Positions 1-64,000 of a stretch of DNA of 64,000 nt are shown here, piece after piece. The position numbers and the translations under genes were made by a program. Each line of letters begins with the position of its first letter. Positions within the stretch are counted from its first letter, which is position 1. The stretch comes from Paludibacteraceae bacterium. Lineage in GTDB: Bacteria; Bacteroidota; Bacteroidia; Bacteroidales; Paludibacteraceae. The notes under the pieces are model-generated. The model made no database searches. It saw only the letters and a program-made list of their open reading frames with translations, and was not told the DNA's origin. Location of the stretch: the NCBI GenBank assembly GCA_017479885.1, contig JAFVBR010000039.1, positions 180,581 to 244,580 on the forward strand, given 5' to 3'.

Positions 1-179
1 TTGAACGCCTTTTTGAGTTCAGTGTACGGTTTGCCGAGAGTCTTTGACAGCACTCCACGCTTGCAGTAGCAGTAATCGCAGTTGTTTGAACAGCCGATGT
101 AGAAATTACATGCCCATTTTGCATACTCACCAGCCTTGCCGTTAGGTAAATAGATAGGATTATTTGAATTTCTTGACAT
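1..179 (-). CDS. Radical SAM protein, N-terminal part (runs off the left edge)
   Basis: Reading leftward from the ATG at 179, 59 codons are visible before the window ends. At about residues 30-37 they carry a CSNNCDYC motif (C-x3-C-x2-C), the iron-sulfur ligand pattern of radical SAM enzymes. This is followed by Tyr, Cys and a basic stretch. Small radical SAM proteins of unknown substrate are known in Bacteroidetes phages and mobile elements. The rest of the enzyme is outside the window, so the substrate cannot be guessed. It is the last visible gene of the leftward block, 30 bases downstream of the alpha-CTD regulator. Confidence 0.7.
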   Translation of the reverse strand, partial: MSRNSNNPIYLPNGKAGEYAKWACNFYIGCSNNCDYCYCKRGVLSKTLGKPYTELKKAF

Positions 180-209
180 TGTGGTAATTATTTTATGGTT
201 TAATGTTAT

Positions 210-1103
210 TTACTCAATATGTTCAGGATAGAGGTTCACGTCCATTCCCCAAGCCAGACCGTTTTCTTCAAGTAGTTCGTCCAACTCTGTGAGTGATTTC
301 TTGCCGAAATTGCGGAACTTCATCAATTCGGCACGGCGATAACGCAACAGGTCGCGTAATGTCTCAATCTCTGCCACCCGCAGCACATTTTGGCAACGCA
401 TAGAAAGGGGGAAATCAGACATGTGTTTAGCAAGTATCTTGCTTGTCTTCCATGTTTCTTCAGAAACCGTTATTGTCTTACCCTCTATGATTGAGTGCAG
501 GTGCGCAATCTCATCATTCTTCTCTTTTAACAACTCCTTGAGGTTGCTTATTTCAGAGTTGAGATGATAAAACGCCCCTTTTACGTTTGCGAACTTACGC
601 AGAGCCTTGTACCATATCTGTCTTGTGCGTTCACGGGTAAGATGTTGTGCTTTGCCTATCTCCTCAAAGGTTTTACCTTGCAGAGCATCCCATACAAACT
701 CTAATTCTCGTGAGGAAAGGTCGAAATCGTCCATATCAGCATATCTTTTCAACCCCTCAACGACAGCAAGCAGGGTGGTCTTGATAGCCTCTATTCGCCG
801 TGGAAACATGTTAAGATTCTGCATCCGTTCAAGATACTTGGTGCGCATATCACGCAGTTCGTTTGCCATCACTTGCCACTCGTCAATAATTTTCTGACGG
901 TATTCTTCGATTCCGATGGTGGCTTGCTGTATGTCCCTTATAGTTGCAGCGTGCCGCTCCACATCGTTGCGATTTGGGTAAAAGAGTTTGTTTCTCTTGA
1001 CGTATGACAATGTTCCTGCCTTGCAAAGGTTTCGGATGGTCTGTGTCGTAACACCTATTAAAAGAGCCGCATCAGCAGCCGATATGTATTTTTCTTTACT
1101 CAT
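210..1103 (-). CDS. Chimeric DNA-binding regulator: excisionase-type HTH, sigma region-4-like HTH, RNA polymerase alpha-CTD
   Basis: This 297-residue protein has three recognisable parts. The N-terminus (about 5-45) is a MerR/excisionase-type winged helix (AADAALLIGVTTQTIRNLCK). The middle (about 130-175) ends in a sigma-70 region-4-like helix-turn-helix (EEIGKAQHLTRERTRQIW). The C-terminus (about 235-285) is an RNA polymerase alpha C-terminal domain with its helix-hairpin-helix (FRNFGKKSLTELDELLEENG). A coiled-coil stretch links the last two. The ATG at 1103 is preferred over the upstream GTG at 1133 because the HTH begins there and it lies 2 bases after the methyltransferase stop. The domain set suggests a factor that binds DNA and mimics parts of the host polymerase, possibly to redirect transcription during phage growth. 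That role is inference; the domains are clear. Confidence 0.75.
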   Translation of the reverse strand: MSKEKYISAADAALLIGVTTQTIRNLCKAGTLSYVKRNKLFYPNRNDVERHAATIRDIQQATIGIEEYRQKIIDEWQVMANELRDMRTKYLERMQNLNMFPRRIEAIKTTLLAVVEGLKRYADMDDFDLSSRELEFVWDALQGKTFEEIGKAQHLTRERTRQIWYKALRKFANVKGAFYHLNSEISNLKELLKEKNDEIAHLHSIIEGKTITVSEETWKTSKILAKHMSDFPLSMRCQNVLRVAEIETLRDLLRYRRAELMKFRNFGKKSLTELDELLEENGLAWGMDVNLYPEHIE

Positions 1104-1105
1104 AA

Positions 1106-1819
1106 TCAAAACATTTTGGTTTGTTGTAGGCACTCTTTATAAAATCTTTTCTCCTGCATAGAATAATACTGCTCATCTATCTCGCAGCCCACAAAGTCAA
1201 AGCCCAATTCATAGGCTGCAATACGACTGCTGCCACTATCGAGGTGAGAATCGAAAATCTTATCTCCCTCTTTGGCATAGTTACGCAGTAGCCAAGCATA
1301 CAGAGCAACGGGCTTTTGGCATGGGTGATAGCGTTTCTCGTTGAGTTTCTTGTTCCCTTGTTGGCACATAGCGTCCTGTATGCGGCGGCTACAAGTGCGT
1401 CCCTGTATCATGCCGCTCCACATAAAACGCACAATGTCGGTACGTGTGTCAAAAGACTGGTAGGCAATCTCGCAGCCGTATTGGTCGCTGTCGCCGTTCA
1501 TCTTATCCCAAACAATCATTCCGCCACGCAGACCGAAGTAGTTTGCACCGAAGATGATTTGGCTCTTGCTTACGCGGAATAACTGCTCAAAATACTCCGG
1601 CTGCGGTTGTATATCCCAGTCTTTCTTGCCGTAGTTAGGAGCGTCCACATGCAACCATGAGCCGTTTTTCTGTTTGCACATGTCGGGCTTGACGGAGGGT
1701 TTGTCGCCGCCTATGCCGTATGGTGGGTCGCAGATAGCGAGGTCAAAAAACTTGTCCGGGAGCGTCTGCATATACTCCACGCAGTCCTGCTTATATACTA
1801 TGCTCTGTGGATTGGTCAT
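1106..1819 (-). CDS. DNA adenine/cytosine N-methyltransferase
   Basis: This 237-residue methyltransferase carries the catalytic DPPYGIG motif near residue 31. A late SAM-binding segment (HLDSGSSRIAAYELGFDFVG, about 194-213) is followed by CEID. The order, catalytic motif before SAM pocket, is that of the beta class of N6-adenine/N4-cytosine methyltransferases. The SAM loop reads HLDSGSS where DPFLGSGT is usual, so it is somewhat divergent. No restriction partner lies next to it, which fits a solitary phage methyltransferase protecting phage DNA or regulating genes. The target sequence cannot be read from the gene. Confidence 0.85.
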   Translation of the reverse strand: MTNPQSIVYKQDCVEYMQTLPDKFFDLAICDPPYGIGGDKPSVKPDMCKQKNGSWLHVDAPNYGKKDWDIQPQPEYFEQLFRVSKSQIIFGANYFGLRGGMIVWDKMNGDSDQYGCEIAYQSFDTRTDIVRFMWSGMIQGRTCSRRIQDAMCQQGNKKLNEKRYHPCQKPVALYAWLLRNYAKEGDKIFDSHLDSGSSRIAAYELGFDFVGCEIDEQYYSMQEKRFYKECLQQTKMF

Positions 1820-1849
1820 TATATTTATTATTCGTATATGTCGCTTAAG

Positions 1850-2299
1850 TTACTTGTTTCTCTTATCAGCAAAATGCTGCTTGACACTCGCAATGCTATT
1901 AGCCTTGCCCTCCTGTGTGGCATAACCGCGTTTACGCGGTTCTATACCCATATTCTTGATATTACGCAACATTGTTACCCGTGATACGCCGTATTTTGCA
2001 GCAAGTTTGCGCATTGGCATAACGGCATAGTTCGCGATGATGAAATCCTTATCTTCTTCCGAAAGTTTATTAACAAGCGCATGGCTGCGTATCTTCGTGA
2101 CGGTGCGTTTGTGAGTCTCTTGCGATGTAGGTCTTTCATCCGCAGGTTGCGGTTCTTGCATAGGAAAAACTGGAGTGACCTCTCGCGGCTCAAAATCAGA
2201 ACAAGCACGGTAGTCAGTGCGCGTATCATGGAAGAATCTGTCGCAGAACCCTGCTGACAGATACACTCCATTGATGTATTTACAATCATTACAGGTCAT
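1850..2299 (-). CDS. Small zinc-finger plus helix-turn-helix protein
   Basis: This 149-residue protein starts with a cysteine cluster (TCNDCKY, then C19, then C33 followed by SDFEP), a likely zinc-binding knuckle. After a charged linker, residues 80-120 form a resolvase/sigma-type HTH (MRKLAAKYGVSRVTMLRNIK). The cysteine knuckle resembles two other small proteins of this element (2591-2749 and 18878-19036). It overlaps the upstream gene by 4 bases (ATGA at 2296-2299). A DNA-binding regulatory role is likely but unproven. Confidence 0.65.
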   Translation of the reverse strand: MTCNDCKYINGVYLSAGFCDRFFHDTRTDYRACSDFEPREVTPVFPMQEPQPADERPTSQETHKRTVTKIRSHALVNKLSEEDKDFIIANYAVMPMRKLAAKYGVSRVTMLRNIKNMGIEPRKRGYATQEGKANSIASVKQHFADKRNK

Positions 2300-2598
2300 G
2301 GCTCATTTTGGTCTGTCAATTCAATAGGTATTTCGCTACCACTTGTATAGGCACTCTCATGTCGTATAGGAGCAGGGTCTATCACTTCTGTCTCTAAAAA
2401 AACCGAGACACCAAGCAAACGTAGTTCACTTATATAACGTTTTGCATCTAATATAGGTTGATAGGTATTGCCGCGAGGAACAAAGCACCTCATCACCTGC
2501 CACCAACCGTCAAAGTATGCCTTAACAATGACCGTCCCTGTCGGAACTTTCGTCCGCAGGCCGTCAAATAGTTTGATTTCGTGTAATTCGTTATCCAT
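2296..2598 (-). CDS. Hypothetical phage protein
   Basis: A 100-residue protein of unknown function, rich in beta-type sequence (GLRTKVPTGTVIVKAYFDGW). The start was chosen at the ATG at 2598, which overlaps the stop of the upstream 52-residue gene (ATGGATAA). A longer reading from 2643 is possible but would run far into that gene. Its stop overlaps the next gene by 4 bases, as is common in this block. Confidence 0.5.
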   Translation of the reverse strand: MDNELHEIKLFDGLRTKVPTGTVIVKAYFDGWWQVMRCFVPRGNTYQPILDAKRYISELRLLGVSVFLETEVIDPAPIRHESAYTSGSEIPIELTDQNEP

Positions 2599-2749
2599 AG
2601 TTCTTAATACTCCAATTATTGCATTGCTTGCCGTCCGTGGCATATAGTGGTAACTTATATGGGTTGCGTCCTAATATATCGCACCATTGATAAGCGTCTA
2701 TATAATGACAGCAGTTGCCGCAACATTGATGTTCTTTCTCTGTCTCCAT
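2591..2749 (-). CDS. 52-residue cysteine-rich protein
   Basis: A short frame with six cysteines: Cys-Cys-x2-Cys-Cys near the start (QCCGNCCHYI), Cys23, and a final QCNNW. The pattern C-x2-C ... C ... C-x2-aromatic matches the N-terminus of the 1850-2299 protein and the small protein at 18878-19036. This suggests a zinc-knuckle family amplified in this element. It begins 1 base after the upstream gene ends and overlaps the next start. Confidence 0.55.
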   Translation of the reverse strand: METEKEHQCCGNCCHYIDAYQWCDILGRNPYKLPLYATDGKQCNNWSIKNYG

Positions 2750-2750
2750 A

Positions 2751-3149
2751 TTATTGAATCAAGACTGACAACACCTCTTCGATAGCTTGCTCTGCCGCAT
2801 GTGGGTGTGTAGCAGCATCTCCGCTCTTACGTATGCCGATACACTCTGCCGTGCTTCTTGTAGCAGCACACCAGTGATAGCCTTTAGCAACGTTGCAAAG
2901 ATTGTTCGGAACGATCCATATCTCTACACCCTTTCTCTTGCGCAGCCAGTCCATAGTCGTAGCAAGCGTAGGAGCAGCCCAACCGCTTTCTTCATCATCA
3001 TTGCAAAAACGACCTTTGCATAATTCGTATCGGGAGAAACTATCATTATGCGATGTCTTCTCATAATAATTCCCAACCGTCATGTCAAATCCTAAATCTC
3101 GCAATTTCATTGCGGCATTAAGCGATACTTTTTTTGTACTTGTAGTCAT
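2751..3149 (-). CDS. Hypothetical phage protein
   Basis: A 132-residue soluble protein of a kind often seen in Bacteroidetes phages and conjugative elements, with no assigned role. It has a conserved-looking block (APTLATTMDWLRKRKGVEIW) and a C-terminus ending in a helix (AEQAIEEVLSVLI). The ATG at 3149 overlaps by 4 bases the stop of a short frame that appears to be frameshifted (3146-3263). No catalytic motif is visible. Confidence 0.55.
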   Translation of the reverse strand: MTTSTKKVSLNAAMKLRDLGFDMTVGNYYEKTSHNDSFSRYELCKGRFCNDDEESGWAAPTLATTMDWLRKRKGVEIWIVPNNLCNVAKGYHWCAATRSTAECIGIRKSGDAATHPHAAEQAIEEVLSVLIQ

Positions 3150-3263
3150 AATGCTAATTTGTTTTTAATCGCAGTATCAAAATCAAGACGTGAACAGTCC
3201 TTGCCTGATATATTCCTTTCGGAATAACATTTGAGTATTCTATATGCGTGTATTATTTTTCAT
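3146..3263 (-). pseudogene. Possible small gene with a one-base frameshift
   Basis: The 200 bases between genes here hold a coding-like frame that reads into the ATGA overlap with the next gene, just as its neighbours do (YRILKCYSERNISGKDCSRL and onward to a TGA at 3146). That frame has no start codon. The ATG at 3263 would lead into it if the run of five A (3256-3260, complement) lost one base. It may be a degraded 37-residue gene, a sequencing error, or a frameshifted gene. Confidence 0.3.
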
Positions 3264-3348
3264 TGCATTATAGGGTTTAGCAGGCACTATACAATAACAC
3301 CGTACACCTTGCATCTACAAATAACAGTGATGGCACAAAGCAATATAT

Positions 3349-3723
3349 TTATAATTGTATTTCATCTTCAATTCCACAAAGTTTGAAAGCGTGCTGAAGT
3401 TGGTGAATGTAAGTAACATTCATACTTACATTTGTACCGCAGTTGATGTTCCAGTTACTATGACCGTCTGCATAGTTTCCTCCATAAATATGTAGTCCAT
3501 AACATTCCCAATAGTCTCCAAACACAAAGTCGTGAAAGACAAACCCATTTTTGTTTAAGATTTCGGGAGTAATAGCGATGGGGAACAACTCATCTATGTG
3601 AACGAGGCGATAGGCATTGGGGCTAATGCTAATTAAGCACTCTTCTTCTCTAATTTCTAAAATTCTTTTGGGAGTATTTTCATATAAAACCCAGTCTTCC
3701 AACATCAGTTCATTTGCTTTCAT
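3349..3723 (-). CDS. Hypothetical phage/mobile-element protein, paralogue of 5440-5721
   Basis: A 124-residue protein with the stretch FPIAITPEILNKNGF in the middle and a C-terminus reading YIHQLQHAFKLCGIEDEIQL. The same C-terminal pattern (IHDLQHAMRMCGI) closes the protein at 5440-5721, so the two are paralogues. Proteins of this type are widespread in Bacteroidetes phages and integrative elements, but no function is known to me. It overlaps the upstream gene by 4 bases. Confidence 0.6.
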   Translation of the reverse strand: MKANELMLEDWVLYENTPKRILEIREEECLISISPNAYRLVHIDELFPIAITPEILNKNGFVFHDFVFGDYWECYGLHIYGGNYADGHSNWNINCGTNVSMNVTYIHQLQHAFKLCGIEDEIQL

Positions 3724-3893
3724 AACTCAACAATTTCTATAGGTTGTGATATCCATTTTACTGCTTCTTCTGCTTTCTTCTTGGTAGAAAATAGTGCCTT
3801 GTGTTTTTGTGAGGATGCCCAATAAGTGAGCAGCCATTTACCGTTTTCTCTATTTTTCAAGGCATACAAATGTTCGTATTCTGTTGCTTTCAT
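3720..3893 (-). CDS. 57-residue hypothetical protein
   Basis: A short frame with both ends tied to neighbours: its ATG at 3893 is 2 bases after the upstream stop, and its TGA overlaps the next ATG (3720-3723). It is basic, with a lysine-rich helix (FSTKKKAEEAVKWI). No motif gives a function. The tight operon spacing is the main support. Confidence 0.55.
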   Translation of the reverse strand: MKATEYEHLYALKNRENGKWLLTYWASSQKHKALFSTKKKAEEAVKWISQPIEIVEL

Positions 3894-3895
3894 AA

Positions 3896-4432
3896 CTAAT
3901 CTTCGTTTTTATATATTCGTACTTTGCCGTGCATGTCTTTTGCAAGTATATACGGCTTTCGGTTTAACATAAAGTGTAGCAGCGGCTCATCGCCTAACGC
4001 TCTCGTCAGCTTAAGTTCGGAGATATGCCAATAATAGGCTTTTCTATGCGGCTCTTTCTCTCGTTGCCACATGCCCAAAATCCGAATACCGTCCTTCAGA
4101 CAACGCTCTGCTCGCCGAGTCTTTTTATCATAGAACAGGTTAAGGAGTTCGCGCCTCTTTCGTTCATCAAGATTGACATGGAATGTGAGTGTCTTCGGCT
4201 CTGTATTGGCATGCAGACAATTACATTTAGTCGGGTTTTGAACAGCGGGAGTGTCGAGGGTTGCTGCGTGTGTGAAGTCAAGTCCGTCCTCTTTCAATGG
4301 GGGCAACTCGTGCCAATCATCACCGCTGTTGCTCTTTCTGATATACACTTTGGGCTGTGAACTTTTCATTTCTGCAAGAATTTTAGGATATGTGTGTGAG
4401 GAGCGTCCTCCGAATTTAATTTCACGTGTCAT
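3896..4432 (-). CDS. Hypothetical phage protein
   Basis: A 178-residue charged protein. The N-terminal part is polar with a possible metal-binding spot (KCNCLHANTE, about 69-78). The C-terminal part has a likely folded domain (MWQREKEPHRKAYYWHISEL) and ends basic. No known family recognised. It is spaced 12 bases from the upstream gene. Confidence 0.5.
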   Translation of the reverse strand: MTREIKFGGRSSHTYPKILAEMKSSQPKVYIRKSNSGDDWHELPPLKEDGLDFTHAATLDTPAVQNPTKCNCLHANTEPKTLTFHVNLDERKRRELLNLFYDKKTRRAERCLKDGIRILGMWQREKEPHRKAYYWHISELKLTRALGDEPLLHFMLNRKPYILAKDMHGKVRIYKNED

Positions 4433-4444
4433 AGATGTTCTCTT

Positions 4445-4996
4445 TTAATACATCTTCTTCTTAAACTCGTCTCCAAGCACAGGAGAAAAGCGTTTGACTA
4501 AATTCAATACCAGATTGCCGCTCATTCCTGAATGTCCTTGTTCATAAAATACCTTTTCTGCTTGTTCCAAAGCCGTAGCGGTATCTTCTTTATTATACAT
4601 CAGCACACGGATAATATCAAGCATGGATTGTATCTCCATTCCATGATACAAGTCGCTGCACCGAATTGGCAATATCTTGACAAAATAATCCCACTCGCTT
4701 TCCTTAATGAACCCTTTGGCTTTTTCCTTGTATTCCTCCACCGTAGCAGGGACGCGCTCTTGGTGCTCTTTCTCCTGTCGTTTATACTCTTCTGCCCTTT
4801 TGCGCAAATCCTCATCGAACTCGGCTTTACTCTTTCCCGTAATAATCTGATAGCACTTGTCCAATGTCATTTGGCTTGTAATAGTGTGGTCGTTGAATGA
4901 GCCGGACGTTACATCTCCTGTCCTAATTGCTTCTTCGTGAAGCGAGCGAAATGCATCATCTATTCCCATCCCTGCATGAAAATCTACTTGTGTCAT
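4445..4996 (-). CDS. Hypothetical phage protein
   Basis: A 183-residue, mostly helical protein with a strongly charged coiled-coil stretch (about 58-95) followed by a compact domain (WDYFVKILPIRCSDLYHGME). No catalytic or metal motif is visible. It belongs to the leftward early block and is conserved enough in composition to look coding throughout. Confidence 0.55.
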   Translation of the reverse strand: MTQVDFHAGMGIDDAFRSLHEEAIRTGDVTSGSFNDHTITSQMTLDKCYQIITGKSKAEFDEDLRKRAEEYKRQEKEHQERVPATVEEYKEKAKGFIKESEWDYFVKILPIRCSDLYHGMEIQSMLDIIRVLMYNKEDTATALEQAEKVFYEQGHSGMSGNLVLNLVKRFSPVLGDEFKKKMY

Positions 4997-5077
4997 AATT
5001 TTAGTTATTTAGTTGTATTTAGAACGCACATTTGCGCTGCTCTTATTGCTCCTATTTCTCTTGTCATAATAGAGTGA

Positions 5078-5443
5078 CTATTTTTGTTTTTTCTTGTTTT
5101 TACCGCCGTTCTGACGTATCAATTCGTCAAAATACTCTTGTCTGCTCGGTATGTCGTACCTCTCTTTTTCTTCGGGAGTCGGCTCTCGCTCTTCTCCGCA
5201 TTTCGCACAACGCATGAGCGTAAACGCTCGATGTGAAGTGGACGTTGGTTGCCAGTTGTGCTGACCGTCATTCAAGCAGTCTGCTTTGTAAGACTCAAAC
5301 ATGATTTCGATGCTTGCAGTCGCAATGAAACGCCGTCTGCAATTTCTGCACTCTACGATGCTGTCTTCGCCGTCTCGTAAGTTTAAGTTTTCATCGGAGA
5401 CTTCAGTCGTTTTGCCACAATATGGACATTTAATAGTACTCAT
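5078..5443 (-). CDS. Zinc-ribbon protein
   Basis: This 121-residue protein opens with CPYCG (about 6-10) and then CRNCRRRF (about 31-38), a classic zinc ribbon. A second cysteine pair (CAKCGEE) follows at about 81-87. The tail is lysine-rich. The ATG at 5443 was chosen because it overlaps the upstream stop by 4 bases and starts right at the ribbon. The longer frame from 5470 would lie inside the upstream gene. It is likely a nucleic-acid-binding phage accessory protein. Confidence 0.6.
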   Translation of the reverse strand: MSTIKCPYCGKTTEVSDENLNLRDGEDSIVECRNCRRRFIATASIEIMFESYKADCLNDGQHNWQPTSTSHRAFTLMRCAKCGEEREPTPEEKERYDIPSRQEYFDELIRQNGGKNKKKQK

Positions 5444-5721
5444 AGTTCTATTCCTTTTATTATACCACACATACGCATAGCGTGTTGCAGGTCGTGAATT
5501 TTATAAAAATCTCTTCCAAGTGTTACTTTCTTTGTGGTGTCGCTGAACTTGTCATAAGTAGTCACCTCAATTCCCCACTCACCTACGCTACTGTCATAGT
5601 CTATTACTGTTACGATACTATAACCGTCACCTGCATATACAGAACGTTGATAGATGGTGTAACCATTTTTGTCTTGACCCTTGCCAAAACCATTTTTCAA
5701 AAGAACATCTTCTGTAATCAT
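5440..5721 (-). CDS. Hypothetical protein, paralogue of 3349-3723
   Basis: A 93-residue protein beginning MITEDVLLKNGFGKG and ending IHDLQHAMRMCGIIKGIEL. Both ends mirror the protein at 3349-3723, which has ITPEILNKNGF and IHQLQHAFKLCGI. It lacks the N-terminal part of the longer paralogue. Function unknown. Confidence 0.55.
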   Translation of the reverse strand: MITEDVLLKNGFGKGQDKNGYTIYQRSVYAGDGYSIVTVIDYDSSVGEWGIEVTTYDKFSDTTKKVTLGRDFYKIHDLQHAMRMCGIIKGIEL

Positions 5722-5732
5722 TGCCGTATGAT

Positions 5733-5873
5733 TTATTCTGTGCTGTCTATCTCGCAGCCACAGGAGTTATAGAGATAAACTTTAGTACCTTTTACTTTGA
5801 TGCAATCGCCGTCTTGCATGTTTCGCGCCCATTGTTTCATGGTGGCTTGCGCATGTAAACTCAAGTGTGCCAT
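5733..5873 (-). CDS. 46-residue hypothetical protein
   Basis: A short frame that fills the space between 5721 and 5876. Its ATG lies 2 bases after the upstream stop. The sequence is a plausible small beta domain (MQDGDCIKVKGTKVYLYNS) ending with a Cys-Gly-Cys. No family recognised. Tight spacing and normal codon use support it. Confidence 0.45.
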   Translation of the reverse strand: MAHLSLHAQATMKQWARNMQDGDCIKVKGTKVYLYNSCGCEIDSTE

Positions 5874-5875
5874 AA

Positions 5876-6247
5876 TTAACCTATTCTTCTGCCAAGTTTA
5901 ATAATAAATACATCTTCATCGGGTGCGCCCCATTCAGGGTTGCCTCTGCCTATATCCAAGCCTTTGAACTCAAACAGCATTGTCGTTTTGCCGCCTTGCC
6001 CTTTGTGAAAACGGACTGCATCATACTGCCGTATGCCGTAACCAAGCAGTAGTTCACGTATCTTAAAGGTCGGGTAAGTGTACATCTTTTCAAATACACC
6101 ATCCCAGTATTTTTTCTGTCCGCGGTTTCTCCAATAGAGCAGGCGGTTGGCATAATACGGACGCAAATCGCGGTATTCTTCGTGCTTCTCGCCACGCTCT
6201 ATCATATCAAACCACTCGTATTTTAACGACAAATCCAGTGCGTACAT
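5876..6247 (-). CDS. ASCH-domain protein
   Basis: This 123-residue protein matches the ASCH (PUA-like) fold: LSLKYEWFDMIERGEKHEEY near the start, RPYYANR, then KYWDGVFEKM and a beta-rich end. In the family the first motif, basically K-W-x5-G-x-K-x3-R/Y, lines an RNA or nucleotide pocket. Phages commonly carry such proteins, with RNA binding or modified-nucleoside roles proposed. The start at 6247 lies 5 bases after the upstream stop and begins just before the domain. Confidence 0.65.
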   Translation of the reverse strand: MYALDLSLKYEWFDMIERGEKHEEYRDLRPYYANRLLYWRNRGQKKYWDGVFEKMYTYPTFKIRELLLGYGIRQYDAVRFHKGQGGKTTMLFEFKGLDIGRGNPEWGAPDEDVFIIKLGRRIG

Positions 6248-6251
6248 AACC

Positions 6252-6932
6252 TTACTCGTTTTGAGATTCATTATAATGGGAACGTATGTACACCTCATCT
6301 TCATCTGTTACGATGTACGCTAACTTCAGAAAGCGCATAGCCGTTTCGATGTTGTCGTCTGCTATCGGGAGGTAATCGTTTTTCAGTCGTGAAGTCAATG
6401 ATATGCGCTTGTTAATCACCTCACGCGCTTCGTTGATTCGGCTGTTCATTTCCTCTAATGCCTCACTAATGCGCTCTATCAACTCATCATACTCGGCACG
6501 CGCCTTTTTGTAAGCCGTTTCAAGTTTTGCATTTTGCTCTTTTATGGCTTTATTCTGTTCGTACACGTCACTGCTATACACCGCCTGTGGTTCAACGGCT
6601 AACATGTTTCTTCGACCGTTATAGTCTTTACCAAAACCGGGCACGAAACGCGGAATACCGTATTCGTCAAGCAATCCCGATGTCGTTGTTTGTTGCATAA
6701 CGGCTAACACTTTCTCGGCGTCCTCTTTGCTTGTGAACGCAATACGTCTGCCGATAAGCGGAATGGCATACACAACCAAATCAGGTTTCAACTCTTCTGT
6801 GAGTTGCGGTTTAGTCGGTTCTACGGGGAAAACGATGCCGTTCTCTGCCAGTTCGATTTTCTTGTAGGTCTTAATCTGTTCGGGGAAGAGGTTAAAAATC
6901 TCCAAGTCCGAGAGTTCTGCAAATTTCTTCAT
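6252..6932 (-). CDS. Hypothetical coiled-coil protein
   Basis: A 226-residue protein with an N-terminal mixed domain, then a long heptad coiled coil (about 120-180), and a short acidic end. The early part contains FPVEPTKPQLTEELKPDLVV and a basic segment (IGRRIAFTSKEDAEKV). It may be a scaffold or a DNA-metabolism accessory protein, but nothing visible decides this. Confidence 0.5.
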   Translation of the reverse strand: MKKFAELSDLEIFNLFPEQIKTYKKIELAENGIVFPVEPTKPQLTEELKPDLVVYAIPLIGRRIAFTSKEDAEKVLAVMQQTTTSGLLDEYGIPRFVPGFGKDYNGRRNMLAVEPQAVYSSDVYEQNKAIKEQNAKLETAYKKARAEYDELIERISEALEEMNSRINEAREVINKRISLTSRLKNDYLPIADDNIETAMRFLKLAYIVTDEDEVYIRSHYNESQNE

Positions 6933-6958
6933 GCTTCTAAAAATTTAGTTATTGAAAG

Positions 6959-7300
6959 TTATTTTATCTCAATTACATGAGCGTTATTGTACTTATATCT
7001 ACTTGCTACTTTTTCAGCGGTTGCCTTGTCATTAAACAACATGGCATAACTTGCATCGTGCGACCACCAAAAACTTTTTGTCTTGTTTCTATCCACAAGG
7101 AACAATCGTTTTATCAAATGTCGGTTGTATTGTGTGGATTGTACTATTGCAAACTTGCCTTTCGCGTATGTGCTAAATTTGCTCTTTTCTGCAAGGTAAG
7201 CGCGTTTCTCTCTGTCTGAATAAGGCTCAAAATCAGCATCTTCTTCAAAACAATCATATAAATCAGATAATGCCTCTGCCTCTGTTACGTAATCATTCAT
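6959..7300 (-). CDS. Hypothetical phage protein
   Basis: A 113-residue protein with an acidic N-terminus and a beta-rich C-terminal half (FLVDRNKTKSFWWSHDASYA). No motif recognised. It sits 13 bases from the next gene in the same direction. Confidence 0.5.
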   Translation of the reverse strand: MNDYVTEAEALSDLYDCFEEDADFEPYSDREKRAYLAEKSKFSTYAKGKFAIVQSTQYNRHLIKRLFLVDRNKTKSFWWSHDASYAMLFNDKATAEKVASRYKYNNAHVIEIK

Positions 7301-7313
7301 AACATTGTGCCAT

Positions 7314-7502
7314 TTAGGAGTTGTTTATATCTTTGAGGTTCACGCCGTCCACTTTGCCTTTGTCTATTGCCCTGCGAGCCTGCTTTGACAGATAGTGCTG
7401 TTTGCGAGTTCTGCCATGTTTGGTTCTCACATTTATGCGCTCTTCAAGGGCGTAACCCTCGCAAGTAACGGCGTAACATGCTTTTTTCATTGACGTTTTC
7501 AT
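7314..7502 (-). CDS. 62-residue basic protein
   Basis: A small, very basic protein (middle RTKHGRTRKQHYLSKQARRA) whose ATG overlaps the upstream stop by 4 bases. Its basic charge suggests nucleic-acid binding. No family recognised. Confidence 0.5.
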   Translation of the reverse strand: MKTSMKKACYAVTCEGYALEERINVRTKHGRTRKQHYLSKQARRAIDKGKVDGVNLKDINNS

Positions 7503-7852
7503 TGTGCTTTACATTTTTCTATAATAGAGTGTATAGTACACATATCTTCAGTACTCAATTTTTCAAGATTGGCAGGCTTATCGCAAAATTGCATAATAGC
7601 ACTTTTCATTTTGCTACGTTTATTTGCCTCTTCAATCTCTTTAATGTCTTTTTCTGTTGCATGACGTGCGTGAGAGTAATCGTTGCCCATCATTTTACCG
7701 TCAGACTTTCGCCATGTGTAATAGTCAGTCTTGAATTGTGCCTTACTTACACTTGTTACGGTCAGCAATTCTTTTCGTGGCGGATAATTGCCTACATAGA
7801 AGTAAATTTTATCACCGACCTTTATATCTTCAAAATTCTCATTAGCCCACAT
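7499..7852 (-). CDS. First gene of the leftward block, hypothetical
   Basis: A 117-residue protein, first behind the promoter at 7895-7926. The N-terminal half looks like a small beta barrel (FEDIKVGDKIYFYVGNYPPR), similar in feel to KOW/SH3-like folds. The C-terminal half is helical. Function unknown. Confidence 0.55.
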   Translation of the reverse strand: MWANENFEDIKVGDKIYFYVGNYPPRKELLTVTSVSKAQFKTDYYTWRKSDGKMMGNDYSHARHATEKDIKEIEEANKRSKMKSAIMQFCDKPANLEKLSTEDMCTIHSIIEKCKAQ

Positions 7853-7894
7853 GTTGTTTGTATTTAATTAAAGTGTTATTTTAATTTCACGCTG

Positions 7895-7926
7895 CAAAGG
7901 TAATACTTATTTTTGAAATGTGCAAA
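7895..7926 (-). promoter_or_regulatory. Promoter of the leftward phage block
   Basis: On the minus strand a TTTG (7926-7923) is followed after 20 bases by TACCTTTG (7902-7895), a full match to the Bacteroidetes primary-sigma pattern TTTG-N19/20-TAnnTTTG. It lies about 43 bases upstream of the first leftward start at 7852. Confidence 0.8.
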
Positions 7927-8222
7927 TTTTTAGATAACTTTTTTATAGAATTTTTTTAAGTAAAATCATAAAATGCTATAAATGAGCATTGTAGAAAAAG
8001 AAAAAATTAGTCTGTCTTGCTGCTATGTACGTGCGTGCGCGTTCACTAAATTCTTATTCGGGCGGTATTACCCCTCTGCAATAACACTTTCTTGTCTGTT
8101 TGCATCTATTCTTTTGGGATTATTAAATATCACAAATATAAGTCGTTTCATTATTACTCTAAAGCGGTTGCTGTATAGTAATTTTGTAGCGGCAAAACAA
8201 AGAACCTATAATCTACATCAGT
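7927..8222. promoter_or_regulatory. Divergent control region between leftward and rightward phage blocks
   Basis: About 300 AT-rich bases separate the two divergent blocks. A TAATTTTG at 8179-8186 is a good minus-7 box for the rightward genes, but the base run 20 upstream (TACT at 8155-8158) is a poor minus-33 match, so this promoter may need an activator. I see no convincing gene, although a 92-codon frame exists here. Operators for a repressor would be expected here, but no clear inverted repeat was found. Confidence 0.45.
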
Positions 8223-8759
8223 ATGAATTGGCATGTAATATACGAACACTTAATAATTAAACTACGGGAGTTGCTGCAAACTATGTGGGGTTGGTTTTTA
8301 CTTTTATGCAGTTTCCTCGTTGATTTTTTCGCGGGGTACAAAATGGCTATCGCAGGTATCGTGATTGTGGTGGCTCTTGATGCCTTTTGGGGAATTTGGG
8401 CTGCTATCAAGCAAGGTAAGTACGCTCGCAGTGAACTCGCGCGAGACACAGTGAGCAAAATAGCGGCATACGGAAGTGCTGTACTTATTACGATAATGAT
8501 TGAGCATGTTATCCAATGGGATAGCATATTCCTCACAAGCGTCATCGCCGCGCTAATCTGTGCAACCGAATTGTGGAGTATCAGCGGAAACATTTTGATA
8601 GTGAACCCCAAGGCACATTTCTTCAAACTGCTGCGACCCGTTCTTAAGGGTGAGATAGCCCGAAAGCTCGGAATAGGAGAAGACAAGGTAGATGAGGCGT
8701 TAGACGGCAGCGACCCTAAAAAGGAGACTACAGACAATGCCGAAACATCTGACCAGTGA
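8223..8759 (+). CDS. Phage holin
   Basis: This 178-residue membrane protein has about four hydrophobic segments (roughly 15-38, 42-60, 88-103 and 108-125) and a charged C-terminal tail. It belongs by look to the Bacteroidetes holin family found next to amidases. Holins form the inner-membrane lesion that starts lysis. The downstream amidase (9199-9786) and the spanin-like protein (17107-17736) would complete the lysis set. Confidence 0.75.
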   Translation: MNWHVIYEHLIIKLRELLQTMWGWFLLLCSFLVDFFAGYKMAIAGIVIVVALDAFWGIWAAIKQGKYARSELARDTVSKIAAYGSAVLITIMIEHVIQWDSIFLTSVIAALICATELWSISGNILIVNPKAHFFKLLRPVLKGEIARKLGIGEDKVDEALDGSDPKKETTDNAETSDQ

Positions 8760-8898
8760 AGAAAAGAGGATTATATGGCGTTATCGCTATGAAATGAGTG
8801 CGCGTCAAATAGCCTCTCTCGTTAATAGAACGCCTGCAACGGTAGTAAATTATCTACGTAGTTGCGGTGTGACAGTAAGGAGTAACAATAAGCAATAA
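8737..8898 (+). CDS. 53-residue helix-turn-helix protein
   Basis: A short frame that begins within the last 23 bases of the holin gene. It codes a homeodomain-like HTH (EEKRIIWRYRYEMSARQIAS, then RTPATVVNYLRSCG). Small DNA-binding proteins at this place are seen in Bacteroidetes phages. It may regulate the lysis or late genes. Confidence 0.55.
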   Translation: MPKHLTSEEKRIIWRYRYEMSARQIASLVNRTPATVVNYLRSCGVTVRSNNKQ

Positions 8899-8907
8899 AA
8901 CAAAGAT

Positions 8908-9042
8908 ATGTTCGATACCGCAAGACGATACATGCTTAATGGTTTTGTGTGGATACTTACAATCATCACACTCCCAATCGGGTCGTTTGCCCTCTTGATG
9001 AGCAGCCTGATAGACCTCTTGCAGGATATTGTAAACGAATAG
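8908..9042 (+). CDS. 44-residue single-span membrane protein
   Basis: A short frame with one hydrophobic segment (residues 12-33, WILTIITLPIGSFALLMSSL) and an acidic end. Its place between holin and amidase suggests a lysis accessory protein (second holin or antiholin), by position only. Confidence 0.5.
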   Translation: MFDTARRYMLNGFVWILTIITLPIGSFALLMSSLIDLLQDIVNE

Positions 9043-9115
9043 CCACGCTGTGAAAGCGTTGCCTTTGTGTTTTTCATGGTATTGATATATGGTTAAGTGA
9101 CGAGTAGCCTGTTGT

Positions 9116-9153
9116 GGGAGGACAGCCTTTTTGAGGGTTAAGGTAGCGTCCTC
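9116..9153 (+). other. Hairpin in the leader before the amidase
   Basis: GAGGAC at 9118-9123 can pair with GTCCTC at 9148-9153, with extra purine-pyrimidine pairs outside, in the 156-base gap before the amidase gene. No T run follows, so it is not an intrinsic terminator. It could shape the leader RNA of the lysis gene. Confidence 0.3.
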
Positions 9154-9198
9154 TCCGCAGGTGAAAGTTAAAACAAAAAGCGATAAACATTAGTAGTT

Positions 9199-9786
9199 AT
9201 GAAGAAAACTATAATACTTGACAATGGTCACGGCATAGAAACGCCGGGCAAGCGGTCTCCGATATGGAAAGACGGCACGCAACTCTTTGAGTGGGAGTTT
9301 AACCGCGATGTGGTTCGTCATATTGCATCTAAACTGACCGCTCTCGGTTTCGATGTGCGAGTTATCGTTCCTGAATCGTCCGACATATCTCTTTCAGAGC
9401 GAGTACGCCGCACCAATGCTATATGCAAAGAAAGAGGTGCAGGCAACTGCGTTTTCATCTCAATACACGCCAACGCTGGCGGAGGTACAGGTTGGGAGGC
9501 TTATACCACACCCGGACAAAATAACTCTGACAAGTTCGCGGCTGCTCTCTATGAAGAAGCAGAGAAGAAATGGGGAAAACAATGGAAAATACGCAAGGAC
9601 ACTTCAGACGGAGATGCCGATAAAGAAGCAAATTTCCAAGTCATAAAAGGCGCAAACTGCCCTGCTGTACTCGTGGAGAATTTCTTTATGGACACAGAAA
9701 AGGACTGCCGATATATAATGTCTCCTGTCGGGCGAGAGGCTTGCGCAGATGTGGTTGTAGCGGCGATAAACTCCTATTGTAAATAA
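9199..9786 (+). CDS. N-acetylmuramoyl-L-alanine amidase (endolysin)
   Basis: This 195-residue enzyme matches the Amidase_3 zinc family. The first zinc ligand is in DNGHG (His11), the next in FISIHANAGG, and the catalytic Glu is in LVENFFM. It cleaves the bond between muramic acid and the stem peptide. It has no signal peptide and no cell-wall-binding domain, as is usual for endolysins of Gram-negative hosts. The protein therefore relies on the holin upstream to reach the wall. Confidence 0.9.
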   Translation: MKKTIILDNGHGIETPGKRSPIWKDGTQLFEWEFNRDVVRHIASKLTALGFDVRVIVPESSDISLSERVRRTNAICKERGAGNCVFISIHANAGGGTGWEAYTTPGQNNSDKFAAALYEEAEKKWGKQWKIRKDTSDGDADKEANFQVIKGANCPAVLVENFFMDTEKDCRYIMSPVGREACADVVVAAINSYCK

Positions 9787-9820
9787 AACACGAGTGTGAA
9801 AGATAAAACACAAACAGAGT

Positions 9821-10114
9821 ATGGCACATTTTTCATTAAACCGACATATTGATTTCGGCATTGCGATAAGCGGATTACCGCTTACCAAGACCTATACCGC
9901 CGCCTTATATTCAAAGACGAGCGGGAAACGGATGCGTACAGAGGGAGTTGTGGACGGCAGTAAGCATAAATTTATTTGGGAGCATAACGACACACAAAAT
10001 CTGCCTGAAGGCAATTATGCTCTTGAAATCTATGCAGATGACCAGTCGCTCATGGGTTTTGTTATTGACTTTGTTTTCGTCCGTAAGACGAATTTTGACG
10101 GAGAAGACATCTAA
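9821..10114 (+). CDS. Hypothetical late phage protein
   Basis: A 97-residue beta-rich protein (YTAALYSKTSGKRMRTEGVV, then EGNYALEIYADDQS). Its place at the head of the probable tail/fibre genes suggests a small virion component. No family recognised. Confidence 0.5.
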   Translation: MAHFSLNRHIDFGIAISGLPLTKTYTAALYSKTSGKRMRTEGVVDGSKHKFIWEHNDTQNLPEGNYALEIYADDQSLMGFVIDFVFVRKTNFDGEDI

Positions 10115-10128
10115 AACAACATACGACT

Positions 10129-10425
10129 ATGGCACAGAAAATCAAAATAACAGCCACTGACGGCTCTGAACTCATCATAGAGGCATTGGGCGTTCTGTCG
10201 CAAGGCGACCTTGAGCAGGAACGGCAAGCACTGGCACAAGCCCTTGCAGAAGCAGAAGCCGCCAAACAGGAATATGAAAATGCGACCCATAATATAGGTA
10301 ATATGGCAGGGTTGTCTATTCAGATTGAATCCGCTAAAAACGAAATCCTCAACGCCTTGCCCAATGAAGCAACCGATGAAGATATTGATGGTATATTTGA
10401 GAGCGAGAGTGAAGATATAGCATAA
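10129..10425 (+). CDS. Hypothetical coiled-coil late protein
   Basis: A 98-residue protein with a central Ala/Glu/Gln-rich coiled coil (about 28-52) and an acidic tail. It lies 11 bases before the next gene in a tight late operon. It may be a trimerising virion or chaperone piece, but this is a guess from the helix pattern. Confidence 0.45.
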   Translation: MAQKIKITATDGSELIIEALGVLSQGDLEQERQALAQALAEAEAAKQEYENATHNIGNMAGLSIQIESAKNEILNALPNEATDEDIDGIFESESEDIA

Positions 10426-10436
10426 GGAGGACGGCT

Positions 10437-11348
10437 ATGGGAAAAACAAGTAATGTAACAGTACGCAAGTTGGAGAGGTTTTGGCGGACGGTCAAGACCT
10501 ATATCAACAACAATGCCGTTTCCAAATTCAAAGAAGCGTTCACAACCAATGTGACGGTCGGCGCGGTTTCGGCAGGCACTCCTGTCGCAGCAGGCACTGA
10601 CATAGTAACGATAGTAAAGAATATGCTCGTTCAACTAAAAAGGGCGGTCATCGCAAGTTATCCGTCTGTTTCGTTGTCTAACAGCGGGACATTGTTCGGA
10701 GATTACGAGGTAGGTACAGAGATACACCCCGCTCTTGGCAGTTCTTATACTGACGGCAAGTTCACATCATATACCTCTCCAAGTGCCACTACGACACTCA
10801 ATGCAGGCTGTGTCAAGGGAGCGACAGCCTATTTCCGTGAGATGACAGCGTTATCGGGCAATACCGACACCTATATTTTGCCGCAAGGAACAACGACCTA
10901 TCGAGTAGAACAGGAGTATGGAGCAAGTACAGCCACAGCAAAGAACTCTGACGATAGCAATGCAGGATTACAAATAGTAGCAGGTGTATGTAGCAAGGGC
11001 GGAAACTACAATGCCTATCTTCGTCTTTTCACAGGCTTGTTTGCGAGTGTGGACGCTATTCCGACAAGCAACTTGCGCAGTTCCCTCACTATGGGCGCAC
11101 TTGTAAAATCAGTACCCTCTATGAGCCTTGCCTTTTCAAACAAGGTCGTGGTGATTGCCGTTCCCGCAAGTTACACCCTTATATCGGCAATAGAGCCGCT
11201 GACAGGTGAGGACGAAAGACCTTACCTCGCTAAAAACGGAGAGGCGGTACAGATAGCAGACATCAACGGTGATATGCACAATTACAAGTTGTATGCCTTT
11301 GCTTATGATGCGGTATTCGGTAAATCGGTAAACCTTGTATTCAGTTAA
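10437..11348 (+). CDS. Probable phage tail/virion protein
   Basis: A 303-residue protein with a basic helical N-terminus (about 1-35) and then a long Ser/Thr/Gly/Ala-rich beta region of a kind common in tail and fibre proteins. No enzyme motif is visible. It lies 5 bases before the next large tail-like gene. Virion role inferred from composition and position only. Confidence 0.5.
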   Translation: MGKTSNVTVRKLERFWRTVKTYINNNAVSKFKEAFTTNVTVGAVSAGTPVAAGTDIVTIVKNMLVQLKRAVIASYPSVSLSNSGTLFGDYEVGTEIHPALGSSYTDGKFTSYTSPSATTTLNAGCVKGATAYFREMTALSGNTDTYILPQGTTTYRVEQEYGASTATAKNSDDSNAGLQIVAGVCSKGGNYNAYLRLFTGLFASVDAIPTSNLRSSLTMGALVKSVPSMSLAFSNKVVVIAVPASYTLISAIEPLTGEDERPYLAKNGEAVQIADINGDMHNYKLYAFAYDAVFGKSVNLVFS

Positions 11349-11353
11349 GAGTT

Positions 11354-12610
11354 ATGGCAGGAAAAGATTATAGGACGAAAGGCACATACGGCTTGGGTGG
11401 TCAAGTGCGTATTGCGAATAAGAATAGCCATGTCGATTATGATTATGGTGCATACGACAGTTTCGATGATATTCCGCAGTCGTTATATGATACCGTGCAG
11501 ATAGGCAAGACTATCGGCATTGTAACTGACGGTAAGATTACTGAGTATTGGTGGCAGAAACAGAAAGACGGCACTCTCGGTTGGGTGATTAAGGGAGTGG
11601 ATAACGACACCCTCAAAGCCCTCATTGCTGCGGCTATGGAAAAGGGTGATGCGAAAGAGGTTATCGGCGTAGTCGGGTATGGCGACACATTGCCCGATGC
11701 GAATAATCTTGATGAGGGAGATTGTTTCCTTTATACCGATAATGAGAACGGACACGAACTCTTACTTGTTGAAGTTAAAAACGAGCAGACAGGAGTAAAA
11801 GGTTGGACTTCTATAACACCCTCAACAGAGGTGATATATAAGACTATCGCAGAAGAAAGCAAACTCTTTGTATGGAATGGAGAGGAATTTGCCGATGTAA
11901 CGGGCGAGGTGGTAGATGATACTATCTATGTCAATAACCTTAACACTTTACTGACTAAATCTCTTCCGCAAGGAGTTTACCAAGTCGTATTAGGGCAAAA
12001 AGGCTATGGCGGTACTGTTATCACCTCAATAGGGACAAACAAACTGCAACTCATCAAATGGGTACGCTCTACTGCCAAATTGACAGATTCTCTTTCTTCG
12101 GCGAAAAACATAGTAGAGGCTATTCCGACTACACCTCTCAACTTATCTGAATATGATTATGTCCCTACTGATACCGACCTCGCTTTTTTCAGTCAATATG
12201 ACATACTCTACACCTCAGGAGATGCAACGGTCAAAGGCTCGTCTTATGTCCTCTCCGTTACGGCTAATGGGCGTATCTTGGAGAATAAAGACGGATGGGC
12301 AGAGCCAAAGTCAAACAACACCGCATGGGAGTGGAACAATTATGCTTATAATGGGCATACTCACGAGATAGGCAGCATCTACGATGATAATGGTGATGAT
12401 TTGGCTATCGCAGACGAAATGGACGAATCGGCAGAGTTGGTCTTCCCTATTGAGAGAGAAACACTGCAATCAATCGCCAATGGTGAGTATGAGAGCGATG
12501 ATACCGCTATGTTCAGCGGAGCAAGCGGATACACCCCGATGACAAGCGCACAAGTAGCGGCTCTTGTGCAGGTGGCGTTAGACGCTTTCGATGCAGCAAG
12601 AGCAGAATAA
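11354..12610 (+). CDS. Probable tail fibre/appendage protein
   Basis: A 418-residue protein that begins TKGTYGLGGQVRI and contains repeated short beta segments and acidic loops. It lies between other late genes, and the DGR target follows two genes on. Likely part of the adsorption apparatus that holds the variable receptor-binding protein; inferred from order. Confidence 0.5.
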   Translation: MAGKDYRTKGTYGLGGQVRIANKNSHVDYDYGAYDSFDDIPQSLYDTVQIGKTIGIVTDGKITEYWWQKQKDGTLGWVIKGVDNDTLKALIAAAMEKGDAKEVIGVVGYGDTLPDANNLDEGDCFLYTDNENGHELLLVEVKNEQTGVKGWTSITPSTEVIYKTIAEESKLFVWNGEEFADVTGEVVDDTIYVNNLNTLLTKSLPQGVYQVVLGQKGYGGTVITSIGTNKLQLIKWVRSTAKLTDSLSSAKNIVEAIPTTPLNLSEYDYVPTDTDLAFFSQYDILYTSGDATVKGSSYVLSVTANGRILENKDGWAEPKSNNTAWEWNNYAYNGHTHEIGSIYDDNGDDLAIADEMDESAELVFPIERETLQSIANGEYESDDTAMFSGASGYTPMTSAQVAALVQVALDAFDAARAE

Positions 12611-12641
12611 ACGGAATAATAACTAAACAGATTATACAATT

Positions 12642-13274
12642 ATGGCACAGACAGTAGCAACCCCTGAAAATCTCAATGATTTTGCACAGCAATTTGGAAC
12701 GAGCCTCGCTGAAACATTAGGTGGCGGCGGTGGCAGTGGCGACAGCAATTATGTCGGTATTGGCAGTTATGTGGCTAAAAACGCAATCACGCACGATGAT
12801 ATCCCTCACTTATACATAGCAGTAGAGGCAAGTATCAGCCTTGAAAATGTCGCATTGCGCTATTGCCGCAAGAAGAAGACAAAATGCCGCAGGAAGAATC
12901 TTAACTATCACGATAATGGTGATGGGTATAACGCCAAGACACGCGGATGGCATCAAGTGTGGCGTTTGCCGCTACACGACACGAAGACGCCTTTGTTTAC
13001 TCCGATGCTCGTATCGGAGACACCCGCTTTCACTATAAGCGGCATTGCTTATTATGAGGTGACGGTTGAGAATTACGACACGTTCTATGAGTTCGCGACC
13101 TCCGATTTTGAAACCGGGTATCTTGACCAAGATAAAGAGCCTGTAACCATCGGGACTATCCTTTCAAAAGCAGGTGGTATCTGCCTTGTCAAAGACGGAA
13201 AGCAGATTTCTAACTTTGCTACGTTTGCGATGTTGTACAACGGAGAAAGGGATGAGTGGAGTATAGGTCGGTAA
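12642..13274 (+). CDS. Probable virion protein
   Basis: A 210-residue protein with a helical start, a Gly-rich hinge (ETLGGGGGSGDSN, about 25-37), a basic patch (CRKKKTKCRRKN) and a beta-rich end. The Gly hinge between a short anchor and a globular part is common in phage appendages. Its 3' end faces a leftward small RNA (13281-13360). Confidence 0.45.
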   Translation: MAQTVATPENLNDFAQQFGTSLAETLGGGGGSGDSNYVGIGSYVAKNAITHDDIPHLYIAVEASISLENVALRYCRKKKTKCRRKNLNYHDNGDGYNAKTRGWHQVWRLPLHDTKTPLFTPMLVSETPAFTISGIAYYEVTVENYDTFYEFATSDFETGYLDQDKEPVTIGTILSKAGGICLVKDGKQISNFATFAMLYNGERDEWSIGR

Positions 13275-13280
13275 GGACAT

Positions 13281-13316
13281 AAAAAAAGTGCCGACAAGAT
13301 AGAATCTTGACAGCAC
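13281..13316 (-). terminator. Intrinsic terminator of the putative small RNA
   Basis: On the minus strand GTGC (13316-13313) pairs with GCAC (13291-13288), enclosing CAAGAT paired with ATCTTG around a 3-base loop. Seven T follow directly. On the plus strand no T run follows, so it acts leftward only. Confidence 0.65.
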
Positions 13317-13356
13317 GGCGGCGATAGCATCGCAGAGCACGTCCTCGATAGCATCG
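13312..13356. repeat. Two 21-base near-direct repeats
   Basis: Copies at 13312-13332 and 13336-13356 match at 18 of 21 positions, with the outer parts (AGCACG and CGATAGCATCG) identical. They lie 24 bases apart, inside the putative small RNA. They could be twin loops or binding sites. Confidence 0.7.
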
Positions 13357-13365
13357 ATAACAATG

Positions 13366-13396
13366 CAAAGGTACAACTTTTTTCTGAATATACAAA
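13366..13396 (-). promoter_or_regulatory. Promoter of the putative small RNA
   Basis: Minus-strand TTTG (13396-13393), 19-base spacer, TACCTTTG (13373-13366), in an AT-rich setting. It is as good as the strongest gene promoters in the window, although no gene follows it. Confidence 0.75.
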
Positions 13397-13411
13397 CTTT
13401 TTTTTAGAAAA

Positions 13412-13840
13412 ATGAGCAATAAAATTACAAATACGGGTTTTGTGGGCAAGGTCGTGTCGGAATTGTCGGAGTTTGTGCGCTATTTGGTCGGTGTACGGTC
13501 GAAAGCGGACAAGAAAATCCTACGTGCCGAACTCGCGACTGAAAGTGCTACATTAAATGCCACCATTACCGCACAAAAAATAGATAGTGATAGAAAGATA
13601 AGCACTCTGACATCGGTTGAGAGCGCACATAATACCGCACACAACAATGCGGAAAAGGCTCTTGATACCAACTTAAAGGACGATGAACTGACTATTGCTA
13701 ACGCCTTTGAGAAAGTGCGTGCTGCGGTCGGAATGGAAGAGGACGGCGAGGTTGTCTTTGAAAATACCAACTACCTTGACAACTGCACAACCATAAAAGA
13801 GGCATTGATTGCCCTTGATAACGTTATTGCAAACTTATAA
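13412..13840 (+). CDS. Probable fibre/tail coiled-coil protein
   Basis: A 142-residue protein, mostly helical, with a Thr/Ala/Asn-rich central region (about 40-95) and a short closing domain (YLDNCTTIKEALIALDNVI). The end resembles the closing part of phage tail-fibre repeats. It directly precedes the DGR variable protein by 10 bases and may be its partner or stalk. Confidence 0.5.
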   Translation: MSNKITNTGFVGKVVSELSEFVRYLVGVRSKADKKILRAELATESATLNATITAQKIDSDRKISTLTSVESAHNTAHNNAEKALDTNLKDDELTIANAFEKVRAAVGMEEDGEVVFENTNYLDNCTTIKEALIALDNVIANL

Positions 13841-13850
13841 AAATGAGATT

Positions 13851-14987
13851 ATGGCAGAGTTACAACGCATAAAAGTTTTTCAGACCGAGGCAGAGTTCTG
13901 TAATATACGGCACTCGCTACATGTGCCAAGTACCGCGCATTGCGTAGAAACAAGAGAGGTGTATTTTCAGTGCGAGCGTAAGGCTAATATGGGTGATGTA
14001 GTGTTGTATGACAAGTTTCTTGAAGAAGAAATGCTTGTATATTACACGGAGTACAACGCAACCGCGTATCCGCTTTCCACATATACACCAACTGGCATTG
14101 TTGTCATTCCGCAATGGTTCTGCGGCGATGACTATGCTCGTGTTACGAGCCTTGTCAATATGTCTTGTACAACGCCTGAAACAGGAAAGGCAAGTAATAA
14201 CGCAACATCTTGGGATGGCGGCTCTGATATTTACTTGGTATGGGGTGGATTTGAGAGCGAGAATTGGATTTATACTAATATCTCGGAACTTACAGACTAT
14301 GGCACAGATGGCAACCGCTACCAAATATATGTTGATGGCGATAACAATCCGACAGGCGAAAGTAGTAACTGGGGACACATGCCGAGCGATAGTTACCATA
14401 CAGGTTATAAGGGGAGTACAGAGAGCAATAGCAGCGATAAAACTGTTCATTGGTACAATGGTATGGGAGCAGATTATAGATTGCCGAGTGCTTATACTAA
14501 CCGTTTAGAGCGGAATCCTCTTTATGGTCGTGGTGCTGACGGCAATCAAAGTTCTTTCTTGTCTGACTATAACGGCAAGCAGAATACACAATATATACTC
14601 AACCACGAGACTAAGCAACCCAACTGGCAGACTGATGAGCAGATAGATAATTCTTACAGAGGAGATAATTTGGGGCATTTCCCTGCCGCTCTTTGCTGCG
14701 CACGCTACCACACGGACGGCACAGAGGCAGGCGATTGGTATCTCCCCGCAGCAGGCGAGTTAGGTTGTATTATGCCGCGTTTCGCTATCATACAATCTGC
14801 TCTTAAAGCGGTTGCGGCTATTGCCCCGAACCTTGCAGTTCCTCTCTATGAGAACGGCCTCTATTGGTCGAGTTCAGAGTTCAGTGAGGACGATGCTTAC
14901 CGCTTGGACACGGGCAATGGTAACGTGAACTACATCGGTAAGTACGTCGACCGCTATGTCCGGGCGTTCCGGCTTCTGCGCATTTAA
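13851..14987 (+). CDS. DGR variable protein (probable receptor-binding protein, C-type-lectin-like C-terminus)
   Basis: This 378-residue protein ends in a C-type-lectin-like fold of the sort used by DGR targets: GDWYLPAAGELG at about 294-305, then YWSSSE and a closing YVRAFRLLRI. The last 50 codons are the variable repeat (14833-14985). Compared with the template, 17 codons differ, all through changes at template adenines. The start at 13851 was chosen because the longer frame from 13809 runs over the upstream gene. By position among tail genes it is most likely the adsorption tip of the phage. The fold presents the variable side chains on one surface, so diversification would change host range. 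Lectin fold and DGR link are clear; the receptor is unknown. Confidence 0.9.
   Translation: MAELQRIKVFQTEAEFCNIRHSLHVPSTAHCVETREVYFQCERKANMGDVVLYDKFLEEEMLVYYTEYNATAYPLSTYTPTGIVVIPQWFCGDDYARVTSLVNMSCTTPETGKASNNATSWDGGSDIYLVWGGFESENWIYTNISELTDYGTDGNRYQIYVDGDNNPTGESSNWGHMPSDSYHTGYKGSTESNSSDKTVHWYNGMGADYRLPSAYTNRLERNPLYGRGADGNQSSFLSDYNGKQNTQYILNHETKQPNWQTDEQIDNSYRGDNLGHFPAALCCARYHTDGTEAGDWYLPAAGELGCIMPRFAIIQSALKAVAAIAPNLAVPLYENGLYWSSSEFSEDDAYRLDTGNGNVNYIGKYVDRYVRAFRLLRI
14833..14985 (+). repeat. DGR variable repeat (VR)
   Basis: 153 bases that align without gaps to the template repeat at 15732-15884. There are 25 differences and 128 identities. Every difference is at a position that is A in the template (A to G, C or T). 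The last 27 bases before the end, which are GC-rich and hold only one A, are identical and correspond to the initiation region for homing. The VR ends within the stop codon of the target gene. Confidence 0.97.
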
Positions 14988-15006
14988 TCTTTGAACCTTA
15001 AGCCTT

Positions 15007-15033
15007 GCCGCCCAGCGTCTGTACGCGGGCGGC
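15007..15033 (+). other. Hairpin/cruciform downstream of VR
   Basis: A stem of 7 base pairs (GCCGCCC with GGGCGGC), one bulged A at 15014, 4 more pairs (GCGT with ACGC) and a 4-base loop (CTGT). It lies 21 bases after VR. In the Bordetella phage DGR a similar hairpin just after VR is needed for efficient target recognition. No T run follows, so a terminator is less likely. Confidence 0.75.
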
Positions 15034-15086
15034 GGGGATAAGAAATTATATATTTATTAACAACTTAAAAAAGAAAGGAGAAAACC

Positions 15087-15557
15087 ATGATTGATTTGAC
15101 TTCGGCAGACAAGCCGAAAATCCGTAAAGAAAAGCCTTTTGAAGACACACTGCTGTACAAGCAGACAATGGACTTTCGTGAGGCTATCAAGGGTATCTTG
15201 CAGAACATGAACGCACGTCAAGTGCCGATGTATGGCGTACCGATGAACGATGCACTCCGTTCTGCGCTCGTCAATTACCGCCTTTGCTACTTGGAAGGCG
15301 CGAACAATTACAATGACAAAGTGGCGTATATGAGAGCATCTTGTGAGAAATTCGCAGAAGTGGATGTCCTTGTGAACGAATGGTACGCAGTAGGAATAAT
15401 CAACAAAAAGACCTATTGCCGCTTTGCAGCCATTGAGGGTGGCATATTGGAGGGGTCAAAGAGATTCTACGAGGCTATCAAGAAAAGACGAGATAACTTG
15501 GAAGATGAAGTTAAAACCCACGAAACATCTGTAAATGGCGATGCTGAAACAAAATAA
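15087..15557 (+). CDS. avd: Avd-like DGR accessory protein
   Basis: This 156-residue basic protein has four predicted helices (about 25-45, 52-75, 78-105 and 108-135) and lies between VR and TR, the usual place of Avd. The pattern ends with a helix reading GGILEGSKRFYEAIKKRR, like the closing helix of the Avd/S23-type four-helix bundle. Avd binds the reverse transcriptase and the template RNA and is needed for retrohoming in Bordetella phage. It is about 30 residues longer than the Bordetella protein, with a disordered tail. Family call is from position and helix pattern, not from strong sequence identity. Confidence 0.75.
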   Translation: MIDLTSADKPKIRKEKPFEDTLLYKQTMDFREAIKGILQNMNARQVPMYGVPMNDALRSALVNYRLCYLEGANNYNDKVAYMRASCEKFAEVDVLVNEWYAVGIINKKTYCRFAAIEGGILEGSKRFYEAIKKRRDNLEDEVKTHETSVNGDAETK

Positions 15558-15731
15558 ACTGAATAATAACCCATAAACTTAAAGAAGATATGCGATTACC
15601 CGTACAATGCTACTATCTTGCATAAAGAAATAGCGTAACGGTTGGGAGTCAAGATTAAATGGGTGGCACACTCCGCAAGGAGTAATGGCAGCATAAGTAT
15701 AAGATATGTCTGAAAGATGCCACAATGACTG

Positions 15732-15884
15732 TTGCAGTTCCTCTCAATGAGAACAACAACTATTGGTCGAGTTCAGAGAACAGTGAGAACAATGCTTACA
15801 ACTTGAACACGAACAATGGTAACATGAACAACAACAATAAGAACAACAACAACTATGTCCGGGCGTTCCGGCTTCTGCGCATTT
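15732..15884 (+). ncRNA. DGR template repeat (TR), with flanking template RNA
   Basis: 153 bases matching VR, placed between the Avd-like gene and the reverse transcriptase. Read in the VR frame it holds 20 AAC/AAT codons, so mutation at their first two bases can reach 15 amino acids and never a stop. A 173-base stretch upstream (15559-15731) without a gene probably belongs to the template RNA leader, and 45 bases separate TR from the reverse transcriptase start. An Asn-rich frame runs through TR but is a by-product of the codon design and is not called as a gene. Confidence 0.95.
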
Positions 15885-15929
15885 TGTATTACTCCTATTT
15901 GCAAATCGCATATCTTCTATTTTTGAAAT

Positions 15930-17210
15930 ATGTTAGTAGAGTATGAAGAACTCTATGATGCCTATATTGATTGTCGAAAGCGTAAGCGTAGTTCCACAAA
16001 CTGCCAACAGTTTGAGATTGACTCAACTCGGAAGTTGTGGCAGTTGTGGAAAGACCTCAATAACGGCTCATATACAATAGGTAGGTCTATCGCTTTTATA
16101 GTCCACCACCCGAAAGACCGCGAAGTGTTTGCGGCTGATTTCAGAGATAGAATTGTTCATCATCTGATAATTCGGAGGATTGAAAAATTGCTTGAAGAAG
16201 AGTTTATCGAAGATTCGTATTCGTGTCGCAAGGGCAAAGGTACTCTTTATGGTATAGAACGCTGCGAAATGTATATGCGAGAAGTGAGTGAAAACTACAC
16301 CAAGAAAGCATATATACTTAAAGGAGATTTTAAGAGTTTCTTTATGCGCATCAATAAACCGAAGATGTATCAAGCCATTTGTGATTTGCTTGACAAACGA
16401 GGTAACTTTGATGAGGAGAGCAAAACCTTTATGAAACACGTGATATGGCTCATCGTATTCAACAGACCGCAAGACAACTGCATACGCAAACAGCCTAAAT
16501 CTGCGTGGAAATGTCTGCCAAAAGATAAAAGTCTGTTCAGTTGTGAGGCGGATTATGGAGTTCCTATCGGCAACTTGACGAGTCAGATTTTCGCTAACTT
16601 GTTTATGAGTGCCTTTGACCATTGGATAAAAGATACTCTTGGGATAAAGGAGTACGGCAGATATGTTGATGACTTTTATATTGTAATGTTATATTCGCAA
16701 GTGCTTGTCGCTCTAATACCGCAAATAAGAAAGTTTCTGTCTGACTATGGCGTAACACTGCACCCTCACAAAGTGTCTATTCAAGAGGTAGAAAAGGGTA
16801 TTCAGTTTTTGGGTCAGGTGATAAAGCCTTATGGCAGATTGGTAGCACGTAAAACGATAGGTACTCTTTACACGAAATTGCAGACCTTTGACGACTTTAT
16901 TGAATGGCACAAAGTACATGGTGAAAGGTTAAGTGAGGAGGATATAGAATATATAGTAAGCAGTGTAAACTCATACTACGGCTATTTCAGGCAAAGCAAG
17001 AGTTATCGACTGCGTAAGAAAATAGCGCAATCGGAACTTATAAAGCCGATACTTGAATATGCCACATTTGACACAAACTATACCAAAATTATTAAACTGA
17101 AGAAAGATGAAAAAGAAAGTAACAATATCGAGGCTTTTAGCCCGATGGGGCATGTTCGCCTTTCTCGGCGTAGTCATAGGAGGGTGCAAGACAACAAAGC
17201 CGTTGGTTAG
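15930..17210 (+). CDS. DGR reverse transcriptase
   Basis: This 426-residue enzyme has the ordered reverse transcriptase motifs: catalytic Asp133 in LKGDFKSFF, GVPIGNLTSQIFANLF at about 210-225, and YVDD at 245-248, then a HPHKVSIQEVEKGIQFLG thumb-side motif. The IGNLTSQ form of motif 4 is the signature of DGR enzymes, where other group II-like enzymes have QG. It copies the template RNA into cDNA while misreading adenines. There is no maturase or endonuclease domain. The last 104 bases overlap the next gene in another frame, so the final 35 residues (basic, low quality) may be non-essential. Confidence 0.96.
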   Translation: MLVEYEELYDAYIDCRKRKRSSTNCQQFEIDSTRKLWQLWKDLNNGSYTIGRSIAFIVHHPKDREVFAADFRDRIVHHLIIRRIEKLLEEEFIEDSYSCRKGKGTLYGIERCEMYMREVSENYTKKAYILKGDFKSFFMRINKPKMYQAICDLLDKRGNFDEESKTFMKHVIWLIVFNRPQDNCIRKQPKSAWKCLPKDKSLFSCEADYGVPIGNLTSQIFANLFMSAFDHWIKDTLGIKEYGRYVDDFYIVMLYSQVLVALIPQIRKFLSDYGVTLHPHKVSIQEVEKGIQFLGQVIKPYGRLVARKTIGTLYTKLQTFDDFIEWHKVHGERLSEEDIEYIVSSVNSYYGYFRQSKSYRLRKKIAQSELIKPILEYATFDTNYTKIIKLKKDEKESNNIEAFSPMGHVRLSRRSHRRVQDNKAVG

Positions 17211-17736
17211 TGAGAACACATCAGACCGTCTTATTGAGCGTGAGAAAGTGGACTCGCTTATCGGAGTTGCAGCGGATAGCGCACGCGCTCATATTGCCCT
17301 TGCTTGCGATAGCATGGGGAACGTGTATATTGCAGAGATTAACACATTGCAAGGCGAGCGTACTCGATTGGATATAGCGTTGCGTTCAGCATTGGAGCAA
17401 CTTCAGACGGTAGAACAGCAAGGACAAAACATAAACGCGCATGGAGTGAGCAACAGAGTTGCAAAACCTATTACTTACCTTGATGTCGATTGTGATGCTG
17501 ATAGTCTTCAGATACTCGTTACCAAACTGCGTGAACGTATCGCATACATGGAGAAGCACAAGGAAAAAGAGACTGTTGAGGTTAGGTACGTGCCGGACTA
17601 TTATCGCTATTGCACACACGGTTTTTGGATACTTTTCGCTATCCTGCTCATATTATTTATATGGTGGATTGCTGATTATATTCCCGTACTGAAAAAGTAC
17701 AAATTCGCAATTAAGGCGTTCATTAAGATAGTATGA
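17107..17736 (+). CDS. Lipoprotein with C-terminal membrane span (unimolecular spanin-like)
   Basis: This 209-residue protein has an N-terminal lipoprotein signal (FAFLGVVIGGC, lipid Cys at 27), a long helical middle (about 38-160) and one C-terminal membrane segment (about 170-192, WILFAILLILFIWWIADYI) followed by a basic tail. This layout, outer-membrane lipid at one end and inner-membrane span at the other, is that of unimolecular spanins such as phage T1 gp11, which fuse the two membranes in the last step of lysis. Together with the holin and amidase it would complete lysis. It begins 104 bases inside the reverse transcriptase gene. Function is inferred from topology. Confidence 0.65.
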   Translation: MKKKVTISRLLARWGMFAFLGVVIGGCKTTKPLVSENTSDRLIEREKVDSLIGVAADSARAHIALACDSMGNVYIAEINTLQGERTRLDIALRSALEQLQTVEQQGQNINAHGVSNRVAKPITYLDVDCDADSLQILVTKLRERIAYMEKHKEKETVEVRYVPDYYRYCTHGFWILFAILLILFIWWIADYIPVLKKYKFAIKAFIKIV

Positions 17737-17788
17737 TAGCCGATAGTCTCACGGCTTTGTGTTGAGGCTTAATAAATTCATATTACCA

Positions 17789-18157
17789 ATGAAAAAATTT
17801 ATGCTACTGGCGATGGGACTGTTGATGTTCCTTGCCGCAGATGCTGCCGTGACTTACGATGTGGGTCAGCCGCAGCAGAACGAGAATGTCATGCTGTTAC
17901 AGCAGAGTGACAATCAACCAGTGGTGGTGGACTTCGTGTGTGCGGATTATTCCGTTACTACTACGATTGTGACCACAGCCGAAACAGAGTTTATGTACTA
18001 CGAGGCTATGCCTATGGAGGTGCGAACTCAAGTATTCGACTTCACGCAGCCTGTATTTCGATTATGCGTGAATAAGTCGATTGTATTTAAGTCCAATCTT
18101 TATAATGGATGGCGAGGAAAGAATAGCAATCCTCCGAGTCAATACGATAGGGCTTAA
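17789..18157 (+). CDS. Small secreted protein, possible phage moron
   Basis: A 122-residue protein with a clear signal peptide (MKKFMLLAMGLLMFLAADAA) and a beta-rich mature part without known motif (QSDNQPVVVDFVCADYSV). Start at 17789 chosen because the signal peptide begins there. It may be a cell-surface protein expressed by the prophage. Function unknown. Confidence 0.5.
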   Translation: MKKFMLLAMGLLMFLAADAAVTYDVGQPQQNENVMLLQQSDNQPVVVDFVCADYSVTTTIVTTAETEFMYYEAMPMEVRTQVFDFTQPVFRLCVNKSIVFKSNLYNGWRGKNSNPPSQYDRA

Positions 18158-18222
18158 GTCACTTGTCGGGTGTGGGACATTGGTTTGTCCTGCACTCTCA
18201 AATACTTTTATAATAAGTTTTT

Positions 18223-18603
18223 ATGGTTATCATCAATGACACGAGCAAGTATGGTGAGGAGTGTTTCATCTGCCTTGAAAATGGTATTTGCAGGCTTACG
18301 CTATCGCCCAAATGTCCTGATGTCGCTTTTTTATCCACGTTAATAGTGGATGCAAAGCATAGGCGCAAAGGAACAGGGAATATGTTACTTGTTGCGGCAG
18401 AAAAGATTGCTGTCGAGAAAGGCTGCAATGCTCTTACACTTGAATCCGAAACGGGATGGACAAAGGACTGGTACGCAAGACATGGTTTTGTTGTCGTAGG
18501 AGAGGGCTATGATGAGAATATGATACTTATGTGCAAGCCTTTGCAAAATGTCCAAAAACGTCCAAAAAATAAAATAAAAATAGCCACTTTTGAAAAGAAA
18601 TAA
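18223..18603 (+). CDS. GNAT-family N-acetyltransferase
   Basis: A 126-residue GNAT enzyme: beta strand then STLIVDAKHRRKGTGNMLL, which contains the acetyl-CoA binding loop (RRKGTG, the R/Q-x-x-G-x-G/A motif), and WYARHGFVVVGEG at the end. It transfers an acetyl group from acetyl-CoA; the acceptor is unknown. In this setting it may modify surface structures or a host protein. The tail is lysine-rich and the following 140 bases hold no gene but repeat a GTCCAAAA word three times (18550, 18560 and 18638 region). Confidence 0.75.
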   Translation: MVIINDTSKYGEECFICLENGICRLTLSPKCPDVAFLSTLIVDAKHRRKGTGNMLLVAAEKIAVEKGCNALTLESETGWTKDWYARHGFVVVGEGYDENMILMCKPLQNVQKRPKNKIKIATFEKK

Positions 18604-18744
18604 AATGCAACTGGTTGATTTGCAAACTTTCAAAAATGTCCAAAATAAAAGGAATAAAAAGAAACTGAAAACAAATTTGATATAAAAGCATTTATTTTAG
18701 CGTTGATATTCTACTAAGGAGGGAAGCCTCGCGTGTAGATTTGT

Positions 18745-18894
18745 ATGCAGAAAAACCGTGGCGTTTGGCATACCGATAAGAGCAGTATTGTTACGAGCCT
18801 ATATTTTGACGGGGAAATAAGCCTTTTTGAACGTGCGTATTTATCCGATGATACACAACTGACTGTAATATATAAGAATGGGAGAGAGAAATAA
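18745..18894 (+). CDS. 49-residue hypothetical protein
   Basis: A short frame whose end overlaps the next small gene by 17 bases. The sequence is a plausible beta domain (SIVTSLYFDGEISLFERAYL). No family recognised; supported by tight coupling to the following gene. Confidence 0.4.
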   Translation: MQKNRGVWHTDKSSIVTSLYFDGEISLFERAYLSDDTQLTVIYKNGREK

Positions 18895-19036
18895 TAATAA
18901 GACATGTTGCCAATGCACATTTTGGAATATGGGTTTTGACAACTCATGCAGCGAGCGAGTTCGTTTGTATGGCGACTTCAGTAACCAAGCACCCGACAAA
19001 CCTGCTTGCAAACATTTTGAAAAGGAGAAGATATGA
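18878..19036 (+). CDS. 52-residue zinc-knuckle-like protein
   Basis: Cysteines are arranged as TCCQCTFW, then SC, then ACKHFEKE, that is C-x2-C-x-aromatic ... C ... C-x2-F. The same layout is seen in the small protein at 2591-2749 and in the N-terminus of 1850-2299. It overlaps the next gene by 4 bases (ATGA at 19033). Probably a small zinc-binding protein; role unknown. Confidence 0.5.
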   Translation: MGERNNNKTCCQCTFWNMGFDNSCSERVRLYGDFSNQAPDKPACKHFEKEKI

Positions 19037-19455
19037 AACGTGACGAGATAATCCCAATAAACATACCTATCTACAACACCTGCTTGTGGGTATTCTTTGG
19101 CTCAAAAGAAAATTGTGCCAATGCCTTGCAAAAGAATGGTCTTTCAGAACGAGCGGCAAAAGCATTTCTTGCCGAGGTTAATGACGAGCAATGCGATGGT
19201 ATTTACATCTACAACAAAGAGGAAAATGTAGCCTTATTGTGGGTGAAAAAGATACCTGTTACAATTATGGAGTATGCTACGCTTGTGCATGAGATAGAGC
19301 ATACTGTGTTCTATCTGTTTGAGCGTATAGGAATACAGCACACAAGAGAGAGTGATGAAGCGTATGCCTACCTGCAAGGCTATTTATTCGCAGAGATTGA
19401 TTGTGCAATAAATACTCTGAAAGAAAATGAAAGCAGTGAGGAGAAGAAAGAATGA
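19033..19455 (+). CDS. HExxH metalloprotease-like phage protein
   Basis: A 140-residue protein with HEIEH at residues 86-90, the zinc motif of gluzincin-type peptidases, and a following ESDEAYAYLQGY helix that could supply the third ligand (Glu). Small proteins of this type occur in Bacteroidetes phages. Whether it cuts peptides is untested. It overlaps the following glycosyltransferase gene by 4 bases. Confidence 0.55.
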   Translation: MKRDEIIPINIPIYNTCLWVFFGSKENCANALQKNGLSERAAKAFLAEVNDEQCDGIYIYNKEENVALLWVKKIPVTIMEYATLVHEIEHTVFYLFERIGIQHTRESDEAYAYLQGYLFAEIDCAINTLKENESSEEKKE

Positions 19456-20675
19456 AAGAGCAAGTTATTATTTCATTAACATCATGGCGTAAGCGCATAG
19501 GCAATATACCTCGTGTGCTTGATACAATATGGGAGCAGACATATCAACCCGATATGGTTGTTCTCAACCTTGCAGAAGAGGAGTTTTATAACAAGACATT
19601 GCCTGCCGCCGTTCAAGGATATATTGTTTCTCACCAACGGCTACGTGTGAACTGGGTCAAACAGAACACCCGCGTTTGGAAAAAGTTTCTGCCAACGTTC
19701 AATCTTTACCCTGACGCTTTGATAATACCGATAGATGACGATATACTTTATCCTCCGACCATGATAGAGGATTTTATGCGCGTACATGAGCGTTTCCCCG
19801 ATAGTCCAATCAGCGGTAATAGATTTTGGTATAAAGGTGTCAAATGTCATTGTGGTTGTGCAAGTCTTGTGCAAGCGAAACACTTTGCAGGATGGCAAGA
19901 TTATTATAGCCGTACTCTCCGTGCTAATTGCCCGTCAAGTGATTTGTTCTATACATATCTTGCTGCGGCTAATGGTTATTTCTACGAGGAGAGTGATGTC
20001 GATTATATGACGACAGCAATCACTTATAATGAAGTTGATGGTTATTCTCGCTCTATGCCGGGTAATAAACTCGCAGTAAGCAGGAAAGCAATCTTTACTG
20101 CTATGGGTGTAGAGGTAGTACGCATGTTTACACATGATGACATTAAACCTTTCTGTGTGTTAGGTGCGGCACAAACAGAAAAAGGCAAGGAGATAGAGAC
20201 AGAACTTCTTTCGTGGCTCGTGCCTAATTTTAATGTGTATGTGGTTCGCCATGACGGACGGACTTTTGAATATGCGGCAATACATTTTCTCCAAGAAGTG
20301 ATGACACGTTGCGATGCTCCGTGTTTCTATTTGCATACAAAGGGGGCATACTATACGCGCAATGTATCTCACAGGGTGCGTAATATGTGGAAACATGAGT
20401 TTGTAGAAAAGCGTGACGAGTATTTGCGTGCCGTATTGTCAGAGAAAGCCATAGTCGCCACTCCTTACACTGGCACTGACAAAGTGACATGGTATAATGG
20501 TTGGTGTGCCAATGCCGCCGCTATTCGCAAGCTGAACATAATAAAAACCGATGACCGTTTTTACTATGAATACAAATTATTCGATAAAGCAGAGGTAATA
20601 GGTATGCGTATGGGAGATGTGAATGGCGATAATCGTATTGCCATGCACAATGAGTTAAAAGAAAGATTTGATTGA
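19452..20675 (+). CDS. Glycosyltransferase, probably two GT domains
   Basis: A 407-residue protein. The N-terminal half (about 1-230) is GT2-like: ISLTSWRKRIGNIPRVLDTI, then PDALIIPIDDDILYPPTMIE with the metal-binding DDD. The C-terminal half has a second motif set of GT-like proteins (FYLHTKGAYYTRN). Glycosyltransferases in a prophage often alter the host surface glycan and shut out related phages, or decorate the virion. The donor and acceptor sugars cannot be told. It is coupled to a second glycosyltransferase. Confidence 0.7.
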   Translation: MKEQVIISLTSWRKRIGNIPRVLDTIWEQTYQPDMVVLNLAEEEFYNKTLPAAVQGYIVSHQRLRVNWVKQNTRVWKKFLPTFNLYPDALIIPIDDDILYPPTMIEDFMRVHERFPDSPISGNRFWYKGVKCHCGCASLVQAKHFAGWQDYYSRTLRANCPSSDLFYTYLAAANGYFYEESDVDYMTTAITYNEVDGYSRSMPGNKLAVSRKAIFTAMGVEVVRMFTHDDIKPFCVLGAAQTEKGKEIETELLSWLVPNFNVYVVRHDGRTFEYAAIHFLQEVMTRCDAPCFYLHTKGAYYTRNVSHRVRNMWKHEFVEKRDEYLRAVLSEKAIVATPYTGTDKVTWYNGWCANAAAIRKLNIIKTDDRFYYEYKLFDKAEVIGMRMGDVNGDNRIAMHNELKERFD

Positions 20676-20676
20676 T

Positions 20677-21411
20677 ATGGACATATTGTATGTAGTAGGT
20701 TCAGGTTCAACTTGGAGTAATAACGAATTACGTTATTCATTGAGAAGTATAGCCAAGTTCGGAAGAAACATTGAAAGGGTGTATCTCGCAGGTTACAAAC
20801 CCGCTTTTGTTAGTGAAGAAGTCAGGCATATACCCTGTACTGACGATTCTAAACGCAAGCACAAGAATATAATGCACAAGGTGCTGACTGCTATTGAGAA
20901 GAGTAATATAAGTAACCGTTTTCTCATTAGTTCAGATGACCATTTCTATATAAGGGAAACAGATTTTAACCGCCTGCCTGTTTATTATCAGTTAAGAGCA
21001 TTACCGCAGACATTCTCCGAGAAGCAGTTAAAGAACAATTACTACAAGAGCCTTGCAGACACGCGCAGCCTGCTTACCAAATGGGGATTACCTATATATC
21101 AAACCAATCCGCACTGCAACACACATTTTGATACCACACTATATCGTATGGCTCAACCGCTTTTCTTTGAGGCTATGGAGTTGCCTTATGGCGGCGAACT
21201 TAACTGTCTAATGGGAAATCTGCTTATCAGCGCAGGCGAAAAACCAAGTTTCTTCAAGGATTGCAAGATAGATACTTTCTATAATGAAGAGGACTTATTG
21301 CAACGACTAAAGGATGTTGAATGTTTTTCTATCGCTGACACGGCTATTCAATATGGGATAGGTGAGTATCTGCAACGACTATTCCCTAACAAATGCAAAT
21401 ACGAAAAATGA
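20677..21411 (+). CDS. Stealth-like glycosyl/sugar-phosphate transferase
   Basis: A 244-residue protein opening with DILYVVGSGSTWSNNELRYS and carrying NRFLISSDDHFYI, where the SSDD patch would bind metal. This order resembles the Stealth/CpsY group of capsule transferases. The ATG at 20677 was preferred over a TTG at 20668 that overlaps the upstream gene. It ends by overlapping the nuclease gene by 4 bases. Confidence 0.6.
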   Translation: MDILYVVGSGSTWSNNELRYSLRSIAKFGRNIERVYLAGYKPAFVSEEVRHIPCTDDSKRKHKNIMHKVLTAIEKSNISNRFLISSDDHFYIRETDFNRLPVYYQLRALPQTFSEKQLKNNYYKSLADTRSLLTKWGLPIYQTNPHCNTHFDTTLYRMAQPLFFEAMELPYGGELNCLMGNLLISAGEKPSFFKDCKIDTFYNEEDLLQRLKDVECFSIADTAIQYGIGEYLQRLFPNKCKYEK

Positions 21412-21818
21412 CAAGAGAAGAGGCATTACGTATATTAAACGGAGAAAAACCTGTCGAAAAACCACGCCGTCCTGCTGTTCAGCGCGAACATCATCTTCAG
21501 ACTGCTTGTGTGCAATGGGCGCGTTTGCAATTCCCCAAACTCACAATCTTCGCTATTCCTAACGGCGCATGGTGTGGGTATAAACAGGGGCGCAAACTCG
21601 TTGCGGAGGGGTTGCTAAAAGGTGTGCCTGACATCTTTGTTGCTCTTGCTCGCAAAAACTATCACGGTCTGTTCATAGAAATGAAAGCAGGCAAGAAAGG
21701 TGTGGTAAGAGAGGAGCAAACAGAAATGCTCACAAAACTTCGGCAGGAGGGCTATTGTTGTGCGGTATGCCGAACTTTTGAGCAGTTTCAACAAATCATC
21801 ATTGAGTATATGTCATAA
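21408..21818 (+). CDS. VRR-NUC domain nuclease
   Basis: A 136-residue protein with the VRR-NUC core: PNGAWCG near the start, GVPDIFVALA with the catalytic Asp, LFIEMKAGKKG (E-x-K) and EEQTEMLTKLRQEGYCC. The family contains structure-specific DNA nucleases common in phages, with roles in replication or recombination intermediates. It ends the rightward block; a hairpin at 21868-21885 follows. Confidence 0.8.
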   Translation: MTREEALRILNGEKPVEKPRRPAVQREHHLQTACVQWARLQFPKLTIFAIPNGAWCGYKQGRKLVAEGLLKGVPDIFVALARKNYHGLFIEMKAGKKGVVREEQTEMLTKLRQEGYCCAVCRTFEQFQQIIIEYMS

Positions 21819-21867
21819 AGGCTTTCGAGCCGATTTTCTTTTTTCTTTTAAGTTGTTATAGGCATCT

Positions 21868-21885
21868 CCCCGCTGTGAAGCGGGG
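21868..21885. terminator. Hairpin between convergent genes
   Basis: A perfect 7-pair stem (CCCCGCT with AGCGGGG) and a 4-base GTGA loop, lying between the ends of the nuclease (+) and integrase (-) genes. T-rich runs lie on the left side (21837-21850). Likely a shared terminator. Confidence 0.55.
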
Positions 21886-21905
21886 ATTGCCGTCTCTTAA
21901 CACTT

Positions 21906-23096
21906 CTATTTCGGAGGGTTAAGTACATAGTCTATCACTTTACGGTTTGCATCGTCCACTTTTGACCAGTCGAAAGATATGTACCTCTTATCTGCAAGCG
22001 ATGTACCTGTGTGTCCGAGTGCTTTGCCTATAATACGCTCCGAAATATCCAATTTGTCCGCATAGGTCGCCCAAGTATAACGTGCGAGATAATAGTAGCA
22101 ACGAGGGAACTGCAATTCTTTGCCTATCTTGCGCAAATGCTTATTGAAAAAACTCTGAAAGGTTTTGTACGTAGTGTAATGCTCCGCAAAGTTAAGCATA
22201 TACCTTGTACCTGCGTATTTATCAATAATTGCCTGCGCTTCGGGCTGTATTGTGAGATGTACGGGTTGGGGTTCGGAATGTGCTATCTTTGTACGTATGT
22301 ACGATAATTCAGGAGTAGTCGGCTTTGGCATATAAAAAAGGTCTATCGGGTTGATGCCGCAGAAATAGAATGAGAGCATAAAGAAATCACGCACCGCAGC
22401 ATCTACTGGTTCAAGGGCGGCATTTTTCAGTGCAAGAAATTTGTCTAACGGCAAAAACTCTTTCTCTTTTGCCGCTTGCTTTATTTTGAACTTACGGAAT
22501 GGATATAATGATTGGTCTATCACTTCATCATCTATTGCCTTGTTGAAAACGCGGCGAAGACAACGCATAATGATTGAGCGAGTATTAGTACGGATACCTG
22601 CATCTTCCATCCAACGGTCAAAAGCACATAATGTTTTATAGTTTATCTCGTCAAATGCTATTTCGTCAGTTTTCATGTATTCATGTAATGTGCGACTTGC
22701 ATAGTCGTATATGCCGCGTGTTCCGCTGTTGCGGTATTGCTCTGATACGATTGTTATCTGACGACTAAAAGAGACGCTTGCGGTTTTGTCTCCATTCTCC
22801 GCATATTGCTTTATGTCTTTTGCGTTCATTGTACGCAACCTGCCTGACCGTTCAAGTATAAGGACGGCATTGAAATATGTAAGATAGGTATTATATAAGG
22901 TGGCGTTCACCTCCTTTGCATTAGGCGCACTCTTGATGAGTACCATTGACGGTTCGCCCTTGAAATACTTGTCGGGAATACATACGCCAGTTGAAACGGT
23001 GGTCGTGCTTGAAGCATTACAGATGAGCAGACGAATAGGTAGATTGCCCTTTTTATCGGGTCTGCGTTTGTCAATAAAGAAAGATAGTTTAGCCAT
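21906..23096 (-). CDS. int: Tyrosine recombinase (phage integrase)
   Basis: This 396-residue recombinase has an N-terminal Arm-like domain (SFFIDKRRPDKKGNLPIRLL), a SAM-like core-binding domain (about 95-195) and a catalytic domain. Visible catalytic residues are Arg in YYLARYTWAT, His in GKALGHTG and the nucleophile Tyr in KRYISFDW. The place of the first catalytic Arg reads CGINPIDLF, so this Arg is missing or displaced, as in several Bacteroidetes recombinases. It integrates the element, most likely at the tRNA-Arg gene 230 bases away. It reads in the same direction as the truncated tRNA, so the host tRNA promoter could drive it. Start at 23096 is just before the Arm domain. Confidence 0.9.
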   Translation of the reverse strand: MAKLSFFIDKRRPDKKGNLPIRLLICNASSTTTVSTGVCIPDKYFKGEPSMVLIKSAPNAKEVNATLYNTYLTYFNAVLILERSGRLRTMNAKDIKQYAENGDKTASVSFSRQITIVSEQYRNSGTRGIYDYASRTLHEYMKTDEIAFDEINYKTLCAFDRWMEDAGIRTNTRSIIMRCLRRVFNKAIDDEVIDQSLYPFRKFKIKQAAKEKEFLPLDKFLALKNAALEPVDAAVRDFFMLSFYFCGINPIDLFYMPKPTTPELSYIRTKIAHSEPQPVHLTIQPEAQAIIDKYAGTRYMLNFAEHYTTYKTFQSFFNKHLRKIGKELQFPRCYYYLARYTWATYADKLDISERIIGKALGHTGTSLADKRYISFDWSKVDDANRKVIDYVLNPPK

Positions 23097-23234
23097 AATT
23101 GTTATGTGCAAGGATTGTGCAAGTTTTTATCAAATTTCAATTTGGTATCTATTAGGGGTCAAATAGTGGTTTAATATGACTAACAATAGATTGCCGATTT
23201 CCTAACTCCTTGCTTATAGCATATAAAAATATAC

Positions 23235-23269
23235 GAACCAATCAGGTGTATCACACGCCTAATTAGTTC
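23235..23269. repeat. Imperfect inverted repeat in the attachment region
   Basis: Two 14-base arms (23235-23248 and 23256-23269) match inverted at 11 of 14 positions around a 7-base centre. They lie between the integrase start and the truncated tRNA. Such repeats are typical recombinase or excisionase binding sites; this role is inferred. Confidence 0.45.
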
Positions 23270-23326
23270 ATATTCAATAGATTTATAACTTATACGCCCG
23301 TTTATTCCTATGTTTTGTCGGTTTTG

Positions 23327-23376
23327 CGACCCACAGCTTAGAAGGCTGTTGCTCTATCCAGCTGAGCTACCGAACC
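23327..23376 (-). pseudogene. tRNA-Arg(TCT), 5' part only, cut at the integration site
   Basis: Reading leftward from 23376: acceptor strand GGTTCGG, D arm, a full anticodon arm (stem ACAGC/GCTGT at 23349-23333) with loop CTTCTAA giving anticodon TCT, then variable-loop bases GTGGGTC. After this no T arm (no GTTCRA) and no CCGAACC closing strand are found. About 25 bases of the gene are thus missing and replaced by element sequence. The 3' part is expected at the far end of the element, outside the window. Confidence 0.75.
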
Positions 23377-23450
23377 ATCGCGTTCTCTCCGCGCCTTTTG
23401 CCTTGCATTCATACAAAACAATCGTGCGTAAGAAAATCCAAATGCGGGTG

Positions 23451-23482
23451 CAAAAGTACTGCAATTTTTGCAAATACACAAA
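23451..23482 (-). promoter_or_regulatory. Promoter of the tRNA-Arg remnant, reading toward the integrase
   Basis: Minus-strand TTTG (23482-23479), 20 bases, TACTTTTG (23458-23451). It lies about 75 bases upstream of the tRNA 5' end. With the tRNA gene cut, its transcript continues into the element and toward the integrase gene. It overlaps the promoter of the rightward regulator. Confidence 0.7.
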
Positions 23483-23498
23483 TTTTATATTACCTTTG
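23467..23498 (+). promoter_or_regulatory. Promoter of the PUL regulator gene
   Basis: TTTG (23467-23470), 20 bases, TACCTTTG (23491-23498), 10 bases before the ATG at 23508. It decides the start, as the longer open frame from 23310 would contain the promoter and the tRNA remnant. Confidence 0.8.
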
Positions 23499-23507
23499 CC
23501 TGCAATT

Positions 23508-25076
23508 ATGAATACTTTTCGTAAGATACTAACTTCTGTTATGGTGCTGAATGCATCTGTTTGCTGTGCTAACACCATGTGTGACTCTCTATTCCGTGTG
23601 TTTGACCACGAACTGGAGCTGACACAATATTATATTAATATACGTCAGGCGCGAATCGACAGTCTGCTCCATGTGCGCTCATCTGCTGCCGACACATACG
23701 ACATCAACTGCATCTTGACTTATGAATACCAGCACTACAAGAGCAAAGAGGCCCGCGACTACGTATTGCTCAATCTTGAGAGTGCCGAAACCGATGCAGA
23801 TGAAGACAGGCGTTTGGAATCTACCATACGACTTGGTTTTCTGCTTGCCTCGACCGGTAATTTCAACGAAGCGGTTGATGTAATGACTCCGTTGAAGAGC
23901 AGTGTAATGTCATTAGCTGAGAAGGCGGCATATTATGATTGCATGAATCATATATACGGCGAGGCGGGTTTCTATAGCAATACAGAGACCATGCGTCAGC
24001 GCTATTTTCACCTTGCTGACTTGTATGATGACAGCCTGTCTCTGGTTCTGCCCTCCAACTCAGTAAGGCACTATCGCCAGTTGGAAGCGCAGTTGCGCAA
24101 CAGAGGAATGTACTCGTCGTCGCTTTCAATAAGCGACAGTCTGCTTGCCTCGACCGATGAATATTCCCAAGCGTATGCAGCTTACGCTTTTTGCCGTTCA
24201 GAGACCTACCGAATGATGGGCGATGAGCAGAGTCAGTTGGAGTGGTTGCTGAGGTCGGCTATAGCCGATGTTCGAAACGGAATAACCGACAACGGCTCAT
24301 CGTGGATGGTGGCGCGTATATGCTACAACAAAGGCGACTTGAAGCGTGCGTACCGCTACATAGAGTATTCGCTCGACAACTCCAATATATATGGTGCAAC
24401 TCTGCGTCACGGTCAGGTGGGCCCGCTGATGTCGATAATCAACAACGCTTACCAGCATCGCCTTCGTCGTCAGCAGGCTATGCTATACGGATTGCTTGCA
24501 GGAATCAGTGTTTTGTCGGTGGCATTGGTTTTCCTGTTGTTGCTTATTCACAGAAGAAACCGCAAACTGCACCGCCTCCACCGACAAACGGAGTCGCTCA
24601 ACGAGGAAATGAGCAGGATGAACGAGCAATTGCGGCAGACTAATCTTTCGCTTCGCGAGTCCAATCACGTGAAAGAAGAGTATATTGCGCACTATCTGAA
24701 TCTGTATTCCGAGTATATCGACCGACTTAAGCATCTGAAGCGTGACCCCGAGTTCACGCAGCATGAAGTTGAGCGCTTCTATCAGGTGTTTGACAGCACT
24801 TTTCTCAGTATTTATCCCGATTTTGTGGAGCAGTTCAACTCACTTTTGCAAGACGATAGCCGTATTATTCTCAAGAAGGGCGAACTATTGAACACCGAGT
24901 TGCGTATCTTTGCTCTTATAAGACTTGGTATCACCAACTCTGCCAAGATAGCGGAGTTGCTTCGCTATTCGGCAAATACCATATATAACTATCGTGCCAA
25001 AATAAAGAACAATGCCAAAGGCAACCGCGATGACTTTGAGGAGGCGGTTCAGCGGATAGGTACGTTTACGTTGTGA
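23508..25076 (+). CDS. PUL-linked regulator: TPR-like periplasmic part, one membrane span, DUF6377-type DNA-binding end
   Basis: This 522-residue protein has a signal-like N-terminus, a helical TPR-type sensor region (about 30-310), one membrane segment (about 328-350, LLAGISVLSVALVFLLLLIH), a coiled coil, and a C-terminal domain with ELRIFALIRLGITNSAKIAE and YSANTIYNYRAKIKNNAKG, which forms an HTH. This is the layout of the DUF6377/TPR regulators that accompany SusCD loci in Bacteroidetes. It probably senses a glycan signal in the periplasm and turns on the adjacent susC operon. It lies 169 bases upstream of susC in the same direction. Confidence 0.75.
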   Translation: MNTFRKILTSVMVLNASVCCANTMCDSLFRVFDHELELTQYYINIRQARIDSLLHVRSSAADTYDINCILTYEYQHYKSKEARDYVLLNLESAETDADEDRRLESTIRLGFLLASTGNFNEAVDVMTPLKSSVMSLAEKAAYYDCMNHIYGEAGFYSNTETMRQRYFHLADLYDDSLSLVLPSNSVRHYRQLEAQLRNRGMYSSSLSISDSLLASTDEYSQAYAAYAFCRSETYRMMGDEQSQLEWLLRSAIADVRNGITDNGSSWMVARICYNKGDLKRAYRYIEYSLDNSNIYGATLRHGQVGPLMSIINNAYQHRLRRQQAMLYGLLAGISVLSVALVFLLLLIHRRNRKLHRLHRQTESLNEEMSRMNEQLRQTNLSLRESNHVKEEYIAHYLNLYSEYIDRLKHLKRDPEFTQHEVERFYQVFDSTFLSIYPDFVEQFNSLLQDDSRIILKKGELLNTELRIFALIRLGITNSAKIAELLRYSANTIYNYRAKIKNNAKGNRDDFEEAVQRIGTFTL

Positions 25077-25181
25077 GATTTTTTTTGATAAATTCTCTGT
25101 GTTTATCCACTTTTTTATATTCAATATATTCTGATTTTCAGATGTATATATTCTTCTGTATCCACTTTTTTACTCTTTGGT

Positions 25182-25213
25182 CTTGCACGCGCGAAATAAG
25201 GTTAGTAATTTTG
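25182..25213 (+). promoter_or_regulatory. Probable promoter of the susCD operon
   Basis: CTTG (25182-25185), 20 bases, TAATTTTG (25206-25213), 32 bases before the susC start at 25246. The minus-33 box deviates by one base from TTTG, fitting a promoter that needs an activator. Confidence 0.55.
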
Positions 25214-25245
25214 CGCCAACAAACTTAATCAATAAATTCAAACCA

Positions 25246-28236
25246 ATGAAAACCAAATCAGACTTTGCCCTGCGACGTCTGCTGTCAGTGGCTTTCTTTG
25301 CCATTTTAGCATTCTCAGCCTTTGCCGAGGTGCAGATAAGCGGTGTCGTCCGAGACAGTCAGGGGCAGACTGTCATTGGTGCCACAGTGCAGGAAAAAGG
25401 CACTCAGAACGGCACGGTGACCGATTTCGACGGTCAGTTCTTCCTCAATGTAAGTAACCAAAATGCAACTGTTGTGGTCTCATACGTCGGTATGCAGACC
25501 CAGGAGGTGGCTCTTGGCGGCAAAACCGACCTCACCATCACTCTCAAAGAAGACAACGAGGTGCTCGACGAGGTGGTGGTAATCGGTTATGGTACTGCCA
25601 AACGCCGTGACATCACCACGGCTGTCAGCTCCGTCTCCGTTGACGACCTCGAGAAGCACCCCATCACCTCTGCCGCTCAGGCTATCCAGGGAAAGGCTGC
25701 CGGTGTCACTGTTGTAAAACCTAACGGTCAGCCCGGTACCGACATGGTAATACGTGTCCGCGGTACCACTTCTATGAACGCCAGCAACGACCCTCTTTAT
25801 GTTGTTGACGGTGTGCCTATGACCGACATCGGTTTCCTTGCACCCAACGACATCGAGTCCATGCAGATTCTCAAGGACGCATCATCTGCCGCTATCTATG
25901 GTTCGCGTGCTGCGAACGGTGTCGTTATGATTACCACCAAAGCCAATTCGGCTTCAAAGGAGCACCAGAAAATCAGCTTCTCAATGTACGGCGGTTGGAC
26001 TCAGGTGTCGCGCCGTATGGACGCACTCAACTTCGAGCAGTACAAAGAGTACCTCGATGACCTCGGAAGCAAGGTGGTGCTCCCCGACGGACTCAAGGAC
26101 GAGACCGACTGGTTCTCGGAGACCTACAAGACCGGCTCCACACAGAACTACCAGCTCTCCGTTTCCGGCGGCACCAACAAGATAACCTATTTCCTCTCCG
26201 GCGGTTACTCCAACGAGAAAGGTATCATACCCACTACCAAGTTCCAGCGCTTCAATTTCCGTGCTGCCGTTGATGCTGAGGTGACCAAATGGTTCTCTAT
26301 CGGAGCCAATATCGCTTATAGCAACAACACCAGCGAGGGCGCTATTTCTACCGGTACAGGTGCCAATCGTGGCGGTCTGGTGCTCTCCGTTATCAATACG
26401 CCTACCTACGCGCCTATATGGGACAAAGATAATCCTAATTACTACTACACCAATTTCTATGGCGTAAGCAACATCACTCACCCGCTCGAGAATATCACCC
26501 GCTATGCTGACCAGAGCACCAAGACGCATCGTCTGCTTGCTACTGCCAAAGGCGTCATTACTTTCCTGCCGGGCTTCAAGCTTACCAGCACCATCACCGA
26601 GGACTATCGCGCTATCAACCATGTATATTTCCTTGACCCGCAGAAGACATCATGGGGACGTAATCAGTATGGCGAAGGTCAGGACACACGTTCTACCGAC
26701 CAGGTCCTTGTCTGGGATAATGTGCTTAGTTATAATACCTCTATCAACAAGCATAATATCGATGTAATGGCAGGCTCCTCGTGGACTCATTCTCTCTGGA
26801 GTCAGGGCGTGATCAACGGTAACCATTATGCCGACGGCACCATCAAAACACTGAACGCTGCCAACAAGATTGATCCGGATGAAACTTATTCTTCTGCTTC
26901 CGAATGGGCTATAATGTCGGCCTTCGCTCGACTGAGCTACAACTACGACAGCCGCTATCTTGTCTCGGTCAACATGCGTGCCGACGGTTCCAGCAAGCTG
27001 GCTCCCGGACACCGTTGGGGCTTCTTCCCCTCAGTCAGTGCCGCATGGCGTATCTCGGGTGAGAGTTTCATGAAGGATGTAACGTGGATCGATGACCTCA
27101 AACTCCGTGGAGGCTGGGGACAGACAGGTAACCAGGCAGGACTTGGTGACTATGCTTACCTCGAGCGCTACTCTATCAACCGACAGAGCTGGTGGGAGAC
27201 AGGCAAGGCGAATGCCGTACCTACCTACAGCCAGTCCTCGCTTCGCGCTACCGACCTCACGTGGGAGACCACTTCGCAAGGCAACGTCGGACTCGACTGG
27301 ACTGTGCTCCACAACCGGCTCACCTTCAATTTCGACTGGTACTACAAGCGCACCCGCAACATGCTCATGTGGGTGACTTTGCCCGCAGGTGCTGCCGCAG
27401 TCAGCAGCATTCAGCGCAACGAAGGCGAGATGACCAACACCGGTGTTGAGTTCACCATCTCGTCGCACAACTTCGTTCGCAAGAACTTCAAGTGGGATAC
27501 CGACTTCAATATCTCCCACAACAAGAACCGTCTCGAGAAACTTCAGACCAGTCAGGTCTATGACGATGCCAAGGTGACCGACATCCTTGCCGACTATTGC
27601 GTTCGCAACACTCCTGGCATGCCCCTCGGTAGTTTCTACGGCTACAAGACAGGGGGCGTTGACTCTGAGACTGGTGAGCTCATCTATCTCGATACCAATG
27701 GCGACGGCGAGGTGACAGCATCCGACCGTACTTACATCGGCGACCCCAACCCCGACTTCACCTTCGGTATGACCAACACCTTCCGCTTCTACGGAGTAAC
27801 CGTCAGCTTCATGCTGCAAGGTTCCTATGGCAACGATATCTTCAATGCCGGACGTATTGAGACCGAAGGTATGTACGATGAGAAGAACCAGTCAACCCGC
27901 GTGCTCGACCGTTGGCGCCGCCCGGGTATGCAGACCACCATTCCCAAGGCAGGCTTCGACATGCGCGTCAGCGACTACTTTATTGAAGACGGTTCATATA
28001 TCCGGCTCAAAGACCTCACCATCGCCTACGACTTCTCGGGTGCATGGATGAAGAAAATAGGCATGACCAAACTGCAGCCTTACTTCTCGGCGCAGAATCT
28101 GCTTACTCTCACTCGCTATATGGGTATGGACCCCGAGGTCAACCAGTATGGCAACAGCGGTACAGTGCAGGGCCTCGACTACGGCACTTATCCGCAGACT
28201 CGCAGTTTTGTTCTTGGTATTAACATCGAATTCTAA
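25246..28236 (+). CDS. susC: SusC-like TonB-dependent outer-membrane transporter
   Basis: This 996-residue protein starts with a signal peptide (LLSVAFFAILAFSAFAE), then a carboxypeptidase-D-like regulatory domain (VQISGVVRDSQGQTVIGATV), the TonB-box region (EVLDEVVVIGYG), a plug domain with DPLYVVDGVPM and AAIYGSRAANGVVMITT, and a 22-strand barrel ending in an aromatic-type residue (GINIEF). It imports oligosaccharides bound by SusD using TonB energy. The start at 25246 begins at the signal peptide. It is 6 bases from susD, so the two are translated together. Confidence 0.95.
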   Translation: MKTKSDFALRRLLSVAFFAILAFSAFAEVQISGVVRDSQGQTVIGATVQEKGTQNGTVTDFDGQFFLNVSNQNATVVVSYVGMQTQEVALGGKTDLTITLKEDNEVLDEVVVIGYGTAKRRDITTAVSSVSVDDLEKHPITSAAQAIQGKAAGVTVVKPNGQPGTDMVIRVRGTTSMNASNDPLYVVDGVPMTDIGFLAPNDIESMQILKDASSAAIYGSRAANGVVMITTKANSASKEHQKISFSMYGGWTQVSRRMDALNFEQYKEYLDDLGSKVVLPDGLKDETDWFSETYKTGSTQNYQLSVSGGTNKITYFLSGGYSNEKGIIPTTKFQRFNFRAAVDAEVTKWFSIGANIAYSNNTSEGAISTGTGANRGGLVLSVINTPTYAPIWDKDNPNYYYTNFYGVSNITHPLENITRYADQSTKTHRLLATAKGVITFLPGFKLTSTITEDYRAINHVYFLDPQKTSWGRNQYGEGQDTRSTDQVLVWDNVLSYNTSINKHNIDVMAGSSWTHSLWSQGVINGNHYADGTIKTLNAANKIDPDETYSSASEWAIMSAFARLSYNYDSRYLVSVNMRADGSSKLAPGHRWGFFPSVSAAWRISGESFMKDVTWIDDLKLRGGWGQTGNQAGLGDYAYLERYSINRQSWWETGKANAVPTYSQSSLRATDLTWETTSQGNVGLDWTVLHNRLTFNFDWYYKRTRNMLMWVTLPAGAAAVSSIQRNEGEMTNTGVEFTISSHNFVRKNFKWDTDFNISHNKNRLEKLQTSQVYDDAKVTDILADYCVRNTPGMPLGSFYGYKTGGVDSETGELIYLDTNGDGEVTASDRTYIGDPNPDFTFGMTNTFRFYGVTVSFMLQGSYGNDIFNAGRIETEGMYDEKNQSTRVLDRWRRPGMQTTIPKAGFDMRVSDYFIEDGSYIRLKDLTIAYDFSGAWMKKIGMTKLQPYFSAQNLLTLTRYMGMDPEVNQYGNSGTVQGLDYGTYPQTRSFVLGINIEF

Positions 28237-28242
28237 GCAGCC

Positions 28243-29760
28243 ATGAAAACAATTATCAAAATATCACTTTTCGCTATTAGCTATTCGCTATTAACTGTTC
28301 TCTCGTCCTGCTCTCTCGACATAGAGCCTATTTCCGACCAGTCGGAACTCAATCTCTCCACCACCGACACTGCCGACACACGCATCAAGTACAAGGACCG
28401 TGCGGCAATGGAGGCTGTATATAAAAACCTCTACACGCTCATGCGCGACCGTCAGGAGCACTGGTATCTCGACTATCTGCTCTTCTCCGAGGCGCGAACC
28501 GACAACGCCTATGCCGGCACCACCGGTGCTGAGGTTGTGCCTGTTGAGACCAACGCTCTCGATGCCTCCAACCCCGACATCGCCCGCGACTGGGACCGCT
28601 ACCTCGAAGACATTGCTTCGGCTAACGTGGTCATCTCCAACATCGACTCCGTGCCCGATCCGGCTTTCTCTAAAGCGGAGCGTGAGCAGTGGAAGGCGGA
28701 AGCAAAGATATTCCGTGCCATGATGCTCTTCGACCTCGCACGCTGGTTCGGCAACATACCCCTCAACCTGCAGGAGGCACCCGACATCACCTCCGAGAAC
28801 ATCGAAGAGGTCTATCCTCTCTATTTCCCCGAGCCTGTCACTCAGGAAGAAGCCTATGCCCAGGTCATCCGAGACCTTGAGGAGGCTCTTGAGTATGCTC
28901 CCGCACTCAATCCTATCGACAAAACCGTCCTCTCCAAGACCGTGGCTGAGGCTCTGCTTGCCAAGATTTATGCCGAGCAGGGCAACTGGGAGCAGACGCT
29001 CAACTACTGCAACATGGTGCTTGCCGACGGCATCACCCTCGAACCCGAATACGCATCGCTCTTTGGTTATAATGAGGACACCGGCGACGCCACTCTGCGC
29101 AACTCACGGGAGTCCATTCTCGAGATGCAGTATTTCGCAGGCTCAGGCAGTTGGGTGACGTGGATGTACGGTCGCAACCTTGCCAACTACGACGAGTCCT
29201 TCACTTGGGCTAAGTGGATCACCCCTTCGCGTGACCTCATTGCTGACTTCGAGCGTGAAGGCGACAATGTGCGTTTCCAGGAGACCGTCGTTTACTACGA
29301 CTGCGCTTGGGCTAACTACTATCCTGCCGACCACTATCCGTTCATGTACAAGTGCCGCTCGGCTTACAACAGTATCATCAAACTGCGTGGCGCGGACATC
29401 ATTCTCCTCAAGGCGGAAGCTCTTGCCCGCAAGGGTGACCTCAGCGGAGCCGCTGAGTGTGTCAACCAGATTCGTCAGCGTGCCAAGTTGTCTGACCTTG
29501 CCGCAAGCAAGACAGGCTCTCAGGATGCCATGCTTGACGCTATCCTCCATGAGCGCCGTCTCGAACTCGCTCTCGAAGGTCATCGTCTGTTCGACCTCGT
29601 GCGTTTCGGCAAACTGCTTGACGTGATGAACACTATCAACCAACGCGACGAAGGCCGTCTGCCGCAGGCTCGTCCGTTCGTGGAGGCTCACCGTCTTATG
29701 CCTATACCGCAGACTGCCCTCGACAAGAACGCCAACCTCGTCCAGAACCCGGGATATTAA
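28243..29760 (+). CDS. susD: SusD/RagB-like outer-membrane glycan-binding lipoprotein
   Basis: This 505-residue lipoprotein (lipobox region VLSSCSLDIEP, lipid Cys near 23) has the SusD signature of TPR-like helices and closing elements (AILHERRLELALEGHRLFDL, then RLMPIPQTALDKNANLVQNPGY). It forms the lid of the SusC transporter. In other loci the next gene is the surface glycan-binding protein. Here 2.3 kb of Rhs-derived sequence lies in between. The signal-peptide coding region has a short repeated word (TTCGCTATTA) that also occurs at the start of the 32083 gene. Confidence 0.95.
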   Translation: MKTIIKISLFAISYSLLTVLSSCSLDIEPISDQSELNLSTTDTADTRIKYKDRAAMEAVYKNLYTLMRDRQEHWYLDYLLFSEARTDNAYAGTTGAEVVPVETNALDASNPDIARDWDRYLEDIASANVVISNIDSVPDPAFSKAEREQWKAEAKIFRAMMLFDLARWFGNIPLNLQEAPDITSENIEEVYPLYFPEPVTQEEAYAQVIRDLEEALEYAPALNPIDKTVLSKTVAEALLAKIYAEQGNWEQTLNYCNMVLADGITLEPEYASLFGYNEDTGDATLRNSRESILEMQYFAGSGSWVTWMYGRNLANYDESFTWAKWITPSRDLIADFEREGDNVRFQETVVYYDCAWANYYPADHYPFMYKCRSAYNSIIKLRGADIILLKAEALARKGDLSGAAECVNQIRQRAKLSDLAASKTGSQDAMLDAILHERRLELALEGHRLFDLVRFGKLLDVMNTINQRDEGRLPQARPFVEAHRLMPIPQTALDKNANLVQNPGY

Positions 29761-29784
29761 ATCCATAATATCTTTTTCGTAAAA

Positions 29785-30258
29785 GTGTGGGGGGATGATA
29801 ATAGGTTACATATTTTCTCACATGGTATAAAAGAGGGGCAAGGCATACGATTATTTATCAATGATAAGAAAATAGATATTGGAGCTAATGATATTGGTGC
29901 GGAACAATTATCTTTATTATTATCTACAAATAGTAAAAGTCAACTTTGGACAGATTTTTTAGAGGGCATAAATAAAGAAGTCTTACAAGTCGTATTACAT
30001 GGATGTAAAACTGCACTCATGGCTGAGGCTCTATCTAAAGAGTATCCAAATGCGTATTTTACTGGGACAACAGAAAATAATCATTCTGAGAATGGAAAGG
30101 AGATGGGACCATATAAAACAATTGAAATTAAGATTGCAGATTATGTTGATATAGATACTAATATCAAAATTAAAGATGGTTACTGGAATACATATTATAA
30201 TGGTGAACTTATAAGGCAAGAAAACACACGTTCTCCCAATCCAATAATAATTGAATGA
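29785..30258 (+). CDS. Displaced Rhs-type C-terminal toxin domain
   Basis: A 157-residue frame starting with GTG, AT-rich and unlike the PUL around it. The sequence RLHIFSHGIKEGQGIRLFIN, VLQVVLHGCKTALMAEAL and later GKEMGPYKT resembles a toxin tip found at the ends of Bacteroidetes Rhs proteins, with two His-Gly motifs in a hydrolase- or caspase-like core. The open frame extends back to the susD stop without an ATG, as expected for a tip that lost its Rhs core. It overlaps the following membrane protein by 4 bases. The enzymatic activity is unknown; family call is from memory of the pattern. Confidence 0.5.
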   Translation: MWGDDNRLHIFSHGIKEGQGIRLFINDKKIDIGANDIGAEQLSLLLSTNSKSQLWTDFLEGINKEVLQVVLHGCKTALMAEALSKEYPNAYFTGTTENNHSENGKEMGPYKTIEIKIADYVDIDTNIKIKDGYWNTYYNGELIRQENTRSPNPIIIE

Positions 30259-31052
30259 ACATGAATATTCAAAATAATAAAATTATTGATAATACATTAC
30301 TATCAATAATATATCTGTATTGCATTATATTACTATCCGTATATAATGGAAACTTTGAATGGAGTGCGTTAGGAGTTTGTTTAATACTTGCTCTTGGTTT
30401 GGATTTTTTTTTTCATTCTTATAAAATTGGTAATTTAATAAATATTATTGGTATTATTTTATGGTGCATTTATTTTCTGATACTCATTTATGGAATCCTG
30501 TGTCATATTTTTTCGTGGTTGCCTGATTATGTGCATGTATGTTTAGAAAGAAGAATAGATTATTTTTTTATTTCAGTATTAAAAGGATTGATTCTTCTGC
30601 TAATACCATTATATACCATTTGCTATCATAAATTTATACGCATAAGAAATAATAGATATTTTACAAAATTATACTTTCTTATTTCATTTATTATTTTATC
30701 AATAATCTTCGCTTGGTATTATTTAGAGTTTAATAAGTCGTCAAGAGACGAACTTAGTAAATGTAATTATATTATAGAAGAACTTGAAAAATATAAAAAA
30801 ACAGCTAGCATTTATCCATCTAATGCATGTGAGTTAAATGCATATTTAATGAATACTGAAAATGTTAATAATGATTGTAAATACATTAGTATCAATAATT
30901 CCATATTTGAGTATGAAGCTATTGATGGTAGCAATAATTATGAAATAACTATAAATATCGATTATAGATTAAACAATTATCAATCATGTTTGACATTTAA
31001 AACAGAATCATACAAATATTCTTCTAAGAAGAGGAAATGGAGGAAAATGTGA
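30255..31052 (+). CDS. Multi-span membrane protein, possible immunity protein
   Basis: A 265-residue protein, very AT-rich, with about five membrane segments in the first 155 residues and a polar C-terminal domain. Its ATG overlaps the toxin stop by 4 bases. Toxin-tip genes of Rhs systems are regularly followed by their immunity gene, which makes this the obvious guess. No sequence family recognised. Confidence 0.5.
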   Translation: MNMNIQNNKIIDNTLLSIIYLYCIILLSVYNGNFEWSALGVCLILALGLDFFFHSYKIGNLINIIGIILWCIYFLILIYGILCHIFSWLPDYVHVCLERRIDYFFISVLKGLILLLIPLYTICYHKFIRIRNNRYFTKLYFLISFIILSIIFAWYYLEFNKSSRDELSKCNYIIEELEKYKKTASIYPSNACELNAYLMNTENVNNDCKYISINNSIFEYEAIDGSNNYEITINIDYRLNNYQSCLTFKTESYKYSSKKRKWRKM

Positions 31053-32065
31053 GGATTATATTGCATTTGTCTTTTGTCCAATTACAATTCATCATTCGTT
31101 CTTGGCTCAAAATACAAGATCTTAATGCTTGTGATGAAATCAAAGCATATAACCTCTGTTACAACCAAGTCCGCAAGCATATATGGAATGAGGCAGGGCA
31201 ACTGGCAGGGTTTATTGACAATTCTCATTGCGGATATTATGTATATGACGGGGACGGGAATCGTGTTTACAAGCTGACAGGCACGACAACCATAGACCAG
31301 TATAATGCAGGCAACCTGCATGCCAACCTCTACTTTGATGACGCTGTTCTCTATGTGAACCCTTACATGGTGGTAACTCCGCAGGGCATCACCAAACACT
31401 ACTATAACGGCAGTCAGCGGATTGCAGCAAAAAAGGCTTATCCAAATATGATTAACGACTCTATAATAAATGACGGATTGTACGAACATGCCAATCACTC
31501 ATGGGAGTTTATCATGACACTCATGCAAAATACCGACTGCAATGTTCCTCCGCAAATCTATCAGCCGGGAGGATTGATAGATATTGACATATCGGGTTGG
31601 GAACATACATATTTTATCCCCGAGTGTGAGGATATTCCGCAGATGGCGTGCACTAATGTGTACTATGACCGGAATATGATATACCAGGTGTTTGATGTGA
31701 CTCCTGCCCCTACTTTCGGTGACAATATTTTCTACTATCACGGTGACCACCTTGGCAGTGCAACATGGATAACTGATACGGCTTCAAATGTGGTACAATA
31801 TTTGCACTACTTGCCATACGGAGAAATATGGAGAAACCAACAGAGATTGGGCTATGACGAGAGGTTCAAGTTTACGGGCAAAGAGCGCGATTCGGAAACG
31901 GGATATTATTATTTCGGGGCAAGGTATTTGGACTCGCGGGCATTGACAGGTTGGCTTTCTGTTGACCCGTGGGTTGATAACTATCCCAATATATCAAGCT
32001 ATGCTTATTGTGCATGGAATCCGATAAAACTTTATGATCCTGATGGGAAAGAAAACGATAATTAA
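31037..32065 (+). pseudogene. Rhs core fragment without toxin tip
   Basis: From about 31,090 on, this frame is an Rhs/YD-repeat protein: GYYVYDGDGNRVYKLTGTTT, then the conserved Rhs core end (FYYHGDHLGSATWITD, FKFTGKERDSETGYYYFGAR, GWLSVDPW, AYCAWNPIKLYDPDGK). The variable tip normally follows DPDGK, but here only ENDN and a stop remain. The N-terminal thousands of residues of a real Rhs are absent. Base composition is closer to the chromosome than in the two genes before it. It is a leftover of an Rhs locus, possibly used as a recombination donor elsewhere. Confidence 0.75.
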
Positions 32066-32082
32066 CAAAAAACAATATACAC

Positions 32083-33564
32083 ATGAAAACAACAGTTTTT
32101 TTCAAACCAACCCTCTTCGCTATTAGCTTTTCTCTATTAGCTATTCTAAGCGCCTGCCAACCTACTGAGTTCCGCACCGTCTATCCCAACGAGACACCCG
32201 AACTCTCAGGCTCTATCCTGCAGACCGAAGTCCTCTATGGCTCCGACTCTGTTGACATCTCTGTCTCCGTCAAAGCCGCAAAGACGCCGCTCTCCACTCT
32301 CACCGTCATGCTCACTGCAGGCGAACGCGAGAACACCAAGAAAATTTCTGAGCAGACCATCCGCACCAAAGACTACGAGTATTCAGCCACTCTCCGCTAT
32401 GCCGTGCCTTTCATGGCGGGTATGGGCGAAGGGGCACCCATAAAGGCGTACCTCACTGCCGTCAACGTGGAAGGCGACAAGGCTGAACTCGTCGTCGAAG
32501 GCTGCATCGGTCATCGTCCCTCGGTCAACACCCTCTACATCATGCCGCCTACCATTCAGTACACTGTTATAGGCAAAGGGCAGCAGATGCAGAAAGAAGG
32601 CGACCTCTTCGTTGCTACCGACCTCGGTTATCCCAAGAGTTTCGAGTTCCTACTCGCTGCCGTAGGCACCAAGTTCGGACGTATCGACTGGTCACAGCCC
32701 GTCTTCGGTATGCTCAACGGAGAGATAAGCCTCATCACCGAAGACCTCTTCAACTCAGGAGTCGCTACCTCTATCACTATCGAGAACGACAACATGGAGT
32801 CTATCGATACCGTGCGCTTCGACCCCATAACTTTCTCTCTCACCTATGGCGGCAAAGTGGCAGCGCCCGTCAGCTCTGTCAATATTGAAACCGACCTCGA
32901 AGAAGCACCCAAGTATATCTCTTCCTCATCCGTTGCCAAGAAATACCGCGGAGCTAAAATCTTCTTCGACAAAGACTCCGAAGTCGAAATCCTTGGTGCC
33001 AAAGACCTCTCCAAGGCTTACAACCTCGACTATATGGAGTATATCTCGGGCAACAAAGTCCGCTTCCTCGGCGAAAAAGGTATGTATTACCTCTCCTATA
33101 AGATTGATGACGACTACCTCGTTGTTGAACCGCTCTACGAACTCGTGGCTCCCGAAGTCATGTATGTCTGCGGTGTAGGTCTTGGTCACCCCACTCAGAC
33201 TCCTGCCGCTACCTCGGGTTGGGGCTTCGACTCACCCGACCAGAGCTTCGTTGGCCGCACTGTTGCACCCAAGGTTTACCAGTTCACGCTCTATATGCTC
33301 AATGGTGAGAATGCTGACTACGATGACTACGGTTCGCTCAACTTCAAGTTCTTCCACCAGCATGGTTGGGGAGGCGAAGAAGCCGGTAACAACTACCAGC
33401 AAGTCGGTCTCAATATCTACGGTTCTCCCGGTATAACCAAGAAAGACGGTTCCACCGGCAACGAGACAGGTAACTGGATTGCTACCACAGACCCCATTGA
33501 CGGCATCTATCGCATCACTCTCGATATGAACAAGATGACCACCACCTACGAAAAAATCAGATAA
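32083..33564 (+). CDS. Surface glycan-binding lipoprotein (SusE-like position)
   Basis: This 493-residue lipoprotein (LLAILSACQPTE, lipid Cys at 25) is made of successive beta domains. It ends with a SusE/SusF-type carbohydrate-binding region (GWGFDSPDQSF, YQFTLYMLNGENADYDDYG). In comparable loci this gene follows susD and codes the surface glycan-binding protein that hands polymer to the SusCD complex. It is separated from susD by the Rhs insert. The exact ligand is unknown. Confidence 0.75.
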   Translation: MKTTVFFKPTLFAISFSLLAILSACQPTEFRTVYPNETPELSGSILQTEVLYGSDSVDISVSVKAAKTPLSTLTVMLTAGERENTKKISEQTIRTKDYEYSATLRYAVPFMAGMGEGAPIKAYLTAVNVEGDKAELVVEGCIGHRPSVNTLYIMPPTIQYTVIGKGQQMQKEGDLFVATDLGYPKSFEFLLAAVGTKFGRIDWSQPVFGMLNGEISLITEDLFNSGVATSITIENDNMESIDTVRFDPITFSLTYGGKVAAPVSSVNIETDLEEAPKYISSSSVAKKYRGAKIFFDKDSEVEILGAKDLSKAYNLDYMEYISGNKVRFLGEKGMYYLSYKIDDDYLVVEPLYELVAPEVMYVCGVGLGHPTQTPAATSGWGFDSPDQSFVGRTVAPKVYQFTLYMLNGENADYDDYGSLNFKFFHQHGWGGEEAGNNYQQVGLNIYGSPGITKKDGSTGNETGNWIATTDPIDGIYRITLDMNKMTTTYEKIR

Positions 33565-33600
33565 CATTTCATAACCCGTTTCGCTTTGCGCCCCTATGCG

Positions 33601-33629
33601 TCATCCTGAACTTGTTTCAGGATCTCGCA
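33601..33629. repeat. Hairpin repeat, copy 1
   Basis: A 29-base unit with an 8-pair stem (ATCCTGAA with TTCAGGAT) around a CTTGT loop, in the gap between the glycan-binding gene and GH30. A second copy at 37986-38014 has a changed base pair in the stem that keeps pairing. Confidence 0.75.
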
Positions 33630-33717
33630 GACCCGCAATGAATAAACAACTCCTAATCTTCATAAGGCACTTAATTTCCTTAAGTAACTTAACAAACCTT
33701 TATCACCAATCAAGTCA

Positions 33718-35211
33718 ATGAAACCTGTAATGATCATCTCACCCATAATCCTGCTGGCACTCGTTGCCTGCAGCAATCCAGAGACGCCTGAGAATAAAGG
33801 CGAAGAAACCAAAACTCCCGACGTGCAGACCGTCACACGCGATGTGCAGACCTTCATCACCACCGGTGACAACACCATGCACTTCTCCTCTGTCGGACGT
33901 GACTTCAAGCAAGGCTTCAACACCAACATCGAGACCACGCTCTACCTCCATCCCGAGACACGCTATCAGGAGTTCGACGGATTCGGATGCGCTCTCAACG
34001 GCTCCGCTTGCTACAACCTCATGCGTATGACGCAGGAGAACCGCACCAAGCTCCTCCGCGAAACTTTCGACCCCAATCTCGGTATGGGCTACTCCTACAC
34101 CCGTATCTCCATCGGAACCAGCGACTTCTCGCTCTCAGACTACACTTGCTGCGACCAAAAAGGCATAGAGAACTTCTCCCTCACCTCCGAGGAAACCACC
34201 TATGTCATTCCTGTTCTCAAAGAAGTGCTCGCTATCAATCCCGATCTTAAGATTATGGGTTCGCCATGGACCTGCCCTCGTTGGATGAAAGTCAACAACC
34301 TCTCCGAGAAGCAAGCCTTCAACTCGTGGACTTCGGGTCAGCTCAACCCCGATTATTATCAGGACTATGCCGAGTATTTCGTGCGCTGGATACGTGCTTT
34401 CGAGGCAGAAGGCATTCACATCGAGTCCGTTACTATCCAGAATGAACCCCTCAACCGAGGCAACTCAGCCTCGCTCTATATGACCTGGCAGGAGTGTCGC
34501 GACTTCGTAAAGGTGCTCGGACCCAAGTTCGAAGAGAACAATATCAAAACCAAGATTCTCGTCTTCGACCACAACTACAACTACGACAATCTCTCCGACC
34601 AACAGCAGTATCCTCTCAAAATATATGCTGATGCCGAAGCTGCCAAGTATATCGACGGCGCTGCCTACCACAACTATGGAGGCTCACCCACTGAACTTGA
34701 CAACATTCACAAGTCGGCTCCCGACAAGAACCTCTACTTCACCGAGCACTCCATCGGCACGTGGAACTATTTCAGCTATCAGGAGTCGCTCATGAACGAC
34801 ATGAACAACCCCTGCATGTCGGCTGTCACACGCTGGTGCAAGTCCGTCATTGTCTGGAACTTCATGCTTGATAACGAGCGCGGACCCTACCGCCCGGGAG
34901 GCTGCGGCACCTGTTATGGTCTCGTCGAAATCTCCAATCGAGACTGGGCTACCCTCAACCGCCGTGCCACCTACTACGTGATGGGACATCTCAGCCGCGT
35001 GCTTCTGCCCGGCTCTACACGTATCGATGCCAAAGGCTACTCTCCTGCCAACCTCTCTGTAGTGGCTGCCGAGAACCCCGATGGCACCTACGGACTTGTG
35101 CTTCAGAACAATAACGATAGTGGACTGTCGCTCACTATCGACGATGGCACCCATGCTTTCGACCTCACGCTGCCTGCCAAGTCGCTAACCTCATGTATCT
35201 GGAAAAAGTAA
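33718..35211 (+). CDS. GH30-family glycoside hydrolase, lipoprotein
   Basis: This 497-residue enzyme has a lipobox (LLALVAC, lipid Cys at 19) and a GH30 barrel: YQEFDGFGCALNGSACYNL, SYTRISIGTSDFSLSDY, GSPWTCPRWMK, catalytic acid Glu in VTIQNEPLNRGNS and nucleophile Glu in LYFTEHSIGTW. GH30 subfamily 3 enzymes cut beta-1,6-glucan, and a GH30 next to GH3 and SusCD is the layout of known beta-1,6-glucan loci. As a lipoprotein it probably works at the cell surface as the first cutting enzyme. Family is clear; substrate is inferred. Confidence 0.9.
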   Translation: MKPVMIISPIILLALVACSNPETPENKGEETKTPDVQTVTRDVQTFITTGDNTMHFSSVGRDFKQGFNTNIETTLYLHPETRYQEFDGFGCALNGSACYNLMRMTQENRTKLLRETFDPNLGMGYSYTRISIGTSDFSLSDYTCCDQKGIENFSLTSEETTYVIPVLKEVLAINPDLKIMGSPWTCPRWMKVNNLSEKQAFNSWTSGQLNPDYYQDYAEYFVRWIRAFEAEGIHIESVTIQNEPLNRGNSASLYMTWQECRDFVKVLGPKFEENNIKTKILVFDHNYNYDNLSDQQQYPLKIYADAEAAKYIDGAAYHNYGGSPTELDNIHKSAPDKNLYFTEHSIGTWNYFSYQESLMNDMNNPCMSAVTRWCKSVIVWNFMLDNERGPYRPGGCGTCYGLVEISNRDWATLNRRATYYVMGHLSRVLLPGSTRIDAKGYSPANLSVVAAENPDGTYGLVLQNNNDSGLSLTIDDGTHAFDLTLPAKSLTSCIWKK

Positions 35212-35262
35212 ACTCACAACTCAAATAACAAACCAATAACCAATCAACCACACCCCTCTCAT

Positions 35263-35350
35263 GCAGCCATTCCGCAGCCATCCCGCAGCCATCTCGATAG
35301 AGACCTGATAGAGAGCTGATAGAGACCTGATAGAGAGCTGATAGAGACCT
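35263..35350. repeat. Short tandem repeats between GH30 and SGNH genes
   Basis: First about three copies of an 11-base unit built on CGCAGCCATCC (35263-35294), then five copies of an 11-base unit CTGATAGAGAC/G that alternate in the last base (35295-35350), giving a 22-base higher period. They fill most of the gap before the next start at 35371. Confidence 0.8.
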
Positions 35351-35370
35351 CAAGCCGACAGTTAGCTATT

Positions 35371-36606
35371 ATGAAGCACACAATCAGCATATTACTGCTT
35401 ATCTCTGCACTCGCATGTGTATCTTGCACCAATCCCGCTGAGCAGCGTATCTGCTTCTTCGGCTCTTCCGTCTGCCGCGGAGTGGGCGCAGACTCCCTTC
35501 ACGGCTACGCGTGGCAATATACTGAGAGCCTTCCTAAGGGCTGGTCTTCTGTCAATCTCTCCGTTGACGGCAACGATACCTATGACCTCCTTGCCCGATT
35601 CGACCGTGACCTTCTCCCCGATGACTCCCGTTTCGTCTTCATCGGACTCAGCCTCGGCAACGAAGGGCTTCACGAGTCAGGGGAGGCTGCCGTGCTTTCC
35701 TATAAGGAGAATCTACAAACGCTGGTACGTAAAATCCGCGAACTTGGCAGAATACCTGTCGTTGCCCTCTCGTATCCTCGTGCCGACTTCAACCCTGTTG
35801 ACTACGAGGACCTTCTCAATACCAATCTTGAGATGATGCAGTGGGCTGTTCCCACGGTCGCCTTCCTTGGCGCACTCGATGACGGGCATGGGCGTTGGGC
35901 TGATGAGTGTTGGAATCATCAGGATATCTACCATCCCGATACTTATGGTCACACCCTCCTTTGCTCTGCCATTCCGCCTACGCTCTTCCGCGCTCTCGCC
36001 GAGGGCAAACCCCTGCCGCAGCGTGTAAAAGCACAACTCTCTTCCGCAGTAGAGACTTCCACTGTAGAGACTGAATATATTCAGTCTCTACAACAACCGT
36101 CTCCGCAACAACCGTCTCCACACCAACCATCTCCACACCAACCATCTCCACACCAACCATCCCCACAACAACCATCTCCACACCAACCATCTCAACACCA
36201 ATCATCCTCACACCAACCCTCCCCACAACAATCATCTGTTAACCATATTCACGTGTCTTTCACTCCCGAACCGGGCTTGACCTCCTACACTCTCTCCTAC
36301 ACTTCTGCCGATACGGTCTATACCGTCGTGCATTCTGCGGCACGAAATTTGACGTGGTATTACGTGAATGATGAGTGTCGGTCTGAGTTTGAAGACGATG
36401 ATGTGCCTGCCTCGTTTACCGTGGAAGGAAATAATCTTAGTGATCTGTTCTTCTTCCGCACGCCCCTCTCGTCTCGTGAGGTAAAAGCGCTTGTCGAAGG
36501 CGCTATGCTTCGATCCTCACTCGAGATTTATGCCCCACTCACAGGCGACAACCCCTCTGCCAACCTCGCTCAAACCCTCAATACAATAACAATTAAACCA
36601 TTCTAA
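35371..36606 (+). CDS. SGNH/GDSL hydrolase with pentapeptide-repeat linker, lipoprotein
   Basis: This 411-residue protein has a lipobox (LISALACVSC). The SGNH-type core spans about 25-215: FFGSSVCRGVGAD supplies the catalytic Ser region, FIGLSLGNEGLH the Gly/Asn blocks, and DIYHPDTYGH the Asp/His end. Then follow ten copies of a five-residue unit (Gln/His-Gln-Pro-Ser-Pro) and a C-terminal beta domain (about 290-411). It probably removes ester groups from glycans, or is an esterase-like accessory of this PUL. The linker length may vary, since it is coded by a 15-base tandem repeat. Confidence 0.75.
   Translation: MKHTISILLLISALACVSCTNPAEQRICFFGSSVCRGVGADSLHGYAWQYTESLPKGWSSVNLSVDGNDTYDLLARFDRDLLPDDSRFVFIGLSLGNEGLHESGEAAVLSYKENLQTLVRKIRELGRIPVVALSYPRADFNPVDYEDLLNTNLEMMQWAVPTVAFLGALDDGHGRWADECWNHQDIYHPDTYGHTLLCSAIPPTLFRALAEGKPLPQRVKAQLSSAVETSTVETEYIQSLQQPSPQQPSPHQPSPHQPSPHQPSPQQPSPHQPSQHQSSSHQPSPQQSSVNHIHVSFTPEPGLTSYTLSYTSADTVYTVVHSAARNLTWYYVNDECRSEFEDDDVPASFTVEGNNLSDLFFFRTPLSSREVKALVEGAMLRSSLEIYAPLTGDNPSANLAQTLNTITIKPF
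36091..36240 (+). repeat. 15-base minisatellite inside the SGNH hydrolase gene
   Basis: Ten in-frame 15-base units (CAnCAACCATCTCCA-like) from 36091 to 36240. Each codes Gln/His-Gln-Pro-Ser-Pro, the last ones degenerate. Gains or losses of units keep the frame and change the linker length. Confidence 0.9.
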
Positions 36607-36673
36607 ACCACACGAAACAATTCTAAACAAATACAATTAACCAACATTATTAACCAATTAAAACAAAACAATC
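36601..36673 (+). repeat. A/C-rich 10-base-phased leader before the SusE/F-like gene
   Basis: Nearly G-free stretch in which the words TAAACCA, GAAACAA, TAAACAA and similar recur every 10 bases. The same kind of sequence lies after this gene (37887-37945), before 56969 and before phoH. Confidence 0.55.
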
Positions 36674-37891
36674 ATGAAAAAGATTTTCTCTTTTCTCGCA
36701 GCTGCAATGTTTTGCCTCGCTGCAAACGCTACCGACTACTATTTTGCCGGTGACGCTAACGGATGGAGCAATAACAATGCCTCATTCAAATTTGTTGAAG
36801 TTGACGGTGTACTGACCGTTACTGTTCCTGACCTTTTTGGTACTTTCAAAGTTACAGAAGATGGCAATTGGCATCCACAGCATGGTGGCTTTGGCGAGGG
36901 TGACAAAATTAAATTTGGTGAGGATTTCGACCTCTCTAATTGTGATGGCACAAACGACATCGCCAATCTGGGTATCGATCTCCCCGAAGGTGATTATCGT
37001 TACAAAGATGCCAAACTCACCCTCACTATCACAGGTGACAAACTCACTCTTAAGTTAGTTTCAGGCACTCTCTACGACCACTCTGTTGTTCCTGCTACCT
37101 ACCAACTCGTAGGCGCTTTCCAAGGTTGGGATTCAAATGCCGGAGTGGAATTTGAAGACAAGGATGGTGTACTCACAGCGACAGTAGCCGATCTCAATGG
37201 TACTTTCAAAGTTATTCAAGACAAATCTTGGGATCATCAGTGGGCTACCACTTGGGGAACTAAAGCAGGTCTTGAGATGAACAAGCCTTACGAAATGGGT
37301 GGTAAAGGTGACGAAGGCACCAGTGGTGACCCCGCTAACCTTGCACTTGCCAATCCTTTTGGAGGATACAAGAATGCCGTTCTTACTCTTACTGTCGGAG
37401 AGAAGATGGTTCTTACCCTTACTGCAGGTGAGTTCTATGTAGTAGAAAACGACTGGCATATCCCCGGTGCACAACTCGGTTGGGATAACACCGAAGCACA
37501 ACGCTTCTCGCCTGTTGCAGGTCAGGAGAATACCTTCGAGCGTCTCGAAGCTGAGTTCGGCGGAGAGTTCAAAGTTGTCTATGGCAACTGGGGTGTTGAG
37601 TTCGGTGCTAATGCCGCCGGCGATGCTGCCCAACCCAATGTGCCTTACGTTATGACTTATCCTTGCGCTGGCAACCTCAAAGTGGCTGACGATGCTGTTC
37701 TTGAAGATGTTACCATCACCATCACCGTTGACTACGAGAAAGCCGAAGTTACTCTTCTTCTCGCAACCGAAACTACAGGTGTTGAAGACGTCAAGACTGC
37801 CGCAACTGCTGTTAAGCGTATTGAGAACGGTCAGCTTGTCATCCTCAAGAACGGCATTCGCTACAACGTTCTTGGTGCTCAGATGAAATAA
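36674..37891 (+). CDS. Secreted SusE/F-like protein with three repeated carbohydrate-binding domains
   Basis: This 405-residue protein has a signal peptide (FSFLAAAMFCLAANA) and three homologous beta domains. Each has the core AGDANGWSNN / VGAFQGWDSN / PGAQLGWDNT near its start and GTFKV / GTFKV / GEFKV near its end (starts at about 20, 143 and 255). Such domains occur in SusE/SusF-type starch- and glycan-binding proteins. The C-terminus (NGQLVILKNGIRYNVLGAQM) resembles the sorting tails of type IX secretion seen in Prevotella. It probably binds polymer outside the cell. Ligand unknown. Confidence 0.75.
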   Translation: MKKIFSFLAAAMFCLAANATDYYFAGDANGWSNNNASFKFVEVDGVLTVTVPDLFGTFKVTEDGNWHPQHGGFGEGDKIKFGEDFDLSNCDGTNDIANLGIDLPEGDYRYKDAKLTLTITGDKLTLKLVSGTLYDHSVVPATYQLVGAFQGWDSNAGVEFEDKDGVLTATVADLNGTFKVIQDKSWDHQWATTWGTKAGLEMNKPYEMGGKGDEGTSGDPANLALANPFGGYKNAVLTLTVGEKMVLTLTAGEFYVVENDWHIPGAQLGWDNTEAQRFSPVAGQENTFERLEAEFGGEFKVVYGNWGVEFGANAAGDAAQPNVPYVMTYPCAGNLKVADDAVLEDVTITITVDYEKAEVTLLLATETTGVEDVKTAATAVKRIENGQLVILKNGIRYNVLGAQMK

Positions 37892-37945
37892 CAACACCAA
37901 ACAACGTCAAACAACGTTAAACAACGTCAAACAACATTAATCAAC
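37887..37945 (+). repeat. 10-base tandem repeat after the SusE/F-like gene
   Basis: Five successive 10-base units of the form CAAACAACGT (with T/C variants) directly after the stop codon. They are G-poor and phased with the DNA helix. Confidence 0.75.
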
Positions 37946-37985
37946 GGTACAGGGTAGCTGGTTACTACCCTGTATCTCTAAACCG

Positions 37986-38034
37986 TCATTCTGAACTTGT
38001 TTCAGAATCTCGCATACCCAGAATCTCGCATACC
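37986..38034. repeat. Hairpin repeat, copy 2, plus a 16-base duplication
   Basis: A 29-base unit (37986-38014) with the stem ATTCTGAA/TTCAGAAT and a CTTGT loop. It differs from the copy at 33601 in two bases that pair with each other. Its last part (38003-38018) is repeated exactly at 38019-38034. Confidence 0.8.
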
Positions 38035-38064
38035 AATGAATATATTGACCAAGTAATAATATAA

Positions 38065-40323
38065 ATGATGAAACGCTTCTCTTTCCTCCTTTTGTCAGTA
38101 ATCGTGCTTGCCACAGCACTCTCCGCACAAGTGTATCTCGACCCCTCGGCTCCTCTTGAAGAGCGTATCGATAATGCTCTCTCACGTATGACCCTGCAGG
38201 AGAAAATCAGTATGATTCATGCTCAGTCCAAGTTCTCTTCTCCGGGTGTCGCCCGTCTCGGCATACCGGGTATATGGTGCACCGATGGCCCTCACGGTAT
38301 CCGTCCTGAAGTGCTGTGGGATGAGTGGAACAATGCCAATTGGACCAACGACTCCTGCACAGCATTCCCCGCTCTCACTGCCCTTGCTGCCACTTGGAAT
38401 CCCGACCTTGCCCTTCTCTATGGCGAGATGCTCGGCGAAGAGGCTCTCTATCGCAACAAGAACGTGGTGCTCGGACCCGGAGTCAATATCTACCGCACTC
38501 CTCTCAACGGCCGCAACTTCGAGTATATGGGTGAAGACCCGCTGCTTGCCTCCCGTATGGTGGTGCCATATATTAAAGGTCTCCAGTCGAAAGGTGTGGC
38601 AGCCTGTGTCAAGCATTTTGCCCTCAACAATCAGGAATACAACCGTCATGGCTACAATGTCAACCTCTCCGACCGTGCTCTTTATGAGATTTATCTGCCT
38701 GCCTTCAAGGCTGCAGTCACCGAGGGAAAAGCATGGAGTCTGATGGGAGCCTACAACCTCTATAAAGGTCAGCACGCCTGCGAAAACCAATATCTCCTGA
38801 AAGATATCCTCCGCAATGAGTGGCAGTCTGACCTCTGCGTTATCTCCGACTGGGGCGGGGCGCACAATACCGAACTCGCAGTGCCCAACGGTCTCGACCT
38901 CGAATACGGCACTTGGACCAATGGTCTTACTGTCAACAACAAAGAGTACGACAGTTATATGCTTGCCGAGCCTTTCCGCTTGGGTATTCTCGAAGGTAAA
39001 TATACCGAGGAGCAACTCAACGAGAAAGTGCGCAATGTGCTTCGTCTTATCTTCCGCACATCTATGAATCCCAATCGCGGATTCGGCTCTATGGTGAGTG
39101 AAGAGCATCTGAAGGCAGCACGCGAGATAGCAGCTGAGAGTATAGTCCTCCTCAAGAACGAAGGCGGTCTGCTGCCGATACAGAGCAATGTGAACAACAT
39201 ACTCGTTGTAGGCGAGAATGCTGTCAAGATGATGACTGTAGGCGGAGGCTCCTCACAACTCAAAGTCAAGCACGAAGTGTCACCATTGGAGGCTCTGAAA
39301 CAGCATGCAACCGTCACCTATCAGCGCGGCTACAGCAGCGGTGAGAACAACATTCAGGACAATGTCGATTTCCACGAGCAACTCTCCGACCCCCGCACTG
39401 CAGAGCAGATGATCAGTGATGCGGTAGAAGCTGCCCGCAAGGCGGACCTCGTCATCTTCATCGGCGGTCTCAACAAGAAGGCGCATCAGGACTGCGAGGA
39501 CTCCGATCGTGAGCAGTACAACCTGCCGTATGGTCAGGACCGTCTCATCGAAGCATTGCTCGATGCCAACCCCCGTCTGGTGGTTGTCAACATGTCTGGC
39601 AATGCAGTGGCTATGCCTTGGGCGGAAAAAGTCCCTGCCGTTATTCAGACTTGGTATTTGGGCTCTGAAGGCGGCAACGCACTTGCTGATGTGCTCTTTG
39701 GCAATGTCAATCCCTCAGGCCGTCTGCCTTTCACCATCTGCCGCCAACTCACCGATTACCCTGCTCATCAGGCAGGCAAGGAAACCTACCCGGGCGTGAG
39801 CAACGGGCAGTATGACGAACTCTATTACACTGAAGATATTTTCGTAGGTTACCGCTTCACTGACCTTGCAGGTCAAAAGCAGAAAGTGATTAACCAAAAA
39901 CTAAAAACTAAAAACCAAAAACCGCGGACTCCTCTCTACAGCTTCGGCTTCGGACTCTCTTATACCACATTCCTTTTTGGTCAGGCTCAGATTTCGGACA
40001 AGGAGATGACTAAAAGCGGCAGTCTGCAAGTTCAGATACCTGTTACCAATACGGGTTCGCGTGCAGGCAAACAGGTGGTGCAACTCTATATCTCCGACCT
40101 CAAGTCAACCCTGCCGCGTCCTCTTAAAGAGTTGAAAGCCTTCCAAAAAGTGGAACTTCAACCCGGTGAGACCAAGATTGTCACCTTCACCATCACTGAC
40201 GAGATGCTCCGTTATTTCAATCCTGACAAACATCAGTGGGAGTCAGAATCCGGTGACTTTGAAGCCCTCATTGCCTCTTCCGCTGCTGACATTCACTCCC
40301 GTCTCCGCTTCTCTCTGAAGTAG
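38065..40323 (+). CDS. GH3-family beta-glucosidase
   Basis: This 752-residue enzyme has a signal peptide (LLSVIVLATALSAQ) and the GH3 layout: N-terminal barrel with CTDGPHGIRPE and the nucleophile Asp in CVISDWGGAH, a second alpha/beta domain (SIVLLKNEGGLLPIQ), and a C-terminal fibronectin-III-like domain. It releases glucose from short beta-linked glucans in the periplasm. A 20-residue Lys/Gln/Asn-rich stretch (about 606-625, coded by an A/C-rich repeat) is inserted before LYSFGFGLSYTTF, where the family has a shorter loop. Likely the last step of glucan breakdown in this PUL. Confidence 0.93.
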   Translation: MMKRFSFLLLSVIVLATALSAQVYLDPSAPLEERIDNALSRMTLQEKISMIHAQSKFSSPGVARLGIPGIWCTDGPHGIRPEVLWDEWNNANWTNDSCTAFPALTALAATWNPDLALLYGEMLGEEALYRNKNVVLGPGVNIYRTPLNGRNFEYMGEDPLLASRMVVPYIKGLQSKGVAACVKHFALNNQEYNRHGYNVNLSDRALYEIYLPAFKAAVTEGKAWSLMGAYNLYKGQHACENQYLLKDILRNEWQSDLCVISDWGGAHNTELAVPNGLDLEYGTWTNGLTVNNKEYDSYMLAEPFRLGILEGKYTEEQLNEKVRNVLRLIFRTSMNPNRGFGSMVSEEHLKAAREIAAESIVLLKNEGGLLPIQSNVNNILVVGENAVKMMTVGGGSSQLKVKHEVSPLEALKQHATVTYQRGYSSGENNIQDNVDFHEQLSDPRTAEQMISDAVEAARKADLVIFIGGLNKKAHQDCEDSDREQYNLPYGQDRLIEALLDANPRLVVVNMSGNAVAMPWAEKVPAVIQTWYLGSEGGNALADVLFGNVNPSGRLPFTICRQLTDYPAHQAGKETYPGVSNGQYDELYYTEDIFVGYRFTDLAGQKQKVINQKLKTKNQKPRTPLYSFGFGLSYTTFLFGQAQISDKEMTKSGSLQVQIPVTNTGSRAGKQVVQLYISDLKSTLPRPLKELKAFQKVELQPGETKIVTFTITDEMLRYFNPDKHQWESESGDFEALIASSAADIHSRLRFSLK

Positions 40324-40333
40324 AAGTCACCTC

Positions 40334-41761
40334 TCACTCTTTTACGTACACAGCATAACCTTTGCCCTCCAATGTGAGGGTTGGGTTGGCTGTGAGGTGT
40401 CTGTGTGTGAGAGTGGTGCCGTTTTGCACTGTTGCACTGTTGAGCCATTGTGCATAGTTGCCTTCATCAACTCCCTGAATGGTGAATGTGGCGGAGTCTG
40501 TGCTGAGGTTGACTGCCACTACAACCTGATTGTCGTCTTTCTCGCGCTTGTAGCACAGCACTGTGGTTTTCTGGTCTGTATCAAGGAAGGTGGTAGTGCC
40601 GCGTTCTGCTTTCTTTCCGCTGCTCAGTGCGGGTTGTGTGTGGCGTAGTGCAATGAGTGTGGCAATGGTGTTCTGCAGTTTCTTGTCGGGGCTGCTCCAG
40701 TTGATGAGAGACTTGTTGAAGTAGTCCTGCACAGGCCGATAGCCGATTTCCTGCCCGTTATAGAGCATAGGCATACCATAGAGAGTGAACTCCATGACAG
40801 TAAGCGGTGGAACGTTGTTGCCGAAGTCGGAGAAGTAGTTTTTGCCATCGTTGCCGTCATCGTGGTTGGTAAGATAGACCATACGGTCCATATTGTCGTA
40901 GTTGCTGTTGCTGACAAGAGAGTTGCACCAGTTCTGCAGCACTTTCGCCTTGTCGGTAGTTCCTACTTTCTGAGCGATATTGTCGTGGAAACCCCAAGCA
41001 TAGTCGTAGTCGAAACCTACGCTGTAGAGGTCCTTGCGGTCGGCAAGGTCGCCTTCGGCAAGCATGCCTATATATTTGTCTTTGCCTGCTTTGCGTATAG
41101 CCGGAATAGCTTCCTGCCAGAACTCTGCGGGAATGGCGGGTGAGGATATATAGTCGAAGCGGAAGCCGTCGATACCGGCGTTCTCCACCCAATAGATGAC
41201 GGCGTCTGTCATAGCCTGACGGAGCTCGTTGTTGCTGTAGTCGAGTTGGTACACGTCGCCGTAGTTGTTGGGATGCACTATCTCGCCGTCTTTCTGCTGA
41301 TAGTAGTCTTTGTGTTCGGTCACCCACACGTGGTCAAGTCCTGTATGGTTGGGCACCCAGTCCATCCACACCTCCATGCCGAGGCGGTGTGCCTCCTCCG
41401 TATAGGCTTTCAGGTCATCAAGTGTGCCGTGTTGAGGGTTGACTTTGGTGTAATCCTGCAAAGCGTAGGGGCTGCCAAGCGAACCTATCTTTCCCCGTTT
41501 GCTGCGGGGCTGAATTGGCATCAGCCATACTATATCAACTCCCAGACTGCGTAACTCCTCAAGACGTGCCTTAGCTGCCTTAAGAGTACCCTCTTGGGTG
41601 AAGTTGTAGAGATTGAGTTCGTAGATTACCCGGTGATTACGGTCAAGCGCTGTCGTGTTTGACACTTCAAGCGGTTCGACGGCTTCAGGACTCGGGTTGT
41701 TGCACGAGCAGAGCACTGCTGCTATTGCCAATGTGGCAGTAAGACAAAGGTAGTGTTTCAT
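40334..41761 (-). CDS. GH13 alpha-amylase-type lipoprotein
   Basis: This 475-residue enzyme has a lipobox (AAVLCSC, lipid Cys at 19). The four GH13 regions are visible: WMDWVPNHTG (region I), GFRFDYISSPA with the nucleophile Asp (II), MLAEGD with the acid Glu (III) and LTNHDDG (IV). It acts on alpha-linked glucans such as starch or glycogen. The ATG at 41761 starts the signal peptide; the longer frame from 41785 overlaps the promoter. It points toward the GH3 gene, 10 bases apart, and does not belong to the same transcript. It may be a separate starch enzyme and not part of the beta-glucan set. Confidence 0.88.
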   Translation of the reverse strand: MKHYLCLTATLAIAAVLCSCNNPSPEAVEPLEVSNTTALDRNHRVIYELNLYNFTQEGTLKAAKARLEELRSLGVDIVWLMPIQPRSKRGKIGSLGSPYALQDYTKVNPQHGTLDDLKAYTEEAHRLGMEVWMDWVPNHTGLDHVWVTEHKDYYQQKDGEIVHPNNYGDVYQLDYSNNELRQAMTDAVIYWVENAGIDGFRFDYISSPAIPAEFWQEAIPAIRKAGKDKYIGMLAEGDLADRKDLYSVGFDYDYAWGFHDNIAQKVGTTDKAKVLQNWCNSLVSNSNYDNMDRMVYLTNHDDGNDGKNYFSDFGNNVPPLTVMEFTLYGMPMLYNGQEIGYRPVQDYFNKSLINWSSPDKKLQNTIATLIALRHTQPALSSGKKAERGTTTFLDTDQKTTVLCYKREKDDNQVVVAVNLSTDSATFTIQGVDEGNYAQWLNSATVQNGTTLTHRHLTANPTLTLEGKGYAVYVKE

Positions 41762-41782
41762 ATTTGTATAATTATTCGAATG

Positions 41783-41814
41783 CAAAGGTACAAAAACTAT
41801 CTGAAATGTGAAAA
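41783..41814 (-). promoter_or_regulatory. Promoter of the GH13 gene
   Basis: Minus-strand TTTT (41814-41811), 20 bases, TACCTTTG (41790-41783), 22 bases before the ATG at 41761. One mismatch in the minus-33 box. Confidence 0.6.
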
Positions 41815-41903
41815 TATATTAAAGAATTTGTTTTGGCACAGACTTTGCAATCCAACAAGCAGATGAACAATAAAACAATACAGCAATCAAATAATCAAAC
41901 AAT

Positions 41904-43391
41904 ATGAAACAGTTTCTTAAATATGTATTAGTACTTATAGTGGTGACAGCAGTCAGTGCGGGCACCACATGGTTTGTATTGCAGAAGGCAGCGCCGGAGG
42001 TGGTGATGACCAAAGTAGTGAACGGAGATACCATCTCCACCGTGCCTGTGCAATACCAGCGTTTCGCCTCTCTGCCTCAGGCAGGAGAGACCGATTTTAC
42101 CAATGCGGCAGAGCTGTCAGTCAATGCAGTGGTGCACGTGAAGACAACCTATAAGTCGCAGTCGCGCTCCTACATGTCGGACCCCTTCTTCGAGTTCTTC
42201 TTCGGCCGTCCGGGTCAGCAACAGCGTGAGATGCCTGCGCAACAGGCAAGCGGCTCAGGAGTGATAATCTCTTCCGATGGCTACATAGTGACCAACAACC
42301 ATGTCATTGACAAAGCTCAGCAGATACAGGTGGTTCTGAACGACAAGCGGGAGTTTGACGCCACTTTGGTCGGCACAGACCCGAACACTGATATCGCCCT
42401 TTTGAAGATTGATGCTACAGAGTTGCCGGTTATTCTGATGGGCAACTCCGATGACCTGCGGGTTGGCGAGTGGGTGCTGGCTGTGGGCAATCCTTTCAAC
42501 CTCACCAGTACCGTCACAGCGGGTATAGTAAGTGCCAAGGCTCGTAACATCAACATTCTCAATACCGACATGAAAATTGAGAGTTTCATTCAGACTGATG
42601 CTGCAGTCAACCCCGGCAACTCGGGAGGCGCATTGGTGAACACCCGTGGCGAACTGGTGGGCATCAACACCGCCATTGCTTCACAGACCGGCTCTTACAG
42701 CGGTTATTCGTTTGCAGTGCCGACGAGTATTGTTCAGAAAGTGGTGAGCGACATCAAGCAGTACGGCATTGTGCAGCGTGCCATTCTCGGTGTGCAGATG
42801 CAGGAGATTACCCCCGAACTGAAAAAAGAGAAGAACCTGACCACTCTGCAGGGTGCCTATGTGGCGCGGGTGGTTGAGGACGGAGCCGCATACAAGGCAG
42901 GCGTGAAAGAGGGCGATGTCATCACTCAGATTGACGCCACACCCATCAAGACGGGTACTGACCTGCAGGAGCAGATAGGCCGTCACCGTCCGGGAGACAG
43001 CGTGACACTCACCATACTCCGCAAAGGCAGTCTGATGACTTTTACAGCCGAGCTCACCAACCGTCAGGGAGGAACCTCGCTGTTGGAAAAGACTGACAAC
43101 GCCGTGCTTGGTGCGCAGTTCGAGGAGTTGTCGGACAAGTTGAAAGAGAAACTGGGTATTGACTACGGTATTCAGGTCAAGAACCTTAAGTCCGGCAAAC
43201 TCAAGAGTGCGGGAATCCCTCAGGACTTCATCATTCTGAAAGCCAACAACCGCGTGATACGCAGTGAAGAGGACTTGAACGAGGTGGTGGACAATGCGAT
43301 GTCAGCTTCGGAGCGTGACAAGGTGCTTTTCCTGACAGGTTGCACGCCGCAGGGCAGAGTGCAGTACTATGCTGTCAACCTGAGCGAATGA
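41904..43391 (+). CDS. degQ: HtrA/DegP-family periplasmic serine protease
   Basis: This 495-residue protein has an N-terminal signal anchor (about 5-25), a trypsin-like domain with His133 (VTNNHVID), Asp163 (NTDIALLKI) and Ser240 (NPGNSGGALV), then two PDZ domains (about 285-370 and 390-495). It degrades or refolds misfolded envelope proteins. The catalytic triad is complete. It stands alone, with a strong terminator after it (43455-43478). Confidence 0.95.
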   Translation: MKQFLKYVLVLIVVTAVSAGTTWFVLQKAAPEVVMTKVVNGDTISTVPVQYQRFASLPQAGETDFTNAAELSVNAVVHVKTTYKSQSRSYMSDPFFEFFFGRPGQQQREMPAQQASGSGVIISSDGYIVTNNHVIDKAQQIQVVLNDKREFDATLVGTDPNTDIALLKIDATELPVILMGNSDDLRVGEWVLAVGNPFNLTSTVTAGIVSAKARNINILNTDMKIESFIQTDAAVNPGNSGGALVNTRGELVGINTAIASQTGSYSGYSFAVPTSIVQKVVSDIKQYGIVQRAILGVQMQEITPELKKEKNLTTLQGAYVARVVEDGAAYKAGVKEGDVITQIDATPIKTGTDLQEQIGRHRPGDSVTLTILRKGSLMTFTAELTNRQGGTSLLEKTDNAVLGAQFEELSDKLKEKLGIDYGIQVKNLKSGKLKSAGIPQDFIILKANNRVIRSEEDLNEVVDNAMSASERDKVLFLTGCTPQGRVQYYAVNLSE

Positions 43392-43454
43392 CCAAATCAG
43401 AATACAATACTTTCTTCATAATACGAAGCATTGATTAAGAAAAGTTTTTTTTTG

Positions 43455-43478
43455 AGCGGCGGAGACTTTTCCGCCGCT
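43455..43478 (+). terminator. Terminator after the HtrA gene
   Basis: A perfect 8-pair stem (AGCGGCGG with CCGCCGCT) around an 8-base loop, with T-rich sequence on both sides (43445-43453 and 43491-43496). Confidence 0.7.
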
Positions 43479-43526
43479 TGTTGTTGTGTCTTTTTTGGCG
43501 GAATCTTAATAAAAATTATGTTTGCT

Positions 43527-43558
43527 ATTGCAAGAGTATCGTCTTTTTTATACCTTTG
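43527..43558 (+). promoter_or_regulatory. Promoter of the paired lipoprotein genes
   Basis: ATTG (43527-43530), 20 bases, TACCTTTG (43551-43558), 29 bases before the ATG at 43588. Confidence 0.65.
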
Positions 43559-43587
43559 CAGGGTAAAATAAAAAATACATACTATTT

Positions 43588-44211
43588 ATGAAAAAACAAG
43601 ACATTACACGATTCTTGAGCGTTGCTATGTTGGTTCTTGTGCTTGCAAGTTGCACTGAGTATCAATATACGTCGCGCTCATCGGCTATTCGTAAGGCCAA
43701 CATTCCTTCGCAGACCTATGGGGCGGAGGTGAGTGTTGACTTCAGCCGCAAAGTTTCCGCCACATCGAACTATCAGCGTACCCGTAGCGCTGCTATGCGC
43801 GAGGCGGAGTATCTGTGCCTTTTACAGGGCGTAGATGTAGTTGTTGACCCGATTGCACGTATAGAAGTGCGCAGCATCTGGCACAAAAAGCGCTACAAAG
43901 TGGAGCTTACCGGATACGTAGGCACTTACGAGCAAGTGAAGACAGGCATTGACGCGTTTGTAGAGAAGAACTTCTCGCTTGAGGACATCGAGAAGTACAA
44001 GCTGCTTACCGAGGAGGATTTTGCAGACTATTACTATGCCAAGCCCGACGGCGGCAATGTCACAAACTACTACATCAAGTCCAACATTACCCAACCCAAG
44101 GGGAGCACCGGTCTTGCAGACAGCATGGTAAAGTCGAAGGCTGCTAAAAAGGCGTCTAAGAAAAAAGGAGAAAGCAAATTTTTTGGACGTCTCTTTCAAC
44201 GTGATAAGTAA
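43588..44211 (+). CDS. Lipoprotein, paralogue of the next gene
   Basis: A 207-residue lipoprotein (VLVLASCTEYQY, lipid Cys at 22). Its core VDVVVDPIARIE ... YKVELTGYVGTYE matches IDIVVDPIYKIE ... YTAWLTGFAGYY in the following gene, so the two arose by duplication. The end is lysine-rich. Function unknown; it is likely anchored in the outer membrane. Confidence 0.65.
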   Translation: MKKQDITRFLSVAMLVLVLASCTEYQYTSRSSAIRKANIPSQTYGAEVSVDFSRKVSATSNYQRTRSAAMREAEYLCLLQGVDVVVDPIARIEVRSIWHKKRYKVELTGYVGTYEQVKTGIDAFVEKNFSLEDIEKYKLLTEEDFADYYYAKPDGGNVTNYYIKSNITQPKGSTGLADSMVKSKAAKKASKKKGESKFFGRLFQRDK

Positions 44212-44243
44212 ACAGGTATCATCAACGCAAAATATTTTCAATT

Positions 44244-44858
44244 ATGAAGACACTTAAATATATGTTTGCAACGGCTCTTGTGGCTCTTTTTGCCGTCAGT
44301 TGCAAAAACTATTCGTATATTGCCCGTGAATCAAACATTCCCGACAAGACTATCAATGCCACCCCAACCATAGTTGACATAAAGGCTGACTACAAGTTCC
44401 GTATTCAGGAGCAGTCTGGCCGTTGCCGCACAAAAGAAGAGGCTATGGCAGAGGCGAAGTATAAAGCTATTCTCAATAACAAAATCGACATCGTGGTTGA
44501 CCCCATCTACAAGATAGAGCGTCGTCCTACCGGCTACCGTAAATACACCGCATGGCTTACAGGCTTTGCAGGTTATTATGTGAACGACCGCACCGTTTTG
44601 GAGGACATCAAGCAGCTTAAAGACCTGCCGATGGAAGACATTGAGAAGTATCTCCTTATGCGTGATCCCGAGCTTATCCGCTATTTCCGCGAGGGCACGC
44701 CCGAGGGCGATGTAATCAACATCTATCATAATGACACCCACCATAACATGAAGGCTCAGCAGGCACCTAAGGAAGAGCCGGTATCTCAGACTGTTGTTGA
44801 ACCGCAACAACAGCCGCAGCAGAAACCTGTTCAGACATCCAAGAAGAAAAAGAAATAG
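44244..44858 (+). CDS. Lipoprotein, paralogue of the previous gene
   Basis: A 204-residue lipoprotein (LFAVSCKNYSYI, lipid Cys at 20) with the shared core described for 43588-44211 and the shared motif MEDIEKYLLM / LEDIEKYKLL. The tail is Gln/Pro/Lys-rich and probably unstructured. It lies 32 bases after its partner and both are likely on one transcript ending at 44881-44921. Confidence 0.65.
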   Translation: MKTLKYMFATALVALFAVSCKNYSYIARESNIPDKTINATPTIVDIKADYKFRIQEQSGRCRTKEEAMAEAKYKAILNNKIDIVVDPIYKIERRPTGYRKYTAWLTGFAGYYVNDRTVLEDIKQLKDLPMEDIEKYLLMRDPELIRYFREGTPEGDVINIYHNDTHHNMKAQQAPKEEPVSQTVVEPQQQPQQKPVQTSKKKKK

Positions 44859-44880
44859 TATTTCTTACACAGAGAACAGA

Positions 44881-44921
44881 AAGGGTGTACGCCATAGTAT
44901 GATGTGTACGCCTTTTTTTTT
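44881..44921 (+). terminator. Terminator after the lipoprotein pair
   Basis: AAGGGTGTA can pair with the region before and within TACGCCTT (one bulge, two G-T pairs), followed by nine T (44913-44921). The T run is strong and the stem imperfect. Confidence 0.5.
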
Positions 44922-44991
44922 GCAGACTTATAAAGAGTTGGTGGCAGAGACTACAAAATTGGCAGTCTCTGCCTGTTTTTTGCTATAACGA

Positions 44992-45023
44992 TTTGCATAT
45001 ATCGGATTTATGTGGTAATTTTG
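44992..45023 (+). promoter_or_regulatory. Promoter of the HAD hydrolase operon
   Basis: TTTG (44992-44995), 20 bases, TAATTTTG (45016-45023), 23 bases before the ATG at 45047. Full match to the Bacteroidetes pattern. Confidence 0.8.
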
Positions 45024-45046
45024 CGACAAATCTAATTATGTAAGTT

Positions 45047-45724
45047 ATGAAACACCCTTTTGAACCTCCTGTATGCAAGTATGGTCCTCCGCCTCATTTC
45101 TGGCGACCGAGGAGCAAGTACGATACTCTTATCTTCGACCTCGGAGGAGTGCTAATGAAGCACAACATGCAGGGTTGCATTGCTGCCTTCACGGAACTAC
45201 TCGGCGAAGATGGCGTGCAGCAGTATCTCGGTCTGGCATCCAACGGCGAAGGCGCTGCCGACTCGCTTATGATACAGTTCGAGCAAGGACTTGTGTCCGC
45301 TGAACAGTTTGTCAGTGAGGTGCTTAAGCATTGCCAAGAGGGCACAACCGAGCAGCAGGTAACAGATGCATGGCTACGGATGCATGCGGGTATTCCCGCC
45401 GACCGCCTTGAGTATGTGCGCAGCCTGCGCAGACAGGGATTTCAGACTTATCTGCTTTCCAACAACAACGAGCTGCACTGGCAGGATGTGCTCGACCATT
45501 ATCCCATTGCCGACTGCTTCGACCGAGTATTCCTCTCTCACGAGATGCATCTGAGCAAGCCCGACCCGAGGATGTTTGTCGCCATTGCCGAAGAGTTGGT
45601 TACCGAACCGGAGAGAACAATTTTCATTGATGATATAGAAGAGAACCGTGTAGCCGCCAATCTCGCTGTCGGGTGGAAGACATGCGCCGGTTTGGACGAA
45701 CTGCGGCAAATGCTTCAACTATGA
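45047..45724 (+). CDS. HAD-superfamily phosphatase
   Basis: A 225-residue HAD-IA enzyme with all four motifs: IFDLGGVL (about 28-35), LLSNNNE (II), KPDPRMF (III) and FIDDIEEN (IV). The small helical cap lies between motifs I and II. It removes phosphate from a small sugar phosphate or nucleotide; the substrate cannot be told. It overlaps the CotH-family gene by 4 bases. Confidence 0.85.
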   Translation: MKHPFEPPVCKYGPPPHFWRPRSKYDTLIFDLGGVLMKHNMQGCIAAFTELLGEDGVQQYLGLASNGEGAADSLMIQFEQGLVSAEQFVSEVLKHCQEGTTEQQVTDAWLRMHAGIPADRLEYVRSLRRQGFQTYLLSNNNELHWQDVLDHYPIADCFDRVFLSHEMHLSKPDPRMFVAIAEELVTEPERTIFIDDIEENRVAANLAVGWKTCAGLDELRQMLQL

Positions 45725-47586
45725 GACGTTTTTACATCTTTCTGACATTCTGTGCTCTGTCATGCCTGCCCCTCTTTCCGTCAGAGAAACTTACGGGTAC
45801 GGTTATCGGTTCCGAGTGGTCGGTTGACTATGCCAATACCTCTTCACCCTCCAAAACAGTCAATACCCGCGACATGGCATTCGACGGTGACCTCAACACC
45901 TGCTTTGCTTCGTGGGACAGGTCATACTCATGGGTGGGCCTTGACCTCGGTGAACCATATATCATCACCAAGGTAGGCTGGTCGCCGAGGAACGACGGAG
46001 TGGGTCCGGCACGCGTACAGCTCGGTGTGTTCGAGGGTGCCATGAGGGAAGACTTCATGGATGCCATTCCGCTGTACATTATTCCCGAACAAGGAGTGAT
46101 AGGCACAATCGACTATGCAGACATCAATTGTACTCGCGGATTCCGTTATGTGAGATACATCGGTCCTGCCGATGCCCGATGCAACATTGCCGAGATAGAG
46201 TTTTATGGAGAGAAAGGGGTGGGGGACAACTCCCATCTGCCACAACTTACCAACCTGCCGACCGTCTGTATTCATACGGTTGGCAATCAGGAGCCATACG
46301 ACAAAGTGAACCAGATAGAGTCGTATGTATCGATTGTCTCCGGCGATGGACGACAGCTTCTTCAGGATACGGCTTTCACCCGTCTGCGCGGCAATGCGTC
46401 AATGGACTTCCCGAAAAAGCCGTACAGGATAAAGTTCGCCCACAAGCACAATGTGCTCAACTCGCCCGCCAAAGCCAAGAAGTGGACTCTGATAAACAAT
46501 TACGGCGACAAAACCCTCATGCGCAACCAACTCGCCTTCGAACTCAGCCGCCGTTTAGGCATGCCTTACACTCCTTTTTGTGCATACGCGGATGTGGTGC
46601 TCAATGGCGAATACAAGGGCTGCTACCAACTCTGCGACCAGATTCAGGTGCACAAGCAGAGAGTCAACATAGATGAAATGACACCGCGTGACAACAGCGG
46701 AGAGGCTTTGACAGGCGGCTATCTGATAGAGGCGGATGCATACGCATATCTTGAGACGTCCATGTTCTGGTCGCAAAAAGGCACCGGTGTCACCATCAAG
46801 TCACCCGACGAGGACAGCATCACCTATGAGCAGAAAGAGTACATACGCGTCGCTTACGACCGTATGGAGGGCAACTGGCGCACATATCTGGACATGAACA
46901 CTTTTCTGCGTCATTTTCTTGTAGGCGAGATGTCGGGCAATACCGACACCTACTGGAGTGTCTATTTTTACAAGCGCCGCGGCAACGACACCATCTTCAC
47001 CGGACCGGTATGGGATTTCGACCTCGCTTTCGACAACGACACCCGCATCTATCCTGTCAACAACAAGTCCGACTTCATTTACCGCAGCGGAGGCAGCACA
47101 ACGGGGTATATGCGACAGTTGGCTGACAATGTTGCCGTTAACAGCAAAGAAGGCAGAGAGATGTTGCTCAATATATGGGCAGAAGCAAGAGAGAAAGGGC
47201 TCACAGAGGAGAACTTTTTGCAGTATATAGACGAGCAGGCCCGGATGCTCGAGCAGTCGCAGCGGCTCAACTTCATCCGTTGGCCCATCATGAACCAGTA
47301 TGTGCACCAGAATGCGCGAGTATGGGGCAGTTATGCCGCCGAAGTGAATAATGTAAAGAACTTCATCTCCAAGCGTATTCCGTGGATGGACAAGCGGTTG
47401 GGATACACCTATGTACCTCCTGTGGATGCCGTGGAATATACTTCGGCAGCAGCCTTCGATAAGAGTGAACCGTATATGGTTTATACTATAGCAGGTCAGT
47501 ATGCCGGCAGCAATCTCAGCATGCTTTCGCCGGGAATGTATATTCTTCGCCAAGGTTCTGCAACTTTCAAGATATTAGTGCAATAG
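45721..47586 (+). CDS. Secreted CotH-kinase-family protein with discoidin-like domain
   Basis: This 621-residue protein has a signal peptide (IFLTFCALSCLPLFPS). An F5/8-type (discoidin-like) domain follows (about 45-160; MAFDGDLNTCFASWDRSYSW, WVGLDLGEPYIITKVGW), then a CotH kinase-like domain (about 190-560; FTRLRGNASMDFPKKPYRIK, LMRNQLAFELSRRLGMPYTP and VWDFDLAFDN with the metal-binding Asp). The tail (VYTIAGQYAGSNLSMLSPGM and the end) looks like a type IX secretion signal. Start at 45721 chosen for the ATGA overlap and signal peptide. The target of phosphorylation is unknown. Confidence 0.8.
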   Translation: MRRFYIFLTFCALSCLPLFPSEKLTGTVIGSEWSVDYANTSSPSKTVNTRDMAFDGDLNTCFASWDRSYSWVGLDLGEPYIITKVGWSPRNDGVGPARVQLGVFEGAMREDFMDAIPLYIIPEQGVIGTIDYADINCTRGFRYVRYIGPADARCNIAEIEFYGEKGVGDNSHLPQLTNLPTVCIHTVGNQEPYDKVNQIESYVSIVSGDGRQLLQDTAFTRLRGNASMDFPKKPYRIKFAHKHNVLNSPAKAKKWTLINNYGDKTLMRNQLAFELSRRLGMPYTPFCAYADVVLNGEYKGCYQLCDQIQVHKQRVNIDEMTPRDNSGEALTGGYLIEADAYAYLETSMFWSQKGTGVTIKSPDEDSITYEQKEYIRVAYDRMEGNWRTYLDMNTFLRHFLVGEMSGNTDTYWSVYFYKRRGNDTIFTGPVWDFDLAFDNDTRIYPVNNKSDFIYRSGGSTTGYMRQLADNVAVNSKEGREMLLNIWAEAREKGLTEENFLQYIDEQARMLEQSQRLNFIRWPIMNQYVHQNARVWGSYAAEVNNVKNFISKRIPWMDKRLGYTYVPPVDAVEYTSAAAFDKSEPYMVYTIAGQYAGSNLSMLSPGMYILRQGSATFKILVQ

Positions 47587-47589
47587 TCT

Positions 47590-48036
47590 ATGCATAAGAT
47601 ACTTTTCGTTTGTCATGGCAATATCTGCCGCTCGCCGATGGCCGAGTTTATGATGAAGCATCTTGCCAGTGAGGCAGGCAGAGCCGCCGAGTTTATCATA
47701 GAGTCAGCCGCAGTGTCAACCGAAGAGACGGGCAACGACATCTATCCTCCCGCCCAGCGCATTCTCCGTGAGAATAACATCCCGTTTGCCTCACGCGGGG
47801 CGAGGCAGATTTCCCGTGCCGACTATGCGCGTTTTGACCATATAGTCTGCATGGACAAGAGCAATCTTCGTCTGCTCAAGCGGATAATAGGGGATGATAG
47901 AGAAGGCAAGGTATCTCTTCTGCTTGACTGGGCGGACCTGCAGCGCGATGTAGCCGACCCTTGGTACACCGGCGATTTCGGGCAGGCATACAACGATATA
48001 CTAATGGGTTGTGAGGCTATGCTTGCCAGGCTCTGA
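47590..48036 (+). CDS. Low-molecular-weight protein tyrosine phosphatase
   Basis: A 148-residue enzyme with the P-loop CHGNICRS (Cys8, Arg14) and the general acid Asp in VADPWYTGD. It removes phosphate from phosphotyrosine in proteins, often those that control capsule export. It follows the CotH-family gene after 3 bases, so the three genes from 45047 form one operon. Confidence 0.93.
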   Translation: MHKILFVCHGNICRSPMAEFMMKHLASEAGRAAEFIIESAAVSTEETGNDIYPPAQRILRENNIPFASRGARQISRADYARFDHIVCMDKSNLRLLKRIIGDDREGKVSLLLDWADLQRDVADPWYTGDFGQAYNDILMGCEAMLARL

Positions 48037-48102
48037 AACTCTTCCGGATTGAACTTTTTATACTGCCAAATTGTCAGAAAATGCACTTTGGTTCACTTTT
48101 TG

Positions 48103-48134
48103 TTTGCATAATTGAAATATTTGCAGTAATTTTG
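48103..48134 (+). promoter_or_regulatory. Promoter of the primary sigma factor gene
   Basis: TTTG (48103-48106), 20 bases, TAATTTTG (48127-48134). The leader to the ATG at 48229 is about 88 bases. Confidence 0.8.
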
Positions 48135-48228
48135 CGCGCTATTTTGGCGAGGTATGTACTGCTGTGAGCTAAGAGATGCTGCAAGTAAGGCATGCCGGAC
48201 CAAATTTTTAAAACACTGGAAGTTACCT

Positions 48229-49089
48229 ATGAGACAACTGAAAATTACAAAATCAATCACCAATCGTGAGAGTGCTTCGCTTGACAAGTATCTGCAAGAG
48301 ATTGGCCGTGAAGAACTTATAACGGTTGAGGAAGAGGTTGAACTCGCAGGGCGCATCCGCAATGGCGACAGAGCCGCACTTGAGAAACTGACTCGTGCGA
48401 ATTTGCGTTTCGTGGTTTCCGTGGCAAAGCAGTATCAGAATCAGGGTCTGAGCCTTCCTGACTTGATTAACGAAGGTAATCTCGGACTGATAAAGGCCGC
48501 AGAGAAATTTGACGAGACACGCGGATTCAAGTTTATCAGTTATGCAGTGTGGTGGATTCGCCAGAGCATCCTTCAGGCATTGGCAGAGCAGTCGCGTATA
48601 GTTCGTCTGCCTCTCAACCAGGTCGGCTCTATCAACAAAATCAACAAGGCGCTTCAGCATTTTGAGCAGCAGTATGAGCGTAAGCCTTCGGCTGAAGAAC
48701 TCGCAGAGGAGCTTGACATACCGGTTGACAAGATAGCCGACACCTTGAAAATGTCGGGTCGTCACATCAGTGTGGACGCTCCGTTTGTAGAGGGTGAAGA
48801 CAACAGCCTGATAGATGTGATGGTAAATGAAGACTCGCCCAATGCCGACCGTGGACTCATCAACGAATCTCTTTCCAAGGAGATTGACCGTGCGCTGGCT
48901 ACACTTACCGACCGTGAAGCGGAGATAATCCGCAAGTTCTTCGGTATAGGTGTGCCGGAAATGACGCTGGAAGAGATAGGCGAAGAGTTCGGCCTGACAC
49001 GTGAGCGTGTGCGCCAAATCAAGGAGAAAGCGATACGCCGCTTGAGAAACAACTCACGCAGCAAACTCCTGAAGACTTATCTGGGATAA
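48229..49089 (+). CDS. rpoD: Primary RNA polymerase sigma factor (RpoD/SigA)
   Basis: This 286-residue sigma-70 protein has regions 1.2 ([15 protein letters not shown]), 2 ([20 protein letters not shown], then [19 protein letters not shown]), 3 ([19 protein letters not shown]) and 4 ([20 protein letters not shown]). It lacks the long region 1.1 and the nonconserved insert of the E. coli protein, and this short form is the main sigma factor of Bacteroidetes. It reads the TTTG / TAnnTTTG promoters seen all through the window. The start at 48229 begins the well-known [15 protein letters not shown] sequence. Confidence 0.96.
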
Positions 49090-49153
49090 TTGTTCCGATA
49101 GTGCCCGGGTTTGCTCAAGGGTTATTAACTTTTTCATAAATAGTGTTTGCTGA

Positions 49154-49190
49154 GGCCTGCCGGTCAACCTACCGGAGGGTCTCTTTTTTT
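49154..49190 (+). terminator. Terminator after rpoD
   Basis: CCGGT (49160-49164) pairs with ACCGG (49171-49175) around CAACCT, with a further imperfect outer stem, followed by CTCTTTTTTT (49181-49190). Confidence 0.65.
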
Positions 49191-49286
49191 CTGTCTTTGC
49201 GGCAGGGCAGTCGGAGTGCGCAGGTATGGCATGCCGGCTCGGGCATGCATGTCAGAATCAGCATTTGTACCCAAAATTAAAATATA

Positions 49287-49318
49287 TTTGCACGAATGAA
49301 AAAAATGCAGTATCTTTG
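49287..49318 (+). promoter_or_regulatory. Promoter of the outer-membrane protein gene
   Basis: TTTG (49287-49290), 20 bases, TATCTTTG (49311-49318), 22 bases before the ATG at 49341. It sets the start, since a longer frame from 49296 would begin inside the promoter. Confidence 0.8.
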
Positions 49319-49340
49319 CACGTCATTATGCATAATTGAT

Positions 49341-50207
49341 ATGAATACATCCAAGAAACTATCAGTTCTTCTGTTGCAAGTGTTGCTGCTTGGCGCCACG
49401 GCATTTGTTAATGCCGAGCCTGTTCCCTATAACAAACCTGATTTGGTATGGACAAAAAGTGCCAATTCCCGTACAGGTCGTTATATAACGAAAGGAACTT
49501 CAGTGGCTCAGGCCATATCTCTCACTCTTGATGCCGCTTATTATTACGGAGATGTGGAGAATCGCGGTTTGGCACTGGCAGGCGGACCTTTGTTTGCCGA
49601 CAATATATGCGGTATGGCGAAAATCAACTATTCGCAGCCTGTTGCTTCGATGCTCAATATCCGCTACTCGATAGGAGGCGGTGTGCTTAGGGGAAACAAC
49701 GAACGTTATGCCGACAAAATGTATGCGACTGACAGCCCTCTCAGTTACCGCAAGTTCCAGTCGTGGATACTTAACGGTGCGGTGGGTGTGGAAATATTCC
49801 CTATACCCGAGGCAGGTTTCTATATATATGCAGGTGTGATGCTCAACTACAGCAATGTGCGTATGGATTATGGCAAATCGGCTCCTGACGGAGACTGGCT
49901 ATATAACTGGAAGAACAACTCATTTCTGCCTATGATTCCTGTTGAACTTGGTTATCAGTTCAAGTTGAAAAAGAGTTGGCTGATGAATGTTCATCTTGGT
50001 TTTGCCCAGGGACTTGGCGATACGGAGACCTTGAATCTTGATGGTTATCCTCACGATTTCAGCGGTCGCGGTTCTGGTACGGCTGCCGGCTTAAGCGGAA
50101 CTATGGGCAAATCTACGAAGCAATGGTTCGACGGTTGGTTCAATGTGGGTGTAACCATATCTTATAGTTGGCATAACTGCGAGATTTGCCGCTTGCGTAA
50201 ATGGTAA
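49341..50207 (+). CDS. Outer-membrane beta-barrel protein
   Basis: A 288-residue protein with a signal peptide (LLLQVLLLGATAFVNAE) and repeated amphipathic strands with Gly/Tyr turns (AYYYGDVENRGLALAGG, FYIYAGVMLNYSNVRMDY, VGVTISYSWHNCEIC). It resembles small porin-like or OmpA-type barrels. Substrate or partner unknown. The HD hydrolase gene starts 3 bases after it. Confidence 0.7.
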   Translation: MNTSKKLSVLLLQVLLLGATAFVNAEPVPYNKPDLVWTKSANSRTGRYITKGTSVAQAISLTLDAAYYYGDVENRGLALAGGPLFADNICGMAKINYSQPVASMLNIRYSIGGGVLRGNNERYADKMYATDSPLSYRKFQSWILNGAVGVEIFPIPEAGFYIYAGVMLNYSNVRMDYGKSAPDGDWLYNWKNNSFLPMIPVELGYQFKLKKSWLMNVHLGFAQGLGDTETLNLDGYPHDFSGRGSGTAAGLSGTMGKSTKQWFDGWFNVGVTISYSWHNCEICRLRKW

Positions 50208-50210
50208 TTG

Positions 50211-51434
50211 ATGGCGGGTAAGCGTAAGATAATCAACGACCCCGTCTTCGGGTTCATCAGTGTCCCCAACGAATTTCTTTTTGATTTGTTGCAGCACCCT
50301 TATGTGCAGCGGCTGAACCGTATCCGTCAGTTGGGACTCAGTTTTTTTGTCTATCCGGGTGCCATGCACAGCCGTTTCTTGCATTCCATCGGTGCCATGC
50401 ACCTTATGCAGGAAGCGATATCGGTGCTGCGTCTGAAGGGTATCGACATCTCCCACAACGAAGGCAATGCTGCTGCGGCTGCCATATTGTTGCACGACAT
50501 AGGTCACGGACCTTTTTCCCATGTGCTTGAGAACACACTGGTAAGCGGTATCTCCCACGAAGAGATATCAATGCTGATGATGGAGAGCATCAACAGGGAT
50601 ATGCAGGGCCGGCTGACCGATGCCATCCGCATATTCAAGGACGATTATCCTCGCCGTTTCTTGCATCAGATGATAAGTTCGCAGCTTGACGTTGACCGTC
50701 TGGACTATCTATGCCGCGACTCGTTCTTCTGCGGAGTGAGCGAGGGCACAGTGGCATCTGCACGAATACTGAAGATGCTCAATGTGGTGGACGACCGTCT
50801 GGTAGTGGAGGCAAAAGGTATATATTCGATAGAGAAATTCCTCGTGGCACGCCGTCTGATGTACTGGCAGGTGTATCTGCACAAGACATCGGTGGCAGCC
50901 GAGCAGATGCTGCAGAAGATTCTTGCGCGTGCCAAGTGTCTGGCTTCGGAGGGCAGGGAGCTGTTCTGCAGTCCGGCATTGCATTATTTTCTCTACAACA
51001 ACGTCAGTGCTGCCGATTTTATGCATAATGACAATGCTCTGAGGCAGTATGCTTTGCTTGACGATACCGACATACTGTCTGCAATCAAGGTGTGGGCGGA
51101 CAACGATGACCGTGTGCTGGGTCTGCTCTGCAGAGCCTTCACCAACCGCCGTCTCTTCAAAGTGCGTATGCTGGAGCAGCCTGCAATGCAGGACGAGATA
51201 GCAGCACTCAAGGACAGCTATATGCGCAACCTGCATCTGACAGCCGCCGAGGCGGATTCGCTCTATGCCTGCCACTCTTCGGTTACCAACACCTATTCCG
51301 CCAAGGACGACAGTATAGATATCCTTTTTGCGGACGGCACCATCCGTGATATAGCCGATGCATCCGACATGCTCAACCTGCAGGTGCTCACCAAGCGTGT
51401 GGAGAAACATTATCTTTTCTACTATAAATTATAA
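50211..51434 (+). CDS. HD-domain phosphohydrolase (dGTPase-like)
   Basis: This 407-residue protein has the HD fold metal motif: His in [12 protein letters not shown], the HD pair in [13 protein letters not shown], and Asp in [16 protein letters not shown]. This group (HD superfamily phosphohydrolases of the YwfO/dGTPase type) hydrolyses nucleoside triphosphates, though many members are untested. The ATG at 50211 was preferred to the TTG just before it. It lies upstream of the lipid A genes with a 14-base gap. Confidence 0.85.
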
Positions 51435-51448
51435 CCGATTCACCCCTC

Positions 51449-52468
51449 ATGACATTCACTGCACAACAAATATCAACTCTTCTCAAAGGCGACTTGCAGG
51501 GTGACCCTGCAGCTGAGGTTGCCAATGTGAGCAGCATAGAGAACGGCCTGCCCGGCACTCTCTGTTTTATCGGAGAGGAGAAGTATCTGAAGTATCTGGC
51601 TCAGACCAAGGCTTCTGTGGTGCTCCTCTCGCGCGACTTGGAGTTCAGCGGTACCACTGCCGCCACTGTTATCCGTGTGGACAACGCCCGCGGGGCAATG
51701 GCGCAGTTGCTGACAGAAGTGTCAAGAATGCTTAATCCGAAGAAGCAGGGCTTGGAGCAGCCGTGCTATATTGCAGACGGCAATATTCTGCCCGATGACG
51801 TCTATATAGGCGCTTTTGCATATATAGGCAGGAATGTGCGTCTGGGTGAGGGAGTGCAGATCTACCCCGACTGCTATGTAGGCGACAACTGCGTGATAGG
51901 TGACAACACTGTTCTGTATGCCGGTGTGCGTGTTTATCACCACTCTGTGATAGGCAAGGACTGCATCTTGCATTCGGGTGTGGTGATAGGTGCCGACGGT
52001 TTCGGGTTTGAGCCTGATAAAGAAGGAGTGAACCGCAAAGTGCCTCAGATAGGCAATGTGGTGATAGAGGATGATGTGGAGATAGGTGCCAACAGCACTG
52101 TTGACCGCGCGATGATGGGTAGCACTATCATACATCGCAATGTAAAGATTGACAACCTCGTGCAGATAGCCCACAACGTGGAGATAGGCGAGAGCACATT
52201 CCTCTGTGCGCAGGTAGGTATAGCAGGTTCTACCAAGGTAGGCAGGCATTGCGTGCTTGCCGGTCAGGTGGGAGTGGCAGGGCATATAGAGATAGCCGAC
52301 AACTGCGTGTTCGGGGCGCAGACCGGTGTGCCTGGCAATGTTCGCAAAGCAGGTGTATATCAGGGTTACCCCGCTATCGATGCCGCCAACTGGCGCCGCT
52401 CGGTGGTAGGCTTCAAGAACTTGCCCGAACTGCAGAAGATAATTTACGAATTGAAACGCAAGCAATGA
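51449..52468 (+). CDS. lpxD: UDP-3-O-acylglucosamine N-acyltransferase
   Basis: This 339-residue enzyme has the LpxD layout: an N-terminal uridine-binding domain, a left-handed beta helix with hexapeptide repeats ([20 protein letters not shown], then [12 protein letters not shown] with the loop and catalytic His in [18 protein letters not shown]), and a C-terminal helix. It adds the second acyl chain in lipid A synthesis. It overlaps lpxC by 4 bases. A long overlapping frame on the other strand is a shadow. Confidence 0.96.
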
Positions 52469-53361
52469 AACAGCATACACTGAAAAGTGAGTTCACCCTC
52501 TCGGGCAAAGGCCTTCATACAGGCTGCATGGTTAGTGCCCGCTTTCTCCCGGCACAGGAGAACACAGGCATACGCATGTGCCGCACAGACCTTGAAGGCA
52601 AGCCGTGCTACGAGGCACTGGCAGACTACGTGAGTGCAACCGAGAGAGGCACGGTGCTCAAGAACGGCGAATGGCAGATATCGACCGTGGAGCATGCCCT
52701 TTCCGCACTAAGTGCCATGGGAGTGGACAACTGCCTGATTGAGGTTGACGGGGCGGAGATGCCAATTCTTGACGGCAGTGCACTGCCATACGTGGAGAAG
52801 ATACAGAAAGCCGGACTGAAGGAGCAGAAAGCCGATGTCAGGATATTTGTGGTAAAGGAGAAAACGGAGCTTGAGCAGAACGGCAGCCGCATAGTGCTCC
52901 TGCCTTACGACAAGTTCTCTCTCGATGTGCATATCAGTTTCCGTTCACCCGTGCTCAGCAACCAGTATGCTTCGATAGAGAACTTCGAAGAATATGCCTC
53001 GTGCGTGGCTCCCGCACGTACCTTCTGCTTCGTGCGTGAGGTGCGTCCGCTGCTCGGCATGGGACTCATCAAAGGCGGAGACCTGCAGAACGCACTCGTC
53101 ATCTACGACGAGCACATGCCGCAGGAGGAACTCAACAAGTTGGCTCTTGGTCTCGGTCAGGAGACGCACGATGCTGACCGTCTGGGTTATCTGTCGCCTC
53201 TGAAGTTCGACAACGAGCCTGCCGCCCACAAACTGCTTGACCTCATAGGCGACCTCTCTCTGCTCGGATGCCGCCTGCAGGGCAAAGTCATCGCCACCCG
53301 CCCGGGCCATACCGTAAATACAGCCTTCTGCCGTATGCTCCGGCAGAAGATGATGGATTAG
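52465..53361 (+). CDS. lpxC: UDP-3-O-acyl-N-acetylglucosamine deacetylase, without the FabZ half
   Basis: This 298-residue zinc enzyme has His77 ([10 protein letters not shown]), the [11 protein letters not shown] block with the other zinc His and Asp, and the catalytic His in RPGHTVN. It carries out the first committed step of lipid A synthesis. In Bacteroidetes this protein is usually fused to FabZ (about 460 residues in total). Here it stops just after the LpxC domain (RQKMMD), and no fabZ is seen in the window. Two AT-rich genes lie between it and lpxA, where the FabZ part would be. Confidence 0.95.
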
Positions 53362-53373
53362 AGTTTCAAAGAC

Positions 53374-54321
53374 ATGAATGACTTACTTAGAAATATTGTT
53401 TGTGTATTAGTTTTATTATTGCCGTTTCTTGTCTCATGCAAGGTGCATACCGTTTTGTGCAAAACAGAGAAGGCAAATGTCAATGCTGAATATTCTAATG
53501 ACACAACAGAGCAATACGTGTTCGATTGGAGAACAAACAACAAACTTGTCATCACGCATCAGAATGCACATAATTCGTCTTGCAGAAAAGCAAAGGTGTC
53601 CTTTTCAGGAGATACGTTGTATGTAAGAGAATCAACCCAAACGGCACCGTTAGAAGCTTACTCCTCATGGAGTTATACCATACCAATAGAAGACAGGAAT
53701 TATATAGTCGTCAAAGCTGACTCAAGGCAGATATTTCCTATAATGAAAAGGGATACTTCAGTAACTTTTATGTGTTTTGAATCAAGAGTTATTAAGGGAG
53801 ATGGTGAATTAGGCATGCCCTATGATATAATAGGTAAAAAAAGATTGGAGGCTGCGTATGATGAAGACGGTTTTCAATGTAGGAGTGCGACTACACCTTA
53901 TGATAAAAGGGAACGGTCTATAACATCTATGAGTGGTAAACTGCCGGTAGTGAAATTATTTGTAAATTCGGATTATACATGGCAGCTCTATGAGAATGAT
54001 AGGATGACAGACTGTGGCATACTTACCATAACTGTCAAGAAAAATTTGTGGGTATGTTATAAAAATCTTGATTTGAATTTAGATGTGTTGTCTGCAGGAG
54101 GAGATTTTTATGATGCTTGGAAAGCTACAGGCTTCAAATATAATAATTCAAGAATGAATATAGGACCTATGAATGGAAATATGATACCAATTGTAATGTT
54201 TTATGGTTGCTTCCATACTCAACAAAGAGTTTTTCATTATGGAGATTGGTCAGTATTACATAATGATGATGAGTGCATAGTTTCTATTATGGGCAATTGC
54301 ATTATTTGGAAGAAAATATGA
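53374..54321 (+). CDS. Hypothetical lipoprotein inserted between lpxC and lpxA
   Basis: A 315-residue protein with a lipobox (LLLPFLVSCKVH, lipid Cys at 22) and a mostly beta-rich, polar mature part. It is more AT-rich than its neighbours. No family recognised. It overlaps the following peptidase gene by 4 bases, so the pair probably works together, for example as a surface partner of the peptidase. Confidence 0.55.
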   Translation: MNDLLRNIVCVLVLLLPFLVSCKVHTVLCKTEKANVNAEYSNDTTEQYVFDWRTNNKLVITHQNAHNSSCRKAKVSFSGDTLYVRESTQTAPLEAYSSWSYTIPIEDRNYIVVKADSRQIFPIMKRDTSVTFMCFESRVIKGDGELGMPYDIIGKKRLEAAYDEDGFQCRSATTPYDKRERSITSMSGKLPVVKLFVNSDYTWQLYENDRMTDCGILTITVKKNLWVCYKNLDLNLDVLSAGGDFYDAWKATGFKYNNSRMNIGPMNGNMIPIVMFYGCFHTQQRVFHYGDWSVLHNDDECIVSIMGNCIIWKKI

Positions 54322-56099
54322 ATATGTTTAAAAATATGAAAAGAATAGTTTTTACTTTGTTTCTAATGGCTACCTTTGTATGCTATGCAAATACCAAACA
54401 TCCTGTATCACAATCACGCGATGTTTTTATTCCAAGTTCAATGTTAATTTCTCAACAGGAATTACAGAATATAATGTCGAATGATTCAACATGCAGATCC
54501 TGTATTAAAAAGACTGATAGGAGCATGTCATTTGTGGAACTCAATACACCTCCGATAGGTAATCAAGGCCAATTACCTTCATGCTCATCTTGGGCAATAG
54601 GATATTGTGCTGGTAGTATATTAAAGTATGCCCAATGTAATAATTGGGCAGAATCATACAGGAGTCCTTCTTTTCTTTTCAATCAATCCAAAACATACAA
54701 TACTCCTGATAATGATTGTAAAAATGCAACAGAAAGAACACCAAGAGTCTTGTCAAAATCTATCATGCCTGGTTGTTGTTCTTGGAACTTATTGCCATAT
54801 GATACGACAACATGTGATAGCTCGGTTATTACACATGAAATGGTGTTAGATGCAATGATGAATAGAGTCAAATGCACTCAAATTGCATTTGATAATCTTG
54901 TAGTTAATACATTGAAAAGTTATTTGCAACACGGGTATCCAATAGTAGTGTGCCAAGCCGTAACACCTGAATTTGTTGAAATGTGGAAAGACGGAGGAGT
55001 TTGGGTGGAGAATGGTGATACTGCTGTCAATCGAGGTTATCATACAACCTGTATAGTTGGTTATAATGATAACATGCACATGTTTAAAGTTCAGAACTCA
55101 TGGGGAACAGATGGAGGCGATGATGGTTTCTATTGGGTTCATTATGACCTGGTTGAAGAAGGTTGTTTCTATTTGGCATTTGCTATTGTTAAACTGTCAT
55201 CTCTTTTTATTGATGGTCCTGATATTTTGTGCCCTATAGGCGAAGGAACATACAAAGTAGGACATGTACCACAAGGAGCAAGTATTCGTTGGAGTTACGA
55301 GGTAATAGATTATGGTTCTGATCCTTTTTCTATCCATAATGATGTGTATATCGAGTTCGTGGGTGATACAACAGATACTATTATATCATTAACCAGAATA
55401 CCTTCTATCCCTGTATTCCCTCCGATTGATAGTATTCCTCCTTTTATATTTGATACAACTCTATTGAATGGACTAAATAGTTCAGATTATGTATATTGGA
55501 TAAGAGAACCTCAATTCTCATTAGGAATAGACACTTATTCTGATGCTGTCATCAAATTGAAAGCAACCGTATCCTGTGGCAATAGCAGTTATGTCTTGGA
55601 AAAACAAATAACGCTATTGAGTGAACAAGATATAGATTTTACAGCATTGGGTGAAGTTACAAATAATACATTGAGAGTACAATTAGCATCTACAAATACA
55701 GAATATTCGGAATCAGACAGTATTAATTGGGTGGTCAAACGTTCAAACGGCCGAATTGTTCATGAAGCGACAGGTCAAAATACATTTTTTTCTCCCTCTG
55801 TTACTGATTCATATATTGTCACTCTTTCAGATAATTCTTTGTGTGGTCAGAGGATAATAACGGACACTCTTGATATAACAGTACCCCTAAATCAACCTAT
55901 ATTTCCGCATTTTTCACCCGAATCAAGAGAAATTTATACTATTGAGATATGGAATCCTCAAATTGGCATCGTATCAACCGAAACAGCACATTCAGAAAAT
56001 TATGATTTAGCAACCCGGCATTTGCCGTCTGGTATATATATTGTTGTCATATATTGTGACAATAAAATAGTAAAACGTGAGAAAGTGATAATAATGTAA
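54318..56099 (+). CDS. Secreted papain-like (C1A) cysteine peptidase with sorting tail
   Basis: This 593-residue protein has a signal peptide (IVFTLFLMATFVCYAN) and a C1A domain at about 65-290: the oxyanion Gln and catalytic Cys in GNQGQLPSCSSWAIGYC, the His in GYHTTCIVGYND and the Asn in VQNSWGTDGGDDGFYWV. Beta domains follow, and the end (LPSGIYIVVIYCDNKIVKRE) looks like a type IX secretion sorting tail. It would be a surface or secreted protease. The ATG at 54318 overlaps the lipoprotein stop. The gene is clearly more AT-rich than lpxC and lpxA and was probably inserted there. Confidence 0.8.
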   Translation: MNMFKNMKRIVFTLFLMATFVCYANTKHPVSQSRDVFIPSSMLISQQELQNIMSNDSTCRSCIKKTDRSMSFVELNTPPIGNQGQLPSCSSWAIGYCAGSILKYAQCNNWAESYRSPSFLFNQSKTYNTPDNDCKNATERTPRVLSKSIMPGCCSWNLLPYDTTTCDSSVITHEMVLDAMMNRVKCTQIAFDNLVVNTLKSYLQHGYPIVVCQAVTPEFVEMWKDGGVWVENGDTAVNRGYHTTCIVGYNDNMHMFKVQNSWGTDGGDDGFYWVHYDLVEEGCFYLAFAIVKLSSLFIDGPDILCPIGEGTYKVGHVPQGASIRWSYEVIDYGSDPFSIHNDVYIEFVGDTTDTIISLTRIPSIPVFPPIDSIPPFIFDTTLLNGLNSSDYVYWIREPQFSLGIDTYSDAVIKLKATVSCGNSSYVLEKQITLLSEQDIDFTALGEVTNNTLRVQLASTNTEYSESDSINWVVKRSNGRIVHEATGQNTFFSPSVTDSYIVTLSDNSLCGQRIITDTLDITVPLNQPIFPHFSPESREIYTIEIWNPQIGIVSTETAHSENYDLATRHLPSGIYIVVIYCDNKIVKREKVIIM

Positions 56100-56110
56100 A
56101 TAATAAGTTT

Positions 56111-56893
56111 ATGAGACAGCCTCTTGCATATATTCATCCGGGAGCAAAGATTGACCCCAGTGTGGTCATCGACCCCTTTGTAAGTATAGACAACAATGTG
56201 GAAATAGGTGCCGGCACCAAGATTGGCAGCAACGTCACTATCTGCGAAGGTGTGCGGATAGGCAAAAACTGCAATATCTTCCCCGGTGCAGTAATCGGTG
56301 CCATTCCTCAGGACCTCAAGTTCAAAGGTGAGGACACCCTCGTCTACATAGGCGATAACACCACTATCCGCGAGTTCGTCACCGTGCACCGCGGCACTGC
56401 CTCCAAAGGTAAGACCGTGGTGGGCAGCAACTGCCTCATTATGGCTTACTGCCATATAGCGCACGACTGCCTGCTGGGCGACAACATCATCATGTCCAAC
56501 GCCACACAGCTGGCGGGCGAAGTGCAGGTGGGCGACTATGCTGTCATTGGCGGAGGCACACTGGTGCACCAGTTCACGCACATAGGCGCCCATGTGATGA
56601 TACAGGGCGGCAGCCGCATTCAGAAGGATATTCCGCCTTACATCACTGCTGCACGCGAGCCTATTCAGTTCTGCGGAGTCAACAGCATAGGCATGCGCCG
56701 TCGCGGCTTCACCAACGAGCAGATACACAACATTCAGGACTGCTATCGCCTTATCTTCCAGTCGGGGCTTAACGTGAGTCAGGCAATGGAACGCATAGAG
56801 GCAGAACTACCCAGTTCGCAGGAGCGCGACGAGATTATCCTCTTCGTTCGCAACTCGCCCCGCGGCATACTGAAAGGTTACTTTGACAAATAG
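56111..56893 (+). CDS. lpxA: UDP-N-acetylglucosamine acyltransferase
   Basis: This 260-residue enzyme consists of hexapeptide repeats from residue 7 on (IHPGAKIDPSVVIDPFVSID, IGAGTKIGSNVTICEGVRIG), the catalytic His region (IMAYCHIAHDCLLG), and a helical end (NEQIHNIQDCYRLIFQ). It performs the first acylation in lipid A synthesis. In most relatives it directly follows the lpxC-fabZ fusion. The shift from AT-rich to normal composition occurs right at its start. Confidence 0.96.
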   Translation: MRQPLAYIHPGAKIDPSVVIDPFVSIDNNVEIGAGTKIGSNVTICEGVRIGKNCNIFPGAVIGAIPQDLKFKGEDTLVYIGDNTTIREFVTVHRGTASKGKTVVGSNCLIMAYCHIAHDCLLGDNIIMSNATQLAGEVQVGDYAVIGGGTLVHQFTHIGAHVMIQGGSRIQKDIPPYITAAREPIQFCGVNSIGMRRRGFTNEQIHNIQDCYRLIFQSGLNVSQAMERIEAELPSSQERDEIILFVRNSPRGILKGYFDK

Positions 56894-56968
56894 GCTAATC
56901 TAAACGGCTCTAAATAATTTGAAACAATTCTAAACAACATTAAACAATACTAAACAACTCCAACCAAC
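56894..56968 (+). repeat. 10-base-phased A/C-rich leader
   Basis: Words of the TAAACAA type recur about every 10-11 bases through the whole gap (TCTAAATAA, GAAACAA, CTAAACAA, TTAAACAA, CTAAACAA, CCAACCAA). It is nearly free of G. It leads directly to the start at 56969. Confidence 0.65.
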
Positions 56969-58612
56969 ATGAAACGCTTTAACTTATTCCTGCTTGCGGC
57001 AATGGTGCTTGCTTTTGCTGCGTGCACACCTTCGGAAAACAACACTCCGAAGGAACTGACAGGCATCAGCCTTAACAAGAAAACTATCGAAATAGAAGTA
57101 GGCGACACCTACCAACTGCGCGTAATATATGAGCCGGAAGAAGCCGAAGACACCGCTCCCGCAATAGTGTGGGAGAGTACCAAAACAAAGTTCGCTTCGG
57201 TCAGCGACAACGGCAAGGTAGAGGCAAAAGCCGCAGGCACCGCCACTATCACCGCCACCTGCGGCAAGTTCACTGCCGAATGTGAAGTGAAAGTGCTGAA
57301 GAAAGGCGAAACACCTATAGACCCTGTTGACCCTGTTGATCCGAGTGAGATTACGCTCAATGTAAGTCCCGAATCTATCAACAGCCCGTCCGCAGGAACC
57401 ACTGTCACACTGGAAGTGGAGGCTTCGCAGGACTGGACGGTTGCCACTGATGCCGACTGGATAACACTCACACCTGAAGACGGATTCCAAGACGGCAGTG
57501 TAGAAGCAGTAATAGCACCTGCTACTGAAACACAGACAACTACTGCCAATATAGTCTTCACATCACACTCCAAGAAAGTGACTGTTCCCGTTACGCGTGC
57601 AGGGCAGGCGGTGTCCTTCTCTCTCAGTACAAACCAAGTAGTCAGCAAATACACAGGAGAGACTCTAACTATCGAAGTGGATGCCAGTCATCCCTGGACT
57701 GCTCAATACCCGTCAGACTGGCTCTCTTTCCAACCTGTTTCAGGTAAGGCAGGAAAGACAACAGCATATCTGACAGTAAGAAGGTCTTACCTTTATGAGC
57801 AGACAGAGGCAGAGATTGTATTCACTTCAGAAGGAAACACTTACACGTTGCATATTGTTCGTCATGGTCAACCGTATTTCACTGTTTCCAATAGTTAGAA
57901 AGTAGTCATCGCTAAGGGCAACCTGCAATATAAGGCCAATGAAGATATATGGAGAATCGCTGTTAACCAGTATGATTACACAGGTGTTGGCTATGCAAGC
58001 GCGACAAATAGTGAATGGATTGATGTATTTGGTTGGGGCACAAGCGGCTACAACAACAAATATCCCTACATGACAGGCACTAAAGATTCCGACTATGGCG
58101 ATGGCTCCAAAGATATAGCCGGCACCAACTACGACTGGGGAGTGTATAATTATGTGATGGGCGTAAAGACATGGCGTACTATGACAAGGTCGGAATGGTA
58201 CTATCTGCTTAATCAACGGGAAAGAGCTTCTGACAAAAGGGGACATGCGAAACTCAGAATATCTGACAATCCGTTAAAATACGTCTCAGGATATGTCTTC
58301 CTGCCTGACAATTATTATGAGCCGGATGTAACATTCCATATCAACACTACCGGCTATAACAATAACATCATCTCGCTTGAAGACTGGAAAAAGATGGAGG
58401 CAGCAGGCGCAGCGTTCCTCCCTGCTGCAGGATACAGACTTTCTACTATGCAGAAAGTCGATGAAGAAGGACGGTACTGGACGGCCTCGGCAGATGGAGA
58501 CAGTTTTGCCTACTCATTCGATATAACAGAGAACTCCCTTGATCCTATACATTTCAGTTCTACACAGCGCCACTGCGGTATATCCGTCCGTCTGGTGCAG
58601 GATGTGAAGTAG
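56969..58612 (+). pseudogene. Ig-like/BACON-domain lipoprotein split by an in-frame TAG
   Basis: The first part (56969-57898) codes 309 residues: lipobox (VLAFAACTPSEN), a BIG2 Ig-like domain (about 30-110) and two BACON domains (about 125-215 and 220-305). A TAG at 57896-57898 ends it. The same frame continues without any stop to 58612 for another 238 codons and reads as one sequence with it: FTVSNS, stop, KKVVIAKGNLQYKANEDIW, then GWGTSGYNN and a C-type-lectin-like end (AAGAAFLPAAGYRLSTMQ, YWTASADG). This is a common C-terminal domain in Prevotella surface proteins. A single change (AAG to TAG) would explain the break. Confidence 0.75.
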
Positions 58613-58624
58613 TACGAACAGGCA

Positions 58625-58656
58625 CTTGTGCGCGTCAGTTTTTTGAACTACCTTTG
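58625..58656 (+). promoter_or_regulatory. Promoter of glnS
   Basis: CTTG (58625-58628), 20 bases, TACCTTTG (58649-58656), 42 bases before the ATG at 58699. Confidence 0.7.
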
Positions 58657-58698
58657 CACGCAGAAAACCACTCAAAATAATTTTAACCCCATATACTT

Positions 58699-60372
58699 AT
58701 GAACTTCATAGAAGAAATAGTTGAGAAAGACCTACAGGAACAGAAGAACGACAAACGTATTCAGACCCGTTTCCCGCCGGAGCCCAACGGCTACCTGCAC
58801 ATCGGGCACGTCAAGGCTATCTGCATGGACTTCGGCATTGCCGAGCGTTTCGGAGGAGTCTGCAACCTCCGTTTTGACGACACCAACCCCGTCAAGGAGG
58901 ACGTCGAGTACGTGGACAGCATCACACGCGACATAGCGTGGCTCGGCTTCCACTGGGGCAAGATCTTCTATGCCTCCGACTATTTCGAACAGCTCTACGA
59001 CCTCGCTATACGCTTCATCAAGGAAGGCAAGGCATACGTTGACGAGCAGACCGCGGAGCAGATAGCCGCGCAGAAAGGCACACCTACCGAACCCGGACAG
59101 AACTCGCCTTTCCGCGACCGACCCATTGAGGAGAACCTGCGTCTGTTCGAGGCTATGCAGGCAGGCGAGATTCCTGATGGCAAGATGGTGCTGCGTGCCA
59201 AGATTGACATGGCTAACCCCAACATGCACTTCCGCGACCCCATCATGTACCGCATCATCACCACCCACCCCCACCACCGCACAGGCCGCCGATGGAACGT
59301 CTATCCCATGTACGACTTCGCACACGGACAGTCCGACTACTTCGAGGGTGTCACACACTCAATCTGTACGCTGGAGTTCGTGGTGCACCGCCCGCTCTAT
59401 GACTATTTCATCGACCAGTTCGCGGGCGACAACTTTGCCGGACTATCACCCTACGGACCCGACTACCGCCCGCATCAGTACGAGTTCAACCGACTCAACA
59501 TCACCTACACCGTCATGTCCAAGCGCAAGATGCTGCAGCTCGTGCAGGAAGGACTGGTCGCCGGATGGGACGACCCACGTATGCCGACCGTCTGCGGACT
59601 GCGCCGCCGTGGCTACACAGCCGAGGCTATCCGTTCCTTCATCGACAAGATTGGCTACACCAAGGTGGAGGGTATGATTGACCTCGGTCTGTTGGAGCAT
59701 ACCGTGCGTGAGACGTTGAAAGAAACAGCACCGCGCGTATGCGCCATCTTCGACCCCGTACGCCTGGTCATCACCAACTATCCTGAAGGCGCAAAAGAAA
59801 CTATCATCGCCGAGAACATCGACGGCAAACCCGAACTCGGCACTCGAGAGATGCCTTTCGGCAGAGAACTGTGGATAGAGCGCGGCGATTTCCAGGAGGA
59901 GGGCGACAAGAACTTCTACCGCCTTTCACCCGGCGGCAGGGAGGTGCGTCTGAAGAGCGCCTATATCATTCAGGCTACCGGTTGCGAGAAAGACGAAGCA
60001 GGCAACATCACCACCGTATTTGCCACCTATGACCCCGACTCCAAGTCAGGAACAGAGGGCGGCAACCGCAAGACCAAGGCTACCATCAACTGGGTGGAGT
60101 GCAACAGTGCCCTCGATGCCGAGGTAAGGCTCTACGACCGTCTGTTTGCAGTCGAGAACCCGTCAGCCGACGAGCGTGACTTCCGCGAACTGCTCAACCC
60201 CGACTCCCTGAAAGTGACCACGGCGAAAGTGGAATCCTCTCTCGCCAACGTTCAGAAGCAAGACCATTTCCAGTTCCTCAAGCAGGGCTATTTCGTAGTT
60301 GATGATGACTCCGCACCGGAGCACCTCATCTTCAACCGCACCGCCTCGCTGAAAGACAACTGGCTTAAATAA
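58699..60372 (+). CDS. glnS: Glutaminyl-tRNA synthetase
   Basis: This 557-residue class I synthetase has RFPPEPNGYLHIGHVKA with the HIGH motif at 34-37, the VMSKRKM loop (KMSKS-type) at about 270, FDDTNPVKED, and the C-terminal anticodon-binding beta barrels. It attaches glutamine to tRNA-Gln. Length matches the bacterial enzyme. It has its own promoter. Confidence 0.97.
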   Translation: MNFIEEIVEKDLQEQKNDKRIQTRFPPEPNGYLHIGHVKAICMDFGIAERFGGVCNLRFDDTNPVKEDVEYVDSITRDIAWLGFHWGKIFYASDYFEQLYDLAIRFIKEGKAYVDEQTAEQIAAQKGTPTEPGQNSPFRDRPIEENLRLFEAMQAGEIPDGKMVLRAKIDMANPNMHFRDPIMYRIITTHPHHRTGRRWNVYPMYDFAHGQSDYFEGVTHSICTLEFVVHRPLYDYFIDQFAGDNFAGLSPYGPDYRPHQYEFNRLNITYTVMSKRKMLQLVQEGLVAGWDDPRMPTVCGLRRRGYTAEAIRSFIDKIGYTKVEGMIDLGLLEHTVRETLKETAPRVCAIFDPVRLVITNYPEGAKETIIAENIDGKPELGTREMPFGRELWIERGDFQEEGDKNFYRLSPGGREVRLKSAYIIQATGCEKDEAGNITTVFATYDPDSKSGTEGGNRKTKATINWVECNSALDAEVRLYDRLFAVENPSADERDFRELLNPDSLKVTTAKVESSLANVQKQDHFQFLKQGYFVVDDDSAPEHLIFNRTASLKDNWLK

Positions 60373-60513
60373 TTGACTATTTTAATATTGACTATTTACT
60401 ATTGGAATTACAATTCTATGCAGTCAATTTTGGAATAGTAACTCGTCAATTGTAACTCGTCAATTGTCAATAGTCAATCGTCAAATATCAATAGTAAATT
60501 GTAAAATCGTCAA
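60373..60513 (+). repeat. AT-rich repeat region between glnS and the HsdR-N gene
   Basis: Degenerate copies of CGTCAATTGT and CAATAGT/CAATTGTCAATAG-like words fill 141 bases. They end right at the TTG start of the next gene, whose first codons derive from the same repeat. No clear promoter is visible. Confidence 0.6.
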
Positions 60514-60951
60514 TTGCCCTACACTCCCAACATAAAGAAGATAGATGGTAAAGAGCAGATATTGTGCGAGTGGAGGCACAAGTTTGTCCGTCTGACGCCT
60601 GAGGAGTGGGTGCGCCAGTATTTCCTGCATTATATGGTTGATGATCTGGGCTATCCGCAGGCGCGTATTGCTGTGGAGCACCCTATTCAGGTTGGAGAAG
60701 TGCAGAAACGCTGCGATGCTGTGGTGATGGGCGACAGGTTGGAGCCGTTGTGCATCCTTGAGTTCAAGGCGGAAGATGTAGCTCTCAGCCAGCGCGTCTT
60801 CGACCAGGTGGCGGTATATAACCGGAAACTGAATGTCAATTATTTCATTCTGAGCAATGGCAAACATACCTATGCCTGCAAGGTGACTCCTGTCGGCTAT
60901 GAGTTTCTCGACCGGATACCGCAATACAGCGCATTGACTAATACAATATAA
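60514..60951 (+). CDS. HsdR N-terminal-domain protein
   Basis: A 145-residue protein with the type I restriction R-subunit N-terminal nuclease-like fold: VRLTPEEWVRQYFLHYMVDD, then RCDAVVMGDRLEPLCILEFK (Asp and E-x-K of the PD-(D/E)xK site). Stand-alone proteins of this sort are common in Bacteroidetes and their role is unknown. No ATG is available upstream in frame (a stop lies 4 codons before), so translation must start at the TTG at 60514. Confidence 0.75.
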   Translation: MPYTPNIKKIDGKEQILCEWRHKFVRLTPEEWVRQYFLHYMVDDLGYPQARIAVEHPIQVGEVQKRCDAVVMGDRLEPLCILEFKAEDVALSQRVFDQVAVYNRKLNVNYFILSNGKHTYACKVTPVGYEFLDRIPQYSALTNTI

Positions 60952-60996
60952 TATTCACCCGTACAACACTAAACCAACTTAAACTACCGAACAGCT

Positions 60997-61923
60997 TTGG
61001 ATAAACTGATAGAACTTTCCGAATCTCTCGACACTGCCGTATTCTACGGGGTCAACAACCGCAACATGCTATGCCTGAAGAACCTCTTTCCGCTGGTGCG
61101 CATTGTTGCGCGCGGTTATCAGGTTAAAGTAAGCGGAAGCGACGACGAAGTGAGCCGTTTTGCCGACATCCTTCTGCGTGCCGAGCAGTTCTGCCTTGAG
61201 CACGGCACTCTCACTGAGCCGCAGCTCATAGAGCTCATCAACGGCAACCAGCCTGCCGAACACCGACCTGACAACCTTATTCTGCACGGAGTGAACGGCA
61301 AACCCGTGATAGCTCGTACCGAGAACCAGCAACGGCTCGTGCGTGACTTCAACTCTTGCGACCTCCTGTTTGCCATAGGGCCTGCCGGTTCGGGCAAGAC
61401 CTACACGGCTATCGCCCTCGCAGTGCGGGCACTCAAGAACCGTGAGGTGAAGCGCATCATCCTCAGCCGTCCGGCTGTGGAGGCGGGAGAGAAACTGGGC
61501 TTCCTTCCCGGCGATATGAAAGAGAAAATCGACCCCTATCTGCAGCCGCTGTATGACGCACTGGAGGAGATGCTGCCACACCAGAAACTGAGCGAGTATA
61601 TGGAGAAAGGTATTATTCAGATTGCACCTCTCGCCTTCATGCGCGGACGAACACTTGGCAATGCCGTTGTCATACTCGATGAGGCGCAGAACACCTCCGT
61701 CCAGCAGATTAAGATGTTCCTCACCCGTCTCGGACTCGGAGCCAAGATGATTGTCACAGGCGACCTTACGCAGGTTGACCTGCCGCAGAGCCAGAAGTCA
61801 GGTCTGAGAGATGCTGTGGAGAAACTGCAGAATGTGGAGGGCGTGTCGGTAATCAACTTCGGTGAGAAAGACATAGTGCGCCATCCTCTCGTCACACGCA
61901 TAATCAAGGCATACGAAGACTGA
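60997..61923 (+). CDS. phoH: PhoH-family ATPase
   Basis: This 308-residue protein has a PhoH domain with Walker A (FAIGPAGSGKTYTAIALA) and Walker B (NAVVILDEAQNTSVQQIKMF), and an N-terminal KH-like region (about 25-75). It is linked to RNA metabolism in other bacteria. The start is the TTG at 60997: homologues begin at this place (DKLIEL..., FYGVNNRN) and there is no ATG nearby. Confidence 0.92.
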   Translation: MDKLIELSESLDTAVFYGVNNRNMLCLKNLFPLVRIVARGYQVKVSGSDDEVSRFADILLRAEQFCLEHGTLTEPQLIELINGNQPAEHRPDNLILHGVNGKPVIARTENQQRLVRDFNSCDLLFAIGPAGSGKTYTAIALAVRALKNREVKRIILSRPAVEAGEKLGFLPGDMKEKIDPYLQPLYDALEEMLPHQKLSEYMEKGIIQIAPLAFMRGRTLGNAVVILDEAQNTSVQQIKMFLTRLGLGAKMIVTGDLTQVDLPQSQKSGLRDAVEKLQNVEGVSVINFGEKDIVRHPLVTRIIKAYED

Positions 61924-61961
61924 CAAACAATATAGTATTCACCAAAGCCCGATATGACCTT

Positions 61962-63767
61962 ATGAAAAAACTTCTCCTCCTTTCTTCTCTTCTTCTACTT
62001 AGCATCGTTTCGTGGTCTGCACCGCACGGCAAGTTCGGCAAGACACTCAGCTGGCGCTACGATAAGGAAACCGCTACTCTCTATGTAACAGGCACAGGCG
62101 ACCTGCCTTATCCCGTCTGGGCGAAGAAAAACTACAAGAACAGTTTCACTTCCAAAGAGTTGCCTTATACCTTCGGCGACCCGCAACGGGTTAAGGGCAA
62201 TGCCAAATGGCAGGTGAAGAATGTTGTCTTGTCAGAGGGCATAACCTCTGTAGCCGACAACGTGTTCAACAACTGCACTTTCGACGAGTTCACCATGCCT
62301 GCTTCGTTGGAAAATATAGCAGGCTCTTCTTGGGTTACTATCGGAAAACTCTATTACAAAGGATCTCTCGAGCAATGGCTCAACCTGCAAGTGGCGGACA
62401 AGTGTCTGCACGGGGCACGCCGGGTGGGCAAAGTGTTTGTAGCAGGCATGGATTTGGATGACCGCGTTGTCATTCCGCAGTCGGTCACTCATCTGCCTGC
62501 CTATGCCTTCAATCACAGGAAAATATCGGAGCTTGTGTTGCCTAACACCATCAAGAGTGTTGACGAAAAAGCTTTTCAGGCGAGCAAAATAGGGAAAATC
62601 GATTTCCTCGGCACTGCGGACGAATGGTGCATCACCGATTTCTCGCCTGTCAGTAGGTATCTCAAAGGCGAGCTTCTTTTCAAGGGCAAGCAGTTGCCGG
62701 CTTCACTTCGTTTGTCAGACAAGGTGCAGAAGATACCTGCCTACGCTTTCTGCCGTCAGACACAGCTTGCCACTGTAGTATTGCCCTCAGGCGTTCTCTC
62801 TATAGGCGAGAAGGCCTTCTATGGTTGCGGAGGTATGACCGATGTTGCGCTTTCTGCTGACCTTCAACACATAGGTGACTCCGCTTTCTATGGTACGCGG
62901 CTGACTGAAATCGATTTGCCCCAACCGCTCGAGTATATAGGAGTGGCATCATTCGCCAATACCAATATTTCGCGTGTCACATGGCGAATGCCAAACTACT
63001 ACTACAATGACAATATCTTCGACAAAAGCAACATCAACTACTTCACTTTCACCTCTTCTGTCAGCACCATTCCTGCAGGTTTGTGTCGTGGAATGACGCG
63101 ACTCTGGTATCTGACTGTAGAAGACGGTGTGAAAACCATAGGCATCGATGCTTTCAAGGGTAGTGCTGTTGTCCGGCTTGTGCTTCCTAAGTCGGTATCG
63201 TCTATCGAAAGCGGTGCTTTCAGCGGTTGCACCAACCTCAAACTCGTAACCATTCCCAACCACTATTGCAAGATACGGCAGGATGCTTTCGATGGGTGCA
63301 AGAAACTTACGCGTCAGCCTTATGCCGGAGGCACTGTCGATGACAAACGTCAGAAAGAGCAGCTGCCAGAGTTGTGGGTGACGATGATTGACGGTGATGC
63401 GGTGGAGATAAGCGGCAAGTTGCAGGACGGACACTATACTATGCTCATGTTCGATGCTTCGTGGTGCGTGCCGTCAAGAAAGATGATGAAGTATGTGGAG
63501 GAAAATTTCCAAGATTGGCAGCAGCAGTACCCCGACTTGCAGCTTATTACGGTCTATTCCCACGACTCCGGCAGAAAGCAATATACCCGGTTCGGGGATA
63601 TCTATTTCGACACAAAAGAATATAACATCTCAAAGAAGGTTTTCAACGTCAATTCTTATCCCGTCATATTCTTCGTTGACAAATACGGCAAGGGAATAGT
63701 GAGATTCATAGGTTATAATCCGGACAAAGTGCCCGATGCATTGCAAAAACTCTATCAAAGCAAATGA
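61962..63767 (+). CDS. Secreted BspA-type leucine-rich-repeat protein with thioredoxin-like C-terminus
   Basis: This 601-residue protein has a signal peptide (LLLSSLLLLSIVSWSA) and many BspA/TpLRR-type repeats (about 75-450; ALSADLQHIGDSAFYGTRLT, LPKSVSSIESGAFSGCTNLK). The C-terminal part (about 465-600) is thioredoxin-like: MLMFDASWCVPSRKMMKYVE in place of the CxxC site, cis-Pro in VNSYPVIFFVDKYG. The second active Cys is replaced by Ser (CVPS), so it can be only a monothiol. The repeats suggest binding of a surface partner. Fusion and motif are visible; the role is unknown. Confidence 0.8.
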   Translation: MKKLLLLSSLLLLSIVSWSAPHGKFGKTLSWRYDKETATLYVTGTGDLPYPVWAKKNYKNSFTSKELPYTFGDPQRVKGNAKWQVKNVVLSEGITSVADNVFNNCTFDEFTMPASLENIAGSSWVTIGKLYYKGSLEQWLNLQVADKCLHGARRVGKVFVAGMDLDDRVVIPQSVTHLPAYAFNHRKISELVLPNTIKSVDEKAFQASKIGKIDFLGTADEWCITDFSPVSRYLKGELLFKGKQLPASLRLSDKVQKIPAYAFCRQTQLATVVLPSGVLSIGEKAFYGCGGMTDVALSADLQHIGDSAFYGTRLTEIDLPQPLEYIGVASFANTNISRVTWRMPNYYYNDNIFDKSNINYFTFTSSVSTIPAGLCRGMTRLWYLTVEDGVKTIGIDAFKGSAVVRLVLPKSVSSIESGAFSGCTNLKLVTIPNHYCKIRQDAFDGCKKLTRQPYAGGTVDDKRQKEQLPELWVTMIDGDAVEISGKLQDGHYTMLMFDASWCVPSRKMMKYVEENFQDWQQQYPDLQLITVYSHDSGRKQYTRFGDIYFDTKEYNISKKVFNVNSYPVIFFVDKYGKGIVRFIGYNPDKVPDALQKLYQSK

Positions 63768-63866
63768 CCTGCTGCGAATAGCAGACACAGATGTTTTGTC
63801 ATGTTCATTCGCCGTAAAGATGTGAGCAACAATACAAAAACACCACATTTTTTGTCATTTTAGACT

Positions 63867-63928
63867 TAAGTAGCATTTTGCAGGCTGAAAAAAGTGTAAT
63901 AAGTGTCTAAGTAGCATTTTGCAGGCTG
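63867..63928. repeat. Exact 21-base direct repeat, 41 bases apart
   Basis: TAAGTAGCATTTTGCAGGCT plus G occurs at 63867-63887 and again at 63908-63928. It lies in the gene-free last 233 bases of the window, which otherwise show nothing clear. It may continue beyond the edge. Confidence 0.85.
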
Positions 63929-64000
63929 GAATATGGTTTAATTGCCGAATATTACTATATTTATGACTAATTCAAACGTCAAAATTAGTCATAATGAATA

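Follow-up and report, generated by a model that had tools for sequence, protein, structure and literature searches.

A probable diversity-generating retroelement with a near and a distant target in one prophage of a Paludibacteraceae bacterium

Introduction

Which proteins does the diversity-generating retroelement (DGR) of this Paludibacteraceae gut bacterium diversify, and what might they bind? We analyzed a 64,000-nucleotide stretch of the genome (the window), in which a preliminary description had placed a complete DGR aimed at a phage adsorption protein. That description proves incomplete: its target, T1, stands, but the same template repeat (TR) also matches a second gene, T2, ∼74 kb away. 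The evidence makes it highly probable, as far as sequence comparison can tell, that this is a working phage DGR with two targets in one 86.4-kb prophage. Distal second DGR targets are already published, and this prophage adds another case. Here the two targets are paralogues that differ at the N-terminus, both VRs carry the bases of their own template, each has a hairpin to itself, and the pair recurs in two phage types whose portal and capsid genes differ.

Results

The DGR cassette and its first target. The features of the locus are collected in Table 1. Re-alignment confirms the TR and the first variable region (VR1) as previously described, 153 bases each with 25 differences that are all A in the TR, and open reading frame (ORF) calling agrees with the earlier coordinates of the target, the accessory ORF, and the reverse transcriptase (RT). 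The alignment is gapless, and the changes are 14 A>G, 8 A>T, and 3 A>C. The probability that 25 random differences would all fall on A, which makes up 55 of the 153 TR bases, is 9e-14, and a repeat detector tuned to C, G, or T rather than A returned no matches on this contig. AAC or AAT accounts for 20 of the 50 TR codons. The IMH* of the template is unlike the IMH of the VR in BPP-1; here, the last 30 bases of the TR show no differences from the VR end, and G138 and G318 each show a single C/T difference.

Table 1. Features of the DGR and its prophage (positions in the window; the prefix C5 marks positions outside it)
Feature	Position	Strand	Description
T1, first DGR target gene	13851..14987	+	378 aa; residue 76 onward common to T2; Lcl_C-like C-terminal domain holds VR1
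VR1	14833..14985	+	25 differences from TR, every one at a TR adenine
Hairpin after VR1	15003..15037	+	GC-rich; z -4.6 over the 65 nt 3' of VR1; loop CTGT
Accessory ORF in avd position	15087..15557	+	156 aa; ORF call
TR	15732..15884	+	153 bases, 55 adenines, noncoding; downstream without hairpin
DGR reverse transcriptase	15930..17210	+	426 aa; IGNLTSQ and YVDD
Prophage tyrosine integrase	21906..23096	-	prophage gene
Right attachment repeat	23328..23377	.	50 bp; same sequence as a stretch of tRNA-Arg, C5:117468-117517
Left prophage end	C5:117468-117517		tRNA-Arg part, outside the window
T2 with VR2	T2 C5:120662-121804; VR2 C5:121650-121802		58.8 kb upstream of window position 1

The RT had been recognized by its IGNLTSQ and YVDD motifs, with tree placement proposed as a check. 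In a tree of 34 RTs, which compares DGR-side RTs with group II and is built without retrons and other RT classes, the five group II RTs separate at 100/100 and the window RT lies on the side of BPP-1 Brt, with the DGR RTs and apart from group II introns. The tree omits L029 and L031 (internal stops), L040, L044, and L046 (not entered), and L043 (our script found no ORF). The neighboring gene, previously called Avd-like, fits by position, but the resemblance is weakly borne out: it has no match in Pfam, an hhalign comparison with seven Avds, some known and some presumed, gives a probability of 29% (E 6e-4), and a search of the PDB returned weak, meaningless matches only. The RT, the accessory ORF, T1, and T2 are all open reading frames.

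T1 is plausibly a receptor-binding protein, although the case is less tidy than the earlier reading of a receptor-binding tip placed among tail genes and ending in a C-type-lectin-like domain. Its C-terminus resembles Lcl_C, which we take to be a lectin-like domain, at a score weaker than the Pfam cut-off (E 1.3e-5), and the structure prediction that had been suggested for this protein, run from an 8-row alignment, gave a model too poor for use (mean pLDDT 38.9). The placement among tail genes holds loosely: among the genes scanned, the closest one annotated as a tail gene is a tape measure ∼22 kb upstream, but T1 in G138 is on the same strand as portal and capsid genes and within ∼8 kb of them. 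An amidase gene lies upstream of T1 at 9199-9786, and the genes directly upstream (10437-13840) gave no informative match. Residues 1-48 of T1 have no match above the inclusion threshold among the other proteins of five prophage regions, so a virion-docking role is without support from that search.

A second target in the probable early region. VR2 forms the end of T2, as VR1 forms the end of T1, and all 28 of its differences from the TR are at TR adenines. It lies ∼74 kb upstream of the RT cassette (74.9 kb from the RT) in the same prophage. The DGR host element is an 86.4-kb prophage with its right end inside the window, its bounds set by the 50-bp repeat of tRNA-Arg at both ends; among the non-Quimbyvirus sequences compared, its terminase comes closest to Bacteroides phage BS-TP2 (62%). 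T2 is the third predicted gene in a rightward run beside the repressor and directly precedes a Sak4-like recombination gene. A methyltransferase gene is 6.7 kb from T2 in this genome and 0.6 kb in G138.

T1 and T2 are 43% identical from residue 76 to the end, and their N-termini are unlike in every pair. The Lcl_C match of the lectin-like end of T2 is again weaker than the Pfam cut-off. The N-terminus of T2 is probably helical, and the protein has neither a signal peptide nor a strongly hydrophobic N-terminal segment; given the helical N-terminus and the missing signal peptide, T2 is probably cytosolic. A structure model of the G262 T2 from an 8-row alignment is too poor to use (mean pLDDT 48.7). 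A tblastn search with T2 of 50,697 phage records gave no match at E 1e-5, viral contigs scanned with the RT and with the T2 alignment yielded no relative, and PADLOC at E 0.01 reported nothing for T1 or T2.

Relatives with the same pair. All four genomes whose RTs share at least 66% identity (this genome, G262, G138, and G318) have one near and one far VR, the far VR being 74.9, 70.9, 25.3, and 26.4 kb from the RT, respectively. In two of the three relatives, the pair sits in a phage type with a different portal and capsid. At diagnostic non-A sites, at which the templates of different genomes disagree, the VRs carry the base of their own template in 197 of 206 cases for VR1 and 202 of 206 for VR2, counts that are sums over 12 ordered genome pairs with sites re-used. 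The TRs of this genome and G262 differ at one base, and both VRs of each genome match their own TR there. Differences at non-A positions occur in VR1 of G262 (2/28), in VR1 (3/15) and VR2 (1/11) of G138, and in VR1 of G318 (at least 1).

Between the prophages of this genome and G262, VR1 differs at 36/153 positions vs 86/982 in its surroundings and VR2 at 26/153 vs 51/985. For VR1, dN is 0.378 and dS 0.059, with 0.050 and 0.280 for T1 outside the VR; for VR2, dN is 0.245 and dS 0.031, with 0.035 and 0.126 for T2 outside the VR. T1 and T2 are thus under purifying selection outside their VRs. In the 45 nt that precede VR1, 39/45 positions agree with T2 of this genome and 24/45 with T1 of G262, and the two targets seem to exchange flanks.

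Hairpins after the VRs. In a fold-based test, a downstream hairpin follows all nine VRs and none of the four TRs of the two-target group. The loops are CTGT, CTGA, CTGAT, and CTGAC, and in three of four genomes the stem after VR2 is unlike that after VR1, with the loop kept. The phage DGR hairpin loop consensus is described as GRNA (PMC3240598), a feature of the phage DGRs published so far rather than of DGRs in general; the loops of this group depart from it. Outside the group, the test is mixed, with z ≤ -2.8 at 7 of 16 other VRs and values of -4.7 and -5.5 at two of eight other TRs. A bulge-free stem finder, which gave no stems or other stems at the VRs of G000, G262, and G291, was replaced by the fold-based test. 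The earlier identification as a DGR is thus supported by the A-only differences, the RT tree, the hairpin after the VR, and the own-template bases in the relatives.

Discussion

By analogy with BPP-1, the RT, together with the accessory protein, would make from the TR transcript a cDNA randomized at the template adenines, and this cDNA would replace VR1 or VR2, which have the 3' end of the TR in common and a downstream hairpin each. T1, diversified at VR1, would be the probable receptor-binding protein, and adsorption could therefore change. T2 would be an early cytosolic protein that binds a variable host (or rival phage) factor. Our tentative proposal, which we hold as one possibility somewhat short of even, is that one template diversifies both an outer receptor-binding T1 and an early cytosolic T2 matching a variable intracellular host factor, e.g., a defense protein. 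We offer the early, intracellular binding role of T2 as a guess, with the same reserve. In favor of the two-target reading we also count the methyltransferase gene near T2 and the common host of the Bacuni phages F1 and F2 despite their different secondary VRs (PMC8143477). The non-A differences in relatives, the departure of the hairpin loops from the consensus, the uncertain Avd resemblance, the lectin matches weaker than the Pfam cut-off, and the poor structure models count against it.

That T2 is instead a second adhesin, with both targets acting outside the cell and T2 doing so on virions or on the lysogen surface, seems unlikely to us, though deserving of attention. T1 and T2 are mostly common sequence, which could mean a common role and counts against T2 as an intracellular binder, and the authors who described the Bacuni phages took both of their targets as adhesion proteins, reading both as adhesion motifs (PMC8143477). 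However, in both phage types T2 lies well away from the structural genes and, in the G000 type, sits by repressor and recombination genes; its N-terminus, without a strongly hydrophobic segment, is also unlike that of T1 in every pair. It is distinctly improbable that the DGR has one target and that T2 is a functionless copy on which the DGR happens to act in trans. The targets are paralogues that seem to exchange flanks, as this would have it, but T2 is under purifying selection outside its VR, is present in two phage types that differ in their portal and capsid genes, retains after VR2 a hairpin with its own stem in three of four genomes, and is kept in G291, where RVT_1 was not found in an assembly that is 82% complete.

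Since a single genome gives one state of each VR, the DGR might also be an inactive remnant that worked formerly and no longer does. We give this very little weight: the RT, the accessory ORF, and both targets are open, the VRs track the one-base template difference between two close prophages, and they diverge far beyond their surroundings. A chance repeat or ordinary recombination between paralogues in place of a DGR would sit well with the apparent exchange of flanks, but it is scarcely credible in view of the A-only differences at both sites (with the above probability for VR1 alone), the lack of C-, G-, or T-specific repeats on this contig, the DGR-type RT, and a noncoding TR copy without a hairpin.

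Were the pairing of an outer T1 with an intracellular T2 true, host range would evolve twice over via one DGR, which could be a general phage strategy. Early-region second targets recur in unlike phages: in the two types here, in F4 and Lagaffe by our scans, and in Quimbyvirus as described (PMC8008677). Among the published distal second targets, those of Quimbyvirus, the Bacuni phages, and four human-gut prophages, some are described as adjoining counter-defense genes. Our case turns this loose hint into a testable question, namely, what the hypervariable protein beside the repressor and recombination genes binds.

Comparison with Other DGRs

The cassette shares with BPP-1 (NC_005357) the order target, avd (here the accessory ORF in its place), TR, RT, a hairpin after the VR with none reported as part of the TR, and A-only differences (17/17 over 119 bases in our scan). 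BPP-1 differs in its one A-only VR in the scan, its loop (GAAA vs CTGT here), and its clearly named Avd, which is uncertain here. Quimbyvirus (Quimbyviridae), compared by description only, is likewise a prophage in a tRNA gene of a Bacteroidales host, with one VR by tail genes and another in a distal nonstructural gene near methyltransferases; in contrast, its terminase is kin of Vequintavirinae and Ounavirinae and its RT is in overlapping frames, and the passages describing it make no mention of target hairpins or of a body that the targets share (PMC8008677).

The Bacuni phages F1, F2, and F4 are reported to have a VR close to the RT and another far from it, in DUF1566 (Lcl_C-like) targets, and F1 and F2 have a common host despite 15 SNPs in the secondary VR, which we read as the distal one (PMC8143477). 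The distal VR of F4 (MT806185) falls between a C5-methyltransferase and DNA polymerase A; the Bacuni phages differ in their 40-kb size, an RT 38-41% identical to the window RT, and VRs of ∼103 bases. Faecalibacterium phage Lagaffe is described with two VRs (PMC11792537), the second of which we place at 32602-32706 of MG711461, in a gene with an FGE domain that immediately precedes an exonuclease gene; Lagaffe is, however, a contractile-tail phage of a Firmicute with other target domains. Four human-gut prophage species, known to us by description only, are reported with a distal second VR (PMC12629997). In the Tentaclin-type DGRs nd4 and nd12, one TR also feeds two targets, but both are described inside the DGR cassette, and one of the VRs occupies the 5' part of its gene (PMC10743442).

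A survey of the family covered 23 other RT loci on 21 contigs, of which 15 have one near VR and 8 have no VR found; no clean second VR was seen among the 23, in a survey that is blind to a VR on another contig and scanned 80,000 of the 234,695 bases of G138:C3. Its controls gave single chance matches at two loci, a T-specific one in G278 and a G-specific one in G318. The two RT loci of G141 match each other weakly, with 6 mismatches at A and 3 at other bases, and we discounted this match. Of 90 phage records with an RT match, seven were scanned whole or nearly so. One VR each was found in BPP-1, Dulem virus 37 (50,000/53,793 bases), and MT835523, with the "variable region 2" of the BPP-1 record not counted (best match to its TR 28/60). 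Lagaffe and F4 have one near and one distal VR each. Haboob (50,000/50,033 bases) has two VRs and QDWS three, and there the RT cassette itself has recombination and methyltransferase genes close by. In five more records, the scan was confined to the surroundings of the RT, with two VRs in Magia and one each in F2, BS-TP1, the Segatella plasmid, and VP58.5.

One template serves two target genes

The diversity-generating retroelement (DGR) beside the first target gene, T1, is real, and the preliminary description, which claimed a complete DGR aimed at a phage adsorption protein, was exact in what it observed. The variable repeat VR1 and the template repeat (TR) form an ungapped 153-base alignment, in which all 25 differences fall at A of the TR (p = 9e-14 that 25 random differences would all hit one of its 55 A). 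When the detector was switched to C-, G-, or T-specific differences, it found no such repeats on this contig. AAC or AAT accounts for 20 of the 50 TR codons. The ORFs called here agree in coordinates with those first described, and the reverse transcriptase (RT) carries the reported IGNLTSQ motif alongside YVDD, with profile matches to RVT_1 (2.4e-17) and phrog_1423, reverse transcriptase (1.6e-85). The best match among solved structures is 8ub7, "Reverse transcriptase" (4.6e-29), which we take to be the Bordetella DGR RT complex; the next is a maturase (5.4e-9). In a tree of 34 RTs, from which retrons and other RT classes were left out, the five group II intron RTs separate at 100/100, and the RT of the window lies on the opposite side with BPP-1 Brt and the remaining rows.

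The adsorption protein is, however, half the story, as one TR feeds two genes and the second lies beside repressor and recombination genes. When the TR was used as a query against its own genome, a second full-length match, VR2, was found outside the window at the end of a 380-residue gene, T2. VR2 differs from the TR at 28 sites, all of them A; 19 of these are also changed in VR1, with a base unlike that of VR1 at 11 of the 19. The evidence that one template feeds both targets is clean. T1 aligns to residues 76-380 of T2 with 43% identity, the N-termini are unlike, and each C-terminus gives a weak Lcl_C match.

Coordinates of the DGRs and associated features (window positions unless a contig is named)
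Feature	Position	Strand	Remark
T1	13851-14987		first target
VR1	14833-14985		end of T1
Accessory ORF	15087-15557		
TR	15732-15884		
RT	15930-17210		
T2	C5:120662-121804		second target
VR2	C5:121650-121802		end of T2
Compared VR flanks	14743-14832 and C5:121560-121649		5' of VR1 and VR2
50-bp repeat	C5:117468-117517		overlaps complete tRNA-Arg (TCT)
50-bp repeat	C5:203908-203957		beside integrase; 23328-23377 in the window
Two conserved genes	19452-21411		between DGR and integrase
SusR-type regulator region	23310-25076		frame starts across right attachment repeat
Second DGR (L015)	C36:4903-7924		outside the window
Its RT	C36:5051-6055	-	IGNLTSQ and YMDD
Its target frame	C36:6638-7924	-	FGE-like in appearance
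Its VR	C36:6640-6777		
Its TR	C36:4907-5044		

Prophage setting

The assembly comprises 2.80 Mb on 50 contigs, and the window corresponds to C5:180581-244580. Because perfect 50-bp repeats bound the prophage, its length is ∼86.4 kb, of which the last 23 kb lie inside the window. It encodes a repressor, a Sak4-like annealing protein, a portal, a major head protein, a tape-measure protein, and a terminase with 62% identity to that of Bacteroides phage BS-TP2. T2 is the third predicted gene in a rightward run beside the repressor, followed by the Sak4-like gene, an order that rests on a simple ORF script. Two genes that separate the DGR from the integrase look glycosyltransferase-like by eye and are conserved in the prophages of the related genomes G262 (98-99.8%) and G291 (61-68%). 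The true start of the SusR-type regulator frame is probably further in than the frame start; a SusC-type gene comes next.

Distribution among relatives

We searched 358 genomes of the family and 393 sampled from the order. Four of the 358 (this genome, G262, G138, and G318) carry an RT with 66% identity or more (next best 45%), and full-length T2 occurs in the same four plus G291; among the order genomes, full-length T2 was found in this genome only. Assuming independent genomes, p = 7e-9 for every RT carrier belonging to the set of five T2 carriers, although its true weight is far less because the RT carriers are two pairs of kin. The related assemblies, which we match to G262, G138, G318, and G291, are labeled Paludibacteraceae or Bacteroidales, and two come from goat rumen and reticulum. 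The G262 prophage is nearly the same as the present one, whereas the G138 phage is of another kind (portal phrog_156 and SU10-type capsid versus phrog_64 and phrog_29 here), and G318 resembles G138 by its listed ORF starts. Each RT carrier has a near VR, ∼1 kb from its RT, and a distal VR at 25-75 kb; in G138 and G318 the distal VR is on the opposite strand. None of the 23 other RT loci of the family (21 contigs) has a clean second VR; 15 have a single near VR, and for 8 no VR was found. G291 keeps T2 and a 3' hairpin in a related prophage (C1:3948-82856; L074, L078-L081), where T1, the accessory ORF, and the RT are unmatched; its assembly (82% complete) contains no RVT_1 match.

Probable copying into both repeats

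The single TR difference between this genome and G262 is C versus T, and both VRs of each genome carry the base of their own template. At sites that distinguish the TRs and at which a genome's own template has a base other than A, the own-template base is present at 197/206 in VR1 and 202/206 in VR2, counted over 12 ordered pairs of the four genomes with sites reused between pairs. Non-A differences number 2/28 in G262 VR1, 3/15 and 1/11 in G138 VR1 and VR2, and at least 1 in G318 VR1. Between this genome and G262, 36/153 sites changed in VR1 versus 86/982 in the rest of T1 (dN 0.378 and dS 0.059 versus 0.050 and 0.280), and 26/153 in VR2 versus 51/985 in the rest of T2 (dN 0.245 and dS 0.031 versus 0.035 and 0.126). 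The values outside the VRs therefore indicate that T1 and T2 are conserved except in the VRs. These data fit copying of one template into VR1 and VR2 after the lineages parted, a record of past and not necessarily of present activity.

A hairpin lies in the 65 nt 3' of all nine VRs of the group, including that of G291 (z -3.9 to -5.3), and no such hairpin follows the four TRs (z -0.8 to 1.8). The loop reads CTGT, CTGA, CTGAT, or CTGAC. In this genome, G138, and G318, the VR1 and VR2 stems are unlike but their loops begin alike, and this variation around a kept loop start speaks for hairpin function at both sites. These loops depart from the consensus GRNA given for phage DGR hairpins (PMC3240598). 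Elsewhere in the family, DGR loci outside this group gave a mixed outcome in the hairpin test. In G262 the two hairpins are identical, that 3' of VR2 being the VR1 type, and the 45 nt 5' of VR1 in this genome match T2 of the same genome at 39/45 and G262 T1 at 24/45. T1 and T2 seem to exchange flanks.

Comparison with known two-target DGRs and possible role of T2

The near-plus-distal layout is already known in print. Published accounts describe one target near tail genes and another near methyltransferases in Quimbyvirus (PMC8008677), a near and a distant target in Bacuni phages (PMC8143477), a second VR close to counter-defense genes in human-gut prophages of four species (PMC12629997), two VRs in Faecalibacterium phages (PMC11792537), and a single cassette with two targets (PMC10743442); a large survey states that its method would overlook remote targets (PMC8144416). 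A literature search found no paper on this prophage group among the matches listed. Our own scan covered seven phage records completely or almost completely, and two of them have the layout: the second VR lies directly 5' of an exonuclease gene in Lagaffe, and in F4 it is flanked by the genes of a C5-methyltransferase and DNA polymerase A.

The Bacuni authors regard both targets as adhesion proteins, yet they report that F1 and F2 have a host in common despite 15 SNPs between their secondary VRs, which we read as the distal ones, and that F1 and F4 differ mainly in the RT-adjacent VR and have different hosts (PMC8143477). This pattern would fit T1 as the tropism determinant and T2 with another job. 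Our favored reading, held tentatively and at well under even confidence, is that T2 may act inside the cell early in infection and bind a host factor that varies. The N-termini of T1 and T2 both lack a strongly hydrophobic segment, and the predicted model of G262 T2 places a helix at residues 2-52 with low confidence.

Several other records merit mention. In Haboob (L182) and QDWS (L184), the RT cassette has two or three VRs; recombination and methyltransferase genes lie close to it, and the tail genes lie elsewhere. In Dulem virus 37 (L181), gene 30454-31599 shares its product name with the DGR-adjacent gene 19409-20488 and lies close to a gene annotated restriction alleviation protein Lar, but the scan detected no VR matching the TR at this locus. 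The BPP-1 record (L180) annotates "variable region 2" at 33229-33558 in bbp36, with exonuclease and annealing genes further downstream, and this region has no match to the BPP-1 TR (best 28/60). Finally, the present genome holds a separate second DGR on contig C36, whose VR and TR differ at 16 sites, all 16 at A, and which has a presumably HRDC-like ORF beside it.
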